DNA from: Zygnema cylindricum
Lineage: Eukaryota > Streptophyta > Zygnematophyceae > Zygnematales > Zygnemataceae
Assembly (NCBI GenBank): GCA_037447655.1
Contig: JBBHKE010000271.1
Coordinates: 434,001 to 498,000, forward strand
Length of the DNA: 64,000 nt
Direction of reading: 5' to 3'
Shown here: positions 1 to 64,000 of the stretch, in pieces
Layout: each line of letters starts with the position of its first letter
Numbering within the stretch: the first letter of the stretch is position 1
Position numbers and translations under genes: made by a program
Notes under the pieces: model-generated
What the model was told of the DNA's origin: nothing
The model's database searches: none
What the model saw: only the letters and a program-made list of their open reading frames with translations

Positions 1-1136
1 ACGCTCAAGCAAGTCTGGCTGGCTATCCAGTCATCTTTCTTTTCCAGTGAATTGTGGCGACCAAATGCTGGCCGAATAGATTGGGTCCAGATAATGAAAC
101 TTGAACACATAAAGCGGCAACTTTCGTATGCCTTAAATGGAGAACAAACCTGGACCAAAAAAAGCTAATAGCGAGACCTATAGATATACACATGCCATAT
201 TGCAATTAAATTTTAAAAAGAATTCACTTCAAAATATGTCTATCTGAAAGTATTCAACACACTTTAAAGAGGGAAAACAGGTCTGTTGGCTTCTTCCTGC
301 TGCATTACCAACAACTATCATTATCACACGCGAGTGAAACTGTTCAAAATATAACCACAAAATGAAGGTCCACCTAGATTACAGTTGAAACGAAGAATTG
401 TGGAAAATTAAAAGAAGAATGACGAATAAGATGAAGAATGGTAAGAAGAACGGTGACGAGGAGGAAGAAGAGTTGAAGAAGAATGAAGAATAATGAAGAA
501 GAATTGACGAATTGAAAAATTAAAAAAATGTGTAAAATTGTGGTACATTGTACAAATAGCAAAAGACTCTTGTAGAATCACAGCCCTAGGAGTACACCTT
601 CCATACAAATAGAGGACAAGAAAGGCATTCCAGACAGGAATCCTTTGGCCAAACTTTACCTCGTGACTAAAAAGGGGAAAAAGAAAATATAGTGACCAAA
701 ATATTTGAAAAAACGTCATATACACAATATATGACTCATAACAAAAGCTGTTTGCCCTTGCTAAACCTAAAATTAGAGTTTTCTTTTCAATCGCACATGT
801 ATACCACACCACCTTATCTAATTTTCAGGGAAACAATCGTATTATTCGAGGACGAGCATGTGATCAATTAGAGAAGACCAACAAACTGATAAAAACAGAG
901 TCTTAAGCAGTATAATTGACGATTAAGACATTGGAATAGAGCTTTCCATTGAAGTTCTTCACGTTAAAAGCTACACTAATATACCAACCAAAGACCAACA
1001 GAATAGTCTGCTTTAACTCGTTCCGGTAGGACGAATGTAAAACATGTTTATGACAGGAAAAAAGCGTTTAACAAGAAAATTATTTATGGTGCATAATGTA
1101 GACTAACCCGATGCAAGAGCAGTACTCATATTAGGG
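1..1136. other. 3' flank of the MTP gene, no gene seen
   Basis: AT-rich DNA downstream of the transporter gene. A purine-rich GAA/GAAGAA tract lies at about 408-535; the open frames on its complement are low-complexity Leu/Phe/Ser runs without domain signal. I see no RNA gene or coding region here. The 3' untranslated region of the MTP gene probably occupies the part nearest 1136, but no polyadenylation site can be fixed. Confidence 0.6.
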
Positions 1137-4100
1137 CTAAAGAGGTGACGCATTACTGCCTGAATGCTCCGGTTTGTGAGAAGACTCGTAATCAAGGTGA
1201 ACAAAGGCACGATCCACTTCTGCCATAGACTCAAGCTTGTTTTGAAGACTCTCTCCGATGTCGTGAGCTTCCTTCAAAAACATGTCCTCCGGAAGTTCAA
1301 TATCAACCTGCCAGTCCAACCGAACGAGATACCGCTTTTCTGGTTTAACAGTGGGTTTCACTGTAATGGACATAAGTGATGTTTATGCACGTTAATGGCC
1401 ACAAATTGTAACAAAAAATAATTGTGTCGACCAAAACAGTCATCAAGGATAAAAGACCTTTGCGTGAGGTAACCATCTCAACTGTCTACATTAGTAAGAA
1501 ATAAGGAGACTTGGACAAGGTTTGCAATGCGAGCTGCTTCCCATGTTTCTTTCACTGATTGTAGGTAGAGATATGTCACCAGAACATATAAAATGCTAAA
1601 CACTACTCATCACCTTGACCTTCATCACTAAACGCTTCGATCTAGTGAATAGAAAGACAAAAAAAAGTAAAGATAGTATCGTTTCACTCACTTCGACCAT
1701 GTACAACGATCCAAATGTCCAGGCTCGCACCGTGTCAATCTTCCTGATGCGCACATCGTGATTGAAAACCAAATATGTTACCTTTGAAATAAATTCAGGT
1801 GGAGCAGCAACACCAACCAATGACACTGCACATGAAATGAAGCAACAGAATAGCTTTTTTAGTCGGTTGTGACAGAGAACAGCAATTACGCTACTCTTTC
1901 CCTGACAGTCCACTCGATTTTTTCGGCTTGGATAAGCCTGAAAAGCTTGACATAATGACAAAGGAAAAGCAGTCTATCTACCTAAAAAACTGACCATCAG
2001 AATTTGGAAAAAGAATACCAAGCGACATGAAACCAATACAATTACAACTGGCCATTGGACACCAACTCGGAAAGAGCAGGCTACATATAAACTCTACATA
2101 ATATTTTCTAATATTTTATAATATTTTATAACATATGTAGGTTCAGAGATACTTGGCTAGTACTGTCCAAAATCACCAGATCCTTCGACCCGTACTACCC
2201 TATGGTTGTTTTAGGGGAAGGATAGTGTTTTTGCCTGCATTCTGGAAGACAGTCGTAGACCAGTTAAAGATGGTGTATAAAGATATGGCAATTGCACCTC
2301 CAGGATCAAGCCACCAAAAAAATTGTCTGGCTAGAAACACAGCTGCCAGGCTGACGGTATTGGTGACAATGTCAAAGAAGTGATCCTGCACCAAGGGACA
2401 ACAGCAAAAAGTCATTGTCTGTTAATTTCGAATCATAAGTCAAACAGAACGAGAGTAGACTATTGCTCGATCCTTGTTTGCCTCAACATTAAAAGTATCT
2501 ATCGGTCAAACACCAAAACATGAACGTCAAACGCACAGCATGCACACCTAAAATTATAAAACAACACTTGCAAAATAAATATTAAGGCATTTAACCTTTT
2601 ATCACTGAAGTATATAAACAGAGTGCGTACATAAAATGGCTGCCATATTGTACGAGCTTTGCCACTACCAGTTAAAGTTGCTTGGCTAAAGTATGGTGGC
2701 ACATATAAAGAACCGTTTCTGAATGTACAATTGCAGTGATAAAGTAAGAGGGAAGACCAAATGGTGCAGGAAACAACTGCTGCATTACATTGCACTCAAA
2801 TAGCGTGATATAATTAACATTTGTAGCAAGCTAATTTTATCAAAGGAGTTGCTTATCCATTTCCATAACATATTTTCTTTTTGGAAGCCGTAACTAAGCT
2901 ATAAACCATCACTTTTTGTGAACGGAAGGGCGCTTTGGAGCATACAATAGTTCCACAAATCCGAACAAATATTTGGTCATGTAACAGAAAATCAAAATTG
3001 GTCATATAACACAGGATATTGTACCCTTATTCATGGTCGTTGAGGAATCCTTATCAACCAATTGACTTGGCAGCCAGCGTTTGTATGCCAGAAACCTCTG
3101 GACAGCGATACAAACAAAGCTAGCATTTCTACAACCATATAGTCGGTAACACTGAAAGCACTTTGTGCATTAACCAGCTCTTCAACTTGCACTCTTGAAC
3201 ATAGGCTAAATAGACGAGTATAAACCTTACCTCGGAAAACATAGAAAACATAATGCCAATAAGAGTATGATCTAGCATGAACATTTACCATAAAGGTAGA
3301 GTGCTGAACCATTTCAAATGCTAATAACATAACGATAATAATTTTGGTGCTGCCATCTACAAGCAAACAAATCCCTGCAATGACCCAATCCCTTTCCACC
3401 CTCAACATAGAGAAAAATCATAAACCAATATAGGCTATAGATAGTACAACAAGTACACTTGTAACTGCACCTTCCGCCAGCCACTCAAGGATCACACAGA
3501 TGCGTCACGCCTGTGCTACAAATTGATGACTATGATAATCGACAGTGTTGTACCAACATGGATAAATGCACGGTGTCTGGGGTCAGCTAGTGAAAAGAGA
3601 GACTGCACTGTCAAATTCATGGATGCCTACTCTACGGCCTATCGTTCAACATCTTGCATTAAAAGCGCAATACCACGGCAGAAAGGACAGAGTTCTCATG
3701 TACCATGGCGTATGCTTGAACAATCTCATTGTCATACAATCGACAGAGGAGGAAGAGGCCAAGCTTCGAAACAATCACAGAGGTGAAGACGGCAGCAACC
3801 CAAAACAATTCCGATGGGCCAAGTTGGGCATCTCCGTCATTGCCTGACATGAGCTGCTTCACTCCCTCCAACAGGACTTGAACACCTGCAGAGACACAAA
3901 AGAAAGTGAAATTGCGAAACTAAGGAGGAAAAAGCATAAATTGATCAAGAATAAGAAAAAATTCAAGCAGATTCCATTCAAGAAGAACTGAGATGAAGTT
4001 GCACCTCTGAAGTTCCTAATTCTAAGCTCGTTAGGCAAGTGCATATGAAAGGCCTAAAAAGTACAGCTAAGAATACAAAGTTCCCAAAGTCAGGCTAATT

Positions 4101-6260
4101 GTAAAAGTACAGCTAAGTGATAAAGACAGGTAAATTACAGATGTGATGTTACTGAATGCTTGCTGAGGAGGTATCCAATGATAAACCCCGCTTCCAAAAC
4201 TATCCCAATGGGACCCTCTCAATTCTATAATTAACAAAAACACACTTCTACAAGCCAATTATCCGTTCAATATTGGCCCCATTCTGTAATCCCAATGAAA
4301 ATGTACATACGAATTAACAACCATGGATTGATTGGAAATTTGCACAAGACGATAGTTTGAAGGCTTGCAGGACCTTCGGGATAACTTGACGCGCACCAAG
4401 AGTTGCCATAATGGCCGCAAAAACTATGATGCCAACTGGCTGCATACGTTGATTTCCAACAGGATATTTGTACTTGTTCTGCTCCTGCATCGACCAAGCT
4501 GTCATCCACAAGATGCCGCCAGCTACAAGGTCCAAAAGGGAATCAAGTGTGGAGGCTATAACTGCCAGCGAACCACTGCTGATGGAGGCATATGTCTGCA
4601 CCATTCTTGCCCTCAGTGAAACTGTGCTTTGTTTGCTACATCTGTATTCAAATCAAAACAATCGGGAACGGCTTTACGTGCATAGTAATCTGGTTTAACA
4701 AGCAATCTGCAAATAGGACCTCTCTATGGAGTAGAACATATTGAAGCCATGATTATTACTCGCAGTCAAACATCAAAGCCACTAGAAGTTTAGTCAATGC
4801 ATTGTAGTTTACCTTAAAAAATGTCATGAAACAACAAATCAACATTACACAGACTTGCAGATCATCTTGAAACTAAATCCACCTTCATACCAACTGTAAA
4901 CTGAAGCAACTTCATAATTATTTGTTGTAGGTCACTTGAATAGCGTTAGAAATAAAATACTAAAAAAGCCCTCATCAATAACATTAAAAAAATTATACTG
5001 AAGCTTGCTCCGTATTGAAAAGCAAACTTGTGCAAATTCCAACGAGGATTTTCTGTCGAAGAAAAGAATTTGTAGCCCACCTTAGCTACAAACAAGAGCA
5101 CATTCACCCCGTTCGACAGACGAACGGCAGTCCGTTCGCCCTTCTTTATGTCCTCCATTTGATGCCTCTGCTCATCTGTGATAGGCTGTGCTGTTATGAG
5201 CTCGTCCACATCACGGAAGCCCTGGAGTACAGCTCGCTGACGTCGATAAAAGTCACGCCGGCCTGCGTGACATCATAACCACATGGTACAACAACTGAAT
5301 GATCATTTTACATCAAATGTGGGTGCTGAAACAAAATGATTTAAAATAGCTTATCAAAACTTTACATGGCGTGTATCAGGGGAAACCAAAGTCAATTGTT
5401 TTGAGGAAATCAAGTAACCAGTGTTCTTCCGGAATTTTTTTTGCTCTAATGTACTAGCATGCTACCTCGTCAAATGATAACAGGGCTGATTATCTAAAAC
5501 ACTTCACACGATGTAATGAATTGACACGTCAATATTCTTCAAGGATTTGCCTCAAGTATGAAAAAGCCAAGAACTTCACCAATGAAAGGCTTGTCAGCCT
5601 CCCTAGCATTCGTGATTTTTACACCAAGAAATGAAACAATTACGACTCTAACTTAGAAACCCACGACTAGAGCTAATTCACTAGGATTTCTTGACGAATA
5701 ATATCATATGGTGCCGCCAACAACTGGCTTCACTTGTGACGAGAAAATTGATAAATTTCCGCAAACATCGGTAACACACTAAGCATGGGCAAGTGAACCA
5801 ATCAGTCCTTTCGAAAAAAAAGAAAATAAGACTGCTTGACATTTCTGCTACCTAATGAAACACAGAACTATGAATGCACAAGGCCTACCCGGATTCATGT
5901 TGCAAAGAAAATTGATTGAAAGAGTAAATACCTCCTTGAAAGCATTTGAAACTCACCCGAATCGATGCTAGGGTCCTCTTCGGCTGGCAGCGCCGACCAG
6001 AAATGTTCGTGAGTGTATCGCCACGGGGCGGCAGCAGACGTCAGTGATCCTCCAAGAGAAGCCTTACGGCTAAGGTTACGGAGGTTCCAGAGACTGCCTC
6101 TGCCATTACTGCTTCCCATACTTGATAAGTTACCCTCCGTGGTTGATCTTCGCTGCCCATGATGTTCCAAAAGGTGAACATCCTCATCACCGACAACTTC
6201 CGATGACGTATTGGAGGGGAAACGCTTTGGAATTAACCTGCTGTTCGAGCTATCCGCCAT
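1137..6260 (-). CDS. MTP: Mn-type cation diffusion facilitator (plant MTP8-11 clade), seven exons
   Basis: Spliced host gene for a proton-coupled metal exporter of the CDF family, normally in Golgi, prevacuolar or vacuolar membranes. Exons by frame, splice sites and family resemblance: 5957-6260 (ATG at 6260, MADSSNSR), about 5081-5263 (may extend to about 5294), 4397-4595, 3704-3885, 2235-2385, 1692-1825, 1137-1307 (stop at 1137-1139). The product is about 440 residues, usual for the family. Exon 3 has DSLLD in the second membrane helix and exon 5 has DHFFD in the fifth. Both are the DxxxD metal sites of the Mn-CDF group, where Zn-CDFs have HxxxD. Exons 6-7 encode the cytosolic C-terminal domain with [11 protein letters not shown] and AHDIGESLQ, then FVHLDYE. 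The splice 5/6 donor is GC rather than GT. The exon 1/2 junction is not settled: the obvious donors do not keep phase with the best acceptor, so about ten residues there are uncertain. Substrate assignment to Mn rests on family motifs. Confidence 0.88.
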
Positions 6261-6457
6261 GCCTAAGAGGAACTCAGCTATGGGAGCAATGCATGAGGAA
6301 GCGCAATGAAAATAAATGAGTGCAATCACCATTTCACAGTTGGAGGGATATATACTTTCGGATGCATAACCGCAGTACGCTTGTACTTTTCGTACAGGTG
6401 TACACATTAGAATTGTAAAGACCAATCTGTTTACTTTTGAGTCCTGGACCGTTGTAG

Positions 6458-6615
6458 CACGTGATTATCTCCACGTATAACACCTACCCAGCAAGATATT
6501 TACGCCCAAAAGTTTTGTCGCTTTTGAAAAAAGGAAAGGAAAAAGTTCACGGCAACCACGTGGGACATTAAAGCCGTCGCACAATTGCAACTTTCAGTGT
6601 GTAATGCTCCACGTG
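6458..6615 (-). promoter_or_regulatory. Three CACGTG G-boxes upstream of the MTP start
   Basis: CACGTG occurs at 6458-6463, 6557-6562 and 6610-6615, about 200-355 bp upstream of the MTP ATG. In plants this core is bound by bZIP and bHLH factors. Three copies in 160 bp of AT-rich DNA suggest promoter elements; the transcription start is not identifiable. Confidence 0.45.
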
Positions 6616-8109
6616 GCTGCACAAATGTCAAATATCGCGAAAAAGTTAATATTTTATCCATCTAAATTTCTTAAGCACGTTTGACAATTATAAACGCGTC
6701 AAAGTGGTCAAAAGGATACAAATTGATTCGACATATATAATGTACTAGAAGTTTGTCGTATAGTAAGAATTACCTGTGTTTAAAACATCCCGTTGATATA
6801 ACAAATTCACCTCGTCGATACAGATTCGTATTCCGTGTTACAACCCAATTTAATTCATCGGTCTGAGAGCTCATGTTGACGATACAGTACACGTTGAATC
6901 GTTATTAGCGTTTAGAAATTATTAGTGTAAAGAAAAAATTAGCATCATTCATTATAATTTAGTGCCAGGAGACGTGGCATATTTTGGTCCACGTCCATAA
7001 ATAGTATAGTTTATTATATTTAAGGTATCAATGTCAAAATTTTGGGGTGCCGATATAGCGTACATAAGGCTAATAACGATTCACGGTGTAGTTAAACCGT
7101 TTTACCGGAGAGTAATCCAAAATGGCATTTTCGTAGTGTTGTGTATCGGTAAGGATTTGTCAATAACCGATATGGGCTTTTTTAGTGTTGACGATAATCG
7201 ATATATTGGTACGATATATCGCTATCGGTGTTATTGACGACAATTAACCGAATCGGCGATAACACCGATATCGATAACTATCGACAATAACTACACGGAC
7301 CGTACAGATAAATGTACGGCAAGTACACTCAACTGTACGTGTTATTCCCTAAACGCGCCGCGGACCCCCTTCCCCCCGATTTCGGTAAAAAATCGCGATA
7401 TTTCCTTGATTACTTACAATTTAAGGGGGTTTTACTTCGGTTCCATGCTCCCATACCCGTCAATAATGTCCTTTTGACTGTTATTATTTTTTGCAAGGTC
7501 AGGGTGGGTGCCCATGTAACCGAAAATTTTAAATGTTACACTGGATTTTAGGGCAGATTTTACGGTGTACTATTCAAAGTGTTCCTATGTCAATCATTAC
7601 TTGCGCCTTCATTATTTCAAATATGTGACGGTTGTAGACGTCTTCAATACTTCAAATATGTGACAGTTGTAAACGTCTACAAAATGTGCGACATCCTACG
7701 ATAGTACGAAACGAAATGTAGACGACTACGAAACTTCCTAAAATTAGGGACGTCTACAAAAACAGCGAGGGTTGTAGGCGTCGAGTTTTTTGTGACATTT
7801 TTGATGATGTTTAGGGTTTTGCGACATTGCGAAGTCGTGCTACCTTATGACATCATCAGCACGTAAACTTTCCACCATGGTTTCCCTATTTTTTTTCTTA
7901 CCTTTTATCATTCGATATGCCATCAAACTAAGAACTAAAATACAAAAAAAAGGAAAAAATATATATATTTCATTTGATACCATCGTTGCTGCTATTCATT
8001 TAGAAATGAGAGAAAGAGAAACGGTCTAATGAGAAATATGGGGAAAGACGAGGAGGTCCTAAACTTTTGCAAAGGACCCTTAGATGAAAGTGGAAGTCCG
8101 AGACCCCAA
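6616..8109. other. Intergenic region between the MTP promoter and element E
   Basis: No coding region is supported. It holds one copy of a dispersed repeat (about 7126-7440) and a direct duplication of about 32 bp at 7616-7673, centred on a sequence with AAATATGTGAC and GTTGTA. Several variants of a GTAGACGTCTAC-like palindrome follow to about 7780. The short open frames here are not conserved in any way I can see. Confidence 0.55.
7126..7440 (+). repeat. Dispersed repeat, copy 1 (partner at 17041-17345)
   Basis: This segment aligns over about 300 bp with 17041-17345 in the same orientation. Shared landmarks are GTGTTGTGTATCG, ATAACCGATATGGG, ATCGATATATTGGTACGAT, ACAGATAAATGTACGGC and CGCGCCGCGGACCCCC. 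Its middle is rich in TATCGATA/ATCGGTGTTATCG inverted motifs that could fold, and these are the most diverged part. No coding capacity is visible. It is probably a non-autonomous mobile repeat of unknown class. Confidence 0.7.
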
Positions 8110-9180
8110 TGCAACTCTGAGACCTCCATAGGACCTCAGAGACCTCTATAGGACCTCAGAGTAGGCAGTTCACACGAAGCCTATAGGATAACCCTGACCC
8201 CTTTGTCTTTGTGCATGAATAATTGCCACCTTGGCAAACAAAAACTCCGACCACCTTCACCACAATAAAGGCAAGACTCCCGTGAGTCAATAGCAAAAAG
8301 AATCTATGAATTTGCTCCTCGAGCAGTAAGTTATGGAGGGTCAAATTTGACCTTTTGTACAGAAGCTCTCTGGGAGAGAGGGTCCTATCTACCAAATTTT
8401 TCTAAGTCCTAACTCTCTCTAAAACTCTATCTATTGTTGTACGGCACCAATCATATTACTATACCGTACAAAAAGGTACGGCTGGCGGTGTACTTTATGT
8501 ATGAACATTGTACGACATGACCAAAATGTCGACACGTGTCTTATCTGGATTCGTTTCTGTAATCCTTGGAGATGTTGAAATCCAATGTTGTGGTGCCACG
8601 TGTCATTTGATGTGGCGGTGACCATTAACTGACGAAATCTTATTCCGTGATCTTGGCATTCTTTCCGGACGTCCGATTAAATGGCGATTTTAATCATAGG
8701 CGTCATAAATATTTACGATCTATTTGTTTCGTTATCGAAACAAATGCGCGGTAATTATTTCTTCTCCGTACTCGTAATCAGTACTTTTTATAACTGACTC
8801 CATGTATCCTATATATAGTTGTCGTTAAATGAATTAGCCTATATGTTAACGTTTATATATTTGTTAAACCGTATATCGTCTACCACTAATCCTAGACTAA
8901 ATGGATTAGGCTACCGGCTACCGGTGGCATTACCCATCGGTAGGTACCAGGATTAAATCGTATAACCGACAGCTGTCCTTTTAGTAAATCAACTACTTTA
9001 CTACACCGTAAATCTTTGGATAGCAAAGGCAACCATGGCACTAGCTTCCTCTCCAACTTCTCAGTGACTACAACAAGTGTTGGAGTTGGAGAGAGAAGTT
9101 CGAGACAGATTGCCTCGACTTTTTTTTTCTGCACTTTATTTTAAACCTAAAAAATACTAAAAGAACCATCAATTTCTACA
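8110..9180 (-). repeat. 3' LTR of element E
   Basis: Read on the minus strand it starts TGTAGAAATTGATGG at 9180 and ends AGAGTTGCA at 8110, the canonical TG...CA. The last bases keep an in-frame ATG-containing gag leader like the other families. It contains a G-box palindrome GACACGTGTC, several GTAC motifs, a GGTCAAATTTGACC near-palindrome and an antisense tRNA-like module at about 8895-8959. Confidence 0.88.
8895..8959 (+). other. tRNA-like module in E 3' LTR, antisense to the element
   Basis: The plus strand shows an A-box-like stretch (AAATGGATTAGGCTACC) followed about 35 bp later by a degenerate B box (CCAGGATTAAATC). The same arrangement is clearer in other LTRs (19256-19319, 38862-38922 on the minus strand). 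It lies on the strand opposite to element transcription. Similarity is to the tRNA-Ser/Leu type A box (TGGTTAAGGC); I do not claim it folds or is transcribed. Confidence 0.5.
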
Positions 9181-12100
9181 CTCCCCTTATTTTCTAGTCA
9201 CTCTTTAATTTCAGACCACACTTCTCCCTGCAGAAAATTAGCTTAGGGGAAGGCACAAGTTTGGTCATTATATATGCTACCATCTCGCTATTTGGTTGGT
9301 ACTCCCAACTGATTATTTTGTTTTATACTTTCTCTCTAACAAAGCTGAGCCTAATGTCCATGTGTTTGGCTTTAAAATGATATTTAGGATTGGCAGAAAT
9401 AGCGATCGCTGCCTAATCATCACAAAAAAATTTCTGCACACCACTCTTAAGGTGACCAACCTCACTAAGCAAATACTTGACCCACATCAATTCTTTTCCA
9501 GCAGAGCAAGAGGCCATATACTCAGCCTCTTTGGTGGACTAAGCAATAACCTTTTGCTATTTGCTACTCCAATATCAGCCCCATCACCCACATATAATAC
9601 ATATCCAGAAGTACATCTCCTCATCAGAGCATCACCATAACTGGCATCACTCCAAGTAGTGATGTCAGTATTCTCCCCACCCAAATGCAACCATAGATCC
9701 CTAATTCCTATCAAATATCTAAGAACTCTCTTAGCTGCCTCCCTATCCTTCTTAGTGGAGCATTTAAATTTCTACTCAGCACTCCTACAACTGCAGCTAA
9801 ATCTGACCGGGTACAATTCATAAAATAGATTAGGCTTCCCACTACTTGCCTGTAAGGATAGTCTGCATTAACTTCTGTTCTTCAAGACTTAATTCCTCGT
9901 CTAAGACTGTGACTCCTTCTTCCTCACTCCCCTCACTTCCCTTCTTTAACTCCATTGGAGTTATACAACCATTAGCTTTATCCATTTGGAATTTTTCCTG
10001 CATGTTCCCCATTGCTTCCCTTTAAGTCAATCTTATAATCTTTCTTCCTTGATCTCTTTCTACTTGAATTCCCAAAATATATTTTGCTTCCCCCATATCT
10101 TTCATTTCAAATCTCCCATTAAGATCGGTTTTGAATTTATTAATTTTTTTCATTGATTTATTTTAAATAAGCAAATAATCAACATAAATTGCTATAAATA
10201 TAACACCTTCCTTATCTTCAAAAACAAAGATTGCATGATTTGAGCTAATCCGGATATATCCCAAACCAGTAAGAAGCTCATCATGCTTCTTATTTTATTG
10301 TCAAGGCGCCTGTTTCAAACCATAAAGAGATTTAATCATCTATCATACCTTACTCTCCTCTCCTTCCTCCACAAATCCTTCGGGTTGTCGCATGAAGATA
10401 TCTTCTTCCAATTCTCCATGCAAAAAGGCTGTCTTGATGTCCATTTGGTGCACTTCCATGTCTTCCGCTGCTCCTAAACTGAGAAGTATGCGGACGGAGG
10501 GAAATCTGACGACCGGGGCAAAGGTTTCCTCGTAGTCAATTTTTTCCTTCTGTATAAATCCTTTTGCCACTAATCGAGCTTTGAAAAGCTCAATGGTGTT
10601 ATACGGGTTCAGTTTTAATTTGAAATCCCACTTACAACCGATTGATTATCGGTTTGGTGGACAGTCCATCAACTCCCAAGTATTGGCTGCCATAATTGAG
10701 GCCATCTCCTTATTGATGGCTGTCTTCTACCGGTTTCTTTTTGGACAAGTCATCGCCTCTCCATAAGTTTGAGGTTTGTCTTCATGAGATAATTTTGTTA
10801 CTTTGTTATTAACCTGTTTTTCTTGCAATCTTTTGCTACTTCTCCTTCCCCCGTCAAAATATGTGGCAGGAAGAGATGGTTCTCGTGGGTTCTTTCAAAC
10901 AATCTCGGCTTCTCGCATATCCTTTGATTCCGAATCAATTTCCACCACGTCTTCCGCTTCGGGTAGAGTTGTCACTGGAGTTTTCGCAGCCAAGTCCTTT
11001 TCGGTCTGATTTGTACCTGTAAGAATGTCATCTTCTCTAAAACCTGGATAGTTAGGAAGCTCAAAGTCATCGAAATTTTCTAACCCAAATCTGATTTTTT
11101 CTGACTTTGTATTCTTGAAGGGATCCACAGACTTTGCTTCATCCATAACTACTAGATGCTTTACTAAGATTATATCTTCCCTTTTTAGATCATAAACTCA
11201 ATATCCTTTAACATCCTCATCATATCCTAATAAGTATCCCGGTTTTCGTTTAGGATCTAACTTCTAATTAGACCGATCTGTATCTAGACTGAATACTTGA
11301 TTGTTGAAAACCTTTAACAGAGATATGTATGGTTTTTGGCTGGTTCATCTCTCATACGGCGTTTGATACTTTATAGCTGAAGTAACAACTCTATTTTTGA
11401 GGTTATTAGCACAGTTCATTGCTTCTGCCCAAAACCTTTTCCCTATCTTGTTATCCGACAACATACATCTAGCACTATCACTTAGTGTCCTATTTAATCT
11501 GTCAGCTACCCCATTATTTTCCGGGGTTTCTGGAACTGTCTTTTGGTGTTGGACTCCATCTTCCCTCAGAAAATCCTCAAACTGGTTAGAAGTATACTCT
11601 CCACCATTGTCACTCGTTACTCTCTTGATTGGAGTTTCATAGAGTTTTTTCGCTCCATGCTTTATATTGTCTGAAACAATCTTGAGCTTCTAACTTGTTT
11701 TTTCAAAAAATACACCCTGGAATACTGAGACCAATTATAAGTGATAGTCATCATAAATCTCTTCCCCCCCGGTGAGGGTACTTTTGCCAGTCCCCAAATA
11801 TCAATGTGTACTAAATCTAGAATTTTTTCTCCCTTATAGGTGGCTGTTTTGGGAAAGGGTAATCTGTGTGTTTAACTTGAGCACATCCACTACAGTCACG
11901 TAGATTCTCACTCTCACTGAACTGAATCCTTTCCACTCCCACCATCTTTTTCATCTCTCTTAGCTTATATATATTCACATGCCCAAGCCTCTTATGCCAC
12001 ATCATAATATCATGAACACCAGCATAATAAAGTTTCTTCGTTTCATTACTTAAAATCAGTCTAAACATCCCATGGCTACCTTCTCAGCAATAAAATATAC

Positions 12101-12323
12101 ATCCTCCTCAAAACTAGCAGTAAAGACTCCTTCCCTAGTGCTAGTTAAAAAACCTTTATCATCTAATACAGATGTAGAGATGAGGTTTTGTTCAGCTCCG
12201 GAATAAACAATACATCGGAGAATGTTATTATGGATGTCTTTCCTTCAACTAACACTTTCAAATCTACCGATCCAACAAGAGTAGTGGTGACTATCCTCCC
12301 ATCCCCGTACTCTATCTCTACGG

Positions 12324-13902
12324 TGTCATGCCGCATGTCGTCGGACATTTTAGTTGTTTATATTTAGGCGTTAAGACGGGCAGCCGCTACACTAATTTGT
12401 ATTTAGGTATTATTGGGTTTCGCAGGACCGTACGACGTGTACCGTACGACCTACATTTTCAGTGATTTCCGGGATAGAGATTTGGATCGTACCCGCGGTC
12501 CTACCGTACGACGTATATTTTTCCGCGATTTCCGCCGACGACGGATTTGATTATTTCGCTTCGACCGTACGACTTACGCCGACCGGAATTCCCGCGGCCA
12601 CGACTTACCGTACAATAGATATCTTACGCGATTTTTGCCGACGGTGGATTCGATTATTTTACGTCCACCGTACGACTTACATTACCCGGAATTTCCGCGA
12701 TTACAAATTGGACCGTACTTTTGGTCCTACCGTACCTACTTTCATTTCCGGAAATCCCGGCCGACGACAATTTTTAATCGTTTCTCGTAAAGTAGCATCC
12801 CGGCCGTCGACGCTGATTATGTAATTTTCGTAACTTCGCATCTGGAATGTCGACGCAAATGACAGACAAATTCGCTGTCAGTTTTGACGAAGCTACGCTA
12901 TTGGACTATTTTAAGTCGTGAACCATTTGGAGGTTCACGCATTCACATGTAGATAGGAAGGGTTTTAATCCGTAGGTTATAGATTTTGTAACGTAGGGCA
13001 TAGGATTTCGGCTTCCTATTGGCTGAATCCAAACTAGACGCAAATATTTACATAGCACGCTGTACTCTGATTGGCTTGTTTTCGCTAGGCGTAGTTTTGG
13101 TTACTTAGTTCATTTCGCATCATTTCCTGCACACAATTTTCAAGTGCAGGAATTATTCATTTGATTTATTTTCAGTATTGAGGATTCTCTGCAGCCATCT
13201 TTTTATTTGTGAAATTGTCCGGACAGCTTAGAGGCGATTTTCTGCCTTTGCGTAAAGCGTCTAGTTTTTCTATTACATTATCCATATCTTGTAAAGCCTT
13301 ACAAATTAATCTATACGGCTTCGGCCAAGACCTACACGGTTTCCCTTCATTTTTCTCATCTTTTGAGTGGATTTCGACCGCGATCTCACAACACAAACTT
13401 CTTTCCCGATTGTGGCCGAACTTTAATTAGTGTGGAAGTTGCATGTTGGAATTATTGTTGTGTTGTTATTATTTATTGTGATTGTGTATTTATTTCTATT
13501 TGGCTTTTGCGCATCTTTTGAATTTGGTTATCTCAAACCTCATAAGTGTCGGGCATATTGTCATTTTCGGTTTTTATTTATCTTTCTCGGTTGTTTATGC
13601 TTTGATTTATTCTATTTAAGTATAAATTCAGATTATCCTTGATAAAGATAACTCCTGCAAGGAATATAAATAGACCGTGGGGCCTAGTGGTCATCCATCG
13701 GCTTAGTATTAATAAACCGACCTAACCATAACCAGCTAAGTCGTTGACCTTTCTTTTTCTTCCACCTTGCCTGTTGTTGTATTTACCCATTTTTACTTTT
13801 ATGATTTATTTCATTTCCGATATCTCGCTATCATTTGAGTTTAAGTTGAGCACAGCTGATGATATTGCATACACCTTCATGTTATTGGACACATGCACGA
13901 CA
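12324..13902 (+). mobile_element. Element S: 1579-bp non-coding insertion sharing both ends with gypsy-like element G
   Basis: It starts TGTCATGCCGCA and ends CATGCACGACA, flanked by a perfect 4-bp duplication acgg (12320-12323 and 13903-13906). The E protease frame is restored when S and one acgg are removed, which fixes both ends. Its 5' part resembles the start of G: the first 12 bases, then GTCGTGAACC...GGAGGTTCA and GGGCCTAGTGG blocks in the same order as at 51301-52270. Its last 11 bases match the end of G. It has no credible protein. It is either a solo LTR of a G-related family or an internally deleted, non-autonomous relative. Confidence 0.85.
12420..12745 (+). repeat. Array of ACCGTAC motifs inside S
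   Basis: About eight ACCGTAC copies, most continuing as GAC, spaced irregularly by roughly 15-65 bp, with interspersed CGCGATTT and CCGACG motifs. CGTAC(A/G) is the core recognised by SBP-box (SPL) plant transcription factors. The region is much more GC-rich than its surroundings. A regulatory role is inference. Confidence 0.55.
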
Positions 13903-15075
13903 ACGGTGGGAATCTTTCTTATCTTAGTGAACAGGTGTTTATCCTTACACATGTGCATGGAGGCACCTAAATCTACAATCTAGCCTGTTTCACCTTTCAA
14001 TCCACCGAAAGCACATTTCTACCTCGTTTGTTGCTTCCAACTCCTCATCCAATAGGAGCTCATCGTTGTCGTCTTCGGATTCCACCTCATATACCTGTGT
14101 CACAAGGGCCTTTTTCTTTCCTCTCGGGGTACCACCGGTTTGCCCCTCCTTTAACCGAAGCTCGGTTAGCTTAGTGCACTCCGCCATATAGTGCCCCGGT
14201 TTCTTACAGAAATGACATAAACCATTGGGAGCCCTTGGTCGAAACTCGTCGGTCTGATTTTTTTTGCTCCCCCCCCTCCGTAATTTCCTACTAGTCTCCG
14301 GAATCCTTGTTTTTCTAAACGGTCCTAGCTACCAAGGCTTGCCCACTCTTTCCTCCCCTTTGGATCTTAATTGTATTCCCCCGAACGAGAATCATTCCTA
14401 CCACTGAGTTCTATATCCACCTTGAGTCCGGCAAGTCCTTCACACAGTTGACTATGTTGTTGAACTCATCGGGTAACTTCATTAGTAGACTGTTAACCTT
14501 TTCTTTTTCACTAAAATCTTTCCAGCTCTCTCTAGTTCCATGGAAAGTGTAGCAAGCTCATTGCAAAAATCCAACATCTTCCCGCTTTTGTGTACATACT
14601 CATTAACTTTCTGATCAGCCAACTATTCTTGCTGAATCGTACCACTTCGGTACATCTCTATGAGAGCCATCCAAAGATCGGATGCCCATTCTGCCTGCAA
14701 ATGAGGACATGCAAGTCCTTAAGTAAGATGGTCGAGGATGAAGTGCTTTGCCGCCATATTGTTGAAGTCCTAGGTATTAGTATCATTCTCCTCGTTCCTC
14801 GGAATAGGTGACATGAATGCCGAACCAGTTGCTATTGATGTGCTCGTCTCCTTCTCCTTTCCTTTATCCACCACCTCTCCTTCCTTTGTCTCCTCCGTTG
14901 AAGATTGATCTGCATCTCTAGTGAATCTGCCTCTTGTAAACCTTGGAGGTATCCCAAGACTAGATGAACGCCTCACCCGTCCACTTACTATTCCTCTATA
15001 TCGTTTCTCACATAGAGCTCCTCTTATCATACTTTCCCAGTATATGAAACTCTATTGAATATGGGCACCCTAGAT

Positions 15076-15090
15076 GGTGGGCCCATAACC
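15076..15090 (-). other. Primer-binding site of E (half-tRNA type)
   Basis: On the minus strand it reads GGTTATGGGCCCACC, fully complementary to the anticodon arm of plant initiator tRNA-Met rather than to a tRNA 3' end. It directly follows the LTR end and contains the gag ATG. Confidence 0.8.
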
Positions 15091-16159
15091 TGGAACTCTG
15101 AGTGCATAGGACCTCAGAGTAGGCAGCTCACACGAAGCCTCTAGGATAACCCTGACCCCTTTGTCTTTCAACACGAATAACTGCCACCTTGGCAAACAAA
15201 AACTCAAACAATCTTTAACCATGTGAAGGTAAGACTCCCCTTAGTCGATACCAAAAAGAATCTATGAATTTGCTCCCCTGAGCAGAAAGTTATGGAGGGT
15301 CAAAGTTGACCTTTTGTATAGAAGCTCTATGGGAGAGAAGGTTATCTACCAAATTTTTCTAAGTCTTATCTCTCTATAAAACTCAATATACTAACGTACG
15401 ACACCAATCATATTACTGTACAATACAGAAAGGTACTACAACAGGTGTACTTTATGTACGAACATTGTACGACATGACCAAATTGTCGACACGTGTCTTA
15501 TCTGGATTCGTTTCTGTAATCCTTGGAGATGTTGAAATCCAATGTTGTGGTGCCACGTGTCATTTGATGTGGCGGTGACCATTAACTGCCGAAATCTTCT
15601 TCCGTGATCTTGGCATTCTTTCCGGACGTCCGATTAAATGGCGATTTTAATCATAAGCGTCATAAATATTTACGATCTATTTGTTTCGTTATCGAAACAA
15701 ATGCGCGGTACTTATTTCTTCTCCGTACTCGTAATTCGTACTTGTCATAACTGACTTTATGTAACCCGTATATAGTTGTCGTTAAATGACTTAGCCTATA
15801 TGTTAATGTTTATATATTTGTTAAACCATATATCGTCTACCACTGATCATAGACTAAATGGATGAGGCTACCGGCTACCGGCGGCATTACCCATCGGTAG
15901 GTACCAGGATCAAATCCTGTAACCGATAACTCTCTTTTTACTAAATCAACTATTTTACTACCTCGTAAATCTTTGGATAGCAAAGGCAGCCATGGCACTA
16001 GCTTCCTCTCGAACTTCTGTGTGACTGTAACAAGAATGGGAGTTGGAGAGAGAAGTTAAAGACAAACTGCCTCGGCTTCTTTTTTCTGCACTTTATTTTA
16101 GACCTAGAAAATACTAAAATAACCATCAATTTCTACACCTAGAACCATCAATTTCTACA
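15091..16159 (-). repeat. 5' LTR of element E
   Basis: Minus-strand LTR, from 16159 (or 16137 before a 22-bp tandem duplication) down to TTCCA at 15091. It matches 8110-9180 along its length. An in-frame ATG lies 24 nt upstream of the ATG in the primer site, so the gag frame begins inside this LTR (MHSEFQV). A clear antisense tRNA-like module is at 15852-15919 on the plus strand, with GGATCAAATCC as B box. Confidence 0.88.
15852..15919 (+). other. tRNA-like module in E 5' LTR, antisense to the element
   Basis: A-box-like AATGGATGAGGCTACC near 15857 and B-box-like GGATCAAATCC at 15907-15917, on the strand opposite to the element. Spacing is close to that of a tRNA gene. Function is not established. 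Confidence 0.55.
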
Positions 16160-17040
16160 CCCAGCGATTTTTTTTCTGTACATGCTTCGCATTTTTGTAT
16201 GTACATGCGCGTGACGAACATGTAAAAAAATAGCGTGTTCTCTCCCTCTTTCAAAAAAATTCGAAGACGTTTTACGCGTGCAATAACGAATTTCTATTCG
16301 TCGATAGGGTGTTGTTATGGTATAAATCAGATTGCGATTTGATTACAATAAAAGTGTGAAGATGAGCTGGCGTGACGTGGAAGTGGGTCGTGACGATAAT
16401 AACATCAAATTGACGTACTGTCTAAGTTGAAAGATAACGCAAAATATATTTTAGTTCTTGCCCATTTTTCGTACGACATATTATTTTCTCGTTGCAAGTC
16501 CCATTTTCTATGAAAACGACGGAAAAAAACTCTTACTTGAACACATGGGCACACACCCTAAGTGGCGGCACTTCGAGAAAATGTGTTCATATTTTTTGTT
16601 CATCTGTTTTTTCGAAAAAGTTTGATTTACAAATTTACAACGTAATTTAATATTTTTTTTTCAGTACTATAGTTTTATAACTATAAAGTATTGTTTTAAT
16701 TTGAAATGTTTATGTGTTGCGTAGTCCGTAATAAATTTCAGTTAAACATATTGTTATACGTGGCATGCTACGCTTTACAAAGTCAACGATATAATACAGT
16801 ATGTTATAAAGTACTATTGTGTGCACATCACAAATTTTTTAAAGAAATTGCCGATATGGAATTTGTTGGTCTCGGATTGGTATATTGGTATCGCTAGCCG
16901 TTCGATAAGGTGTTATCGCGATATTTTTTTTACTGATACACAACACTTCATTTTCGTATTTAGACCAGGCAAAATTTTCTATTTTACCAGTGGAAACACA
17001 TACGACGAGGGAAATGTGTTGTATCAACGGTAATGTTTTT

Positions 17041-17345
17041 AACAAACATCTATTTAGTAGTGTTGTGTATCGATAAGGATTTGTCGATAACCGATATGGG
17101 CCTTTTTTCGGGTAGCCGACAATCGATATATTGGTACGATTTATCGTTATCGGTGTTATCGCCGATAAATACCCAATATTTATCGGTTATTATCGGCGAT
17201 GTTTGTACGGACTATACAGATAAATGTACGGCTAGTACAGTCAACTGTAGGTGTTATTCCTTAGACGCGCCGCGGACCCCCTCCCCCCCGATCTCGTTAA
17301 ATAAACGCGATATTTCCATCATTATTTCTCATTTAAGGGGATTTT
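17041..17345 (+). repeat. Dispersed repeat, copy 2 (partner at 7126-7440)
   Basis: Same orientation and landmarks as the copy near 7.1 kb, including CGCGCCGCGGACCCCC and the run of TATCG/CGATA motifs. The palindromic middle differs most: here it has ATCGCCGATAAATACCC and TTATCGGTTATTATCGG. Its left edge overlaps one arm of a 13-bp inverted pair. Confidence 0.7.
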
Positions 17346-17633
17346 ACTTGGGTTATTATTCCAAAATGTCTTTTTGATTGTTATTTTTTTATAAATGGCT
17401 CTTAATGGCGGCAGTCTGACAGATTTGTTTGTCTGTTTTTCGAAAAAGTTTGAATTTACAAATTTACAATGTTATTTATTTTTTCGTTTCGGTACTATAA
17501 TTTTAAAACTGTAAACTAACAATATATAAAGAAAAGAATGTTATTTGCCATCGAGGAAACCTTTATATAGGCGCTTTGTCTATCTCGATTTTTCTGTGTT
17601 ACACACAGTACTGACGGCCGTACCGCGAGCACG

Positions 17634-17970
17634 ATGTAGCGCTGCCACAATATTACGCTGACGACGATATGGCACAATGTTACGCTGCCGACGAAGCTCG
17701 CGCAATGTTACGGTGCCAGCGACGTGGCACAATGTTACGCTGCCGGCGACGCTAGCAGAGAGTTACGCTGCCGGCAACGTGGCACAATGTCATGCTGCTG
17801 GCAACGATAGCAGAATATTACGCTGCCGGCGACGTTGGCACAATGTCACGTTGTCGGCGACGCTGACACAATATTGCGCTGGCGGCGAAGTTGTCACAAT
17901 ATCACGTTGCCGCCGACGTGGCACAATGTTACGTTGCCGACGACGCTGGCACAATGTTATGTTGTCGGTC
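17634..17970 (+). repeat. 27-bp GC-rich tandem repeat, about 12 copies
   Basis: Diverged tandem copies of a unit containing GCTGCCGGCGACG and TGGCACAATGTTAC. The period is a multiple of three, so a 105-codon frame stays open, but it only repeats the unit (e.g. RRRWHNVTL) and has no protein signature. It ends where the inverted LTR begins. Confidence 0.8.
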
Positions 17971-17985
17971 GTCGTGTTACTGGAA

Positions 17986-18489
17986 TTTTAGGGGTTCCAT
18001 TTCCCCAAAGAAATCGCAGACCTAAAGAAGCTTCTCTAGATAGTGCCGACTCCAAGTTGATACAAACCCAAATGACTGACACCTTGATAGTCAAATCTCG
18101 TATTTAGATTCACCTCTGTGAAAGAAGACTTTCACTGTGCTCAGTTTCACCACAGAATGTAAAGCTTCAACATGTGTTTTGGACAACATTCCCCACTTTG
18201 ACTTTCCCTAAGAAATGTCTACACCGTGGCAAGAAAAAACTTTGACCGACTACATTTCTGTGTAGCCTGGACTCCCCTAAGTTTGCAACAAAAAGAATAT
18301 CTGAATCTGCTCCCTTGAGCACTTAGTTATGGCTGGCCAAAGATGTCCTATAAATACAAAATGTCACTTGGAGAGAGGCGCCTCATTCACGCTAAGTCCC
18401 TTAACTCTTACCCACACCTATCTACTACTATACCCTAGACCAATCAAAAGAGTGTATAGTAGAAGAAGGTACAGTGGCCGATTGTACTT
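17986..18489 (-). repeat. Minus-strand LTR of the C family, left arm of a palindrome
   Basis: Its reverse complement aligns with 25150-25655, the 5' LTR of element C. Shared landmarks are AGGCGCCTC, TGTGGTGAAACTGAGCACAGTGAAAG and CTGACAGTC-like blocks. The LTR end lies at about 17986, next to the tandem array, with no primer site after it. The LTR is cut at 18489 by insertion of element D and continues at 24981-25050. Confidence 0.82.
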
Positions 18490-19556
18490 TGAAACTCTAA
18501 GACCTCCATAAGTCCTCAGAGTGGACAGCTTCCAAGAAGCCTCTAGGATAACCCTGACCCCTTTGTGTTTCAGCAAGAACAACTGCCACCTTGGCAGACA
18601 AAAACTCTGACAAACTTCGCCTCTGTGAAGGCAAGACTCCCCTGAGTCGATAGCAAAAAGAATCTCTGAATTTGCTCCCCTGAGCAGTAAGTCATGGAGG
18701 GTCAAAGTTGACCTTTTGTACAAAAGCTCTCTGGGAGAGAGGGTCCTATCTCCTAATTTTTCTAAGTCATATCTCTCTCACAAACTCTATCTACTGATGT
18801 ACGGAGCCAATCAAATTACACTTCGGTACACAAAAGTATAGTTGCCGGTGTACATTCTTTCGAAGAGTGTACGACATGGCCTAAATGTGGACACGTGGTA
18901 TATCCAGATTCGCTCCCTTAATCCTCGGAGATGCCGCAATCCAATGTCATTCGGCCATGTGTCATCCGATTTGGCGATGACCAAAAACCGCCGAAATCCC
19001 TTTCCGCGATCTCGACGTTTAATTCCGGCCGTCCGATTAAATTCACATTTAATCGTAGCCGTAATAAATACATGCGCGGTATTTGTTTCGCTAAATAAAT
19101 AAATGCGCGGTATTCGTTTCTTATCTGTACCGTAATCCGTACTTTTACATTACTAGATCTATATCTCCCGTAAAACTGTTTCAGTTAAATGAACTATTCT
19201 ACGTATTAATGTTTAAGTAATTATCAAACCCTATAATAAGTAACACTATATGTAGACTTAATGGTTAAGGCTACCGGCTGTCTGTATACCGTCCAGCAGG
19301 TACCAAGATCAAATCCTGTGGTAATCACATATCCTTTTAGTAAATAAACGCCTAACGGTAAATAAACTAATATATATATTTCCCGTAAACCTCTGGATAG
19401 CTTATGTAGCCATGGCTCTAGCTTCCTCTCCAACTTCTCAATGACTGCGACAAGTTTGAGAGTTCGAGAGAGAAGTTAGAGGTAGATTGCCTCGGATTCT
19501 TTCTATATTTCTATTTAGATCTAGAAAATACTTTAAACAGACCATTAATTTCAACA
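18490..19556 (-). repeat. 3' LTR of element D
   Basis: Starts TGTTGAAATTAATGG at 19556 on the minus strand and ends GAGTTTCA at 18490. Inside are the GGTCAAAGTTGACC palindrome (near 18697), GTAC motifs and the antisense tRNA-like module at 19256-19319. A GGGGAG polypurine tract precedes it in the element. Confidence 0.9.
19256..19319 (+). other. tRNA-like module in D 3' LTR, antisense to the element
   Basis: TTAATGGTTAAGGC (19258-19271) is very close to the A box of tRNA-Ser/Leu genes, and AAGATCAAATCC (19305-19316) resembles a B box; the interval is tRNA-like. It is on the plus strand while the element runs on the minus strand. The 5' LTR carries the same at about 24676-24735. No full cloverleaf could be drawn with confidence. 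Confidence 0.6.
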
Positions 19557-22500
19557 CTCCCCTTATTTGCTAGTCAATCTTTAATTTAAGACCATACTTC
19601 TCCCTGCAAAAAATTAGCTTAGGGGAAGGCACAGGTTTGGTCATCATATCTCCTACCATCTCACTATCTGGTAGGTACTCTAAACCGATTATTTTGTTTT
19701 CTACTTTCTCTCTAACAAAGCTGAGTCTAATGTCCATGTGACTAGCTTTAGAATGATGTTTAGGATTGGCAGAAATAGCGATTGCTGCCTGATTATCACA
19801 AAAACTTTTCTGCACACCACTCTTAAGGTGACCAAGCTCACCAAGCAAAGACTTAACCCACATCAATTTTTTTACCGCAGAGCAAGAGGCCATATACTCA
19901 GCCTCCATGGTGGACTGAGCAATAACTTTTTGCTGTTTGCTACTCCAACAGCAAGCCCCATCACCCACATATAATACCTATCCAGATGTGCATCTCCTCA
20001 TAGGAGCATCACCATAACTGGCATCACTCCAAGTAGTGATGTCAGTATTCTCCCCACCGAGATGCAACCATAGATCCCTAGTTCCTACCAAATATCTAAG
20101 GACTCTTTTAGCTGCCTCCCAATCCCTGTTAGTGGGAGCATTTAGACTTTTACTCAGCACTCCTACAGCTGCAGCTAAATTTGGCCGAGTACAATTCATA
20201 AAATAGATTAGACTTCCCACTAATTGCTTGTAAGGAATAGTCAGCATGAACTTTTGTTCTTCAGGAGATTATTCCTCGTCAAAGACTATGACTTCTTTTT
20301 CCTCACTCCCATCACTTCCCTTCTTCAACTCCATTGGAGTTGTACAACTATTAGCTTTATCCATCTGAAATTTTTCAAGCATGTTCCCTATTGCTTCATT
20401 TTGAATCAATCTTATGATCTTTCTTTTTAGGTCTCTTTCTACTTGAATTCCCAAAATATATTTTGCTTCCCCTATATCTTTCATTCTAAATCTCCCTTTA
20501 AGATCGGTTTTCAGTTAATTAATTTTTTCCATTGATTTACTTAAAACTAGCAAATCATCAACATAAATTGCAATAAATATAAAACCTTCCTCATCTTCGA
20601 AAACATAGATTGAGTGATCTGAGCTGATCCGAATATATCCCAGACCGGTAAGAAACTCATTAAGGTTTTTATTCCATTAACAAGGCGCCTGTTTCAAACC
20701 ATAAAGAGATTTAATCAGCCGGCATACCTTACTCTCCTCTCCTTCCTCCACAAACCCTTCGGGTTGTCGCATTAGATCTCCTCTTCCAATTCTCTATGCA
20801 AAAAGGCTGTCTTGATGTCCATCTCGTGCACTTCCATGTCTTCCTCTGTTGCCAAACTGAGAAGTATGTGGACGGAGGGAAATCTGATGACCGGGGCAAA
20901 GGTTTCATCGTAGTCAATTCCCTCCTTTTGTGTAAATCCTTTTGCCACTAATTTAGCCTTGTAGCGCTCAATTGTGTTATCTGGGTTCAGTTTTAATTTG
21001 AAAACCCACTTACAACCGATTAGTTTTCGGTTAGGTGGACAATCCACCACCTCCAAAGTATCGGCTGCCATAATTGAGGCCATCTCCTCATTGATGGCTG
21101 TCTTCCACCGGTTTCTTTTTGGACAAGTCATCGCCTCTCCATAAGTCTGAGGTTCATCTTGATGAGATAGTTTTGTTACCTTGTTATTAACCTGTTTTTC
21201 TTGCAGTCTTTTGCTACTTCTCCTTCCCCCCTCAAAATCTGAGGCCGGAATAGATGGTTCTCGTGGATTCTTTCGAACAATCTCGGCTTCTCCCCTATCC
21301 CTTGATTCCGAATCAATTTCCACCACGTCTTCCGCTTCGGGTAGAGTTGTCACTAGAGTTTCGACAACCGAGTCATTTTTTGTCTGATTTGTACCTGCAA
21401 GAATGTCATCTTCTCTAAAACCTGGATAGTTAGGAAGCTCAAAGGCATCGGAATTTTCTAACTCAAATCTGATTTTTACTGACTTTGTATATTTTAAGGG
21501 ATCCATAGACTTTCCTTCATCCATAACTACTAGATGCTTTACTAAGATTATATCTTACCTATTTAGATCATAAACTCTATATCATTTAACATCCTCATCA
21601 TATCCTAATAAGTATCCAGGTTTTTCTTTAGGATCTAGCTTCCTATTAGACCGATCTGTATCTAGATTGAATATTTGACTGCCGAAAACCTTTAAGTGAG
21701 ATATGTCTGGTTTTCGGCCTGTCCATCTCTCATAAGGTGTTTGATCTTTTATAGCTGAAGTATGAACATTATTTTTGAGGTAATTAGCACAGTTCATTGC
21801 TTCTGCCCAAAACCTTTTTCCTATCTTCTTATCTGACAACATACTTCTAGCACTATCACTTAGTGTTCTATTTAACCTTTTAGCCACCCCATTATGTTCC
21901 GGGTTTTCTGGAACTGTCTTTTGGTGTTGGACCCCATCTTCCCTCAGAAAATCCTCAAACTGGTTAGAAGTATACTCTCCACCATTCTCACTCCTTATTC
22001 TCTTGATTGGATTTTCATGGAGTTTTTCGCTCCATGCTTTATATTGTCTAAAACAATCATGAGCTTCGGACTTGTTCTTCAAAAAATACACTCGAGAATA
22101 CCGAGACCAATCATCAGTGATAGTCAACATAAATCTCTTCCCCCCGGGTGAGGTCACTTTAACCGGTCCCCAAATATTTGTGTGTACTAGATCTAGAATT
22201 TTTTCTCCCTTATAGGTGTCTGTTTTAGGAAAGGGTAATCTGTGTGTTTTACCTTGAGCACATCTAATACAATCACTTATATAATCACTCACAATGAACT
22301 TAATCCCTTCCACCACTCCCATCTTTTTCATCTCTCTTAACTTATCTAGATTCACATGCCCAAGCCTCTTATGCCACATCATAATATCATGAACACCAAC
22401 ATAATAAAGTTTCTTCGTTTCATTACTTAAAATCAGCCTAAACATCCCATGGCTTCCTTTCTTAGCAATGACATAGACATCCTCCTCAAAAGTAGCAGTA

Positions 22501-23892
22501 AAAACTCCTTCCCTAGTGCTAGTAAACAAACCCTTATCATCCAATACAGATGTAGAGATGAGGTTTTTGTTCAACTCCGGAATAAACAATACATCGGAAA
22601 ATGTTACTATGGATGTCTTTCCTTCTACTAATACTTTCAGATCTACCGATCCTACAAGAGTAGTGGTGACTATCCTCCCATCCCCATACTCTATCTCTGA
22701 GGTGGGAATCTTTCTTACCTTAGTGAACAGGTGCCTATCCTTACACATGTGTATGGAGGCACTTGAATCTATAATCCAACCTGCTTCACCTTTCAATCCA
22801 CCGTAAGCACATTTATGCATTCGTGGAATTTCGACCTTGTTTTTCGCCTCCAACTCCTTATCCAAAACGAGCTCATCATCCTCGTCCTTGGATTGCGCCT
22901 CATGTACCTGTGTCACAAGGGCCTTTTTCTTCCTTCTCGGGGTACCACCGGTATGCCCCTCTTTTAATTGAAGTTTGGTTAGCTTAGTGCACTCTGCCAT
23001 ATAGTGCCCCGGTTTCTTACAAAAATGACATACACCTTTGGGAGCCCTAGGTCCGAACTCGTCGGCCTGATTTTTCTGCTCCCTTCCCCCATAGTTTCCG
23101 ATTGACTTCCGGGAATCCTTGTTCCTCCAATCGGTCGAAGTTGCCAAGGCTTGGCAACTCTTTCCTCCCATTTGGATCTCAATCGTATTCTCCCGAACGA
23201 GAATTATCCCTACCACTGAGTTCCATATCCACCTTGAGTCCGTCAAGTCCTGCACACGGTTGACTATGTTCTCGAACTCATCAAGTAACTTCATCAGTAA
23301 ACAGTTAACCTTTTCATTTTCACTAAAATCTTTTCCCGCGCTCTCTAGCTCCATGAAGAGTGTAGGAAGCTCATTGCAAAAATCCAACATTTTCCCCCTT
23401 TTGTATACATATTCCTTAACTTTTTGATCAGCCATGTGTTGTTGCTGAATCGTACCACTTCGGTACATCTCTATGACAGCCATCCACAAATCAGATGCCC
23501 TTTTTACTTGCAAATGAGGACATGCAAGTCCTTGAGTAAGATGGCGTAGGATGAAGTGCTTTGCCGCCATATTGTTGAAATCTCATGTATTAGTATCATT
23601 CTCCTCGTTCCTTGGAATATGTGACATGAATGTTGAACCAGTTGCTATTGTTGTGGTCGTCTCCTTCTCCGCTCCTTTGTCCACCACCTCTCATTCCTTT
23701 GTCTCCTCCGTTGAAGATGGACCTTTTTTCTTTGTGAATCTGTTTCTTTCAAACCATGGAGGAATTACAAGACTTGATGGACGCCCCAATCGTCCACTCA
23801 CTATCTTTCGAAACCTTTTTTCGCATAAAGCTCCTATCATCATACTTTCACGGTATATGAAGCCAGTTCCATTAAATATTGGTACCCTAGAG
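19557..23892 (-). pseudogene. gag-pol of copia element D, with active sites lost
   Basis: The longest open frame (21582-23570, 662 codons) holds the gag C-terminal half, zinc knuckle CHFCKKPGHYMAEC, protease, integrase HHCC (HKRLGHVN ... CIRCAQGK) and DDE core. The gag N-terminus is at 23691-23927, RT in 20772-21524 and 20269-20484, RNase H in 19570-20247. The protease motif reads DSSAS instead of DSGAS. The three integrase acidic residues are replaced: HTNIWGP, RSENGGEY and NGVAKRLNR, where family members have HTDIWGP, RSDNGGEY and NGVAERLNR. The stops and frameshifts between frames also disable RT. The gag ATG in the primer site is ATA here, so the frame can start only at the LTR ATG. Confidence 0.9.
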
Positions 23893-23907
23893 GGTGGGCC
23901 TATAACC
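23893..23907 (-). other. Primer-binding site of D (half-tRNA type)
   Basis: Minus strand GGTTATAGGCCCACC: 14 of 15 positions complementary to the anticodon arm of initiator tRNA-Met. The single mismatch also destroys the embedded ATG (ATA). Confidence 0.8.
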
Positions 23908-24975
23908 TGAAACTCTGAGACCTCCATAAGTCCTCAGAGTGGATAGCTTCCCAGAAGCCTCAAGGATAACCCTGACCTCTTTGTGTTTCAGCAAGAACAA
24001 CTGCTACCTTGGCAAACAAAAACTTTGACCAACTTCACCCTTGTGAAAGCAAGACTCCTTTGAGTTGATAGCAAAAAGAATCTCTGAATTTGCTCCCCTT
24101 AGCAGTAAGTTATGGAGGGTCAAAGTTGACCTTTTGTACAAAATCTCTGTGGGAGAGAGGGTCCTATCTCCTAATTTTTATAAGTCCTATCTCTCTCATA
24201 AACTCTATTTATTGATGTACGGAGCCAATCAAATTACACTTCCGTACACAAAAGTACAGCTGCCAGTGTACTTTATGTACGAACATTGTAAGACATGGCC
24301 TAAATGGCGACACGTGGTATATCCGAATTCGCTCCTTTAATCCTCGGAGATGCCGCAATCCAATGTCATACCGCCACGTGTCATCCTATGTGGCGATGAC
24401 CAAAAACCGCCGAAATCCCTTTCCGCGATCTCGACGTTTAATTTTGGCCTTCTGATTAAATTTACATTTAATCATAGCCGTAATAAATATATGCGCGGTA
24501 TTTGTTTCGCTAAATATATAAATGCACGATATTCGTTTCTTATCCGTACCGTAATCCGTACTTTTACATTACTGGATCTATGTCTCCCGTAAAACTGTTT
24601 CAGTTAAATGAACTATTCTACGTATTAATGTTTAAGTAATTATCAAACCCTATAATATGTAACACTATGTCTAGACTTAACGGTTAAGGCTACTGGCTAT
24701 CTGTCTACCGTCCCGCAGGTACCAGGATCAAATCATGGGATAATCACATATCTTTTTGGTAAATAAACCCCTAACGCTAAATAAACTAATATATATATTT
24801 CTCGTAAACCTCTGGATAGCCTAGGTAGCCATGGATCTAGCATCCTCTCCAACTTCTCAGTGACTGCGACAAGTTTGAGAGTTGGAGAGAGAAGTTAGAG
24901 TTAGACTGTTTCGGCTTTTTTCTATATTTCTATTTAGATCTAGAAAATACTTTAAACATACCATTTTTTTCTACA
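23908..24975 (-). repeat. 5' LTR of element D
   Basis: 1068 bp, matching 18490-19556. It starts TGTAGAAAAAAATGG at 24975 (minus strand) and ends GAGTTTCA. The gag frame begins here: an ATG 24 nt before the primer-site ATA opens MEVSEFQV and runs straight on. It includes the GGTCAAAGTTGACC palindrome near 24118 and a tRNA-like module at about 24676-24735 on the plus strand. Confidence 0.9.
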
Positions 24976-25150
24976 TACTTCTTGTATGGCCATTGTACAA
25001 CATGGTCTTGTGGTTGACACTTGTTAGCTTGGGAGCCATCGTTCCTCCTCCCATCAACGAACACCGGAAAAGATGTAAGGAGGAACGATGGCTCCCAAGC
25101 TGACAAGTGTCAACCAGAAGGCCATGTTGTACAATGGCCGTACAAGAAGG
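24976..25150. repeat. Large inverted repeat at the junction of two head-to-head LTRs
   Basis: The left arm (24976-25050) and right arm (25076-25150) are about 93% complementary over about 73 bp by eye, around a 25-bp spacer. The homology continues outward as the two LTRs: left at 18489 downwards (beyond element D), right to 25655. So this is the centre of a palindrome with arms of about 575 bp that was split by D. Transcribed, this segment would form a long hairpin. Confidence 0.88.
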
Positions 25151-25655
25151 ACAATTGGCCACTGTACCTTCTTGTACTATACACTCTTTTGATTGGTCTA
25201 GGGTACAGTGGTAGGTAAGTGTGAGTAGGAGTTAAGGGACTAAGCGTGAATGAGGCGCCTCTCTCCAGGTGACCTTTTGTATTTATAGGCCATCTTTGGC
25301 CAGCCATAACAAACAGCTCAGAGGAGCAAATTCAGAGATTGTTTTTGCTGCAAACTCAGAGGAGTCCAAGCTACACAACGGTGTAGTTGGTGAGAGTTTT
25401 TGCTTGCCAGGGTGTTGGCATTTCTAAGGGAAAGTCAAAGTGGGGAAAGTTGTCGAAAAAACATGTTCAAGCTTTGCATTCTGTGGTGAAACTGAGCACA
25501 GTGAAAGTCTTCTTTAACAGAGGTGAATCTCTATACGAGTTATGACTGTCAAGGTGTCAGTCATTTGGATTCGTATCAATATGGAGTCGGCACTATCTAG
25601 ATAAGCTTCCTTAGGTCTGCGATTTCTTTGGGGAAATTGAACCGATAAAATTTTA
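25074..25655 (+). repeat. 5' LTR of element C
   Basis: About 582 bp, starting TGTAAGGAGGAACG at the palindrome centre and ending next to the primer site at 25656. A TATTTATAGG TATA-like box lies near 25279. It is shorter than the roughly 1-kb LTRs of D, E, A and B. The start is the least certain end. Confidence 0.7.
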
Positions 25656-27593
25656 GGTTATGGGCCCACCATCTAGGGTGCCTATGTTTGAAGGAACATA
25701 CTTCACATACTGGGAATTTACGATAGAGGGATTGCTTTTTCGAAAAGACTTATGGAGAATTGTTCCGAGACAAGTGAGATGTCCGCTACCAAGCTTCGGT
25801 GGAACGCACTATCGAGATTCAACTTCGGCTTCCCAGAAAACCAAATGGAGGTCAGATGCAACGGAAGGTGAAAGGGAAATTATTGCCATAGAAGAGGAAA
25901 AAAATGAGAAGGGTAAAGGAACACGTATAGTGAGGGGAGCTAGGCTCTCTCTTACAGTTCCACTTGTAGGGGTCATAGCTAAACCAAAAACTGAAAAAAA
26001 TGACAGTAAAATTTGGGAGTACAAAAACACTATAGCAAAACATCACATACTTAGAAATGTGTCTAAGTTCATAGCTATCACTCTTATAAACCTAACCAAG
26101 TCTTCAAAAATCTGGGAAACACTAATTCAGATTTACAAGAGTGAGACTATATAGAGGCACCAGTTAGTAAAACATGAAATAGAGGCCTATGTTTATAAAC
26201 GCGGTAGCATGGTAGAGTTTTGCAATGATATTGCTGCGTTATCTATTGAGCTTTCTGGGGCAAGATATGTAGAATCTAAGGTGAGAAATATTAACACACT
26301 AATCACGAAACTCCTTTATAAGTACGAAAACATCATTAACCGTATAGAAGAAATGGACAACTCGTCATGGACTTGGAGCATTACCATGGGGATGATTCTT
26401 TTGAGGGAAAGCATATAGGAGCTTCGTACGGGAAATGATAGGGTGAATGCACTGACAGCGGTGGTGACAGGCCGAAGCGTGATGAGAGGAATGATGGTGA
26501 CTGACAGAAGCGTGATGTAAGGAAGAAAAATAACGATAAGCCGTACCGAAACTTTGGGGGAAAGAGAGGAAGAGGAAATGAAATGGGAGCTTTGAAAGGA
26601 GGGGTTTGCTTCTTTTGTAGGGAACCGGGTCACTATATGGCGGAATGTCCTCGTTTGGAATAAACTAGAAGTTGGAATGTGAATGAGGAGGAAGAAGGGG
26701 AAGAGGAGAAACAGGATGAAGATATTTCTGAGCTTCTCCACATCGGTAGTATGGGAAAGAGATAAGAGCACACAAAAATTCCACGAAAACAACAGTGTGC
26801 CTTTGGAGGCACAAGGGAGGTAAAAAGAAAAAAAAGTACTTGAGGGAGTTAAACATGATGAGGATGTCAAGGAGTATACAGTAAATGACTTAGTAATGAG
26901 AAAGTCATATTTATAATTAAAATTGGAAGAAGGGAAAAATCATAATATTGAGGATATCTTAATAGATATTTCGAAGACAAAAAACATGTCGAAAAAAAAG
27001 ACTTCATAAATCAAGAAGGAGCTTCAAAGGATAAGGGAGAAGAGGAATATTTAATGGAAGGTTTAGGGGAGGAGAAATATTTTTTGGGAAACAAAATAGA
27101 AAGTGATAGTGGAAAGAATTCCATGGGAGAGAGTGAGGGAAGTTCAAAAAATGGGGTAATTATCATGTACACATATATGAGTACGAAAAATGTAGATTTA
27201 ATGAGGAACTTAGTGAACACTCGTGATTTAAAGATAAATTTGGGGGGTAATGGATTTGACATCACTAATGGGAGTGATGTCATTTATGAAGGTATGCATG
27301 TAAAAGGGTTAGCATGTGGGTATGTGTTGCAGGTTCGGGATGGGGCTGGCTATTTGAAATGCAAGTGGGAATTTGGATTTTGCTCGGATAAAAAACGAAT
27401 GAGGTGGATAAAATCCTTGCTCCAAAAGCCTGAATTTATGAAAAATGGCATGCAAAATAAAATGTGTGATGCAATTATTATTTTGGTTCATCTAATACAA
27501 TGTTTCAAATACAAGGGTATTCACTTAAAGTTTTATGAGGGGAAAAGAAAAAGGAAAAAGGAAAAAATATATATATAATTGTGTTTTGTTATT
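25656..27593 (+). pseudogene. Decayed, internally deleted gag-pol of copia element C
   Basis: The primer site GGTTATGGGCCCACC (25656-25670) is fully complementary to the initiator tRNA-Met anticodon arm. The gag start (MGPPSRVPMFEGTY) at 25660 runs to 26154, a further gag piece is at 26209-26418, and a zinc knuckle in another frame (CFFCREPGHYMAEC) is near 26611-26652. Protease, integrase and most of RT are missing. At 27054-27578 an RT/RNase H-like tail resumes (EEKYFLGNKIESD ... WIKSLLQKPEFMKNGMQ). The sequence is A-rich and the body is split from its 3' end by element F. Confidence 0.78.
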
Positions 27594-28423
27594 TGTTGTC
27601 TTTTGGAAAGCTCTCAGTCTCAGAGCAGCGCAGCAGCGCAGCAACTATACAGACAGCAGCGCAGCTGCTATACGGAAGAGCAGCGCAGCTGCTATACAGC
27701 AGAGCTGCGCAGCAGCAGAGCAGCGCAGCAGCGAAGCTGCGATACTAACAGGACAAACGCAGCTGCAGTCACTTTGGATAAGATCCGTACAGACAACGCA
27801 GCTGCTACTATCTTGGATATGATTTGGTGCAGGACACCGCAGCCGCGGGTGATATAAATGGGATCTGGTACGGGACAACGCAGCTGCGATTAATATGAAT
27901 CTAGTCAACGGACGAGATTCATAAGAGTATCACAAGTGACTTAGCCGACAAGTATTTGTACAGTAACTTAATATAGATTCTGAGTAATATTGACTGTACA
28001 ATGATAGATTGGGTTGGCACGATCAAGAACACGTAGATCTCAGTAGGTGGGTTGATTCTGGACGTACCTCTCAGGTACACTGTTATCGGTGGTAGAACAC
28101 CGAAAGTATAAGACTTAGGACTTAGAACATTTTTATGTATCCAGACTTCGAAGTAGTAATACTGCTGACAGTTTTTGGGAAACTTCTGAGTATTATATCT
28201 TGAGTGTTGTTGGGTCAATTGTGCTCAAACTTTGGGAGTTGTCAGTGTTTATGTTACTCTATATTCTGATAGAGTTTTGTGAGATTTGGATGCTTGTATA
28301 AGAATTGGTGATCACTTAAGAACAGCTGTTTGGTAGGATTCTTGATAGCTTCTGAGAGTGTATCATGTCTACTTCTACTACTACTGCTGCTCCTCCACCT
28401 GCACCGGTGGTTGTAGAATAACA
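27594..28423 (+). repeat. LTR 1 of element F
   Basis: 830 bp, TGTTGTCTTTTGG...GAATAACA. The first 270 bp contain many CAGCG units and GCAGCTGC palindromes (E-box core CAGCTG). Near the end, ATG at 28365 opens MSTSTTTAAPPPAPVVVE in the gag frame, then TAA four bases before the primer site. Confidence 0.93.
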
Positions 28424-28438
28424 GGTTATGGGCCTGTC
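28424..28438 (+). other. Primer-binding site of F body 1
   Basis: GGTTATGGGCCTGTC. The first 11 bases are complementary to the initiator tRNA-Met anticodon arm, and the embedded ATG (28428) starts the long gag-pol frame. The second body has the same site at 33525-33539. Confidence 0.75.
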
Positions 28439-30878
28439 ATCAAGAATTCCTATCTTTTCCGGAGATAAGTATGTTTACTGGGCGGATATGGTGGAGACAC
28501 ATTTTGAAAATGTCAATCTTTTGGATATATTGGATGGTTCTTTGGATGAATCTGATCCGTCATGGTCTAAGAAAAATACGCAGGCTCGCTCTATTTTGAA
28601 ATTTTGTATATCTGAGGACTTAGCTATGTCTCGGATTAAAATGAAAAAAGCTATTGATATCTGGAAATCCATTAAAAGTGATTATGAAAAGGCTAATGTT
28701 CAGGAAAAACTTCTATTGGCTGGAAAAATTTGGGACTATAAGTACACTGGCGGTACAATGGCTGAATATTCTAACAAATTTCGTATTCTTGTAGATGCAC
28801 ATGCTTGTGCCGGTGGGGTGTTCCCTCAGTTTCAACAGGCAGCATTGCTCATGCGGGGTCTCCCTCGTAGTATGAAAGGAGCATCTGACATGCTCAAACA
28901 GAAAGATAAGGCTAGCTGGACTTTGCAGTTAGCAATCAATATTTTACTAGAGGAGGAAGCTACATCTAATATTCTCAATGTTGAGCAAGTAGAGGCTTTT
29001 AATTCAGACTTTGGAAAGAAAAGTCAATTTAATCAGCAAAGTAATCAATTTACCCAATTGAGACAGTTTAATATGGGGGGAAATAGAAAATCCAACAATG
29101 CATGTTTTTATTGTAGTGAGAGAGGTCATGGATACAAATTCTGTCCTAAACTTAAACAAGCTAACGATACAGGTTTATACAGGCCAGGATGGCAACAAAG
29201 TCAGTTTTACAAAAGCTTCACGAGGCCTACACCTCGTGGAAATGCACTGTTTTCAGCTTCTTCATCACTCCAAGACGAAACTCTGACATTTTCTGAGGAG
29301 GACGACACGGATCTATTCACTATGGCGGCAGCAATGGAAGGCGCAAAGGACCCTGGATGGATTATGGATACAGGAGCGTCAGCGCATATGTGTTGGAACA
29401 AGGCCATCTTCAAAAATCTGAAAGCAACGCCGGAGAAAAATATTTATTATGCTTGTGGAATGAGTGTCCAAACTCGTGCAATGGGTGATGTGTCCTTGCT
29501 AGTTGATGTGGATGGAAAACCAATTGAAAGGACTCTTCACAATGTCTTATTTGTGCCTGACTTTAAGAAAAATCTGTTTTCTACGTCGTTGGTTGAGAGT
29601 AAAGGCTTTGAGGCCAGTTTGAAAATTGGTCGGCAGTTTGTTAGCAAAAACGGCAAGATTGCGGTTACAGGTACTAGAGATAGTAGCAAGATGTATCGCA
29701 TGGATATGGCTAATACAAAAGAAATTGATGTTTTGTACTCCGGTGTTTTGCACTCAGATGAGTTGTGGCATAAAAGATTAGGCCATGTCAACTATGATAG
29801 TTTGAAAAAAATGGTTGTTGCTCGAAAGATAGAGGGTGTATCAATCACAGATGGGCCGGTCAAAACTTGCGATGGTTGCGCTTTAGGCAAAATCCACAGA
29901 TTGCCATTTCCTAACGAGTCTGAGCATCGGTCGACCAAACTTTTACAACAAATTCATTCGGATGTCTTTGGTCCGGCGAAGGTTCCTTCTGCCGGAGGAA
30001 TGAAATATATGGTCACCTTCACAGATGATTTCTCACGGTTTACAAAAGTTTACTTCATGAAGGATAAGAGTGAAGTGTTTGGTCACTTCAAACACTATAA
30101 AGCATGGGCTGAAAAACTTCATAATTCATCTATTTTGCAGCTCAGATCGGACAATGGTGGTGAATATACATCAAAAGAGTTTGAAACCTTTTTACTCGAG
30201 GAAGGCATTAGTCATCTACTGACTGTTCCATATTCACCGGAACAAAATGGGGTGTCGGAACGGCTGAATAGAACTCTCACGGAAAGCTCTAGATCTATGC
30301 TCGCCGATAAAGGTGTGGATCCGAAATTCTGGGTTGAGGCTCTAAATTGTGCAGTTTATATTAAAAATAGGATAGGATCAAGATCGGTAGAAACAACTCC
30401 TTACGAAATCTGGACGGGTAGCAAACCAGATGTTAGCCATTTCAAGGTCTTTGGTAGTCAATGCTTTATATTGGATACGTCTACAGATAGATGGAAAATG
30501 GAACCGAAGGGATTATCGGGTATTCTGTTAGGATATGATGATCACTCGAAAGGTTATAGAGTCTTTGTGTTTGAAAGGCAGAACATAGTTGTAGCTAGAA
30601 ACATCATTGTTAAGGATGAACTAGACTCCATAGATTTATTTCAAATGACAGAGCAGCAAATGCAACACAAAGTACAGGAGTATGTCATCTTAGATTGCAT
30701 GCAGGAACTTGTCCCGCAGATTCCACAAACTCCTCAGGAATCAGACTCCCTCCAACTTCCTCACCAACTTCGGGTCCAGATGGACCAAGAGCAGTCAATA
30801 CAGACCGAACGCAACCAGCGCAATCACGAACACACGGATCGCAACCAGCGCAGTCAGCAAGACACGGATCGCAACTAG
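28428..30878 (+). CDS. F body 1: Gag-protease-integrase polyprotein (816 codons), ends at a premature TAG
   Basis: Ty1/copia polyprotein. Gag (MGLSSRIPIFSGDKYVYW, residues 1 to about 200, UBN2-type) assembles the particle. Zinc knuckle CFYCSERGHGYKFC is at about residues 225-238. The protease motif DTGASAHM is at about 313-320. The integrase HHCC domain (HKRLGHVN ... CDGCALGK) lies at about 447-490, and its catalytic residues D (IHSDVFGP), D (RSDNGGEY) and E (NGVSERLNR) are all present. A Gln/Asn/Arg-rich repeat (TDRNQRSQ) ends at TAG; RT continues in the same frame after it. The start is the ATG inside the primer site, since the LTR leader is closed by TAA. Compared with body 2 it differs at scattered positions only. 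Confidence 0.88.
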   Translation: MGLSSRIPIFSGDKYVYWADMVETHFENVNLLDILDGSLDESDPSWSKKNTQARSILKFCISEDLAMSRIKMKKAIDIWKSIKSDYEKANVQEKLLLAGKIWDYKYTGGTMAEYSNKFRILVDAHACAGGVFPQFQQAALLMRGLPRSMKGASDMLKQKDKASWTLQLAINILLEEEATSNILNVEQVEAFNSDFGKKSQFNQQSNQFTQLRQFNMGGNRKSNNACFYCSERGHGYKFCPKLKQANDTGLYRPGWQQSQFYKSFTRPTPRGNALFSASSSLQDETLTFSEEDDTDLFTMAAAMEGAKDPGWIMDTGASAHMCWNKAIFKNLKATPEKNIYYACGMSVQTRAMGDVSLLVDVDGKPIERTLHNVLFVPDFKKNLFSTSLVESKGFEASLKIGRQFVSKNGKIAVTGTRDSSKMYRMDMANTKEIDVLYSGVLHSDELWHKRLGHVNYDSLKKMVVARKIEGVSITDGPVKTCDGCALGKIHRLPFPNESEHRSTKLLQQIHSDVFGPAKVPSAGGMKYMVTFTDDFSRFTKVYFMKDKSEVFGHFKHYKAWAEKLHNSSILQLRSDNGGEYTSKEFETFLLEEGISHLLTVPYSPEQNGVSERLNRTLTESSRSMLADKGVDPKFWVEALNCAVYIKNRIGSRSVETTPYEIWTGSKPDVSHFKVFGSQCFILDTSTDRWKMEPKGLSGILLGYDDHSKGYRVFVFERQNIVVARNIIVKDELDSIDLFQMTEQQMQHKVQEYVILDCMQELVPQIPQTPQESDSLQLPHQLRVQMDQEQSIQTERNQRNHEHTDRNQRSQQDTDRN

Positions 30879-32602
30879 CGCAACCAGCGCAATCAGCGCA
30901 ATGCGCGGGATCCGACGATCTCAGCCTCAGAATTTCTGGGGGGAAGAAGATCAAGTAGCCGCCTGCAAGCAAGCTCTCACTTTGCCTACTCGGCAGTCTC
31001 AGGGGAGCCCTTGACCATCCAAGAAGCTTTCTTATCACCAGAGCGGAATCACTGGATTGAGGCGGCAAACGACGAAATGAAGTCGATCATGTAGGCTCAA
31101 ACATGGGAGCTCGTGGACCTTCCTCCAGACCGAAAAGCGATCGGCAGCAAATGGGTATTCAAGGTGAAGTTAAATCCCGATAACACCATTGAACGCTATA
31201 AGGCCAGACTTGTGGCGAAGGGGTACAATCAAAAGGAAGGAATCGATTTTGAAGAAACATTTTCTCCGGTTGTAAGATTTCCAACAGTTAGGATTTTGCT
31301 GTCCCTAGCTGCTATAGAAGATATGGAAATTCATCAGATGGATGTAAAAACGGCCTTTTTGCATGGAGAACTAGAAGAGACCATTTACATGCAGCAGCCT
31401 TAAAAGTATGTAGAACCAGGAAAAGAGCACTTAGTATGCAAGTTGCTAAAATCTTTGTACGGCTTGAAACAGGCCCCGAGACAGTGGAATATAAAGCTTG
31501 ATGAATTCTTGACTAGTCTAGGATTTCAAAGAATAAGTTCTGATCACTCTGTCTACGTTCTAAAGGGTGAAAATGGAATAGTTTATATAGCGGTATTTGT
31601 AGATGATTTGCTATTAATTAGCAAATCAATGGCTGAAATTAACAAAATCAAAACTGCTCTAAACTCACGGTTCGAGATGAAAGACCTCGGTGAGGCAAAA
31701 TATATTTTGGGTATCCAGGTAGAGAGGGACAGAAATAAGAAAATAATAAAATTGACTCAAAAAGAGGCTATTGGAAACATGTTAGATGAGTACGGAATGC
31801 GGGGGGCAAAAGGGTGTTTAACTCTAATGGAGTTTCGGCAGAAGTTAGAGGGAGAAGAGACAAAACTAGGTGTTATTGTTAGCGAGTATTTAGAATCAGG
31901 GGAGAATGATCCTATGGCAATAATACCTTATAAACAGATAGTGGGAAGCTTAATATACTTCATGAACTGTACCCGTCCTGACATTGCTGCAGCAGTCGGG
32001 GTACTGAGTAGGAGTCTAGAAAATCCGAGAAAATCTGATCTGGATGCAGCAAAGAGAGTCTTAAGATATTTGGCAGGAACTAAAGATCTCAAACTCACTC
32101 TAGGTGGAGGAGAAGTCAAGCTGCAAACATGGAGTGATGCAAGCTATGGCGACATGCCAAGCCGGAAATCTACCACGCGATTCGTTCTACAAATTGGGAA
32201 CGGTACTTGCTGCTGGAGCAGCAAACTTCAAAAGGTGACAGCACAATCGACAATGGAGTCGGAATATATGGCAGCAAGCTCGGCCCTCAAAGAACTCTTA
32301 TGGGTAAAATCCATGTTACAAGAACTAGGATACATGCAAATTGGTCCACAGGTGATTTGGTGTGATAACCAGGCTGCCATTGCCATTGCTTCTAACCCGA
32401 GTCATCACTTCAAAAGCAAGCACATGGATGTAAGATTACACTTTGTAAGAGAAAAAGTGTTCTCTAGAGTGATTAAATTATGTTAAATTATGTTAATTAT
32501 TATTATTGTGATGCAAAAATGATTGCTGATATGCTCACTAAAGCTCTTCCTGCTCCTAAGCTGAAGTATTGTAGGGAAGCAGTGGGATTAAGTGAATAGT
32601 TG
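30879..32602 (+). pseudogene. F body 1: RT-RNase H region, interrupted
   Basis: Continuation of the polyprotein after TAG at 30876-30878: ISASEFLGGRRSS, then RT ([37 protein letters not shown]) and RNase H (CCWSSKLQKVTAQSTMESEY). RT has FVDD at the catalytic site where body 2 has YVDD. Interruptions: TAG at about 31093 (GAG in body 2), TAA at 31401-31403 in the QPEGF-like motif, and near 32480 a 10-bp duplication AATTATGTTA that shifts frame before MIADMLTKALPAPKLKYC. The last two are shared with body 2. Confidence 0.88.
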
Positions 32603-32694
32603 AATTGCTGCACTGCTATATTGCTATGCTGCGATACTGCGCTAGTTTATCACCGCAGCTGCGCTGGTATGTTGAGTCTAAAGCTTTAGGGGAG

Positions 32695-33524
32695 TGTTGT
32701 CTTTTGGAAAGCTCTCAGTCTCAGAGCAGCGCAGCAGCGCAGCAACTATACAGACAGCAGCGCAGCTGCTATACGGAAGAGCAGCGCAGCTGCTATACAG
32801 CAGAGCTGCGCAGCAGCAGAGCAGCGCAGCAGCGAAGCTGCGATACTGACAGGACAAACGCAGCTGCAGTCACTTTGGATAAGATCCGTACAGACAACGC
32901 AGCTGCTACTATCTTGGATATGATTTGGTGCAGGACACCGCAGTCGCGGGTGATATAAATGTGATCCGGTACGGGACAACGCAGCTGCGATTAATATGAA
33001 TCTAGTCAACGGACGAGATTCATAAGAGTATCACAAGTGACTTAGCCGACAAGTATTTGTACAGTAACTTAATATAGATTCTGAGTAATATTGACTGTAC
33101 AATGATAGATTGGGTTGGCACGATCAAGAACACGTAGATCTCAGTAGGTGGGTTGATTCTGGACGTACCTCTCAGGTACACTGTTATCGGCGGTAGAACA
33201 CCGAAAGTATAAGACTTAGGACTTAGAACATTTTTATGTATCCAGACTTCCAAGTAGTAATACTGCTGACAGTTTTTGGGAAACTTCTGAGTATTATATC
33301 TTGAGTGTTGTTGGGTCAATTGTGCTCAAACTTTGGGAGTTGTCAGTGTTTATGTTACTCTATATTCTGATAGAGTTTTGTGAGATTTGGATGCTTGTAT
33401 AAGAATTGGTGATCACTTAAGAACAGCTGTTTGGTAGGATTCTTGATAGCTTCTGAGAGTGTATCATGTCTACTTCTACTACTACTGCTGCTCCTCCACC
33501 TGCACCGGTGGTTGTAGAATAACA
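32695..33524 (+). repeat. LTR 2 (central) of element F
   Basis: 830 bp, nearly identical to LTR 1, and acting as 3' LTR of body 1 and 5' LTR of body 2. It carries the same TAA in the leader peptide as LTR 1. The GGGGAG polypurine tract immediately precedes it. Confidence 0.94.
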
Positions 33525-33528
33525 GGTT

Positions 33529-35979
33529 ATGGGCCTGTCATCAAGAATTCCTATCTTTTCCGGAGATAAGTATGTTTACTGGGCGGATATGGTGGAGACA
33601 CATTTTGAAAATGTCAATCTTTTGGATATATTGGATGGTTCTTTGGATGAATCTGATCCGTCATGGTCTAAGAAAAATACGCAGGCTCGCTCTATTTTGA
33701 AATTTTGTATATCTGAAGACTTAGCTATGTCTCGGATTAAAATGAAAAAAGCTATTGATATCTGGAAATCCATTAAAAGTGATTATGAAAAGGCTAATGT
33801 TCAGGAAGAACTTCTATTGGCTGGAAAAATTTGGGACTATAAGTACACTGGCGGTACAATGGCTGAATATTCTAACAAATTTCGTATTCTTGTAGATGCA
33901 CATGCTTGTGCCGGTGGGGTGTTCCCTCAGTTTCAACAGGCAGCATTGCTCATGCGGGGTCTCCCTCGTAGTATGAAAGGAGCATCTGACATGCTCAAAC
34001 AGAAAGATAACGCTAGCTGGACTTTGCGGTTAGCAATCAATATTTTACTAGAGGAGGAAGCTACATCTAACATTCTCAATATTGAGCAAGTAGAGGCTTT
34101 TAATTCAGACTTTGGAAAGAAAAGTCAATTTAATCAGCAAAGTAATCAATTTACCCAATTGAGACAGTTTAATATGGGGGGAAATAGAAAATCCAACAAT
34201 GCATGTTTTTATTGTAGTGAGAGAGGTCATGGATACAAATTCTGTCCTAAACTTAAACAAGCTAACGATACAGGTTTATACAGGCCAGGATGGCAACAAA
34301 GTCAGTTTTACAAAAGCTTCACGAGGCCTACACCTCGTGGAAATGCACTGTTTTCAGCTTCTTCATCACTCCAAGACGAAACTCTGACATTTTCTGAGGA
34401 GGACGACACAGATCTATTCGCTATGGCGGCAGCAATGGAAGGCGCAAAGGACCCTGGATGGATTATGGATACAGGAGCGTCAGCGCATATGTGTTGGAAC
34501 AAGGCCATCTTCAAAAATCTGAAAGCAACGCCGGAGAAAAATATTTATTATGCTTGTAGAATGAGTGTCCAAACTCGTGCAATGGGTGATGTGTCCTTGC
34601 TAGTTGATGTGGATGGAAAACCAATTGAAAGGACTCTTCACAATGTCTTAATTGTGCATGACTTTAAGAAAAATCTGTTTTCTACGTCGTTGGTTGAGAG
34701 TAAAGGCTTTGAGGTCAGTTTGAAAATTGGTCGGCAGTTTGTTAGCAAAAACGGCAAGATTGCGGTTACAGGTACTAGAGATAGTAGCAAGATGTATCGC
34801 ATGGATATGGCTAATACAAAAGAAAATGATGTTTTGTACTCTGGTGTTTTGCACTCAGATGAGTTGTGGCATAAAAGATTAGGCCATGTCAACTATGATA
34901 GTTTGAAAAAAATGGTTGTTGCTCGAAAGATAGAGGGTGTATCAATCACAGATGGGCCGGTCAAAACTTGCGATGGTTGCGCTTTAGGCAAAATCCACAG
35001 ATTGCCATTTCCTAACGAGTCTGAGCATCGGTCGACCAAACTTTTACAACAAATTCATTCGGATGTCTTTGGTCCGGCAAAGGTTCCTTCTGCCGGAGGA
35101 ATGAAATATATGGTCACCTTCACAGATGATTTCTCACGGTTTACAAAAGTTTACTTCATGAAGGATAAGAGTGAAGTGTTTGGTCACTTCAAACACTATA
35201 AAGCATGGGCTGAAAAACTTCATAATTCATCTATTTTGCAGCTCAGATCGGACAATGGTGGTGAATATACATCAAAAGAGTTTGAAACCTTTTTACTCGA
35301 GGAAGGCATTAGTCATCTACTGACTGTTCCATATTCACCGGAACAAAATGGGGTGTCGGAACGGCTGAATAGAACTCTCACGGAAAGCTCTAGATCTATG
35401 CTCGCCGATAAAGGTGTGGATCCGAAATTCTGGGTTGAGGCTCTAAATTGTGCAGTTTATATTAAAAATAGGATAGGATCAAGATCGGTAGAAACAACTC
35501 CTTACGAAATCTGGACGGGTAGCAAACCAGATGTTAGCCATTTCAAGGTCTTTGGTAGTCAATGCTTTATATTGGATACGTCTACAGATAGACGGAAAAT
35601 GGAACCGAAGGGATTATCGGGTATTCTGTTAGGATATGATGATCACTCGAAAGGTTATAGAGTCTTTGTGTTTGAAAGGCAGAACATAGTTGTAGCTAGA
35701 AACATCATTGTTAAGGATGAACTAGACTCCATAGATTTATTTCAAATGACAGTGCAGCAAAGGCAACAGAAAGTACAGGAGTATGTCATCTTAGATTGCA
35801 TGCAGGAACTTGTCCCGCAGATTCCACAAACTCCTCAGGAATCAGACTCCCTCCAACTTCCTCACCAACTTCGGGTCCAGATGGACCAAGAGCAGTCAAT
35901 ACAGACCGAACGCAACCAGCGCAATCACGAACACACGGATCGCAACCAGCGCAGTCAGCAAGACACGGATCGCAACTAG
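33529..35979 (+). CDS. F body 2: Gag-protease-integrase polyprotein (816 codons)
   Basis: Same length and domain order as body 1: Gag, knuckle CFYCSERGHGYKFC, protease DTGASAHM, integrase HHCC and intact D-D-E. The frame starts at the ATG in the primer site (33525-33539) and ends at the same TAG after TDRN. Differences from body 1 include EEL for EKL near residue 93, DNASWTLRL for DKASWTLQL, ACRMS for ACGMS and LIVHD for LFVPD. The equal length and shared stop show the two bodies arose by duplication of an already defective copy. Confidence 0.88.
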   Translation: MGLSSRIPIFSGDKYVYWADMVETHFENVNLLDILDGSLDESDPSWSKKNTQARSILKFCISEDLAMSRIKMKKAIDIWKSIKSDYEKANVQEELLLAGKIWDYKYTGGTMAEYSNKFRILVDAHACAGGVFPQFQQAALLMRGLPRSMKGASDMLKQKDNASWTLRLAINILLEEEATSNILNIEQVEAFNSDFGKKSQFNQQSNQFTQLRQFNMGGNRKSNNACFYCSERGHGYKFCPKLKQANDTGLYRPGWQQSQFYKSFTRPTPRGNALFSASSSLQDETLTFSEEDDTDLFAMAAAMEGAKDPGWIMDTGASAHMCWNKAIFKNLKATPEKNIYYACRMSVQTRAMGDVSLLVDVDGKPIERTLHNVLIVHDFKKNLFSTSLVESKGFEVSLKIGRQFVSKNGKIAVTGTRDSSKMYRMDMANTKENDVLYSGVLHSDELWHKRLGHVNYDSLKKMVVARKIEGVSITDGPVKTCDGCALGKIHRLPFPNESEHRSTKLLQQIHSDVFGPAKVPSAGGMKYMVTFTDDFSRFTKVYFMKDKSEVFGHFKHYKAWAEKLHNSSILQLRSDNGGEYTSKEFETFLLEEGISHLLTVPYSPEQNGVSERLNRTLTESSRSMLADKGVDPKFWVEALNCAVYIKNRIGSRSVETTPYEIWTGSKPDVSHFKVFGSQCFILDTSTDRRKMEPKGLSGILLGYDDHSKGYRVFVFERQNIVVARNIIVKDELDSIDLFQMTVQQRQQKVQEYVILDCMQELVPQIPQTPQESDSLQLPHQLRVQMDQEQSIQTERNQRNHEHTDRNQRSQQDTDRN

Positions 35980-37703
35980 CGCAACCAGCGCAATCAGCGC
36001 AATGCGCGGGATCCGACGATCTCAGCCTCAGAATTTCTGGGGGGAAGAAGATCAAGTAGCTGCCTGCAAGCAAGCTCTCACTTTGCCTACTCGGCAGTCT
36101 CAGGGGAGCCCTTGACCATCCAAGAAGCTTTCTTATCACCAGAGCGGAATCACTGGATTGAGGCGGCAAACGACGAAATGAAGTCGATCATGGAGGCTCA
36201 AACATGGGAGCTCGTGGACCTTCCTCCAGACCGAAAAGCGATCGGCAGCAAATGGGTATTCAAGGTGAAGTTAAATCCCGATAACACCATTGAACGCTAT
36301 AAGGCCAGACTTGTGGCGAAGGGGTACAATCAAAAGGAAGGAATCGATTTTGAAGAAACATTTTCTCCGGTTGTAAGATTTCCAACAGTTAGGATTTTGC
36401 TGTCCCTAGCTGCTATAGAAGATATGGAAATTCATCAGATGGATGTAAAAACGGCCTTTTTGCATGGAGAACTAGAAGAGACCATTTACATGCAGCAGCC
36501 TTAAAAGTATGTAGAACCAGGAAAAGAGCACTTAGTATGCAAGTTGCTAAAATCTTTGTACGGCTTGAAACAGGCCCCGAGACAGTGGAATATAAAGCTT
36601 GATGAATTCTTGACTAGTCTAGGATTTCAAAGAATAAGTTCTGATCACTCTGTCTACGTTCTAAAGGGTGAAAATGGAATAGTTTATATAGCGGTATATG
36701 TAGATGATTTGCTATTAATTAGCAAATCAATGGCTGAAATTAACAAAATCAAAACTGCTCTAAACTCACGGTTCGAGATGAAAGACCTCGGTGAGGCAAA
36801 ATATATTTTGGGTATCCAGGTAGAGAGGGACAGAAATAAGAAAATAATAAAATTGACTCAAAAAGAGGCTATTGGAAACATGTTAGATGAGTACGGAATG
36901 CGGGGGGCAAAAGGGTGTTTAACTCTAATGGAGTTTCGACAGAAGTTAGAGGGAGAAGAGACAGAACCAGGTGTTATTGTTAGCGAGTATTTAGAATCAG
37001 GGGAGAATGATCCTATGGCAATAATACCTTATAGACAGATAGTGGGAAGCTTAATATACTTCATGAACTGTACCCGTCCTGACATTGCTGCAGCAGTCGG
37101 GGTACTGAGTAGGAGTCTAGAAAATCCGAGAAAATCTGATCTGGATGCAGCAAAGAGAGTCTTAAGATATATGGCAGGAACTAAAGATCTCAAACTCACT
37201 CTAGGTGGAGGAGAAGTCAAGCTGCAAACATGGAGTGATGCAAGCTATGGCGACATGCCAAGCCGGAAATCTACCACGCGATTCGTTCTACAAATTGGGA
37301 ACGGTACTTGCTGCTGGAGCAGCAAACTTCAAAAGGTGACAGCACAATCGACAATGGAGTCGGAATATATGGCAGCAAGCTCGGCCCTCAAAGAACTCTT
37401 ATGGGTAAAATCCATGTTACAAGAACTAGGATACATGCAAATTGGTCCACAGGTGATCTGGTGTGATAACCAGGCTGCCATTGCCATTGCTTCTAACCCG
37501 AGTCATCACTTCAAAAGCAAGCACATGGATGTACGATTACACTTTGTAAGAGAAAAAGTGTTCTCTAGAGTGATTAAATTATGTTAAATTATGTTAATTA
37601 TTATTATTGTGATGCAAAAATGATTGCTGATATGCTCACTAAAGCTCTTCCTGCTCCTAAGCTGAAGTATTGTAGGGAAGCAGTGGGATTAAGTGAATAG
37701 TTG
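35980..37703 (+). pseudogene. F body 2: RT-RNase H region, interrupted
   Basis: Frame 36112-36504 holds the RT N-terminus (MTIQEAFLSPERNHW ... [10 protein letters not shown]) uninterrupted, since the TAG of body 1 is GAG here. TAA follows at 36502-36504, then 36544-37587 covers RT with YVDD and RNase H up to HMDVRLHFVREKV. The 10-bp duplication near 37580 shifts the frame before the MIADMLTKALP tail, as in body 1. This body is the less damaged of the two. Confidence 0.88.
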
Positions 37704-37795
37704 AATTGCTGCACTGCTATATTGCTATGCTGCGATACTGCGCTAGTTTATCTCCGCAGCTGCGCTGGTATACTGAGTCTAAAGCTTTAGGGGAG

Positions 37796-38617
37796 TGTTG
37801 TCTTTTGGAAAGCTCTCAGTCTCAGAGCAGCGCAACAACTATACAGACAGCAGCGCAGCTGCTATACGGAAGAGCAGCGCAGCTGCTATACAGCAGAGCT
37901 GCGCAGCAGCAGAGCAGCGCAGCAGCGAAGCTGCGATACTGACAGGACAAACGCAGCTGCAGTCACTTTGGATAAGATCCGTACAGACAACGCAGCTGCT
38001 ACTATCTTGGATATGATTTGGTGCAGGACACCGCAACCGCGGGTGATATAAATGTGATCCGGTACGGGACAACGCAGCTGCGATTAATATGAATCTAGTC
38101 AACGGACGAGATTCATAAGAGTATCACAAGTGACTTAGCCGACAAGTATTTGTACAGTAACTTAATATAGATTCTGAGTAATATTGACTGTACAATGATA
38201 GATTGGGTTGGCACGATCAAGAACACGTAGATCTCAATAGGTGGGTTGATTCTGGACGTACCTCTCAGGTACACTGTTATCGGCGGTAGAACACCGAAAG
38301 TATAAGACTTAGGACTTAGAACATTTTTATGTATCCAGACTTCCAAGTAGTAATACTGCTGACAGTTTTTGGGAAACTTCTGAGTATTATATCTTGAGTG
38401 TTGTTGGGCCAATTGTGCTAAAACTTTGGGAGTTGTCAGTGTTTATGTTACTCTATATTCTGATAGAGTTTTGTGAGATTTGAATGCTTGTATAAGAATT
38501 GGTGATCACTTAAAAACAGCTGTTTGGTAGGATTCTTGATAGCTTCTGAGAGTGTATCATGTCTACTTCTACTACTACTGCTGCTCCTCCACCTGCACCG
38601 GTGGTTGTAGAACAACA
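37796..38617 (+). repeat. LTR 3 of element F
   Basis: 822 bp, 8 bp shorter than LTRs 1 and 2 through loss of part of a CAGCAGCG run near 37832. The leader frame here reads GAA CAA at 38608-38615 where LTRs 1 and 2 have GAA TAA, so this LTR keeps an open LTR-encoded gag leader. It is followed by the duplication ttatt. Confidence 0.93.
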
Positions 38618-39000
38618 TTATTAAGTGTGAGTTGAAAGAAAATTAGAATAGAAAATAAGGGGAGTGTTAAAATGTGTGGACTTAAATTAAAAATTGACTA
38701 AAAATTAAGGGGAGTGTTGAAAAGAAGTAATTAATATTCACTTCTTAATTTAGACTCTAAAGTGAAGAGAGAGAGAGAAAGTCACCATGGCTGCCGCCAT
38801 TGTCAAAAAGAAACTAGCAGATAGGCAGACAAATTGATAGATTACCAAAATGTTGCCCTAAACAGGATTTGAACCTAGGTTTACAAAATTATTTATAGAT
38901 ATACGCCTTAACCATTAAAGCATTTACAAACAATACACGTATGTGGTTCGGTGATTAATTAAAGTGTTACGCAAACGTCACTTCCACTTAAACATACCAA
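38618..39000 (+). repeat. 3' tail of the element split by F, with truncated 3' LTR
   Basis: After ttatt come two similar tails: GAAAATAAGGGGAGTG (near 38650) and TGTGGACTTAAATTAAAAATTGAC then TTAAGGGGAGTG. These are copia C-termini and polypurine tracts. An LTR start TGTTGAAAAGAAG is at 38715. It has the conserved GTCACCATGGCTGCC block and an antisense tRNA-like module (38862-38922), then loses similarity to known LTRs near 39000. It does not match the 582-bp LTR at 25074, so the pair may belong to two merged elements. Confidence 0.6.
38862..38922 (-). other. tRNA-like module, clearest example
   Basis: On the minus strand: TAATGGTTAAGGCG (38904-38917), matching the tRNA-Ser/Leu A box, then 28 bp, then GGTTCAAATCC (38865-38875), an exact B-box consensus. 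Transcription from it would run antisense to the LTR. The acceptor stem is not evident, so it is a tRNA-derived promoter-like block and not a tRNA gene. Confidence 0.65.
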
Positions 39001-39893
39001 AATTGACAAAAAGACATCTATAGTCAAACGGCGCTCGCGGACGCGAATCTAACTGTGTAAAATACATGATTAGACAGATGACATCGCCCGCGCCAAACCC
39101 GAATAAATCTTTGGTGGCTTTCGAACATAGCAACGTTAGGTCATATTATAACAACAGATGTTCGGTCATATTATTATTGTTGTTGATTTGTAAAAAAAGT
39201 ACAATGTATAGCTACAGTTCACATTACATGCAAGTACGTTGGTAAGTCGTGAAATATACAAGCAGTAATAATATATTATTGCATTTTTTTTTTAAATTGG
39301 GGTTGATTTATCAAAGCGACACAAAATGTGTAGAGTCGGTAGCGTACATTACTTCAGTATTGCAGTTTGAAAGAGTTTATGATGCGTTTGTGACCCTAAC
39401 GCAAACACCCTATGGTTGTTGTAGCAAAGTGTGTAGACCTGAGTACGCATATTCAAGCTGAACAAGAACTCACAATATGTGATTCGACAATGTACGAACC
39501 AACAAGATGTGAACCAACAATATATCAACCTACAAGATATAAACTGCAAATGTACAAACCGACAATATATAAAGAGACAATATACAAACCGAAAATATCT
39601 GAACTAATAATATACGAACCTACAGGATATGATTCGCCAAAGTACGAACCGACAATAGATGAATCGACAATTTATAAACCGACAATATATGCATTGGAAA
39701 TATATGAACCAACAATATCTGAACCAACAATATATGAACGGACAACAAAAAAAAGAGAGAGAGTAGAGATTTAAGACCAAGAGGGAGAGAAAGAGGGAGC
39801 AAGGAGAGACAAAAACAGAGATCGACAATAGAGAAAAAACAAACTGGATAAGAAAAAAAAACGGTGTTTCATTGTGTCACTAACACTAATAAC
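39001..39893. other. Unique spacer with minisatellite, target region of element B
   Basis: No recognisable gene. It contains a 15-bp minisatellite (39440-39745) and a GAGAGA-rich stretch to about 39840. The last five bases ataac are the left target duplication of element B; the right copy is at 62084-62088. Confidence 0.6.
39440..39745 (+). repeat. 15-bp minisatellite encoding EPTIY-like pentapeptides
   Basis: About 20 imperfect copies of a unit like GAACCAACAATATAT. Because the period is five codons, a frame at 39412-39774 stays open and reads YEPT/YKPTIY repeats. There is no signal peptide, flanking domain or promoter that would support a gene. The frame on the other strand is also open over part of the array. 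I treat it as a minisatellite. Confidence 0.75.
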
Positions 39894-40944
39894 TATAAAA
39901 ATTAATGGTTATTTATAGTATTTTCTAGGTCTAAAATGAAAGGCAGAAAACAAGCCGAGGCAGTCTGCTTCTAACTCCTTTCTTCAGCTCCCACACTTGG
40001 CGCAGTCACTAAAAGTTGAAAAAGAAGCTAGAGCCATGGCTGCCTATGCTGCTTAAGAGATAAAGAGATAGGTGGTAGACATTAGTATATTTACCAAAAT
40101 AAACTTGACAAAACCGGGATTTGATCTTGGTATCTACCGTCCGTTAAGTCTGAAATAGACGGTAGCTTTATCCCATAGTCTAAGATCAGTGCTAAGACAT
40201 ATAAGGTTTGACAAATATATAAATTGTGAAGCGTGAACTAATTCATTTAACAGTAACTATAGACATCAGGCATGGATACAAGTTTGTAAAGTACGGAGTA
40301 CGGTATGGTTCCGAAACGGATACCGCGCATTTTGTTTCGATAGCAAAACAAATATCGCGCAATGATTTATGACGGCTACGATTAAAACCCGCTTTCGATC
40401 GGACGGACGCGAAGGATGCCAAGATCGCGGAATAAGATTTTGGCGATATTCGGTCAACGCCACATCGATTAACACGTGTCACGACCACATTCGATTACGA
40501 CATCTCCGAGGATTACAGGAACAAATCCAGATATGACATGTGTCGACTGGTTAGCCATGTCGTACAATGGCTGTACAGAAAGTACACCGACACCTGTACC
40601 TTTCTGTACAATACAATATTTTGTTGGTGCCGTACTTCAGTAGATAGAGTTTTAGAGAGAGATAACACTTAGAAAAATTTGGTAGATAGGACCCACTCTC
40701 CAGAGAGCCTCTGTACAAAAGGTCAACTTTGACCCTCCATAACTTACTGCTCAGTGGAGCGAATTCAGAGATTCTTTTTGCTATCCACACAGGGGAGGCT
40801 TACCTTCACAAGAGCTGAGGTGATCAAAGATTATGTCTGCTAGGATAGCAGTTATTTTTGCTGGAACTCAAATGGGTTAGGGTTATCTTTGAGGCTTCGT
40901 ATGAGCTGCTTACTCTAAGGACCAATAGAGGTCTCATAGTTGCA
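39894..40944 (+). repeat. 5' LTR of element B
   Basis: 1051 bp; the start has decayed from TG to TA and it ends AGTTGCA. It contains GTCGTACAATGG and a GTACAGAAAGTAC / GTACCTTTCTGTAC inverted pair (about 40573-40613), GGTCAACTTTGACC (about 40718) and an antisense tRNA-like module (40113-40185). The leader ATG has become ATA and a TAG interrupts it. Confidence 0.9.
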
Positions 40945-43562
40945 TGTTATGGACCCACTTTATAGGGTACCCATCTTTAATGGAACTGGTTTAATATACA
41001 GGGAGAGTATGATGACAGGAGCTCTATGTGTGAAAAGGTTTTGGGGAATAGTGAGTGGACGAGTGAGGCGTCTATCTAGTCTTCGCATCCCTCCAGGGTT
41101 TGGAAGAAGCAGATTCACCAGAGATGCAGATTCATCTCCAATGGAGGAGACAAAAAAAGGGGAGGTGGTGGACAAAGGAAAGGAGAAATAGGTGATCACA
41201 CCGATAGCAACCAGTTCGACATTCTTGTCACTTATTGCGAGGAACTAAGAGAATGATCTGATACAGGGACTAAAACAATATGGCGACAAAGCACTTAATT
41301 CTCTGCTATCTTACTCAATGGCTTGCATCTCCTCATTTGCAAGTAGAGAGGGCATTTGATCTTTGGGTGGCTCCCATAGAGATGTACGGAAATGGTATGA
41401 TTCAACAAAAGTAGTTGGCTGATCAGAAAATTAACGCATATATTTACAAGGGGAGGAAGATGTTGGATTGTTGTAATGAGCTGTCAACACTTTTCATTGA
41501 GCTATAGTGTGTTGGTCAGGTTGAAACCGAAAAGATGAAGTCCTTGCTTATCAAGTTACTAGATGAGTTGGAGAACATAGTCAACCGTGTGAAAGACTTG
41601 CGAGACTCAAGGTGGATATGGAACTCATTGGTAGGGATGATTTTGTTCTGGAGAACATGATTGAGATCCGAAGGGGAGGAAAGAGTGGGCAAGCCTTGGC
41701 AACAGGGACAGACTGCACGAACAACGATTATAGGAAACCGGTTGGAAATTATGGAGCGGGGGGGGCAGAAAAATCAGTCTGAGGAATTTAGACCAAGGGC
41801 TTCCAACGGTTTGTGTTACTTTTGTAAGAAACTAGGGCACTATATGGCGAAGCGCACTAAGCTAACCAAACTTCGGATAAAGCAGGGGCAAATCGGTGAA
41901 CCTCCAAGAGGAAATAAAAAGGCTGTTGTGACTCAGGTACACGAGGAGGAATCCGAGAACGATGACGGTGAGCTCTTGATAGACGAGGAGTTGGAGGCAA
42001 ATACCGAGGTTGAAATTCCTCGAAAGCAGAAGTGTGCTTTTGGAGGTTTGAATGGTGAAGCAGGTTGGATTGTGGATTCCGGTGCCTCCATGCACATGTG
42101 TAAGGATAAACACCTGTTCACTAAGATGAGAAAGATTCCCACCGTAGAGATAGAGTATGGGGATGGGAGGGTAGTCACTATTACTATGGTATGATCGATA
42201 GATCTGAAAATCTTAGTGGAGGGAAAGACATCCATAATGACATTCTCTAATCTGTTGTTTATTCCAGAGTTAAACAAAAACCTCATCTCAACGTCTGTGT
42301 TAGATGATAAAGGTTTTGAGACTAGCACTAGAAAGGGAACCTTTAATGCTAGCTTTGAAGAGGAAGTATATTTCACTGCTGAAAAAGGTAGCCAAGGGAT
42401 GTTCACGCTGATTTTAAGCAATGAAAAGAAGAAATTTTACTATGCTAGTGTTCATGATATTATGTTGTGGGATAAGAGGCTTGGACATGTGCATTTAGTT
42501 AAGTTGAAAGAAATGAAAAAGATGGAAATAGTGGAAGGAATTCAGTTCGGAGAAAGTGGAAACCTAAGTGAATGTAGTGGTTGTGCTCAAGGTAAAGCAC
42601 ACAGATTACCCTTCCCAAAAGAAGCTACTTATAAATGGGAAAAAGTGTTAGAATTGGTACACACTGACATTTGGGGACCGGCCAAAGTGCCCTCACCCGG
42701 TGGTAAAATGTTTATGATGACAATTATTGACGATTGGTCTCGATACTTTATAGTGTATTTTCTGAAAAATAAATCAAAGGCCCCACAAGTCTTTAATGAA
42801 TATAAGGCATGAAGTGAGAAACTCCATGAAACCCCTATTAAGAGAGTAATGAGTGATAATGGGGGAGAATATACCTCCAATCAGTTTGAGGATTTTGTGA
42901 GAGAAGATGGAGTGCAGCACCAAAAGACTGTTCCTAAAAATCCTGAGGAGAATGGTGTAGCCGAGAGGTTAAATAGAACTCTAAGTGATAGTGCCAAGAG
43001 TATGCTCTTAGATAATAAAATAGGAAGGAGATTTTGGGCCGAAGCTATGAACTGTGCTAATTATCTCAGGAATAGAGTTCTTAGCTCGCCAGTAAAAGGC
43101 CAAACTCCTTATGAGAGATGGACCGGCCGAAAACCAGATGTTTCACACTTAAAGGTTTTCGATAGTCAAGTATTTAGCCTAGACACATATTGGCCAAATT
43201 GGAAGTTGGATCCCAAAAGAAAAACATGATATCTGCTATGATATGATGAAGATGTAAAAGGATATAGAACCTATGATCTCAAGAGAGAGGATATAATCCT
43301 AGTAAAGCATCTAATGGTCATGGATGAAGAAAAATCTATAGATCCTTTTAAACACAAAGATAGTCAAAATCAGATTTTAGTCAGAAAATTCTGAGGACTT
43401 TGAGCTTCCTAACTATCCAGGTTTTCGAGAATATGATGATCTTGCATGTACAAATCAAACCGAGGAGGATTCAGCCGTTGAACCACTAGTGCTAACTCCA
43501 ACCGAAGCGGAAGACGTGGTGGAAATAGATCCGGAATCGAGGGATAGGGGAGAAGTCGAAAC
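40945..43562 (+). pseudogene. Element B, part 1: gag, protease, integrase
   Basis: The decayed primer site TGTTATGGACCCACT is at 40945-40959. Gag fragment 40940-41191 follows, then further gag pieces. 41661-42194 has the knuckle CYFCKKLGHYMAKR, with the last Cys lost, and protease IVDSGASMHMC. Integrase pieces are 42216-42812 (HTDIWGP present) and 42849-43229 (MSDNGGEY, NGVAERLNR). The linker to RT ends at 43562 where A inserted. Many stops. Confidence 0.9.
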
Positions 43563-44564
43563 TGTTGAAATAAGTAGTTTTTGTATTTTCTAGTTTAAAA
43601 TAAATTAGCGGAAACATATATAAGAAATGATGGCAGCCTGCCTCCATCTCTTCTCTCTCTCCCCCATACTTGTTGTAGTCACTGAAAGAGAGAGAGAGCG
43701 ATGGAGCCATGGCTGCCTCAGCTCCATAGGAAGGACTAAAGAGTGACTTAAGTCACTCTCAACAAAAGGTTGAGTCCGGCAGGACTCGAACCCCCGACCG
43801 GTAGAGCGCGGCGTAGCCGTTAGCTCTAACCAGTCTGTCGTAGAAGTCCGTTAGATTATATAGGGTTTCATTCATATATAAACTGTTTTATAGTACCGAA
43901 ATGATCTAACTGGAATATGAAACGAAATGAACATAGAACTTGTTAAGGTTTAGTACGAAACGTCATTTCGCACGAAACAAATGAAACAGACACTTTTAAC
44001 GGTCGACATTTAATGTCGGATTTAATCCGACGGCGCACGTCGTCGCCGAGATCGCGGAATGGTCACTTTGGATTTTATGGACGTGGGATGACGTGGCGCC
44101 GCGTGGAAGGATGACATTCGGTCGCGGGAATTCCGGAGGAAATACGGACAAGTGGAAAAATGACACGCGTCCACTCAAGAGCCTTGTCGTACACCGGCCG
44201 TACAGAAAGTACATCGGCCATAGTACCTTTCTGTACTTTACAGTAATACGATTGGTTCGTACTTTAGTAGATAGGGGTTGTGAGAGGGATTTAGGACTTA
44301 GGAAATATTTGGTAGACAGACACCTCTCTCTAAGAGAGCTTTGTATAAATTGGCATTTTTGCCGGCTCATAACTTATCGCCTGGTTGGCCGTTTTCAGTG
44401 ATTCTTTTTGCTACGAACTCAGGGGAGTCCAGGCTACACAGGGGTGCAGTCAAATTCTCAGTTTGCCTTCTTGGGCAGAAGTGGTTGTGGCTTAAAGTGG
44501 GTTAGTTAAATACTATCTAGAGGCTTCCTGTATTCTGTAGTCCAATGGAGGACACAGAATTGCA
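43563..44564 (+). repeat. 5' LTR of element A
   Basis: 1002 bp, TGTTGAAATAAG...GAATTGCA. Notable parts are an 18-bp perfect palindrome GAGTGACTTAAGTCACTC (43741-43758), an antisense tRNA-like module (43771-43837), and the inverted pair GTACAGAAAGTAC / GTACCTTTCTGTAC (about 44199-44236). ATG at 44545 opens the gag leader MEDTELQV in frame with the body. Confidence 0.93.
43771..43837 (-). other. tRNA-like module in A 5' LTR, antisense to the element
   Basis: The minus strand has GGTTCGAGTCC (43782-43792), an exact B box, preceded by ACTGGTTAGAGCTAACGG as a partial A box. Flanking AGACTGG and CCGGACT could form a 6-of-7 acceptor-like stem. The same block is in the 3' LTR (about 49112-49178) and in the solo LTR (about 63018-63084). 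Confidence 0.6.
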
Positions 44565-46029
44565 GGTTATGGGCCCACCCTCTAGGGTGCCCACCTTCAA
44601 TGGATCTGGGTTCATCTATTGGGAAGCCATGATGATGGGAGCTTTGCGTGAAAAACGATATTGCGGTATCGTCAGTGGACAAGTGAAACATCCACCTTCG
44701 AGAACTCCACCAGGATTTGGAGGAGTAAGATTTTCTGCAACAACGGCTGCCTCAGCGGAGGAGGCAGATGATGGGGACAGCAGTGTGTCCGAAAAGGAGA
44801 AAGGGAAGGAGACACCCCTCACTCCTATTGCCACAGTATCGGGAACGGCGACCGTGAAGACCGTGGAGAACGATACTCAAATGTGGGAGGATGTAAACAT
44901 GGCTGCCAAGAACTTCATTTTGAGGCACCTCACTCAAGGTTTGGCCACTCCTCATCTTCACATTTACAAGGGAGAGGAATTGTGGGAGAGTTTGGTGGAG
45001 ATTTATAGAGCTGGAACTATTCAGGAGCTCCAGTTGGCTGAGCAAAAGCTATTGAGTTACACTTACAAAGGAGGAAAAATGTTAGATTACTGTAATGATC
45101 TTTCTTGTTTGTATATGGAAATGGAAAGTGCCGGGTGGACAGGTACAATGAAAATGAAAGTTAACACCCTTATCATGAAATTACCAGATGAGTTCGAAAA
45201 CATAGTGTACCGAGTACAGGGAATGCCTGATAGTTCATGGAAATGGAACACAGTAGTCAGGATGATACTTGTGCAGGAAAACACAATGGAGATTAGGAGA
45301 GGAGGAAAGAGCATTCAAGCTCTAGCAGCAGGAGGGGACCGATGGGGGAAGGATCCGAAGAAACCTTATAGAGGGGAAAGAGATAATTCTGGGGGACAGA
45401 GGCCCCCAAAGGGTCTTTGTCATTATTGCAAAAAGCCGGGACACTTTATTGCAGATTGTGTCAAGTTGTCAGAGCTGAGGATCCAAGAAAACCGTGGAGG
45501 GGGTTCTTCCGGAGGGAAGAAAAAGGCACTTGTGGTTACAAAAGTGTCAGGAGAAATCGAGGATGAGTCTGCTGAGGAGGATGGGGAGCTTCTTCTTGAC
45601 GAGAGTCAGGAGGAGAAGGAGATCCCTCGGAGGCAGAAGTGTGCCCTTGGAGCAATTCGGGAAGCTCCACAGGAAGGATGGATCATCGACTCAGGTGCAT
45701 CCATGCATATGTGCCGTGATAAAGAACTCTTCACTAAGCTACGAAAGATTCCTACTGTAGAGATAGAGTATGGGGATGGGAGAGTGGTTACTACAGATCT
45801 AGTGGGATCAGTAGATCTGAAAGTCTTAGTGGAGGGTAAGACCTCTATACTTACATTCTCAGATGTACTTTACATTCCTCAGCTGAGTATAATTCTTGTC
45901 TCTACGTCTGTGTTAGATGACAAAGAGCTTGATACCTTCACCAGAAAGGGAGTCTTTACAGCTAAGTATGGGAATGAAGTTTACTTCACAGCAGATAAGG
46001 GTAGCCAAGGAATGTTAGGCTTAACTTGA
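44545..46029 (+). CDS. Element A: Gag-protease-integrase N-terminus (494 codons)
   Basis: The frame starts at an ATG in the 5' LTR, crosses the primer site (GGTTATGGGCCCACC, 44565-44579) and continues as MGPPSRVPTFNGSGF. It covers Gag to about residue 285, zinc knuckle CHYCKKPGHFIADC, an acidic linker, and protease WIIDSGASMHMC at about residue 375-386, up to GSQGMLGLT. One base appears to be missing at about 46027, since the family sequence continues LSNEKK, found in the next frame. The neighbouring frame starts at 46026. Confidence 0.88.
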   Translation: MEDTELQVMGPPSRVPTFNGSGFIYWEAMMMGALREKRYCGIVSGQVKHPPSRTPPGFGGVRFSATTAASAEEADDGDSSVSEKEKGKETPLTPIATVSGTATVKTVENDTQMWEDVNMAAKNFILRHLTQGLATPHLHIYKGEELWESLVEIYRAGTIQELQLAEQKLLSYTYKGGKMLDYCNDLSCLYMEMESAGWTGTMKMKVNTLIMKLPDEFENIVYRVQGMPDSSWKWNTVVRMILVQENTMEIRRGGKSIQALAAGGDRWGKDPKKPYRGERDNSGGQRPPKGLCHYCKKPGHFIADCVKLSELRIQENRGGGSSGGKKKALVVTKVSGEIEDESAEEDGELLLDESQEEKEIPRRQKCALGAIREAPQEGWIIDSGASMHMCRDKELFTKLRKIPTVEIEYGDGRVVTTDLVGSVDLKVLVEGKTSILTFSDVLYIPQLSIILVSTSVLDDKELDTFTRKGVFTAKYGNEVYFTADKGSQGMLGLT

Positions 46030-48892
46030 GTAATGAAAAAAAGAATGCTTACTATGTTGGTGTTCCTAAGGTGATGATTTGGCATAAGCGGTTGGGGCAT
46101 GTGCATTTTGATAGGTTAAGGGAAATGAAAAAGCTTGGGGTAGTAGATGGCATTCAGTTTGGGGATAATGAAATAATGGATGATTGTAGTGGTTGTGCTC
46201 AAGGTAAGGCTCACAGAATTCCCTTTCCCAAAGCCGCCACATATAGAGGTGAGAAAGTGTTAGATTTGGTCCACACAGATATTTGGGGACCTGCAAAAGT
46301 ACCTTTGGTTGGAAGAAAGAGGTTTATGATGACAATAACTGATGATTGGTCTAGATACTCTAGAGTCTACTTTCTAAAAAATAAGTCTGAAGCATCCACT
46401 TACTTTAAAGAATATAAAGCTTGGAGTGAGAAGTTGCATGAAACCCCTATTAAGAGGATAAGGAGTGATAATGGGGGGGAATATACCTCTAACCAGTTTG
46501 AGGAATATCTGAGAGATGAGGGAGTGCAACACCAGAAAGTTGTACCATATAACCCAGAACAAAATGGGGTAGCTGAGAGGTTGAATAGAACACTAGGAGA
46601 TAGTGCATGCAGTATGTTGGCAGACAAGAAAATAGGAAAGAGATTTTGGGCAGAGGCAATGAACTGTGCTAACTATATTAAGAATAGAGTCCTCACCTCA
46701 GCAGTAAAGGGAGTCACACCTTTTGAGAGATGGGTTGGAAGGAAACAAGATATCTCACACCTTAAAGTATTTGGTAGCCAAGTTTACAGTCTGGACACGG
46801 ATAGGAAAAACTGGAAACTAGATGCTAAGGGAAAACCTGGATACTTGTGTGATATGATGAGGATGTTAAGGGATATAGAGTATATGACTTGGCAAAGAAA
46901 GATATCATTCTGGTGAAACACCTAATTGTCATGGATGAAGGGAAGTCATTTGACCCCTTCAAATATACAAAGAAGATTAGGATCAGATTTGAGTCTGAAA
47001 GTGAGGAGAACTCGGTCGTTCCGGAAAGGGATATGGGTGACACCGTGATTACAGATTCAGGGGAGATCCAAGATACAGGTGACTCACCGGAAACCTCACA
47101 TACTCCTATGGACTTCGAGGAGATAGAAGAAGCGAACAAGAACCGGTTTCCATGGACAGGGGAGCCGATGAAACAGTGAGAAGAAATCCAAGACTTCCAT
47201 CCATTCTTGCTTCAGAGTTTGAGGGAGGAAGAAGGAGCAGCAAAAGATTACAGGAAAAACAAGTCGCTCATAAGGTAACTAAGCTATCTCACCCTGATGA
47301 GCCTCAGTCTTACTGGGAGGCAGTGAATAGTCCAGAGAAAGAAAGATGGATTAGAGCTATAAATGATGAGATGGCTTCTATCATGGAAGCAAATACATGG
47401 GAATTAGCAGATTGTCCTCCAGACAAAAAACCTATTGGGTGTAAATGGGTATTTACACTAAAACTGAACCAAGATAATACCATTGAAAGATATAAGGCTC
47501 GATTGGTAGCGAAGGGGTTCACCCAAAAGGAAGGGATTGACTATGAGGAGACCTTTGCTCCAGTTGTTCGGTTCCCATCAGTAAGGATTCTCCTCAGCAT
47601 GGCAGAAAGCGGAAGACATGGAAATCCATCAGATGGACATTAAGATTGCCTTTCTTAATGGTGAATTAGAGGAAGAAATTTTCATGAGACAACCCGAGGG
47701 GTTCGTGGAGGAAAGAGAAGAGAGCAAAGTCTGCACGCTCATAAAGTCCTTACATGGACTAAAGCAGGCTCCCCGACAGTGGAACAAGAAACTAGATGAG
47801 TTTCTTACCAGTCTGGAATATATCCGTATAAGCTCTGACCATTCTATCTATATGTTTGAAGATGAGAATGGTGTCATTTTTATTGCAATTTATGTGGATG
47901 ATTTGCTTGTGTTGAGTAAATCCTTGGAAAAGATCAATAAGTTAAAAACAGAACTTAGAAGCAGATTTGATATGAAGGATTTAGGGGAGGCAAAATATAT
48001 TTTGGGGATTCAGATGGAGAGAGATAGGGGGAAGAAGATTATCAAACTTACTCAGAAAGAAGCAATAGGTAATTTGCTTGAGAAATTCCAGATGGAAAAT
48101 GCTAACAGTTGTACCACTCCCATGGACTTGAAAAAAGTAAGTGATGGGAGTGTAGAAGGAGGAGTAATTATCTTAGATGATCAAATGAGTATTGAAGAGA
48201 GAGAGTTTATGAAGACTATCCCTTATAGACAGGTCGTAGGAAGTTTAATCTATTTTATGAATTGTACCAGGCCGGACATAGCGGCAGCAGTTGGAGTACT
48301 CAGTAGGAGTCTGAATGATCCTAGGAAGAGGGATTGGGAGGCAGCCAAGAGAGTCATGAGATATCTGGTTGGAACCAGAGAGTTATGGTTGCATTTGGGA
48401 GGGGAGCACACTGACATCACTACTTGGAGTGATGCCAGTTATGGGGACGCACCTATGAGACGATGCACTTCTGGGTATGTGTTGTATGTTGGGGAAGGTG
48501 CATGCTGTTGGAGCAGTAAGCAACAAAAGGTGGTTGCACAGTCCACCATGGAGGCTGAGTACATGGCCTCTTGTTCTGCTGTGAAAGAGTTGATGTGGGT
48601 CAAGTCCTTGCTGCAAGAACTTGGGTATATGAAGGAGGGAGTGCATGAAGTGTTTTGTGATAATCAAGCGGCCATAGCAATTGCAGCAAATCCAAAACAT
48701 CATTTTAAGGCTAAACATATGGACATAAGATTAAGTTTTGTAAGAGAAAAAGTTGAGAATAAAATAGTGAATCTTGTATATAGATCTGATGAGGAAATGG
48801 TAGCGGACATGATGACCAAACCTGTACCCTCGCCGAAATTAAAATACTGCAGGGAAAAATGTGGATTAAAAGAAAAATTAAAAATAGACTAG
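46026..48892 (+). pseudogene. Element A: integrase, RT and RNase H in four shifted frames
   Basis: 46026-46916: integrase with HKRLGHVH, CSGCAQGK, HTDIWGP, RSDNGGEY and NGVAERLNR, all catalytic residues present; it shifts frame near 46848 at the GKPGYL motif. 46889-47179 and 47152-47643: linker ([15 protein letters not shown]) and RT N-terminus ([15 protein letters not shown]). 47618-48892: RT with YVDD, RNase H with DASYGD, CDNQAAIAIAANP and the C-terminal ADMMTKPVPSPKL. The shifts at about 46027, 46848, 47165 and 47610 are each small indels, which could be real decay or sequencing errors given the otherwise intact protein and similar LTRs. Confidence 0.88.
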
Positions 48893-48905
48893 AAAATAAG
48901 GGGAG

Positions 48906-49906
48906 TGTTGAAATAAGTAGTTTTTGTATTTTCTAGTTTAAAATAAATTAGCGGAAACATATATAAGAAATGATGGCAGCCTGCCTCCATCTCTTCTCTC
49001 TCTCCCCCATACTTGTTGTAGTCACTGAAAGAGAGAGAGACGATGGAGCCATGGCTGCCTCAGCTCCATAGGAAGGACTAAAGAGTGACTTAAGTCACTC
49101 TCAACAAAAGGTTGAGTCCGGCAGGACTCGAACCCCCGACCGGTAGAGCGCGGCGTAGCCGTTAGCTCTAACCAGTCTGTTGTAGAAGTCCGTTAGATTA
49201 TATAGGGTTTCATTCATATATAAACTGTTTTATAGTACCGAAATGATCTAACTGGAATATGAAACGAAATGAACATAGAACTTGTAAAGGTTTAGTGCGA
49301 AACGTCATTTCGCACGAAACAAATGAAACAGACACTTTTAACGGTCGACATTTAATGTCGGATTTAATCCGACGGCGCACGTCGTCGCCGAGATCGCGGA
49401 ATGGTCGCTTTGGATTTTTTGGACGTGGCATGACGTGGCGCCGCGTGGAAGGATGACATTCGGTCGCGGGAATTCCGGAGGAAATACGGACAAGTGGAAA
49501 AATGACACGCGTCCACTCAAGAGCCTTGTCGTACACCGGCCGTACAGAAAGTACATCGGCCATAGTACCTTTCTGTACTTTACAGTAATACGATTGGTTC
49601 GTACTTTAGTAGATAGGGGTTGTGAGAGGGATTTAGGACTTAGGAAATATTTGGTAGACAGACACCTCTCTCTAAGAGAGCTTTGTATAAATTGGCATTT
49701 TTGCCGGCTCATAACTTATCGCCTGGTTGGCCGTTTTCAGTGATTCTTTTTGCTACGGACTCAGAGGAGTCCAGGCTACACAGGGGTGCAGTCAAATTCT
49801 CAGTTTGCCTTCTTGGGCAGAAGTGGTTGTGGCTTAAAGTGGGTTAGTTAAATACTATCTTGAGGCTTCCTGTATTCTGTAGTCCAATGGAGGACACAGA
49901 ATTGCA
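48906..49906 (+). repeat. 3' LTR of element A
   Basis: 1001 bp, TGTTGAAATAAG...GAATTGCA, preceded by the polypurine tract AAAATAAGGGGAG. Nearly identical to 43563-44564, with the same palindrome, tRNA-like module and GTAC inverted pair. Confidence 0.93.
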
Positions 49907-49911
49907 TAAAC

Positions 49912-51300
49912 TAATCGAAAGAATCCACGAAAGCCATCTATTTCGGCATCAGAGTTTGAGCGTTGAAGAAGAAGCAGCAAAAGACTGCAAGAGAAACAAG
50001 TTAACAACAAGGTAACCAAACTGTCTCATCCCGAAGAACCCTAGACTTATGGTGAGGCGATGAAATGCCCTAATAAGAACCGATGGAGGGCACCATTAAT
50101 GAAAAGATGGCTTCAAATATGGCAGCCAATACGTGGGAATTGGTGGATTGTCCCCCTTATAAGAAGCCAATCGGGTGTAACTGGGTATTTAAATTGAAAC
50201 TCAACCCAAATAACACCATTGAGCCCTACAAGGCTCGGTTAGTGGCAAAGGGATTTTCCTTGAAAAAGAGAGAATTGACTACTAGGAGACTTTTGCTTCG
50301 GTTGTCAGGTTTCTCTCTGTTCGGATACTTCTCAGTATGACGGCAGCGAAAGACATGGAAGTGCATCAGATGGACATAAAAATGGCCTTCCTACATGGAG
50401 AGTTAGAATAGGAGATTTTTCTGCGACAGCCCGAAGGATTTGTGGAGCAAAGGGAGGAGAGCAAGGTATGCTGATTGATCAAATCTTTGTATGTGCTGAA
50501 ACAGGTGCCTCGGCAATGGAACAAGAAGCTCGATGAGTTTCTTACAAGTTCAAGATATATTCAGATCAGCTCAGATCACTCAATTTTTTTTTTTGAAGAT
50601 TAGGAAGGAATTGTTTTTATTGCAATTTAGGTTGATGACTTGCTTATTTTAAGTAAATCTATGGATAAAATAAATAAGTTGAAAAATGATCTAAAAGGAA
50701 GATTTGGAATGAGAATATGGGAGAAGCAAGGTGTATTTTGGGAATTTAGGTAGAGCGAGACAGAGATAGAAAGCTAATAAGATAAACTCAAAAGGAGGCC
50801 ATTGGAAACATGTTAGAAAGATTCGAAATGGACAAGGCTAATAGTTGTACCACTCCTATAGAACTAAAGAATGGAAGTGAGGGGAGTGTGGAAGAAGGAG
50901 TGATCATCTTGGATGATGAGGTAGGCTCGGAAGAGAAACGATTTATACAAACCATCCCTTATAGACAAGTAGTGGGCAACCTAATATATTTTATAAATTG
51001 TACACGTCCGGACATAGCCGCAGCTGTAGGAGTACTAAGTAGGAGTCTCAATGCTCCCACTAAGAAAGATTGGGAGGCAGCTAAGAGAGTCCTTAGATAT
51101 CTCTTAGGGACTAGAGATCTATGGTTGCATTTGGGTGGGAACAATAGTGACATCACCACTTGGAGTGATGCCAACTATGGGAATGCTCCTATGAGGAGAT
51201 GCACGTCTGGGTATGTAATGTATGTGGGTGATCGGGCATGTTGCTAGAGGAGCAAACAGCAAAAGGTCATTGCTCAGTCCACCATGGAGGTTGAGTACAT
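49912..51300 (+). pseudogene. Element B, part 2: linker, RT and first part of RNase H
   Basis: It resumes the B frame with KNPRKPSISASEFE, then RT (50083-50340: VDCPPYKKPIGCNWVFKLKLN) with later stops and a degraded catalytic region near 50620-50640, and RNase H (50810-51247: NCTRPDIAAAVGVLSRSL ... DANYGN). It stops at TMEVEY where G inserted; RNase H resumes at 60700. Confidence 0.9.
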
Positions 51301-52539
51301 TGTCATGCCGCAAGACGTCGACGAGTATTATTGTTGATTCTTATACTAATTGGGGTAAAAGGGAATATTACAAGTCGGTGGCGGAGTGTTCAATTGAAGG
51401 TACGGACGAAACGGAGGTCGTACCATGTTACCGGCATGAAATCAGATTGCGGTACGACATTGGATTTTGCAAATTTGAACAGCTCCAAACGTGACATATT
51501 ATAGACTGAAACGGTGACATACCTGACACATGTCCAAGTCGTGAACCCTCGGAGGTTCATGCATTGTTTTTGTTGCATAGGGAGGGTTTTCATCCTCGAG
51601 GTGTAGATGTAAGGCATCCCGAGGCGGCCACGTAGGGGCCACCTCTAGAAACAGGCAGCGTTTGTACATAGAAAGCTGCTTGCTCAAAGACATATAGAAA
51701 TTAGTGTAGCTGTACGATAGACAACAACAGAAGATAAAGGCCATATGGCTGCGTAGGATTAGTTGCAAATTACAGTTTGGGAATCCAACATTGGAGAGTT
51801 GTCGTTTTTTGGCAATATATATTTTCGCGATTTGTCGAACCTCTTTTTGTTTTTTTCAATTAGCATTTCTCAGCGCCATATTTAGTATCAGTTAGTGGTT
51901 GAGTTAGGGTTTCTCTCTCTCGATCCTTAGTCTCTGGCTAGCTGTTGCCTCTAAGATTTTCTTATCTCTCTTTTCTGAAGTAAAGTCCTTACCTAATCTA
52001 CCAGCGCAAGCCAGCCTGCAAGGTTTCTCTCCAAACTGTGTCTCACTTGCCGTGCTCTGCGAATTCTAGAGTGTGAATCTTGTGTTTTATTATTGTTGTT
52101 GCGTGGTTTTCGTCGTTTGTCTCTTTTTTCTTCAAACTTTGGGAGTGCTTATTTTTTCGGCGGTCTCATCCGGTTAAGAAAAGTCGGTTGCCTGCTAGTA
52201 GGACTCTTGTAGGGAATATTGAAGACTTCAGGGCCTAGTGGCTACTGTCGCAAATATTCCCGTGCTATCATTTGCTTTTCTTTTTCAATCAAGCAATAAT
52301 TAGTTGTCTTGTTTTCTTTTCCAACCTAGTGGTTTTCTTTGGATTGCTTTAATTTGTTTTTATTTTCAATCTTTAGGGTTTCGTTGCTCGGTGGGCTTGG
52401 AGTGGGATATTTGTGATTTGATTTGTGAATCCGGTATAGTTTCCTCTTTTTGTCTACCTATCGGATTAACACACTCATAAAACCTAGCAAACCTTAAAAA
52501 ACTTATAAAAGAAAAAAAAATCCATATTAAAAACCAAGA

Positions 52540-52687
<148 letters not shown>

Positions 52688-53041
52688 TAGCTTGCACGAA
52701 TTATCACATAAAATTATAACTACTTTAATAGTTGGGTAGAGCGTGGCTTAAAGATGATATGCGTACCCTAATAGGCTACTAACTACTTTGGCATTGAGTT
52801 GGGTGTGATAACGATAACTTGGAATTGGAGCATCGTTGGGAGATATTTAAAGTATCCTACTGATGCTATCGCTTTTGGTGAGTAACCGATCCTTGTGGGT
52901 GCAGGCGGGATATAGGTTATCAAGCGGACTCGTTTAGAGGGTTAGAGATCTTACCGAAGGTTGTGCTATTTTTCTTCGCATAGGACTTCATCGTTGCATG
53001 GTCCTAGATCTCACGTTGATCGATCTTGATTAACGATTTTT

Positions 53042-53185
53042 TGCTTTATTACATCTGGCCGTGTTTGCCCTGAATAGTTTCCTTCTTTATAACATCTGGC
53101 CGTGTTGGCCCTGAACAGTGTCCTGCTTTATTACATCTGGACGTGGTGGCCCGGAATAGTTTTCTGCTTATTATATCTGGCTCTA
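53042..53185 (+). repeat. 41-bp tandem repeat, about 3.5 copies
   Basis: Units begin around TTTATTACATCTGGCCGTG, with ACATCTGG at 53051, 53092 and 53133 and a diverged ATATCTGG at 53173. It lies in the G leader, just upstream of gag. Confidence 0.85.
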
Positions 53186-53302
53186 AGTTGCTTTGCATAG
53201 GTGACATGAGTTTGCTTGGCATGGCGTGACGTGAGTGGGATTGAGAAAGACAGTTTACGAGTAGACTAACTTTGATGATACAGAGAGACTAAACTCTTTC
53301 GT

Positions 53303-54601
53303 GTGTCTGGTTGGCGGTTATTAGCATACTTTTGTGTGTGTTCGGCATTTAGCTGCATTCGGATAAGACAATCTTCTGGTTACATGCCAACAGACTGGAA
53401 TAATTTACAGTTCCCAGTTTGTACCACCAGAAGCTCAGGTGCTTACCGGGGGCCGCCCAAAGAGTTGATTATGGTAGGCTCCCCTCCGATATCTTTTCCA
53501 AACTCAGCAGTTCAATCTCCATTTTTAGGATCACCCAGTTAATCGAGATCTGGTCTTTCTTCTCTCCATAGGTCTATGTTGTCTGTTTCTTCATCTTTCA
53601 CCCACAGTTCGGCGGAAGATTCGAACACTGACTCGCTTGACATACAGGGTCTAGGTTTACCGCCGTCAATTTTCTCAGTGGGCTGTACCATACACACTAA
53701 TCATAGTCCTTTTAACATGGACATGGCCTCGTCCATGGACACCGGAGGTGGTAAACATCATTTTTGTTTTTCAGGTCTGAATGACACCATGTCCTTGTCC
53801 CACTTTCGCATGCTTTTCAATACCAAAATGCGTGACCTTGCGTTTCGGTACCAAGACCGTTACGACCTGCGGGTCGCTTTTTATTTACTAGGGAGATACC
53901 TCAGAGAATCTGCGTTATCCCTTTATACACGGAAATATGAGTAAATTTGTGCTATGACTGAAATAGCACCCGCCTATTCTGGAGCTTTGGCCATAATTGG
54001 CAGCCTCGAAATCCCTTTCTAACTCGCTGTCCCGGTTGTTTATGACTCTGTAGGCAACGAAGTTTCACCTGAAATACTTGAGGTCCCTCATCAATTTGCA
54101 GTGGTAGCTAAGGTTGCAATTCCGGCTAGACCTGAAATGCTGGTCCCTCTAAGAGATCTAGTCTCGTTAATTTTTGATTTATTTGAAGACGAGTATCGAA
54201 TGCAGAATCTTGACCAAGTCAAAGAATTAATGAATTTTGAACGCAAACTGGGTGAAACAGCCCCGGCATTGCGGTCACGTATGGAAACTTTGCGTGAGGC
54301 CCTACCCGATCTAATGTCAACGGCTGAGGCGGTACAAAAATTTGTGGGTCAATTTCCCACACAATCTCGACGGTTGATTCAGAATTGTCTGACCGAAGCA
54401 TATGGCCTTAAATTCACTTTCGAGCAGGCTGCAGAGTATGCTGTAAAGTACGAAATGCAGACAGCTGGTGGGACGCTCACGAGCGGCCAAAGCCTTCACC
54501 TAAAGATAACCCTAATCCAAATCCTAACTAGAATCCTAACCCGCGCAACTCATGGCCCAACCCAAGACCTCCAAGGGCCCTTGCCATGGGATTTTTACTG
54601 A
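53303..54601 (+). pseudogene. G: Gag region
   Basis: One frame carries 53303-53542, 53576-53944 and 54101-54601, broken by three in-frame stops (at 53542, 53944 and near 54020). The middle has a capsid-like stretch: LSHFRMLFNTKMRDLAF then YDLRVAFYLLGRYLRESA. The end has MNFERKLGETAPALRSRM and QSRRLIQNCLTEAYGLKF, helical and typical of gypsy Gag. The next frame overlaps it by 16 nt. Confidence 0.7.
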
Positions 54602-55380
54602 CGACGCCTGGAGTGCGTATATGTTTCCGGTGCGGTCACAGTGGTCACGACGCACGCAGCTGTCCAGACAAGGCAGCCACGTGTACTCAATGCAATCAAA
54701 CAAGTCATTGCGTACAGCGATGTCATATTAAAAATCCGAATTTCAGTTATCAAAATCAAATTAAAAACGGCCGTATACCTGCTCGCTCCGCTAAATTGGT
54801 CACTCCACCGAAAAGGGAAGAGAAGGACACTCCCACCAAAATCAGTAAGTGGGACCGAGATAGAGCAGAGATGATGGCAACCATGGCGGCCATGATGAAG
54901 GAGGAGTTTGCCGGGCTTATGGCGCAGGTTAAACTGCAATTAATTAGAATGGCCCGAACCGCAGTCCATATGCCCTCTTTTGCTGGGCGATCTCTTCGAG
55001 AGTCAACTGTCCAACAACGGGCAACTCTTTTCAAAGGGACTCCTGATCATAATCGTGAGTCTAAATCCATTAACACTTGCATACCATTATCTTTCGCTAA
55101 AGAACCTAAAACCCTTATCCTGGAAACAGGCCCTAGCATCATCGCTGAGGCCTTAACCATTCTAGAGGGGAGTATACAAGATGCTTATAAGGTCAAAGAA
55201 CTGTTAGCAATACTGTCCACTATGCTTCCCGAATTGAATAGCGAGGCTAAATCCTCAGATCTAACTCAATCTGCATTTGCATTACAAGCGCTTCAAAACC
55301 ATTGTAGTACCCTATCTCTTCAAGCAATTACTCTAAAAGAGCGTTCCAGTTTTACTCCACACAGAAGTTTTTATGGATAA
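54586..55380 (+). CDS. G: nucleocapsid with two zinc knuckles
   Basis: 264-codon frame, one frame back from Gag. Residues 12-25 are CFRCGHSGHDARSC and residues 32-45 CTQCNQTSHCVQRC, two CX2CX4HX4C knuckles that bind nucleic acid in Gag. A Lys-rich linker and a Met-rich MMATMAAMMKEEFAGLMAQ helix follow. The rest (to residue 264) is not recognised. Whether the shift from Gag is decay or programmed frameshifting cannot be told from one copy. Confidence 0.7.
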   Translation: MGFLLTTPGVRICFRCGHSGHDARSCPDKAATCTQCNQTSHCVQRCHIKNPNFSYQNQIKNGRIPARSAKLVTPPKREEKDTPTKISKWDRDRAEMMATMAAMMKEEFAGLMAQVKLQLIRMARTAVHMPSFAGRSLRESTVQQRATLFKGTPDHNRESKSINTCIPLSFAKEPKTLILETGPSIIAEALTILEGSIQDAYKVKELLAILSTMLPELNSEAKSSDLTQSAFALQALQNHCSTLSLQAITLKERSSFTPHRSFYG

Positions 55381-56065
55381 CAAGTTAGGCGTGTTCACAG
55401 TTAATGGGGTAGCCCCAACTTTACCTCTCATGGACAAAGGACAAAACCCATTTTCCTCGAAATCAGATTTTGCCAAAAAAATAGGTCTTACTGCGAATAC
55501 ACTACAACCCACTACCACTCGTTTGTTGACTTCCGCAGGAACCACAGAACCAGTCTTAGGTATGATAAAAGAGCCACTGTGTTTTCAATTTCAGTGTCAA
55601 TCAGAATCCGATTTCGCAAAAATATACGCTCACGCCTTTGTCACCAAGTGTAGTGATTATGAGTGCTTGATCGGCAAGCATCATTTTCCGAGTGGGGGGG
55701 GGGGGGGGGGGGGGGTGGTGGGGGATCAAACATTTTCGTACAGACCAAACAATTTTACGAACCGCAAAGTTTGCTTACCTCTTATCTCGGCCCGACAACC
55801 CATGCCTACTACGGCTCATTCCGCGTTTGTCTTGCCAGCCTATGCTGCAGTTGGCATAGGTGCTGATATTCTTGAATCTTTAACAACGGAAGAAATCTTA
55901 CCAGACCCCCCGGGAATGCCGAAATTATTTGGCACCCCAGGTTTTATTATTGACTCTTCAGATTTTGACAGATTGTATAAGTTTACTGTACCGATTCCTT
56001 TATTCAATATTCCAGATCCACTCGCGATTTCAAGAGATCCTTCCGCGTTTTTACCGATTAAATGA
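55373..56065 (+). pseudogene. G: retropepsin-like domain and linker
   Basis: The frame starts with FTVNGVAPTLPLMDKG, resembling the strand-catalytic loop of gypsy proteases (LLDTG), with DKG in place of DTG. Then FAKKIGL, PVLGMIKEPLCFQFQC and AHAFVTKCSDYECLIGK follow the retropepsin pattern. A run of 22 Gs at 55694-55715 encodes poly-Gly and probably disturbs the frame. A linker with GFIIDSSDF and TVPIPLFNIPDPL leads into the methyltransferase. The protease assignment is moderate. Confidence 0.6.
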
Positions 56066-56089
56066 AAGCCAATAAGTTTACAACCTAAC

Positions 56090-57010
56090 CCGAACGCTCT
56101 GTTTATCTTAGGCCTGTTTGCACGAATAGGTACCACACTTTCTCTTATGCCTTAGGAACGGTATTCTAATCAAACAATATTATTGCGTAGATATTGACCT
56201 TTTGGCTAGACGCGCTCAGTTGCACCACTGTCAAATCTTACATGAACAATACCCTCACCTCCTATCACGGTCAGCGTTTCATAGAATACATTCAGCTTTA
56301 CCACAGGATATCGTCTGATAGGTAATCACCACCTGGCGAAGTTAGAATTAATCGATCTCCTTTTCGCAGGATGGGAATGTCAAGGTATATCTAGAGTCGG
56401 GAAGGGTTTAGGTCTAGCAAATCCGCGCACTAAACTGTTCTTTGAGGTAGTGCGTCTTATCCATTTCTTTCAGTCGTTGAAGCGTCCTTTTGGATACGCT
56501 TTAGAAAACGTCGCGGCTTATAATGACCCCGACCTACGGTTCTCACAGATTACAAACGTATCGAATAATTAATTGGACCACTACTCATAATCGATGCGCA
56601 CGTCATGGGTCGCTGGCCCACCAGGTTCGTTCCAAATGGACTAATCTGGTGGACATAGGCCGGCTCCGAGAAGCTAATCGCGCTGTTCGACCACCTAAAC
56701 TTTTCATTCAACAAGCACTTCTTCCATTTCAAAAGGTCCAGACATGTTTCCGGACAGACTATCCTCCTGCATTTTGTCTTAACACCCATGGTTAGCCGTT
56801 ATGTGCACTTCCTATACTAGTCGCATATCCAAACTCCCATGCAAATTCACATTACGGACCTGCTATGCTTCAGCACACTCATACAGGCAGTCTAGAAGAA
56901 CCTACTGCTGCGGGGCGAGAACTCGTACTCTATTTCATCCCAGGCAATACGGCTCCCCCAGGACTCATTGAGAGGCAGTGTTGGAGCTTACTTGGTCGGG
57001 TTATGGATCC
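56090..57010 (+). pseudogene. G: cytosine-C5 DNA methyltransferase domain, decayed
   Basis: Conserved C5-methyltransferase motifs occur in the correct order over about 900 bp, in shifting frames. Motif I (AdoMet site) LGLFARIGTT is at about 56107-56136. The motif II-like CVDIDLLARR is at about 56182-56212. Motif IV GWECQGIS at about 56371-56394 lies where active enzymes have a PCQ catalytic loop, so the Pro is Glu here and the Cys is kept. LANPRTKLFFEVVRLI follows. Motif VI ALENVAA is at about 56499-56518, a motif VIII-like AHQVRSKWTNL at about 56612-56650, and a motif IX-X-like block with LVAYPNSHA, TGSLEEPTA and LLGRVMD at about 56820-57000. Such enzymes methylate cytosine in DNA. It sits between protease and RT of the same element, so it is element-borne and not a host gene. 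At least three frameshifts or stops make it non-functional in this copy. Confidence 0.82.
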
Positions 57011-57420
57011 TCAATCCTTGTCATTTTTCTAGGGCATAAGGTTTGCAGCCGGTCGATACGCACAGAACCATCCATCTACATTAGCTTGGGGGGGGGGATA
57101 CACCATTCAAACACATTGCTTCTAAATCCTCACCTTCTCTTCGGGGTACATCTTTTGAGCTCTCTCTTTTTCCTCCTTCCACCAAGTCTGACACAAATCA
57201 TACTATTTATGATTTCTTGGACCGTAGTCACATGAGTTGGTCCATCCCAGCATACACAGCGGCTAGATCTTCGATACCAGTACGCGCGGTCTTACACGGG
57301 ACTGCTGCATTTCCATCTAAAAATTGGCATCATGCAGTAAATTGTTTGCAACAGCTCCCAGTTAAGTTTTAGCTGGGACAATCTTTAGTCGCGGATTGAC
57401 AGCTAGAGTTTGCACAGGCC

Positions 57421-58041
57421 ATGGAAGCCATTACCATCAGCGCACCTAAAAAACCAACGTGGAAACTTGGGACGGGACTAACAAAACCAGAACACAAACT
57501 GTTAAATGGAGTCATAAAACAACACAAAGACGCGTTCGCTTACTCCATAAAAGATTTAGGTCGACACACCACTTACAGAATGTCCATTGACCTGGAAGAT
57601 GACAGACCCATATTCAAACCCAAGCATCGTCTGTCAAAAACCAAATGGGAAGCAGTGGATAAACGATGCGCAGAGTTAGAAGAGGCAGGACTGATTTATA
57701 TGTCCGACTCCACCTTTGCGGTGCCTACCATCGTGACTCGTAAAAAAGACGTAGAGGGGAATTTCACAGAACGTCGTATGTGCGGGGACTATCGAGAATA
57801 TAATTCCCGTAAAATCCAGGACCGACATCTAATGCTTTTGGCGGAGGACATTTTTGATCACTTCGGAGGGGCTAAATATTTTAGCATTTTGGATCTACGA
57901 CAGGGGTTTAACCAAATTGAAATAGAGGAGAAAGACCAACATAAGACTGCATTTTGGGGAAGTGATGGGCGTTGGGAATGGTCAGTTATGCCCTTTGGCT
58001 TGAAAAATGACCCGGCCGTATTCCAAAAGGTTATGGATTAG
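57421..58041 (+). CDS. G: reverse transcriptase, N-terminal and palm part
   Basis: 206-codon frame. Gypsy RT motifs: YRMSIDLEDDRPIFKPKHRL, then RMCGDYREYN, KYFSILDLRQGFNQIEIEE (the first catalytic Asp is in LDLRQGF) and SVMPFGLKNDPAVFQKVMD. A one-base shift follows; the catalytic box reads CCYIDNLIIAS at about 58062-58095, so the expected YIDD is YIDN. The region 57011-57420 before it is not assigned. G-rich tract at 57088-57098. Confidence 0.88.
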   Translation: MEAITISAPKKPTWKLGTGLTKPEHKLLNGVIKQHKDAFAYSIKDLGRHTTYRMSIDLEDDRPIFKPKHRLSKTKWEAVDKRCAELEEAGLIYMSDSTFAVPTIVTRKKDVEGNFTERRMCGDYREYNSRKIQDRHLMLLAEDIFDHFGGAKYFSILDLRQGFNQIEIEEKDQHKTAFWGSDGRWEWSVMPFGLKNDPAVFQKVMD

Positions 58042-58889
58042 TCTTAGAGGGGTTTAAGTTTGCTTGTTGTTACATTGACAATTTAATCATTGCTTCGGTC
58101 TCTATGGAGGAACACGCAGCACATATAGAGTGGGTATTAAAAGAGTTGAAAAGGGTGGGTCTCAATTGTCATCCTGCCAAATGCATCTTTGGGGCTGAAG
58201 GGGTACCATATTTTGGGCATTTTATCTCATTCGAGGGAATTACTTCACTAGAAGTCAAGGTAGATGCGATCAGTAAACTATCGACCCCAACAGATTTAAC
58301 AAGCCTGCGTGTATTCTTAGGTTTGGCTAATTATTATCGGAGGTTTGTTCTTGGGTTTTGCACGCTCGCATCCCCACTAAATGAACTCTTAAAAAAATCA
58401 GCGTCGTTTACTTGGGAACCCCCGCAGATTGAGGCATTCTAAGGATTAAAAACGGCACTGTCCACGCTCCCACTCTTCGTCCACCAAATCATAAGTTACC
58501 ATTTTGCCCACAGACAGACTTTGGTAAGCCCGGTATCGCCGCCAACCTAACTCAGCATGAAGCTTACAGGTGAGGAATATGTGGTGGCTTATGCTAGTCG
58601 AAGCAACAATCAGGCCGAGTCGAACTGCAGTAGTTATGAAAGGGAGTGCCTAGCCGCAGTTTGGGGAATTGTGCATTTCCGCCATTACGTTTATGGCCGA
58701 CAATTTACTCTTCTTACTAACCATCAACCATTGCATTGGCTCATGACCAATGACAATCTATCCGGCAAGTTAGCCCGTTGGGCCCTCATTTTGCAAGAAT
58801 ACGATATGGAGATCATCCATCGACCGAGGCTACTTAGTTTGAAATGGCGACGGTCTTTCACGAAACCCTTTACCAAATTCTGCAGATAA
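58042..58889 (+). pseudogene. G: RT thumb and RNase H
   Basis: 58104-58442: RT thumb (HPAKCIFGAEGVPYFGHFIS, LGLANYYRRF). A stop at 58440-58442 and a short damaged stretch follow. 58557-58889: RNase H-like domain (VVAYASRSNNQAE, YERECLAAVWGIVHFRHY, LTNHQPLHWL) where functional gypsy enzymes usually have TDHQ. All lie in the same frame as the integrase downstream. Confidence 0.85.
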
Positions 58890-58961
58890 TGGAGTACGAC
58901 AGGATTTTGATGACAAACCTATTGCATCGCTTTCAGCTGGAGACACCTGGTTTACAGTTTT

Positions 58962-60461
58962 TTGGGCCCCACCGTGCACAAAAATAAACACGATCCATGG
59001 AGGGACAGCGCTCTGGTCTTATTTTTATCAACCCAGTCCTTCCGAAAAGGCACTACACCAAGAGAGGAGGACCGTGTTCGCAAAAGAGCGCATAATTACC
59101 TATGGATGGGAGGTTCCCTTACCCGTCTCCTCGCAGATGGAAGTCATCGGCATGTTCCTCGGCCGACAGAATTTCTATCACTTATCGATCACATTGATAC
59201 TGATCTGGGACATTATGGTACTAAACGAGCTTTGAGTTTGGTACAAGCATGTTATTGGTGGTCAGGCATGCAGGTAGACGTTGCGGCCGTGTTACAAGGA
59301 TGTAGCACCTGTGACCGGTTGCGGACCTCCTTCTCTGACCGTCAGACTACACTTCAACCTTTGCCTATCCGAGGTCTTTTCCACAGGTGGTCTTGTGATC
59401 TGGCAGGTCCTTTTCCCGTCTCGCGAAGGGGCAAGCAATACCTCATGATCATGATCGAAAATTTTAGCAAATGGGTGGAAGTTGTGGCCCTCTCGCACAA
59501 AACTGCCAAACACACAATCGTTGTTTTCAAGGAGCATGTGCTCCTCCGATATGGAGCTCTGGCAGAAGTCTTTACAGACAAGGGGACCGAGTTCCGTGGC
59601 GAATTCCAGGAAATGTTGGACGAGGCATTGATCGATCACCGTCAAACAAGTCGAGATCATCCCCAGGCAGACGGTTTGGCCGAGAGGGCGGTGCAAACAT
59701 TTAAGCGGGCTCTGCGTAAACATTGCTTGGAGAAACAGATTACTGTGTGGGATGAATCATTGGGTTATATTGTCATGGGTTATCGCATGTCTGTACAGGC
59801 CAGCTTAGCAAATTTCAGTCCCTATTATGTGTTATTTGGTCGACAACCACTGCTCGGTAGAAATATACAGAAAGTTGCTAGTTTTCCTTTGCCGCTTATG
59901 TGTGATTCTCTTTTTTTGGAAGAACTAACCAACCGAGCTTTGGTTTTTGCTAGGGAAATCCCAATGGCCTTTGAAAACTTGCAGATTTCTCAACATCGCT
60001 ACTTGTTACGGTTTGCAACAACTCGCAGTGGTAGTTACTGGCCACAACAAAAACCTTATCGGGTGGGGGACTATGTATATTTGCGTCGGCAAACATTTGA
60101 CACCCTCGACACGGATATCTCGTCTCACATATTGAGGATCACCAAAATCCACTCTAATGGATTATTAAGCCTACAAGGAGCCGACACGCGGACTTTGCGA
60201 GAACATTCAAAAAATTGTGCTCGTTGCTACCTACCTGATCTCTCCCACGGTATGGATTCGTGGCGGATGCCGATCACCGAGGCCACCGAGTGTCAGCTGT
60301 GTCGGCGGTCTGAAGGAGAAACGACAATGCTTCTCTACGACTATTGCTATCTAGGATTTCACATGGAGTGCTTGGTCCCACCTTTGCATGCTATTTCGGC
60401 TGGACAATGGTTTTGCCACGGATGTCGCGACCTACCGGTTGTCGTTCCCAGCTCCCTGTAG
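58962..60461 (+). CDS. G: integrase with C-terminal PHD finger (499 codons)
   Basis: Open frame to TAG at 60459-60461. The HHCC zinc domain is at about residues 87-124 (HIDTDLGHYG ... CSTCDRL). The DDE core has Asp in SCDLAGPFP (about residue 145), Asp in VFTDKGTEF (about 205) and Glu in GLAERAVQTF (about 241), all retained. A GPY/F-like C-terminal domain follows (YRVGDYVYLRR). Residues about 446-491 form a PHD finger: CQLC, then MLLYDYC, GFHMEC, VPPL and WFCHGC. The third zinc ligand, normally Cys in LLCD, is Tyr here. PHD fingers read histone H3 tails; by analogy with chromodomains of chromoviruses it may guide integration (inference). The integrase itself looks catalytically complete. Confidence 0.88.
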   Translation: MGPTVHKNKHDPWRDSALVLFLSTQSFRKGTTPREEDRVRKRAHNYLWMGGSLTRLLADGSHRHVPRPTEFLSLIDHIDTDLGHYGTKRALSLVQACYWWSGMQVDVAAVLQGCSTCDRLRTSFSDRQTTLQPLPIRGLFHRWSCDLAGPFPVSRRGKQYLMIMIENFSKWVEVVALSHKTAKHTIVVFKEHVLLRYGALAEVFTDKGTEFRGEFQEMLDEALIDHRQTSRDHPQADGLAERAVQTFKRALRKHCLEKQITVWDESLGYIVMGYRMSVQASLANFSPYYVLFGRQPLLGRNIQKVASFPLPLMCDSLFLEELTNRALVFAREIPMAFENLQISQHRYLLRFATTRSGSYWPQQKPYRVGDYVYLRRQTFDTLDTDISSHILRITKIHSNGLLSLQGADTRTLREHSKNCARCYLPDLSHGMDSWRMPITEATECQLCRRSEGETTMLLYDYCYLGFHMECLVPPLHAISAGQWFCHGCRDLPVVVPSSL

Positions 60462-60695
60462 GCTAAGGAGCTGGGTGGGGGGGGGGATTCCATCCTTTTT
60501 CCCTCTTTACCTACTAAACTTACCGTTGTACTTTTATTTGTTTGTTTGTTTTCTTAAACTGATTCATTAATATTTCTGTTGGTATATATTCTTTGCCTAT
60601 GGTTTTAGCATACATATGTGCGGTCCCTACATTTTTGGCAACGCTAATTGGGTATGATGCATGTCATTTAACGATTTTATGCTCATGCACGACAA
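60462..60695 (+). other. G: 3' end region
   Basis: A polypurine-like tract GGAGCTGGGTGGGGGGGGGG (60468-60487) is followed by about 208 bp of T-rich DNA ending GCTCATGCACGACA at 60695. The final 11 bases match the end of element S. If the tract is a true PPT, a TG-starting 3' LTR should follow at once; ATTCC follows instead. Confidence 0.65.
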
Positions 60696-61032
60696 CATGG
60701 CCTCTTGCTCTACTGTAAAAGAATTTATGTGGGTCAAGTCTCTGCTTCGTGAGCTTGGTCACCTTAAGAGTGGTGTGCATAATTTTTTTTGTGGTAATCA
60801 AGCAGCAATCGCTATTGCTGCAAATCCTAAATATCATTTTAAAGCCAAACATATGGACATTAGACTCAGTTTTGTTAAAAAGAAGGTAGAAAACAAAAAA
60901 ATCAGTTTAGAGTACAAACCAGATAGCGAGATGGTAGCAAATATGATGACCAAACTTGTGCCTTCCCCTAAGCTAATTTTCTGCCGGAGAAGTGTGGTTT
61001 GAAATTAAAGAGTGATTAGAAAATAAGAGGAG
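60696..61032 (+). pseudogene. Element B, part 3: end of RNase H
   Basis: After the duplication acat the B frame resumes as MASCSTVKEFMWVKSLLRELGHLKSG, with CGNQAAIAIAANPKYHFKAKHMD and MVANMMTKLVPSPKL. The catalytic CDNQ is CGNQ. The polypurine tract AATAAGAGGAG directly precedes the 3' LTR at 61033. Confidence 0.9.
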
Positions 61033-62083
61033 TGTAGAAATTAACGATTATTAATAGTATTTTCTAGTTCTAATATGAAAGGCAGAAAAGAAGCCAAGGC
61101 AGTCTGCTTCTAACTCCTCTCTTCACCTCCCACACTTGTTGCAGTCACTAAAAGTTGAAGAGGAATGTAGAGCCATGGCTGCCTATGCTGCTTAAGAGAT
61201 AGAGAGACAAGTGGTAGATATTGGTAGTTTAAGCAAAATATACATGAGAGACCTGGGATTTGATCCCAATTTCTACCGTCCATCAAGTCTGAAATAGACA
61301 GTAGCTTTATCCCATAGTATAGGATCGGTGCTAAGACGTATAGGGTTTGACAAATATATAAACTGTGAAGCGTGAACTAATTCATTTAACTGTAACTATA
61401 GACGTCAGGCATGGATAGAAGTTTGTAAAGTACGGAGTACGGTATGGTTCCGAAACGAGTACCGTGTATTTTGTTTCAATAGCGAAACAAATATCGCGCA
61501 ATGATTTATGACGGCTACGATTAAAACCCAGTTTCAATCGGGCGGACGCGAAGGATGCCAAGATCGCGGAATAAGATTTTGGCGATTTTCGTTCAACGCC
61601 ACATCGATTGACACGTGGCACGACCACATGGATTAAGGCATCTCCGAGGATTACAGGAACAAATCTAGATAGAACATGTGTCGACTGGTTAGCCATGTCG
61701 TACAATGGCCTTCTAGAAAGTACACCGGCACCTGTACCTTTCTGTACAACACAGTATTTTGATTGGTACCGTACTTCAGTAGATGGGGTTTTAGAGAGAG
61801 ATAAGACTTAAAATAATTGGTAGATAGGACCCTCTCTCCTAGATGGCCTTTGTACAAAAGGTCAACTTAGACTCTTCATAACTTACTTCTCAAGGGAGCA
61901 AATTCATAGATTCTTGTTGTTATCAACTCAGGGGAGTCGTGCCTTCATAGGGGTGGAGGTGGTCAAAGTTTTTGTTTGCCAAGGTGGCAGTTATTTTTGG
62001 TGGAACTCAAAGGGGTTAGGGTTATCCTAAAGGCTTCGTGGGAGCTGCTTACTCTAAGGACCAATGGAGGTCTCAGAGTTGCA
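61033..62083 (+). repeat. 3' LTR of element B
   Basis: 1051 bp, TGTAGAAATTAACG...GAGTTGCA. It keeps the ancestral leader ATG GAG GTC TCA GAG TTG at its end, which the 5' LTR has lost. It contains an antisense tRNA-like module at 61252-61325 (minus strand B box GGGATCAAATCC). Followed by ataac. Confidence 0.92.
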
Positions 62084-62088
62084 ATAAC

Positions 62089-62807
62089 AATCCATGGTGT
62101 ATTTATATGTTTCCATAAAGAGGACAAGGTAATACAGTGTGAAAATTGACATTTTTTTTGACAATAGTGAAATAATAAAGTTTCGAAAGAAACTTATCCG
62201 TAAACATTGTTAGAGCTATGAAAAGTTAAAGCTATCAATTTTCTTGTTTAATCCTGTAACAGGGTTACATAATTGGGTACTAAGTAGCTAGGGCTAGGCT
62301 GCTATAATTGCGATTGCAGAGCAGCGCAGTTGCCATTCCAGAGCAGCGCAGCTGCGATTCCAGACCAGCGCAGCATAGCAACTTAGCGGCGTAGCAACTA
62401 GTAGCGCAGCGGCGTAGCAGCGCAGCATAGCAACGCCGCAATTGTGTAGATTGAACTGTATAGTTCTACAAGGAAGTTTGGATAGATCTCGGATTGTCGT
62501 CTAACGCGTTTCGACCCAATTACGCGTCCCTTCAGCCCATCTTCAAACTTTATATAAAATCACCTCACGAGGTGATTTTAAATATAGTTACATGAGGTGA
62601 GCAAATAGGCAGATGTTGTCGCACGTGTCAAAATTTTTTGACAATTTTTGTTCGCGGAGTTCCCAAAAAAAAAACCATTGCACGTTTCCAACCTACGTGA
62701 CTTTTTTCCGTGCGTTTTTTTCCGTACAGGGGCCGTGGAGGGGGTTTCAACCAACAGGCGCCATTTCGCAAAAGCGAAGTCCGTGAAAGCGCCTCTCTCT
62801 CTCTCGC
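62089..62807. other. Spacer between element B and the solo LTR
   Basis: No gene. It includes a CAGCG-rich block (62318-62441) like that of the F LTRs and a 24-bp near-perfect palindrome AAAATCACCTCACGAGGTGATTTT at 62556-62579. It ends in a CT-repeat in which the solo LTR inserted. Confidence 0.6.
62318..62441 (+). repeat. CAGCG/GTAGC-rich degenerate repeat
   Basis: Irregular 10- to 25-bp units with GAGCAGCGCAG and GCGGCGTAGCA. It resembles the CAGCG-rich start of the F LTRs, but no LTR ends or duplication are visible, so it may be a decayed fragment. Confidence 0.55.
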
Positions 62808-63876
62808 TGTTGAAATAAGTAGTTTTATTGTATTTTCTAGGTCTAAATTAACTAGCGGAAAACATATAAAGAAAATGTAGGCAGCCTGCCTCCATCTCTT
62901 ATCTCTTGCCCCCATACTTGTTGTAATCACTGAAGGAGAGAGAGAGCGATGGAGCCATGGCTGCCTCAGCTCCATAGGAAGGACTAAAGAGTGACTTAAG
63001 TCACTCTCAACAAAAGGTTGAGTCCGGCAGGACTCGAACCCCCGATCGGTAGAGCGCGGCGTAGCCGTTAGCTCTAACCAGTCTGTCGTAGAAGTCCGTT
63101 AAAAGATATAGGGTTTGATTAGTATTTAAACTATTGTACTATATAGAAATCATTTAACTCATTTACGCATTTAACTCATTAGAAATCATTTAATCTTTAC
63201 GGCGTGCATAGATACAGTTTGATAAAGTACGAAGTACTATACTAATTTGAAACGGATATCGCGTTTCGACATCGAAACAAATACGGCGCAAGTATTTATT
63301 ACGAATGAGATTACATTTCGCGTCAAATCTCACGGCGCACATCATCGCCGAAATATCGGAATGGTAACTTTGGCATTTAGTGACATGGCATGACCTAGAG
63401 CCACGTGGAGAGACGACATTTGGTCGCAGGAATTCCGAGGAACGTACGGACGAGTGGAAAATGGACACGCGTCCGCCTAATGGCCTTGTCGTACAGAGGC
63501 CGTACAGAAAGTACATCGGCAGTAGTACTTTCTGGTACTGTACAGTGTTTTGATTGGTTCGTACAGGCAGTAGATAGGGGTTGTGAGAGAGAACTAAGAA
63601 AAACTAGGACTTAGGAAAAATCAGGTAGATAGTCCTCTCTCTTTTTGAGAGTTTGTATAAATTGGCATCTTTGCCACCCTATAACTTATCGCCTGGTTGG
63701 GCGTTTTCAGAGGTTTCTTTTTCTACGGACTCAGGGGAGTCAAGGCTGCACAAGGGTGCAGCCAGAGTGTCTGCTTGTCTGCTTGTGTAGCAGTGGTTGC
63801 CATTAAAATTGGGTTAGTTGATAACTATCTAGAGGCTTCCTGTATTCTGTAGTCCAATGGAGGACACAGAATTGCA
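62808..63876 (+). repeat. Solo LTR of the A family
   Basis: 1069 bp, TGTTGAAATAAG...GAATTGCA, with the same internal order as the A LTRs: palindrome TGACTTAAGTCA, antisense tRNA-like module (about 63018-63084), GTACAGAAAGTAC block and ATGGAGGACACAGAATTGCA end. Flanks ctcgc (62803-62807) and ctctc (63877-63881) fit a 5-bp duplication with one mismatch, though the CT repeat weakens this. No primer site or body follows, so it arose by LTR-LTR recombination. Confidence 0.88.
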
Positions 63877-64000
63877 CTCTCTCCCTCTCCGACAAACGCG
63901 TCTATCTCATTATCCTTGCAATGAAAAAAGGCAAGAAAGGTATCAAATGAAATATCTATAAAAAATATTTCGTTTGGTTATCGTTTAGCTTATTTTGGTG
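63877..64000. other. Right edge of window, no gene
   Basis: AT-rich. About 20 bp around 63940 (GGTATCAAATGAAATAT) occur inverted near 7970-7990 (ATATTTCATTTGATACC-like), hinting at another short dispersed repeat cut by the window end. Confidence 0.4.

What the first reader, a model, noticed from the sequence alone, without database searches (positions are those of the whole stretch)
55373..58041. Cytosine DNA methyltransferase embedded in a gypsy-type polyprotein
Seen: ordered C5-methyltransferase motifs (LGLFARIGTT, CVDID, GWECQGIS, ALENVAA, AHQVRSKWTNL, LLGRVMD) between the protease-like and RT domains of element G, all inside one insertion bounded by a 4-bp duplication. Known: retrotransposon-borne DNMTs have been reported in dinoflagellates and in charophyte algae, interpreted as possible self-methylation of the element. 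Inference: G belongs to, or parallels, the charophyte case; its family could methylate its own or host DNA and so use the host silencing system.
Basis: partly seen in the sequence, partly recalled or inferred. Interest (0 to 1): 0.92.

Follow-up and report, generated by a model that had tools for sequence, protein, structure and literature searches.

The report
Jumping gene carrying a DNA methyltransferase
A decayed copy of a gypsy-type jumping gene carries a DNA-methylating enzyme domain inside its own polyprotein; sister copies in the same genome keep the domain under selection, and about half of its known relatives share its unusual active site, so it bears on the open question of why some mobile elements carry the very mark that is used to silence them.

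Summary
Window 51301-60694 is a decayed gypsy-type element with a perfect 4-bp duplication (ACAT), inserted in a copia-type gene. Its polyprotein order is gag zinc knuckles, protease-like, C5-methyltransferase (DNMT), RT/RNase H, integrase, PHD finger. The piece with motifs IV-VI matches Pfam DNA_methylase at E 5.9e-9. Another copy has one 2395-aa open frame with the same domain and identical repeats; 13 full-length domains of this genome show purifying selection. Protein searches give 113 relatives, nearly all retroelement polyproteins, named ones from Klebsormidium, Closterium, Marchantia and Haematococcus: the kind published as KnitGypsy-Dnmt3. Two features go beyond what I found in print. 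(1) The proline before the catalytic cysteine is glutamate in the window's family and in about half of the rows (E 53, P 59, D 1 of 113 readable), other catalytic residues staying; the tree needs several switches. (2) The element has DIRS-like split repeats (A-int-B-A-B) yet 4-bp duplications and a DDE integrase, its ends at an internal GACA-NN-TGTC site, as if a circle were opened there. Activity, target and host species are not shown; the K. nitens domain gave no activity in yeast (called inconclusive). Verdict: a new variant of a known kind.

The parts
51301..60694 (+). whole element, A-internal-B form, TGTCATGCC...GCACGACA; both flanks are a copia-type gene
   Evidence: alignment to L011, ends and duplication, flanks read
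51297..51300 (.). left copy of the 4-bp target-site duplication ACAT
60695..60698 (.). right copy of the 4-bp target-site duplication ACAT
51301..52256 (+). repeat part A (single copy here; present twice in full-length copies)
   Evidence: match to A1/A2 of the C1344 copy
52212..52266 (+). hairpin GGGAATATT...AATATTCCC across the end of A; possible primer site (self-priming), inferred
   Evidence: fold -23.7 kcal/mol for the 75-nt stretch, no shuffle control
53288..55371 (+). gag-like part with two CCHC zinc knuckles (about 54622-54723); broken
   Evidence: tblastn to L011 frame, translation; no Pfam match
55373..56062 (+). retropepsin-like part; the DTG of the C1344 copy reads DKG here
   Evidence: motif only; no Pfam match in the window
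56108..57008 (+). C5-cytosine DNA methyltransferase domain, motifs I to X, motif IV GWECQGIS; broken into two frames
   Evidence: Pfam E 5.9e-9 on 56285-56569; motifs; colinear with intact domain
57481..58830 (+). reverse transcriptase and RNase H (limits by alignment, about)
   Evidence: RVT_1, colinear with L011; Ty3 RT is the best solved relative of the C1344 copy
59202..59654 (+). integrase: H2C2 zinc binding and rve core
60291..60425 (+). PHD finger at the C-terminus of the polyprotein
   Evidence: PF00628 E 6.2e-7 for the 515-aa piece
60477..60486 (+). G-run, polypurine-tract-like
   Evidence: sequence
60487..60694 (+). repeat part B (single copy here; start approximate)
   Evidence: matched to B of the C1344 copy

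Best explanation
The window holds a dead copy of an autonomous gypsy-type retrotransposon whose polyprotein includes a DNMT3-like C5-cytosine methyltransferase between protease and reverse transcriptase and a PHD finger behind the integrase. Shown here: the domain is a regular, selected part of this family in this genome and is shared with a large set of related elements. Inferred: as part of Pol it is packed with RT and integrase and acts as a methyltransferase on the element's own new cDNA (or its RNA:DNA hybrid) before or at integration, so that the copy enters the genome already marked; the PHD finger would steer the complex to chromatin with a given histone mark. Also inferred: the DNA that integrates passes through a circle opened at an internal GACA-NN-TGTC site, giving A-int-B-A-B (from a two-LTR circle) or A-int-B (from a one-LTR circle, as in the window, or later B x B recombination). 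Rough likelihoods: identity as a retrotransposon DNMT 0.97; domain functional in the family 0.9; acts on its own cDNA 0.45; circle opening 0.4.
For: Pfam and motif hits. A copy with one 2395-aa open frame gag-protease-DNMT-RT-RNase H-integrase-PHD and A repeats identical over 931 of 931 bases. Selection: 13 of 44 loci have a full-length DNMT domain without stops (7 EC, 6 PC; loci partly chosen for open frames, one place twice); dN/dS 0.10-0.32 in the 7 of 21 EC pairs with measurable dS, the other 14 saturated at synonymous sites (pS 0.78-0.91) with dN 0.11-0.21; PC family 0.11-0.35 in 14 of 15 pairs, one pair identical. 36 of 40 RT matches keep the DNMT block whole or in part, the other 4 truncated. 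DNMT and RT trees agree on the main pairs and on one large clade. Fold model of an EC relative: DNMT domain pLDDT mostly over 90; DNMT3A/3B are the best methyltransferase matches among the 50 listed, TM up to 0.83 of the target. Catalytic Cys 112 of 113, motif VI Glu 111 of 114, the two motif VIII Arg 111 and 113 of 114. Ends: A-int-B-NN-A-B with duplication in C1344, C1974, C2254; A-int-B with duplication in window and C2053.
Against: No activity data. The KnitGypsy-Dnmt3 domain did not methylate in yeast (inconclusive per its authors, PMC5890265 section 10). Motif IV has Glu for Pro, so ordinary catalysis cannot be assumed. Two of seven copies with both ends read (C783, C2577) lack a matching duplication, and 11 of 18 copies examined gave no readable pair of ends. 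In-place recombination between B copies gives the window's A-int-B form without any circle. In the window copy the loss of C relative to the C1344 copy is highest at CG and CHG, which host methylation alone would explain; it is one pair. A PHD finger is not seen in Closterium-type rows that run past the integrase.
Confidence: 0.6

Rival explanations
1. The domain is an active methyltransferase that works on chromatin around the insertion or on host genes, letting the element tune its own silencing and cost to the host.
For: Purifying selection; PHD finger found in 51 of 78 rows, of which 20 lack RT in the row and are mostly fragments; CG and CHG decay in the window copy.
Against: Nothing here tells cDNA from chromosomal targets; the domain is inside Pol, which acts in the particle (general knowledge).
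Confidence: 0.2
2. The Glu-Cys enzymes have changed chemistry or substrate (for example RNA, RNA:DNA hybrid, or a base change other than plain 5-methylation).
For: Glu directly before the catalytic Cys in 53 of 113 readable rows, and in 41 of 74 representatives below 70% identity, in deep and repeated branches (at least 6 changes on the tree, 3 forced by strong branches; one clade rejected, p-AU 0.0005), while Cys, motif VI Glu and motif VIII Arg stay.
Against: Sister branches differ between P and E, which speaks for similar work; the AdoMet-site motif I is kept in outline.
Confidence: 0.2
3. The domain is catalytically dead and kept as a nucleic-acid-binding or structural part of Pol.
For: Changed motif IV; no activity seen for the K. 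nitens domain (PMC5890265, section 10).
Against: Catalytic Cys, motif VI Glu and motif VIII Arg nearly invariant in 115 rows.
Confidence: 0.1
4. The DNMT is a passenger picked up by a few dead copies.
For: The window copy is broken.
Against: An open-frame copy with identical repeats, selection, shared place in many elements.
Confidence: 0.02

Closest known systems
KnitGypsy-Dnmt3 of Klebsormidium nitens (de Mendoza et al. 2018, PMC5890265; abstract, sections 9-11 and passages read)
   Same: DNMT3-like domain inside the Pol frame of a gypsy element, purifying selection, repeats arranged as in DIRS elements but gypsy enzymes; its likely sequence (P0035, Klebsormidium nitens KFL_009030040, partial) has the DNMT before RT and lies among the same rows on both trees
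   Different: Motif IV Pro-Cys and motif VI Glu-His-Val in P0035, against Glu-Cys and Glu-Asn-Val here; the words PHD and target site do not occur in the main text of that paper (figures and supplements not seen)
SymbioDIRS-Dnmt3 of Symbiodinium (same paper)
   Same: DNMT3 domain in Pol, A-coding-B-A-B repeats; de novo CG methylation shown in yeast
   Different: DIRS class with tyrosine recombinase, not DDE integrase; a row with a Dam domain (P0041), probably DIRS-like, is a very long branch on the DNMT tree
Ty3/gypsy elements (Ty3 as solved reference)
   Same: RT/RNase H of the C1344 copy has Ty3 as best solved match, E 8.9e-80; H2C2 and rve integrase in the window
   Different: Plain LTRs in Ty3 (recalled); split repeats and ends inside the repeat here
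DNMT3A/3B
   Same: Best solved sequence relatives of the domain (E 7.8e-11 for L011, 1.2e-14 for L009) and of the fold of an EC relative
   Different: Motif IV Pro-Cys-Asn in DNMT3A, Glu-Cys-Gln here

Membership tests
C5-cytosine DNA methyltransferase (PF00145) | profile match over the curated cut-off | tested here: met
   36.2 bits against cut-off 22
C5-cytosine DNA methyltransferase (PF00145) | motif IV Pro-Cys (taken as invariant; recalled) | tested here: not met
   Glu-Cys in the window and in 7 of 7 full-length EC-family domains of this genome; catalytic Cys itself kept. Rows with Pro-Cys lie on neighbouring branches, so this is read as a variant of the family
C5-cytosine DNA methyltransferase (PF00145) | methyl transfer to cytosine | not testable with these tools
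   needs an assay
gypsy (Ty3-type) retrotransposon | gag, protease, RT, RNase H, integrase in this order | tested here: met
   (gag and protease by motif only, no Pfam match)
gypsy (Ty3-type) retrotransposon | plain direct LTRs at both ends | tested here: not met
   split repeats A-int-B-NN-A-B
KnitGypsy-Dnmt3-type element | DNMT in Pol, before RT | tested here: met
KnitGypsy-Dnmt3-type element | common descent with the K. nitens element | tested here: inconclusive
   same rows on both trees, but not the nearest row, and no host DNMT3 or DNMT-less gypsy in the trees apart from DNMT3A and Ty3
KnitGypsy-Dnmt3-type element | DIRS-like repeats with gypsy enzymes | tested here: met
DIRS element | tyrosine recombinase and no target duplication (recalled) | tested here: not met
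   DDE integrase; 4-bp duplication in 5 of 7 copies with both ends read; no separate search for a recombinase was made

The most novel reading that the evidence does not exclude
A widespread set of retroelements, with members in green algae and a liverwort, holds a distinct class of C5-methyltransferase whose supposedly invariant motif IV proline has switched with glutamate again and again under selection, and which marks reverse-transcribed DNA; in the same elements a DDE integrase inserts a DNA circle opened inside the repeat, a route otherwise proposed for tyrosine-recombinase elements (recalled).
Probability: 0.25. Interest if true: 0.88.

Novelty: new variant of a known kind. Interest (0 to 1): 0.72.

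Why it matters
Elements that are silenced by cytosine methylation yet carry and keep a cytosine methyltransferase are a paradox that a published study opened and left unsolved (PMC5890265, section 11 read). The set found here is wide (113 database proteins, a few of them remote), has natural Pro-Cys and Glu-Cys forms side by side in one genome, and has young copies with an open domain, so activity, substrate and benefit become directly testable. The motif IV change would also touch the rule that Pro-Cys is invariant in C5-methyltransferases (recalled), and split repeats with target duplications offer a natural case for circle integration by a DDE integrase. [quoted passage not shown]

Tried and rejected
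Host identity: the nearest row that I saw in the genome table of PMC11096116 (passages) is Zygnema cf. cylindricum, 359.8 Mb in 3,587 scaffolds, against 352.8 Mb in 2689 contigs here: not a match by size alone; paper search listed nothing on these figures; left open. Host-type DNMT3 for the tree: the third protein search (39 rows, 2 of them already known) returned mainly DNMT pieces of the same kind, so monophyly against host DNMT3 genes is not tested. Plain LTR reading of the window copy: no 3' repeat found. Search for a split repeat in the PC-family copy C1374: only a 52-bp coding repeat at the edge of the fetched stretch, inconclusive. Print: searches (7 to 20 titles and abstract starts shown of 7 to 541 papers each) showed no paper on Glu-Cys motif IV in C5-methyltransferases or on gypsy elements with split repeats and target duplications, apart from the figure legend in PMC5890265; only open-licence PMC papers are held. 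Rows dropped: P0013, P0040, P0042, P0043 before the DNMT tree; RT rows spanning under 380 aa before the RT tree (47 of 78 plus Ty3 stayed); 27 of 76 proteins were given to the fold job. Both trees are quick trees with SH-aLRT support only. P0042 has the DNMT before RT but lies inside the other clade on the RT tree (support 93, long branch), against a single move of the domain; it was not on the DNMT tree. In one search the pattern hit for L011 was spurious (wrong strand); its true motif is GWECQGMS. One search failed in its script and was redone.
Full report
What is there. The window is G000:C207:434001-498000 of an unnamed 352.8-Mb genome. From 51301 to 60694 it holds a gypsy-type element, inserted into a copia-type gene, with ACAT on both sides. 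The piece 56285-56569 is a significant DNA_methylase match, E 5.9e-9; RT, integrase and a PHD finger follow. The copy is broken: against the 2395-aa open frame of the C1344 copy it is colinear in seven slightly overlapping pieces with 21 stops.

The family in the genome. PF00145 gave 123 scored matches of 782 candidates in this genome. The window's DNMT stretch gave 41 matches, its own included and one place as two pieces, with 40 of 220 candidates scored. Two families were read: one with motif IV GWECQGMS (window, C1344 and others) and one with GWPCQGYS (C1374 and others), the latter also ending in a PHD-like finger. Of 40 RT matches of the window's family (of 355 candidates), 26 have a listed DNMT match just upstream, 2 more through, and 8 of the other 12 show the block, whole or in part, when read; in the last 4 the element's sequence stops 0-200 bp upstream of RT. 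So no intact copy without the block was seen.

Selection and age. Of 44 loci examined, partly chosen for open frames and with one place twice, 13 have the full domain without stops. In the EC family 7 of 21 pairs have measurable dS, with dN/dS 0.10-0.32; the other 14 are saturated at synonymous sites (pS 0.78-0.91) with dN 0.11-0.21. In the PC family 14 of 15 pairs give 0.11-0.35 and one pair is identical. Repeats A1 and A2 are identical in C1344 (931 of 931) and differ by one base in the stretches read of C1915 (576) and C829 (473); older copies differ more (C1974 98.5%, C2254 91.9%, C2526 86.5%).

Relatives. Three protein searches gave 113 proteins, a few of them remote (P0041, P0043, P0104, P0113). 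Of 78 aligned rows of the first two searches (76 proteins and two of this genome), 13 have the DNMT before RT, 45 between RNase H and integrase, 20 lack RT in the row; 51 show a PHD finger, and Closterium-type rows that run past the integrase do not. On the DNMT tree this position changes once, P0042 having been left out; on the RT tree it changes twice, because of P0042, a long branch. Of the 76 proteins, 39 carry no precomputed PF00145, and 33 of these 39 are Glu-Cys rows, so annotation by that profile alone misses many.

Motif IV. In 115 aligned rows the residue before the catalytic Cys is P 59, E 53, D 1, gap 2; Cys is kept in 112 of 113. At under 70% identity the 74 representatives have E 41, P 30, D 1, gap 2. 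The quick tree of 75 rows needs at least 6 changes, 3 forced by strong branches, and one clade of the 50 non-Pro rows (49 E, 1 D) is rejected, p-AU 0.0005. Pro to Glu needs two base changes; the one-step residues Ala and Gln do not occur among the 113 readable rows, which points to two favoured states (inference). PMC4802922 (passages read) says that in M.HhaI the Asn of motif VI bonds to the backbone carbonyl of this Pro; a carbonyl remains with Glu, so the fold can stay (inference). In K. nitens-like rows the partner Asn is His (12 of 115 rows, all with Pro). So both partners of this contact vary in the set, in different rows.

Fold. A model of P0016, an EC relative, has a DNMT domain with pLDDT mostly above 90; among the 50 best Foldseek matches the methyltransferases are DNMT3A, 3B and 3C, with TM up to 0.83 of the target, and the rest are foamy virus and Ty3 integrases. 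The model says nothing on catalysis.

Ends. C1344 reads A1-int-B1-GC-A2-B2 with TTGG on both sides. Eighteen copies were examined for ends (window, C1344, ten, six). Both ends were read in seven: duplications in C1344, C1974 (AGGT), C2254 (ATGT; its right end reads GAAA for GACA), window (ACAT), C2053 (GTGG); none in C783 and C2577. C1344, C1974 and C2254 are A-int-B-A-B, the other four A-int-B. The spacer between B1 and A2 is GC in six and AC in three of nine copies read. A G-run stands before B, and A ends at a hairpin where a primer site would be, so reverse transcription would give a repeat B-NN-A, while the integrated ends lie inside that repeat (inference). Opening a two-LTR circle at one spacer gives exactly A-int-B-NN-A-B, and a one-LTR circle gives A-int-B. 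Recombination between B1 and B2 after insertion would also give A-int-B. The A-B-A-B order itself was reported for the K. nitens and Symbiodinium elements (PMC5890265, figure legends); the duplications and the reading are mine.

How it may work. The domain is part of Pol, is kept by selection and keeps its catalytic residues; most likely it methylates the element's new DNA. That is inference. Compared with the C1344 copy the window has lost more C at CG (141 of 795) and CHG (137 of 810) than at CHH (256 of 2153); the reverse comparison is flat (73 of 661, 60 of 627, 244 of 2257). This fits past CG and CHG methylation of the dead copy, which host enzymes could also have made.

Known or new. A gypsy element with a DNMT3-like domain in Pol and A-B-A-B repeats is published. 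New as far as my searches went: the motif IV switch, its breadth, the second position of the domain, the PHD finger, the target duplications with split repeats, and rows in Marchantia and Haematococcus.

Noticed in passing
window 51301-60694 against L011: C lost preferentially at CG and CHG in the dead copy, a footprint like plant-type methylation (one pair).
   Followed up: partly
window 52212-52266: Strong hairpin across the end of repeat A, also present in the C1344 sequence; possible self-priming site.
   Followed up: partly
window 28422-32483 and 33523-37584: Two pairs of open stretches (818 and 360 aa) with the same starts repeat at a spacing of 5101 bases, copia-like, as in a tandem element.
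   Followed up: no
proteins P0003, P0005, P0013, P0017: Marchantia polymorpha rows with Pro-Cys DNMT, P0003 with zinc knuckles and a protease-like part on a 27-Mb contig; no RT in the row, so an element in a land plant is likely but not shown.
   Followed up: partly
protein P0042: DNMT before RT but RT inside the other clade; possible third arrangement.
   Followed up: no
window 55694-55715, 57088-57097, 60477-60486: Three G-rich runs in the element, two inside the coding part of the dead copy.
   Followed up: no
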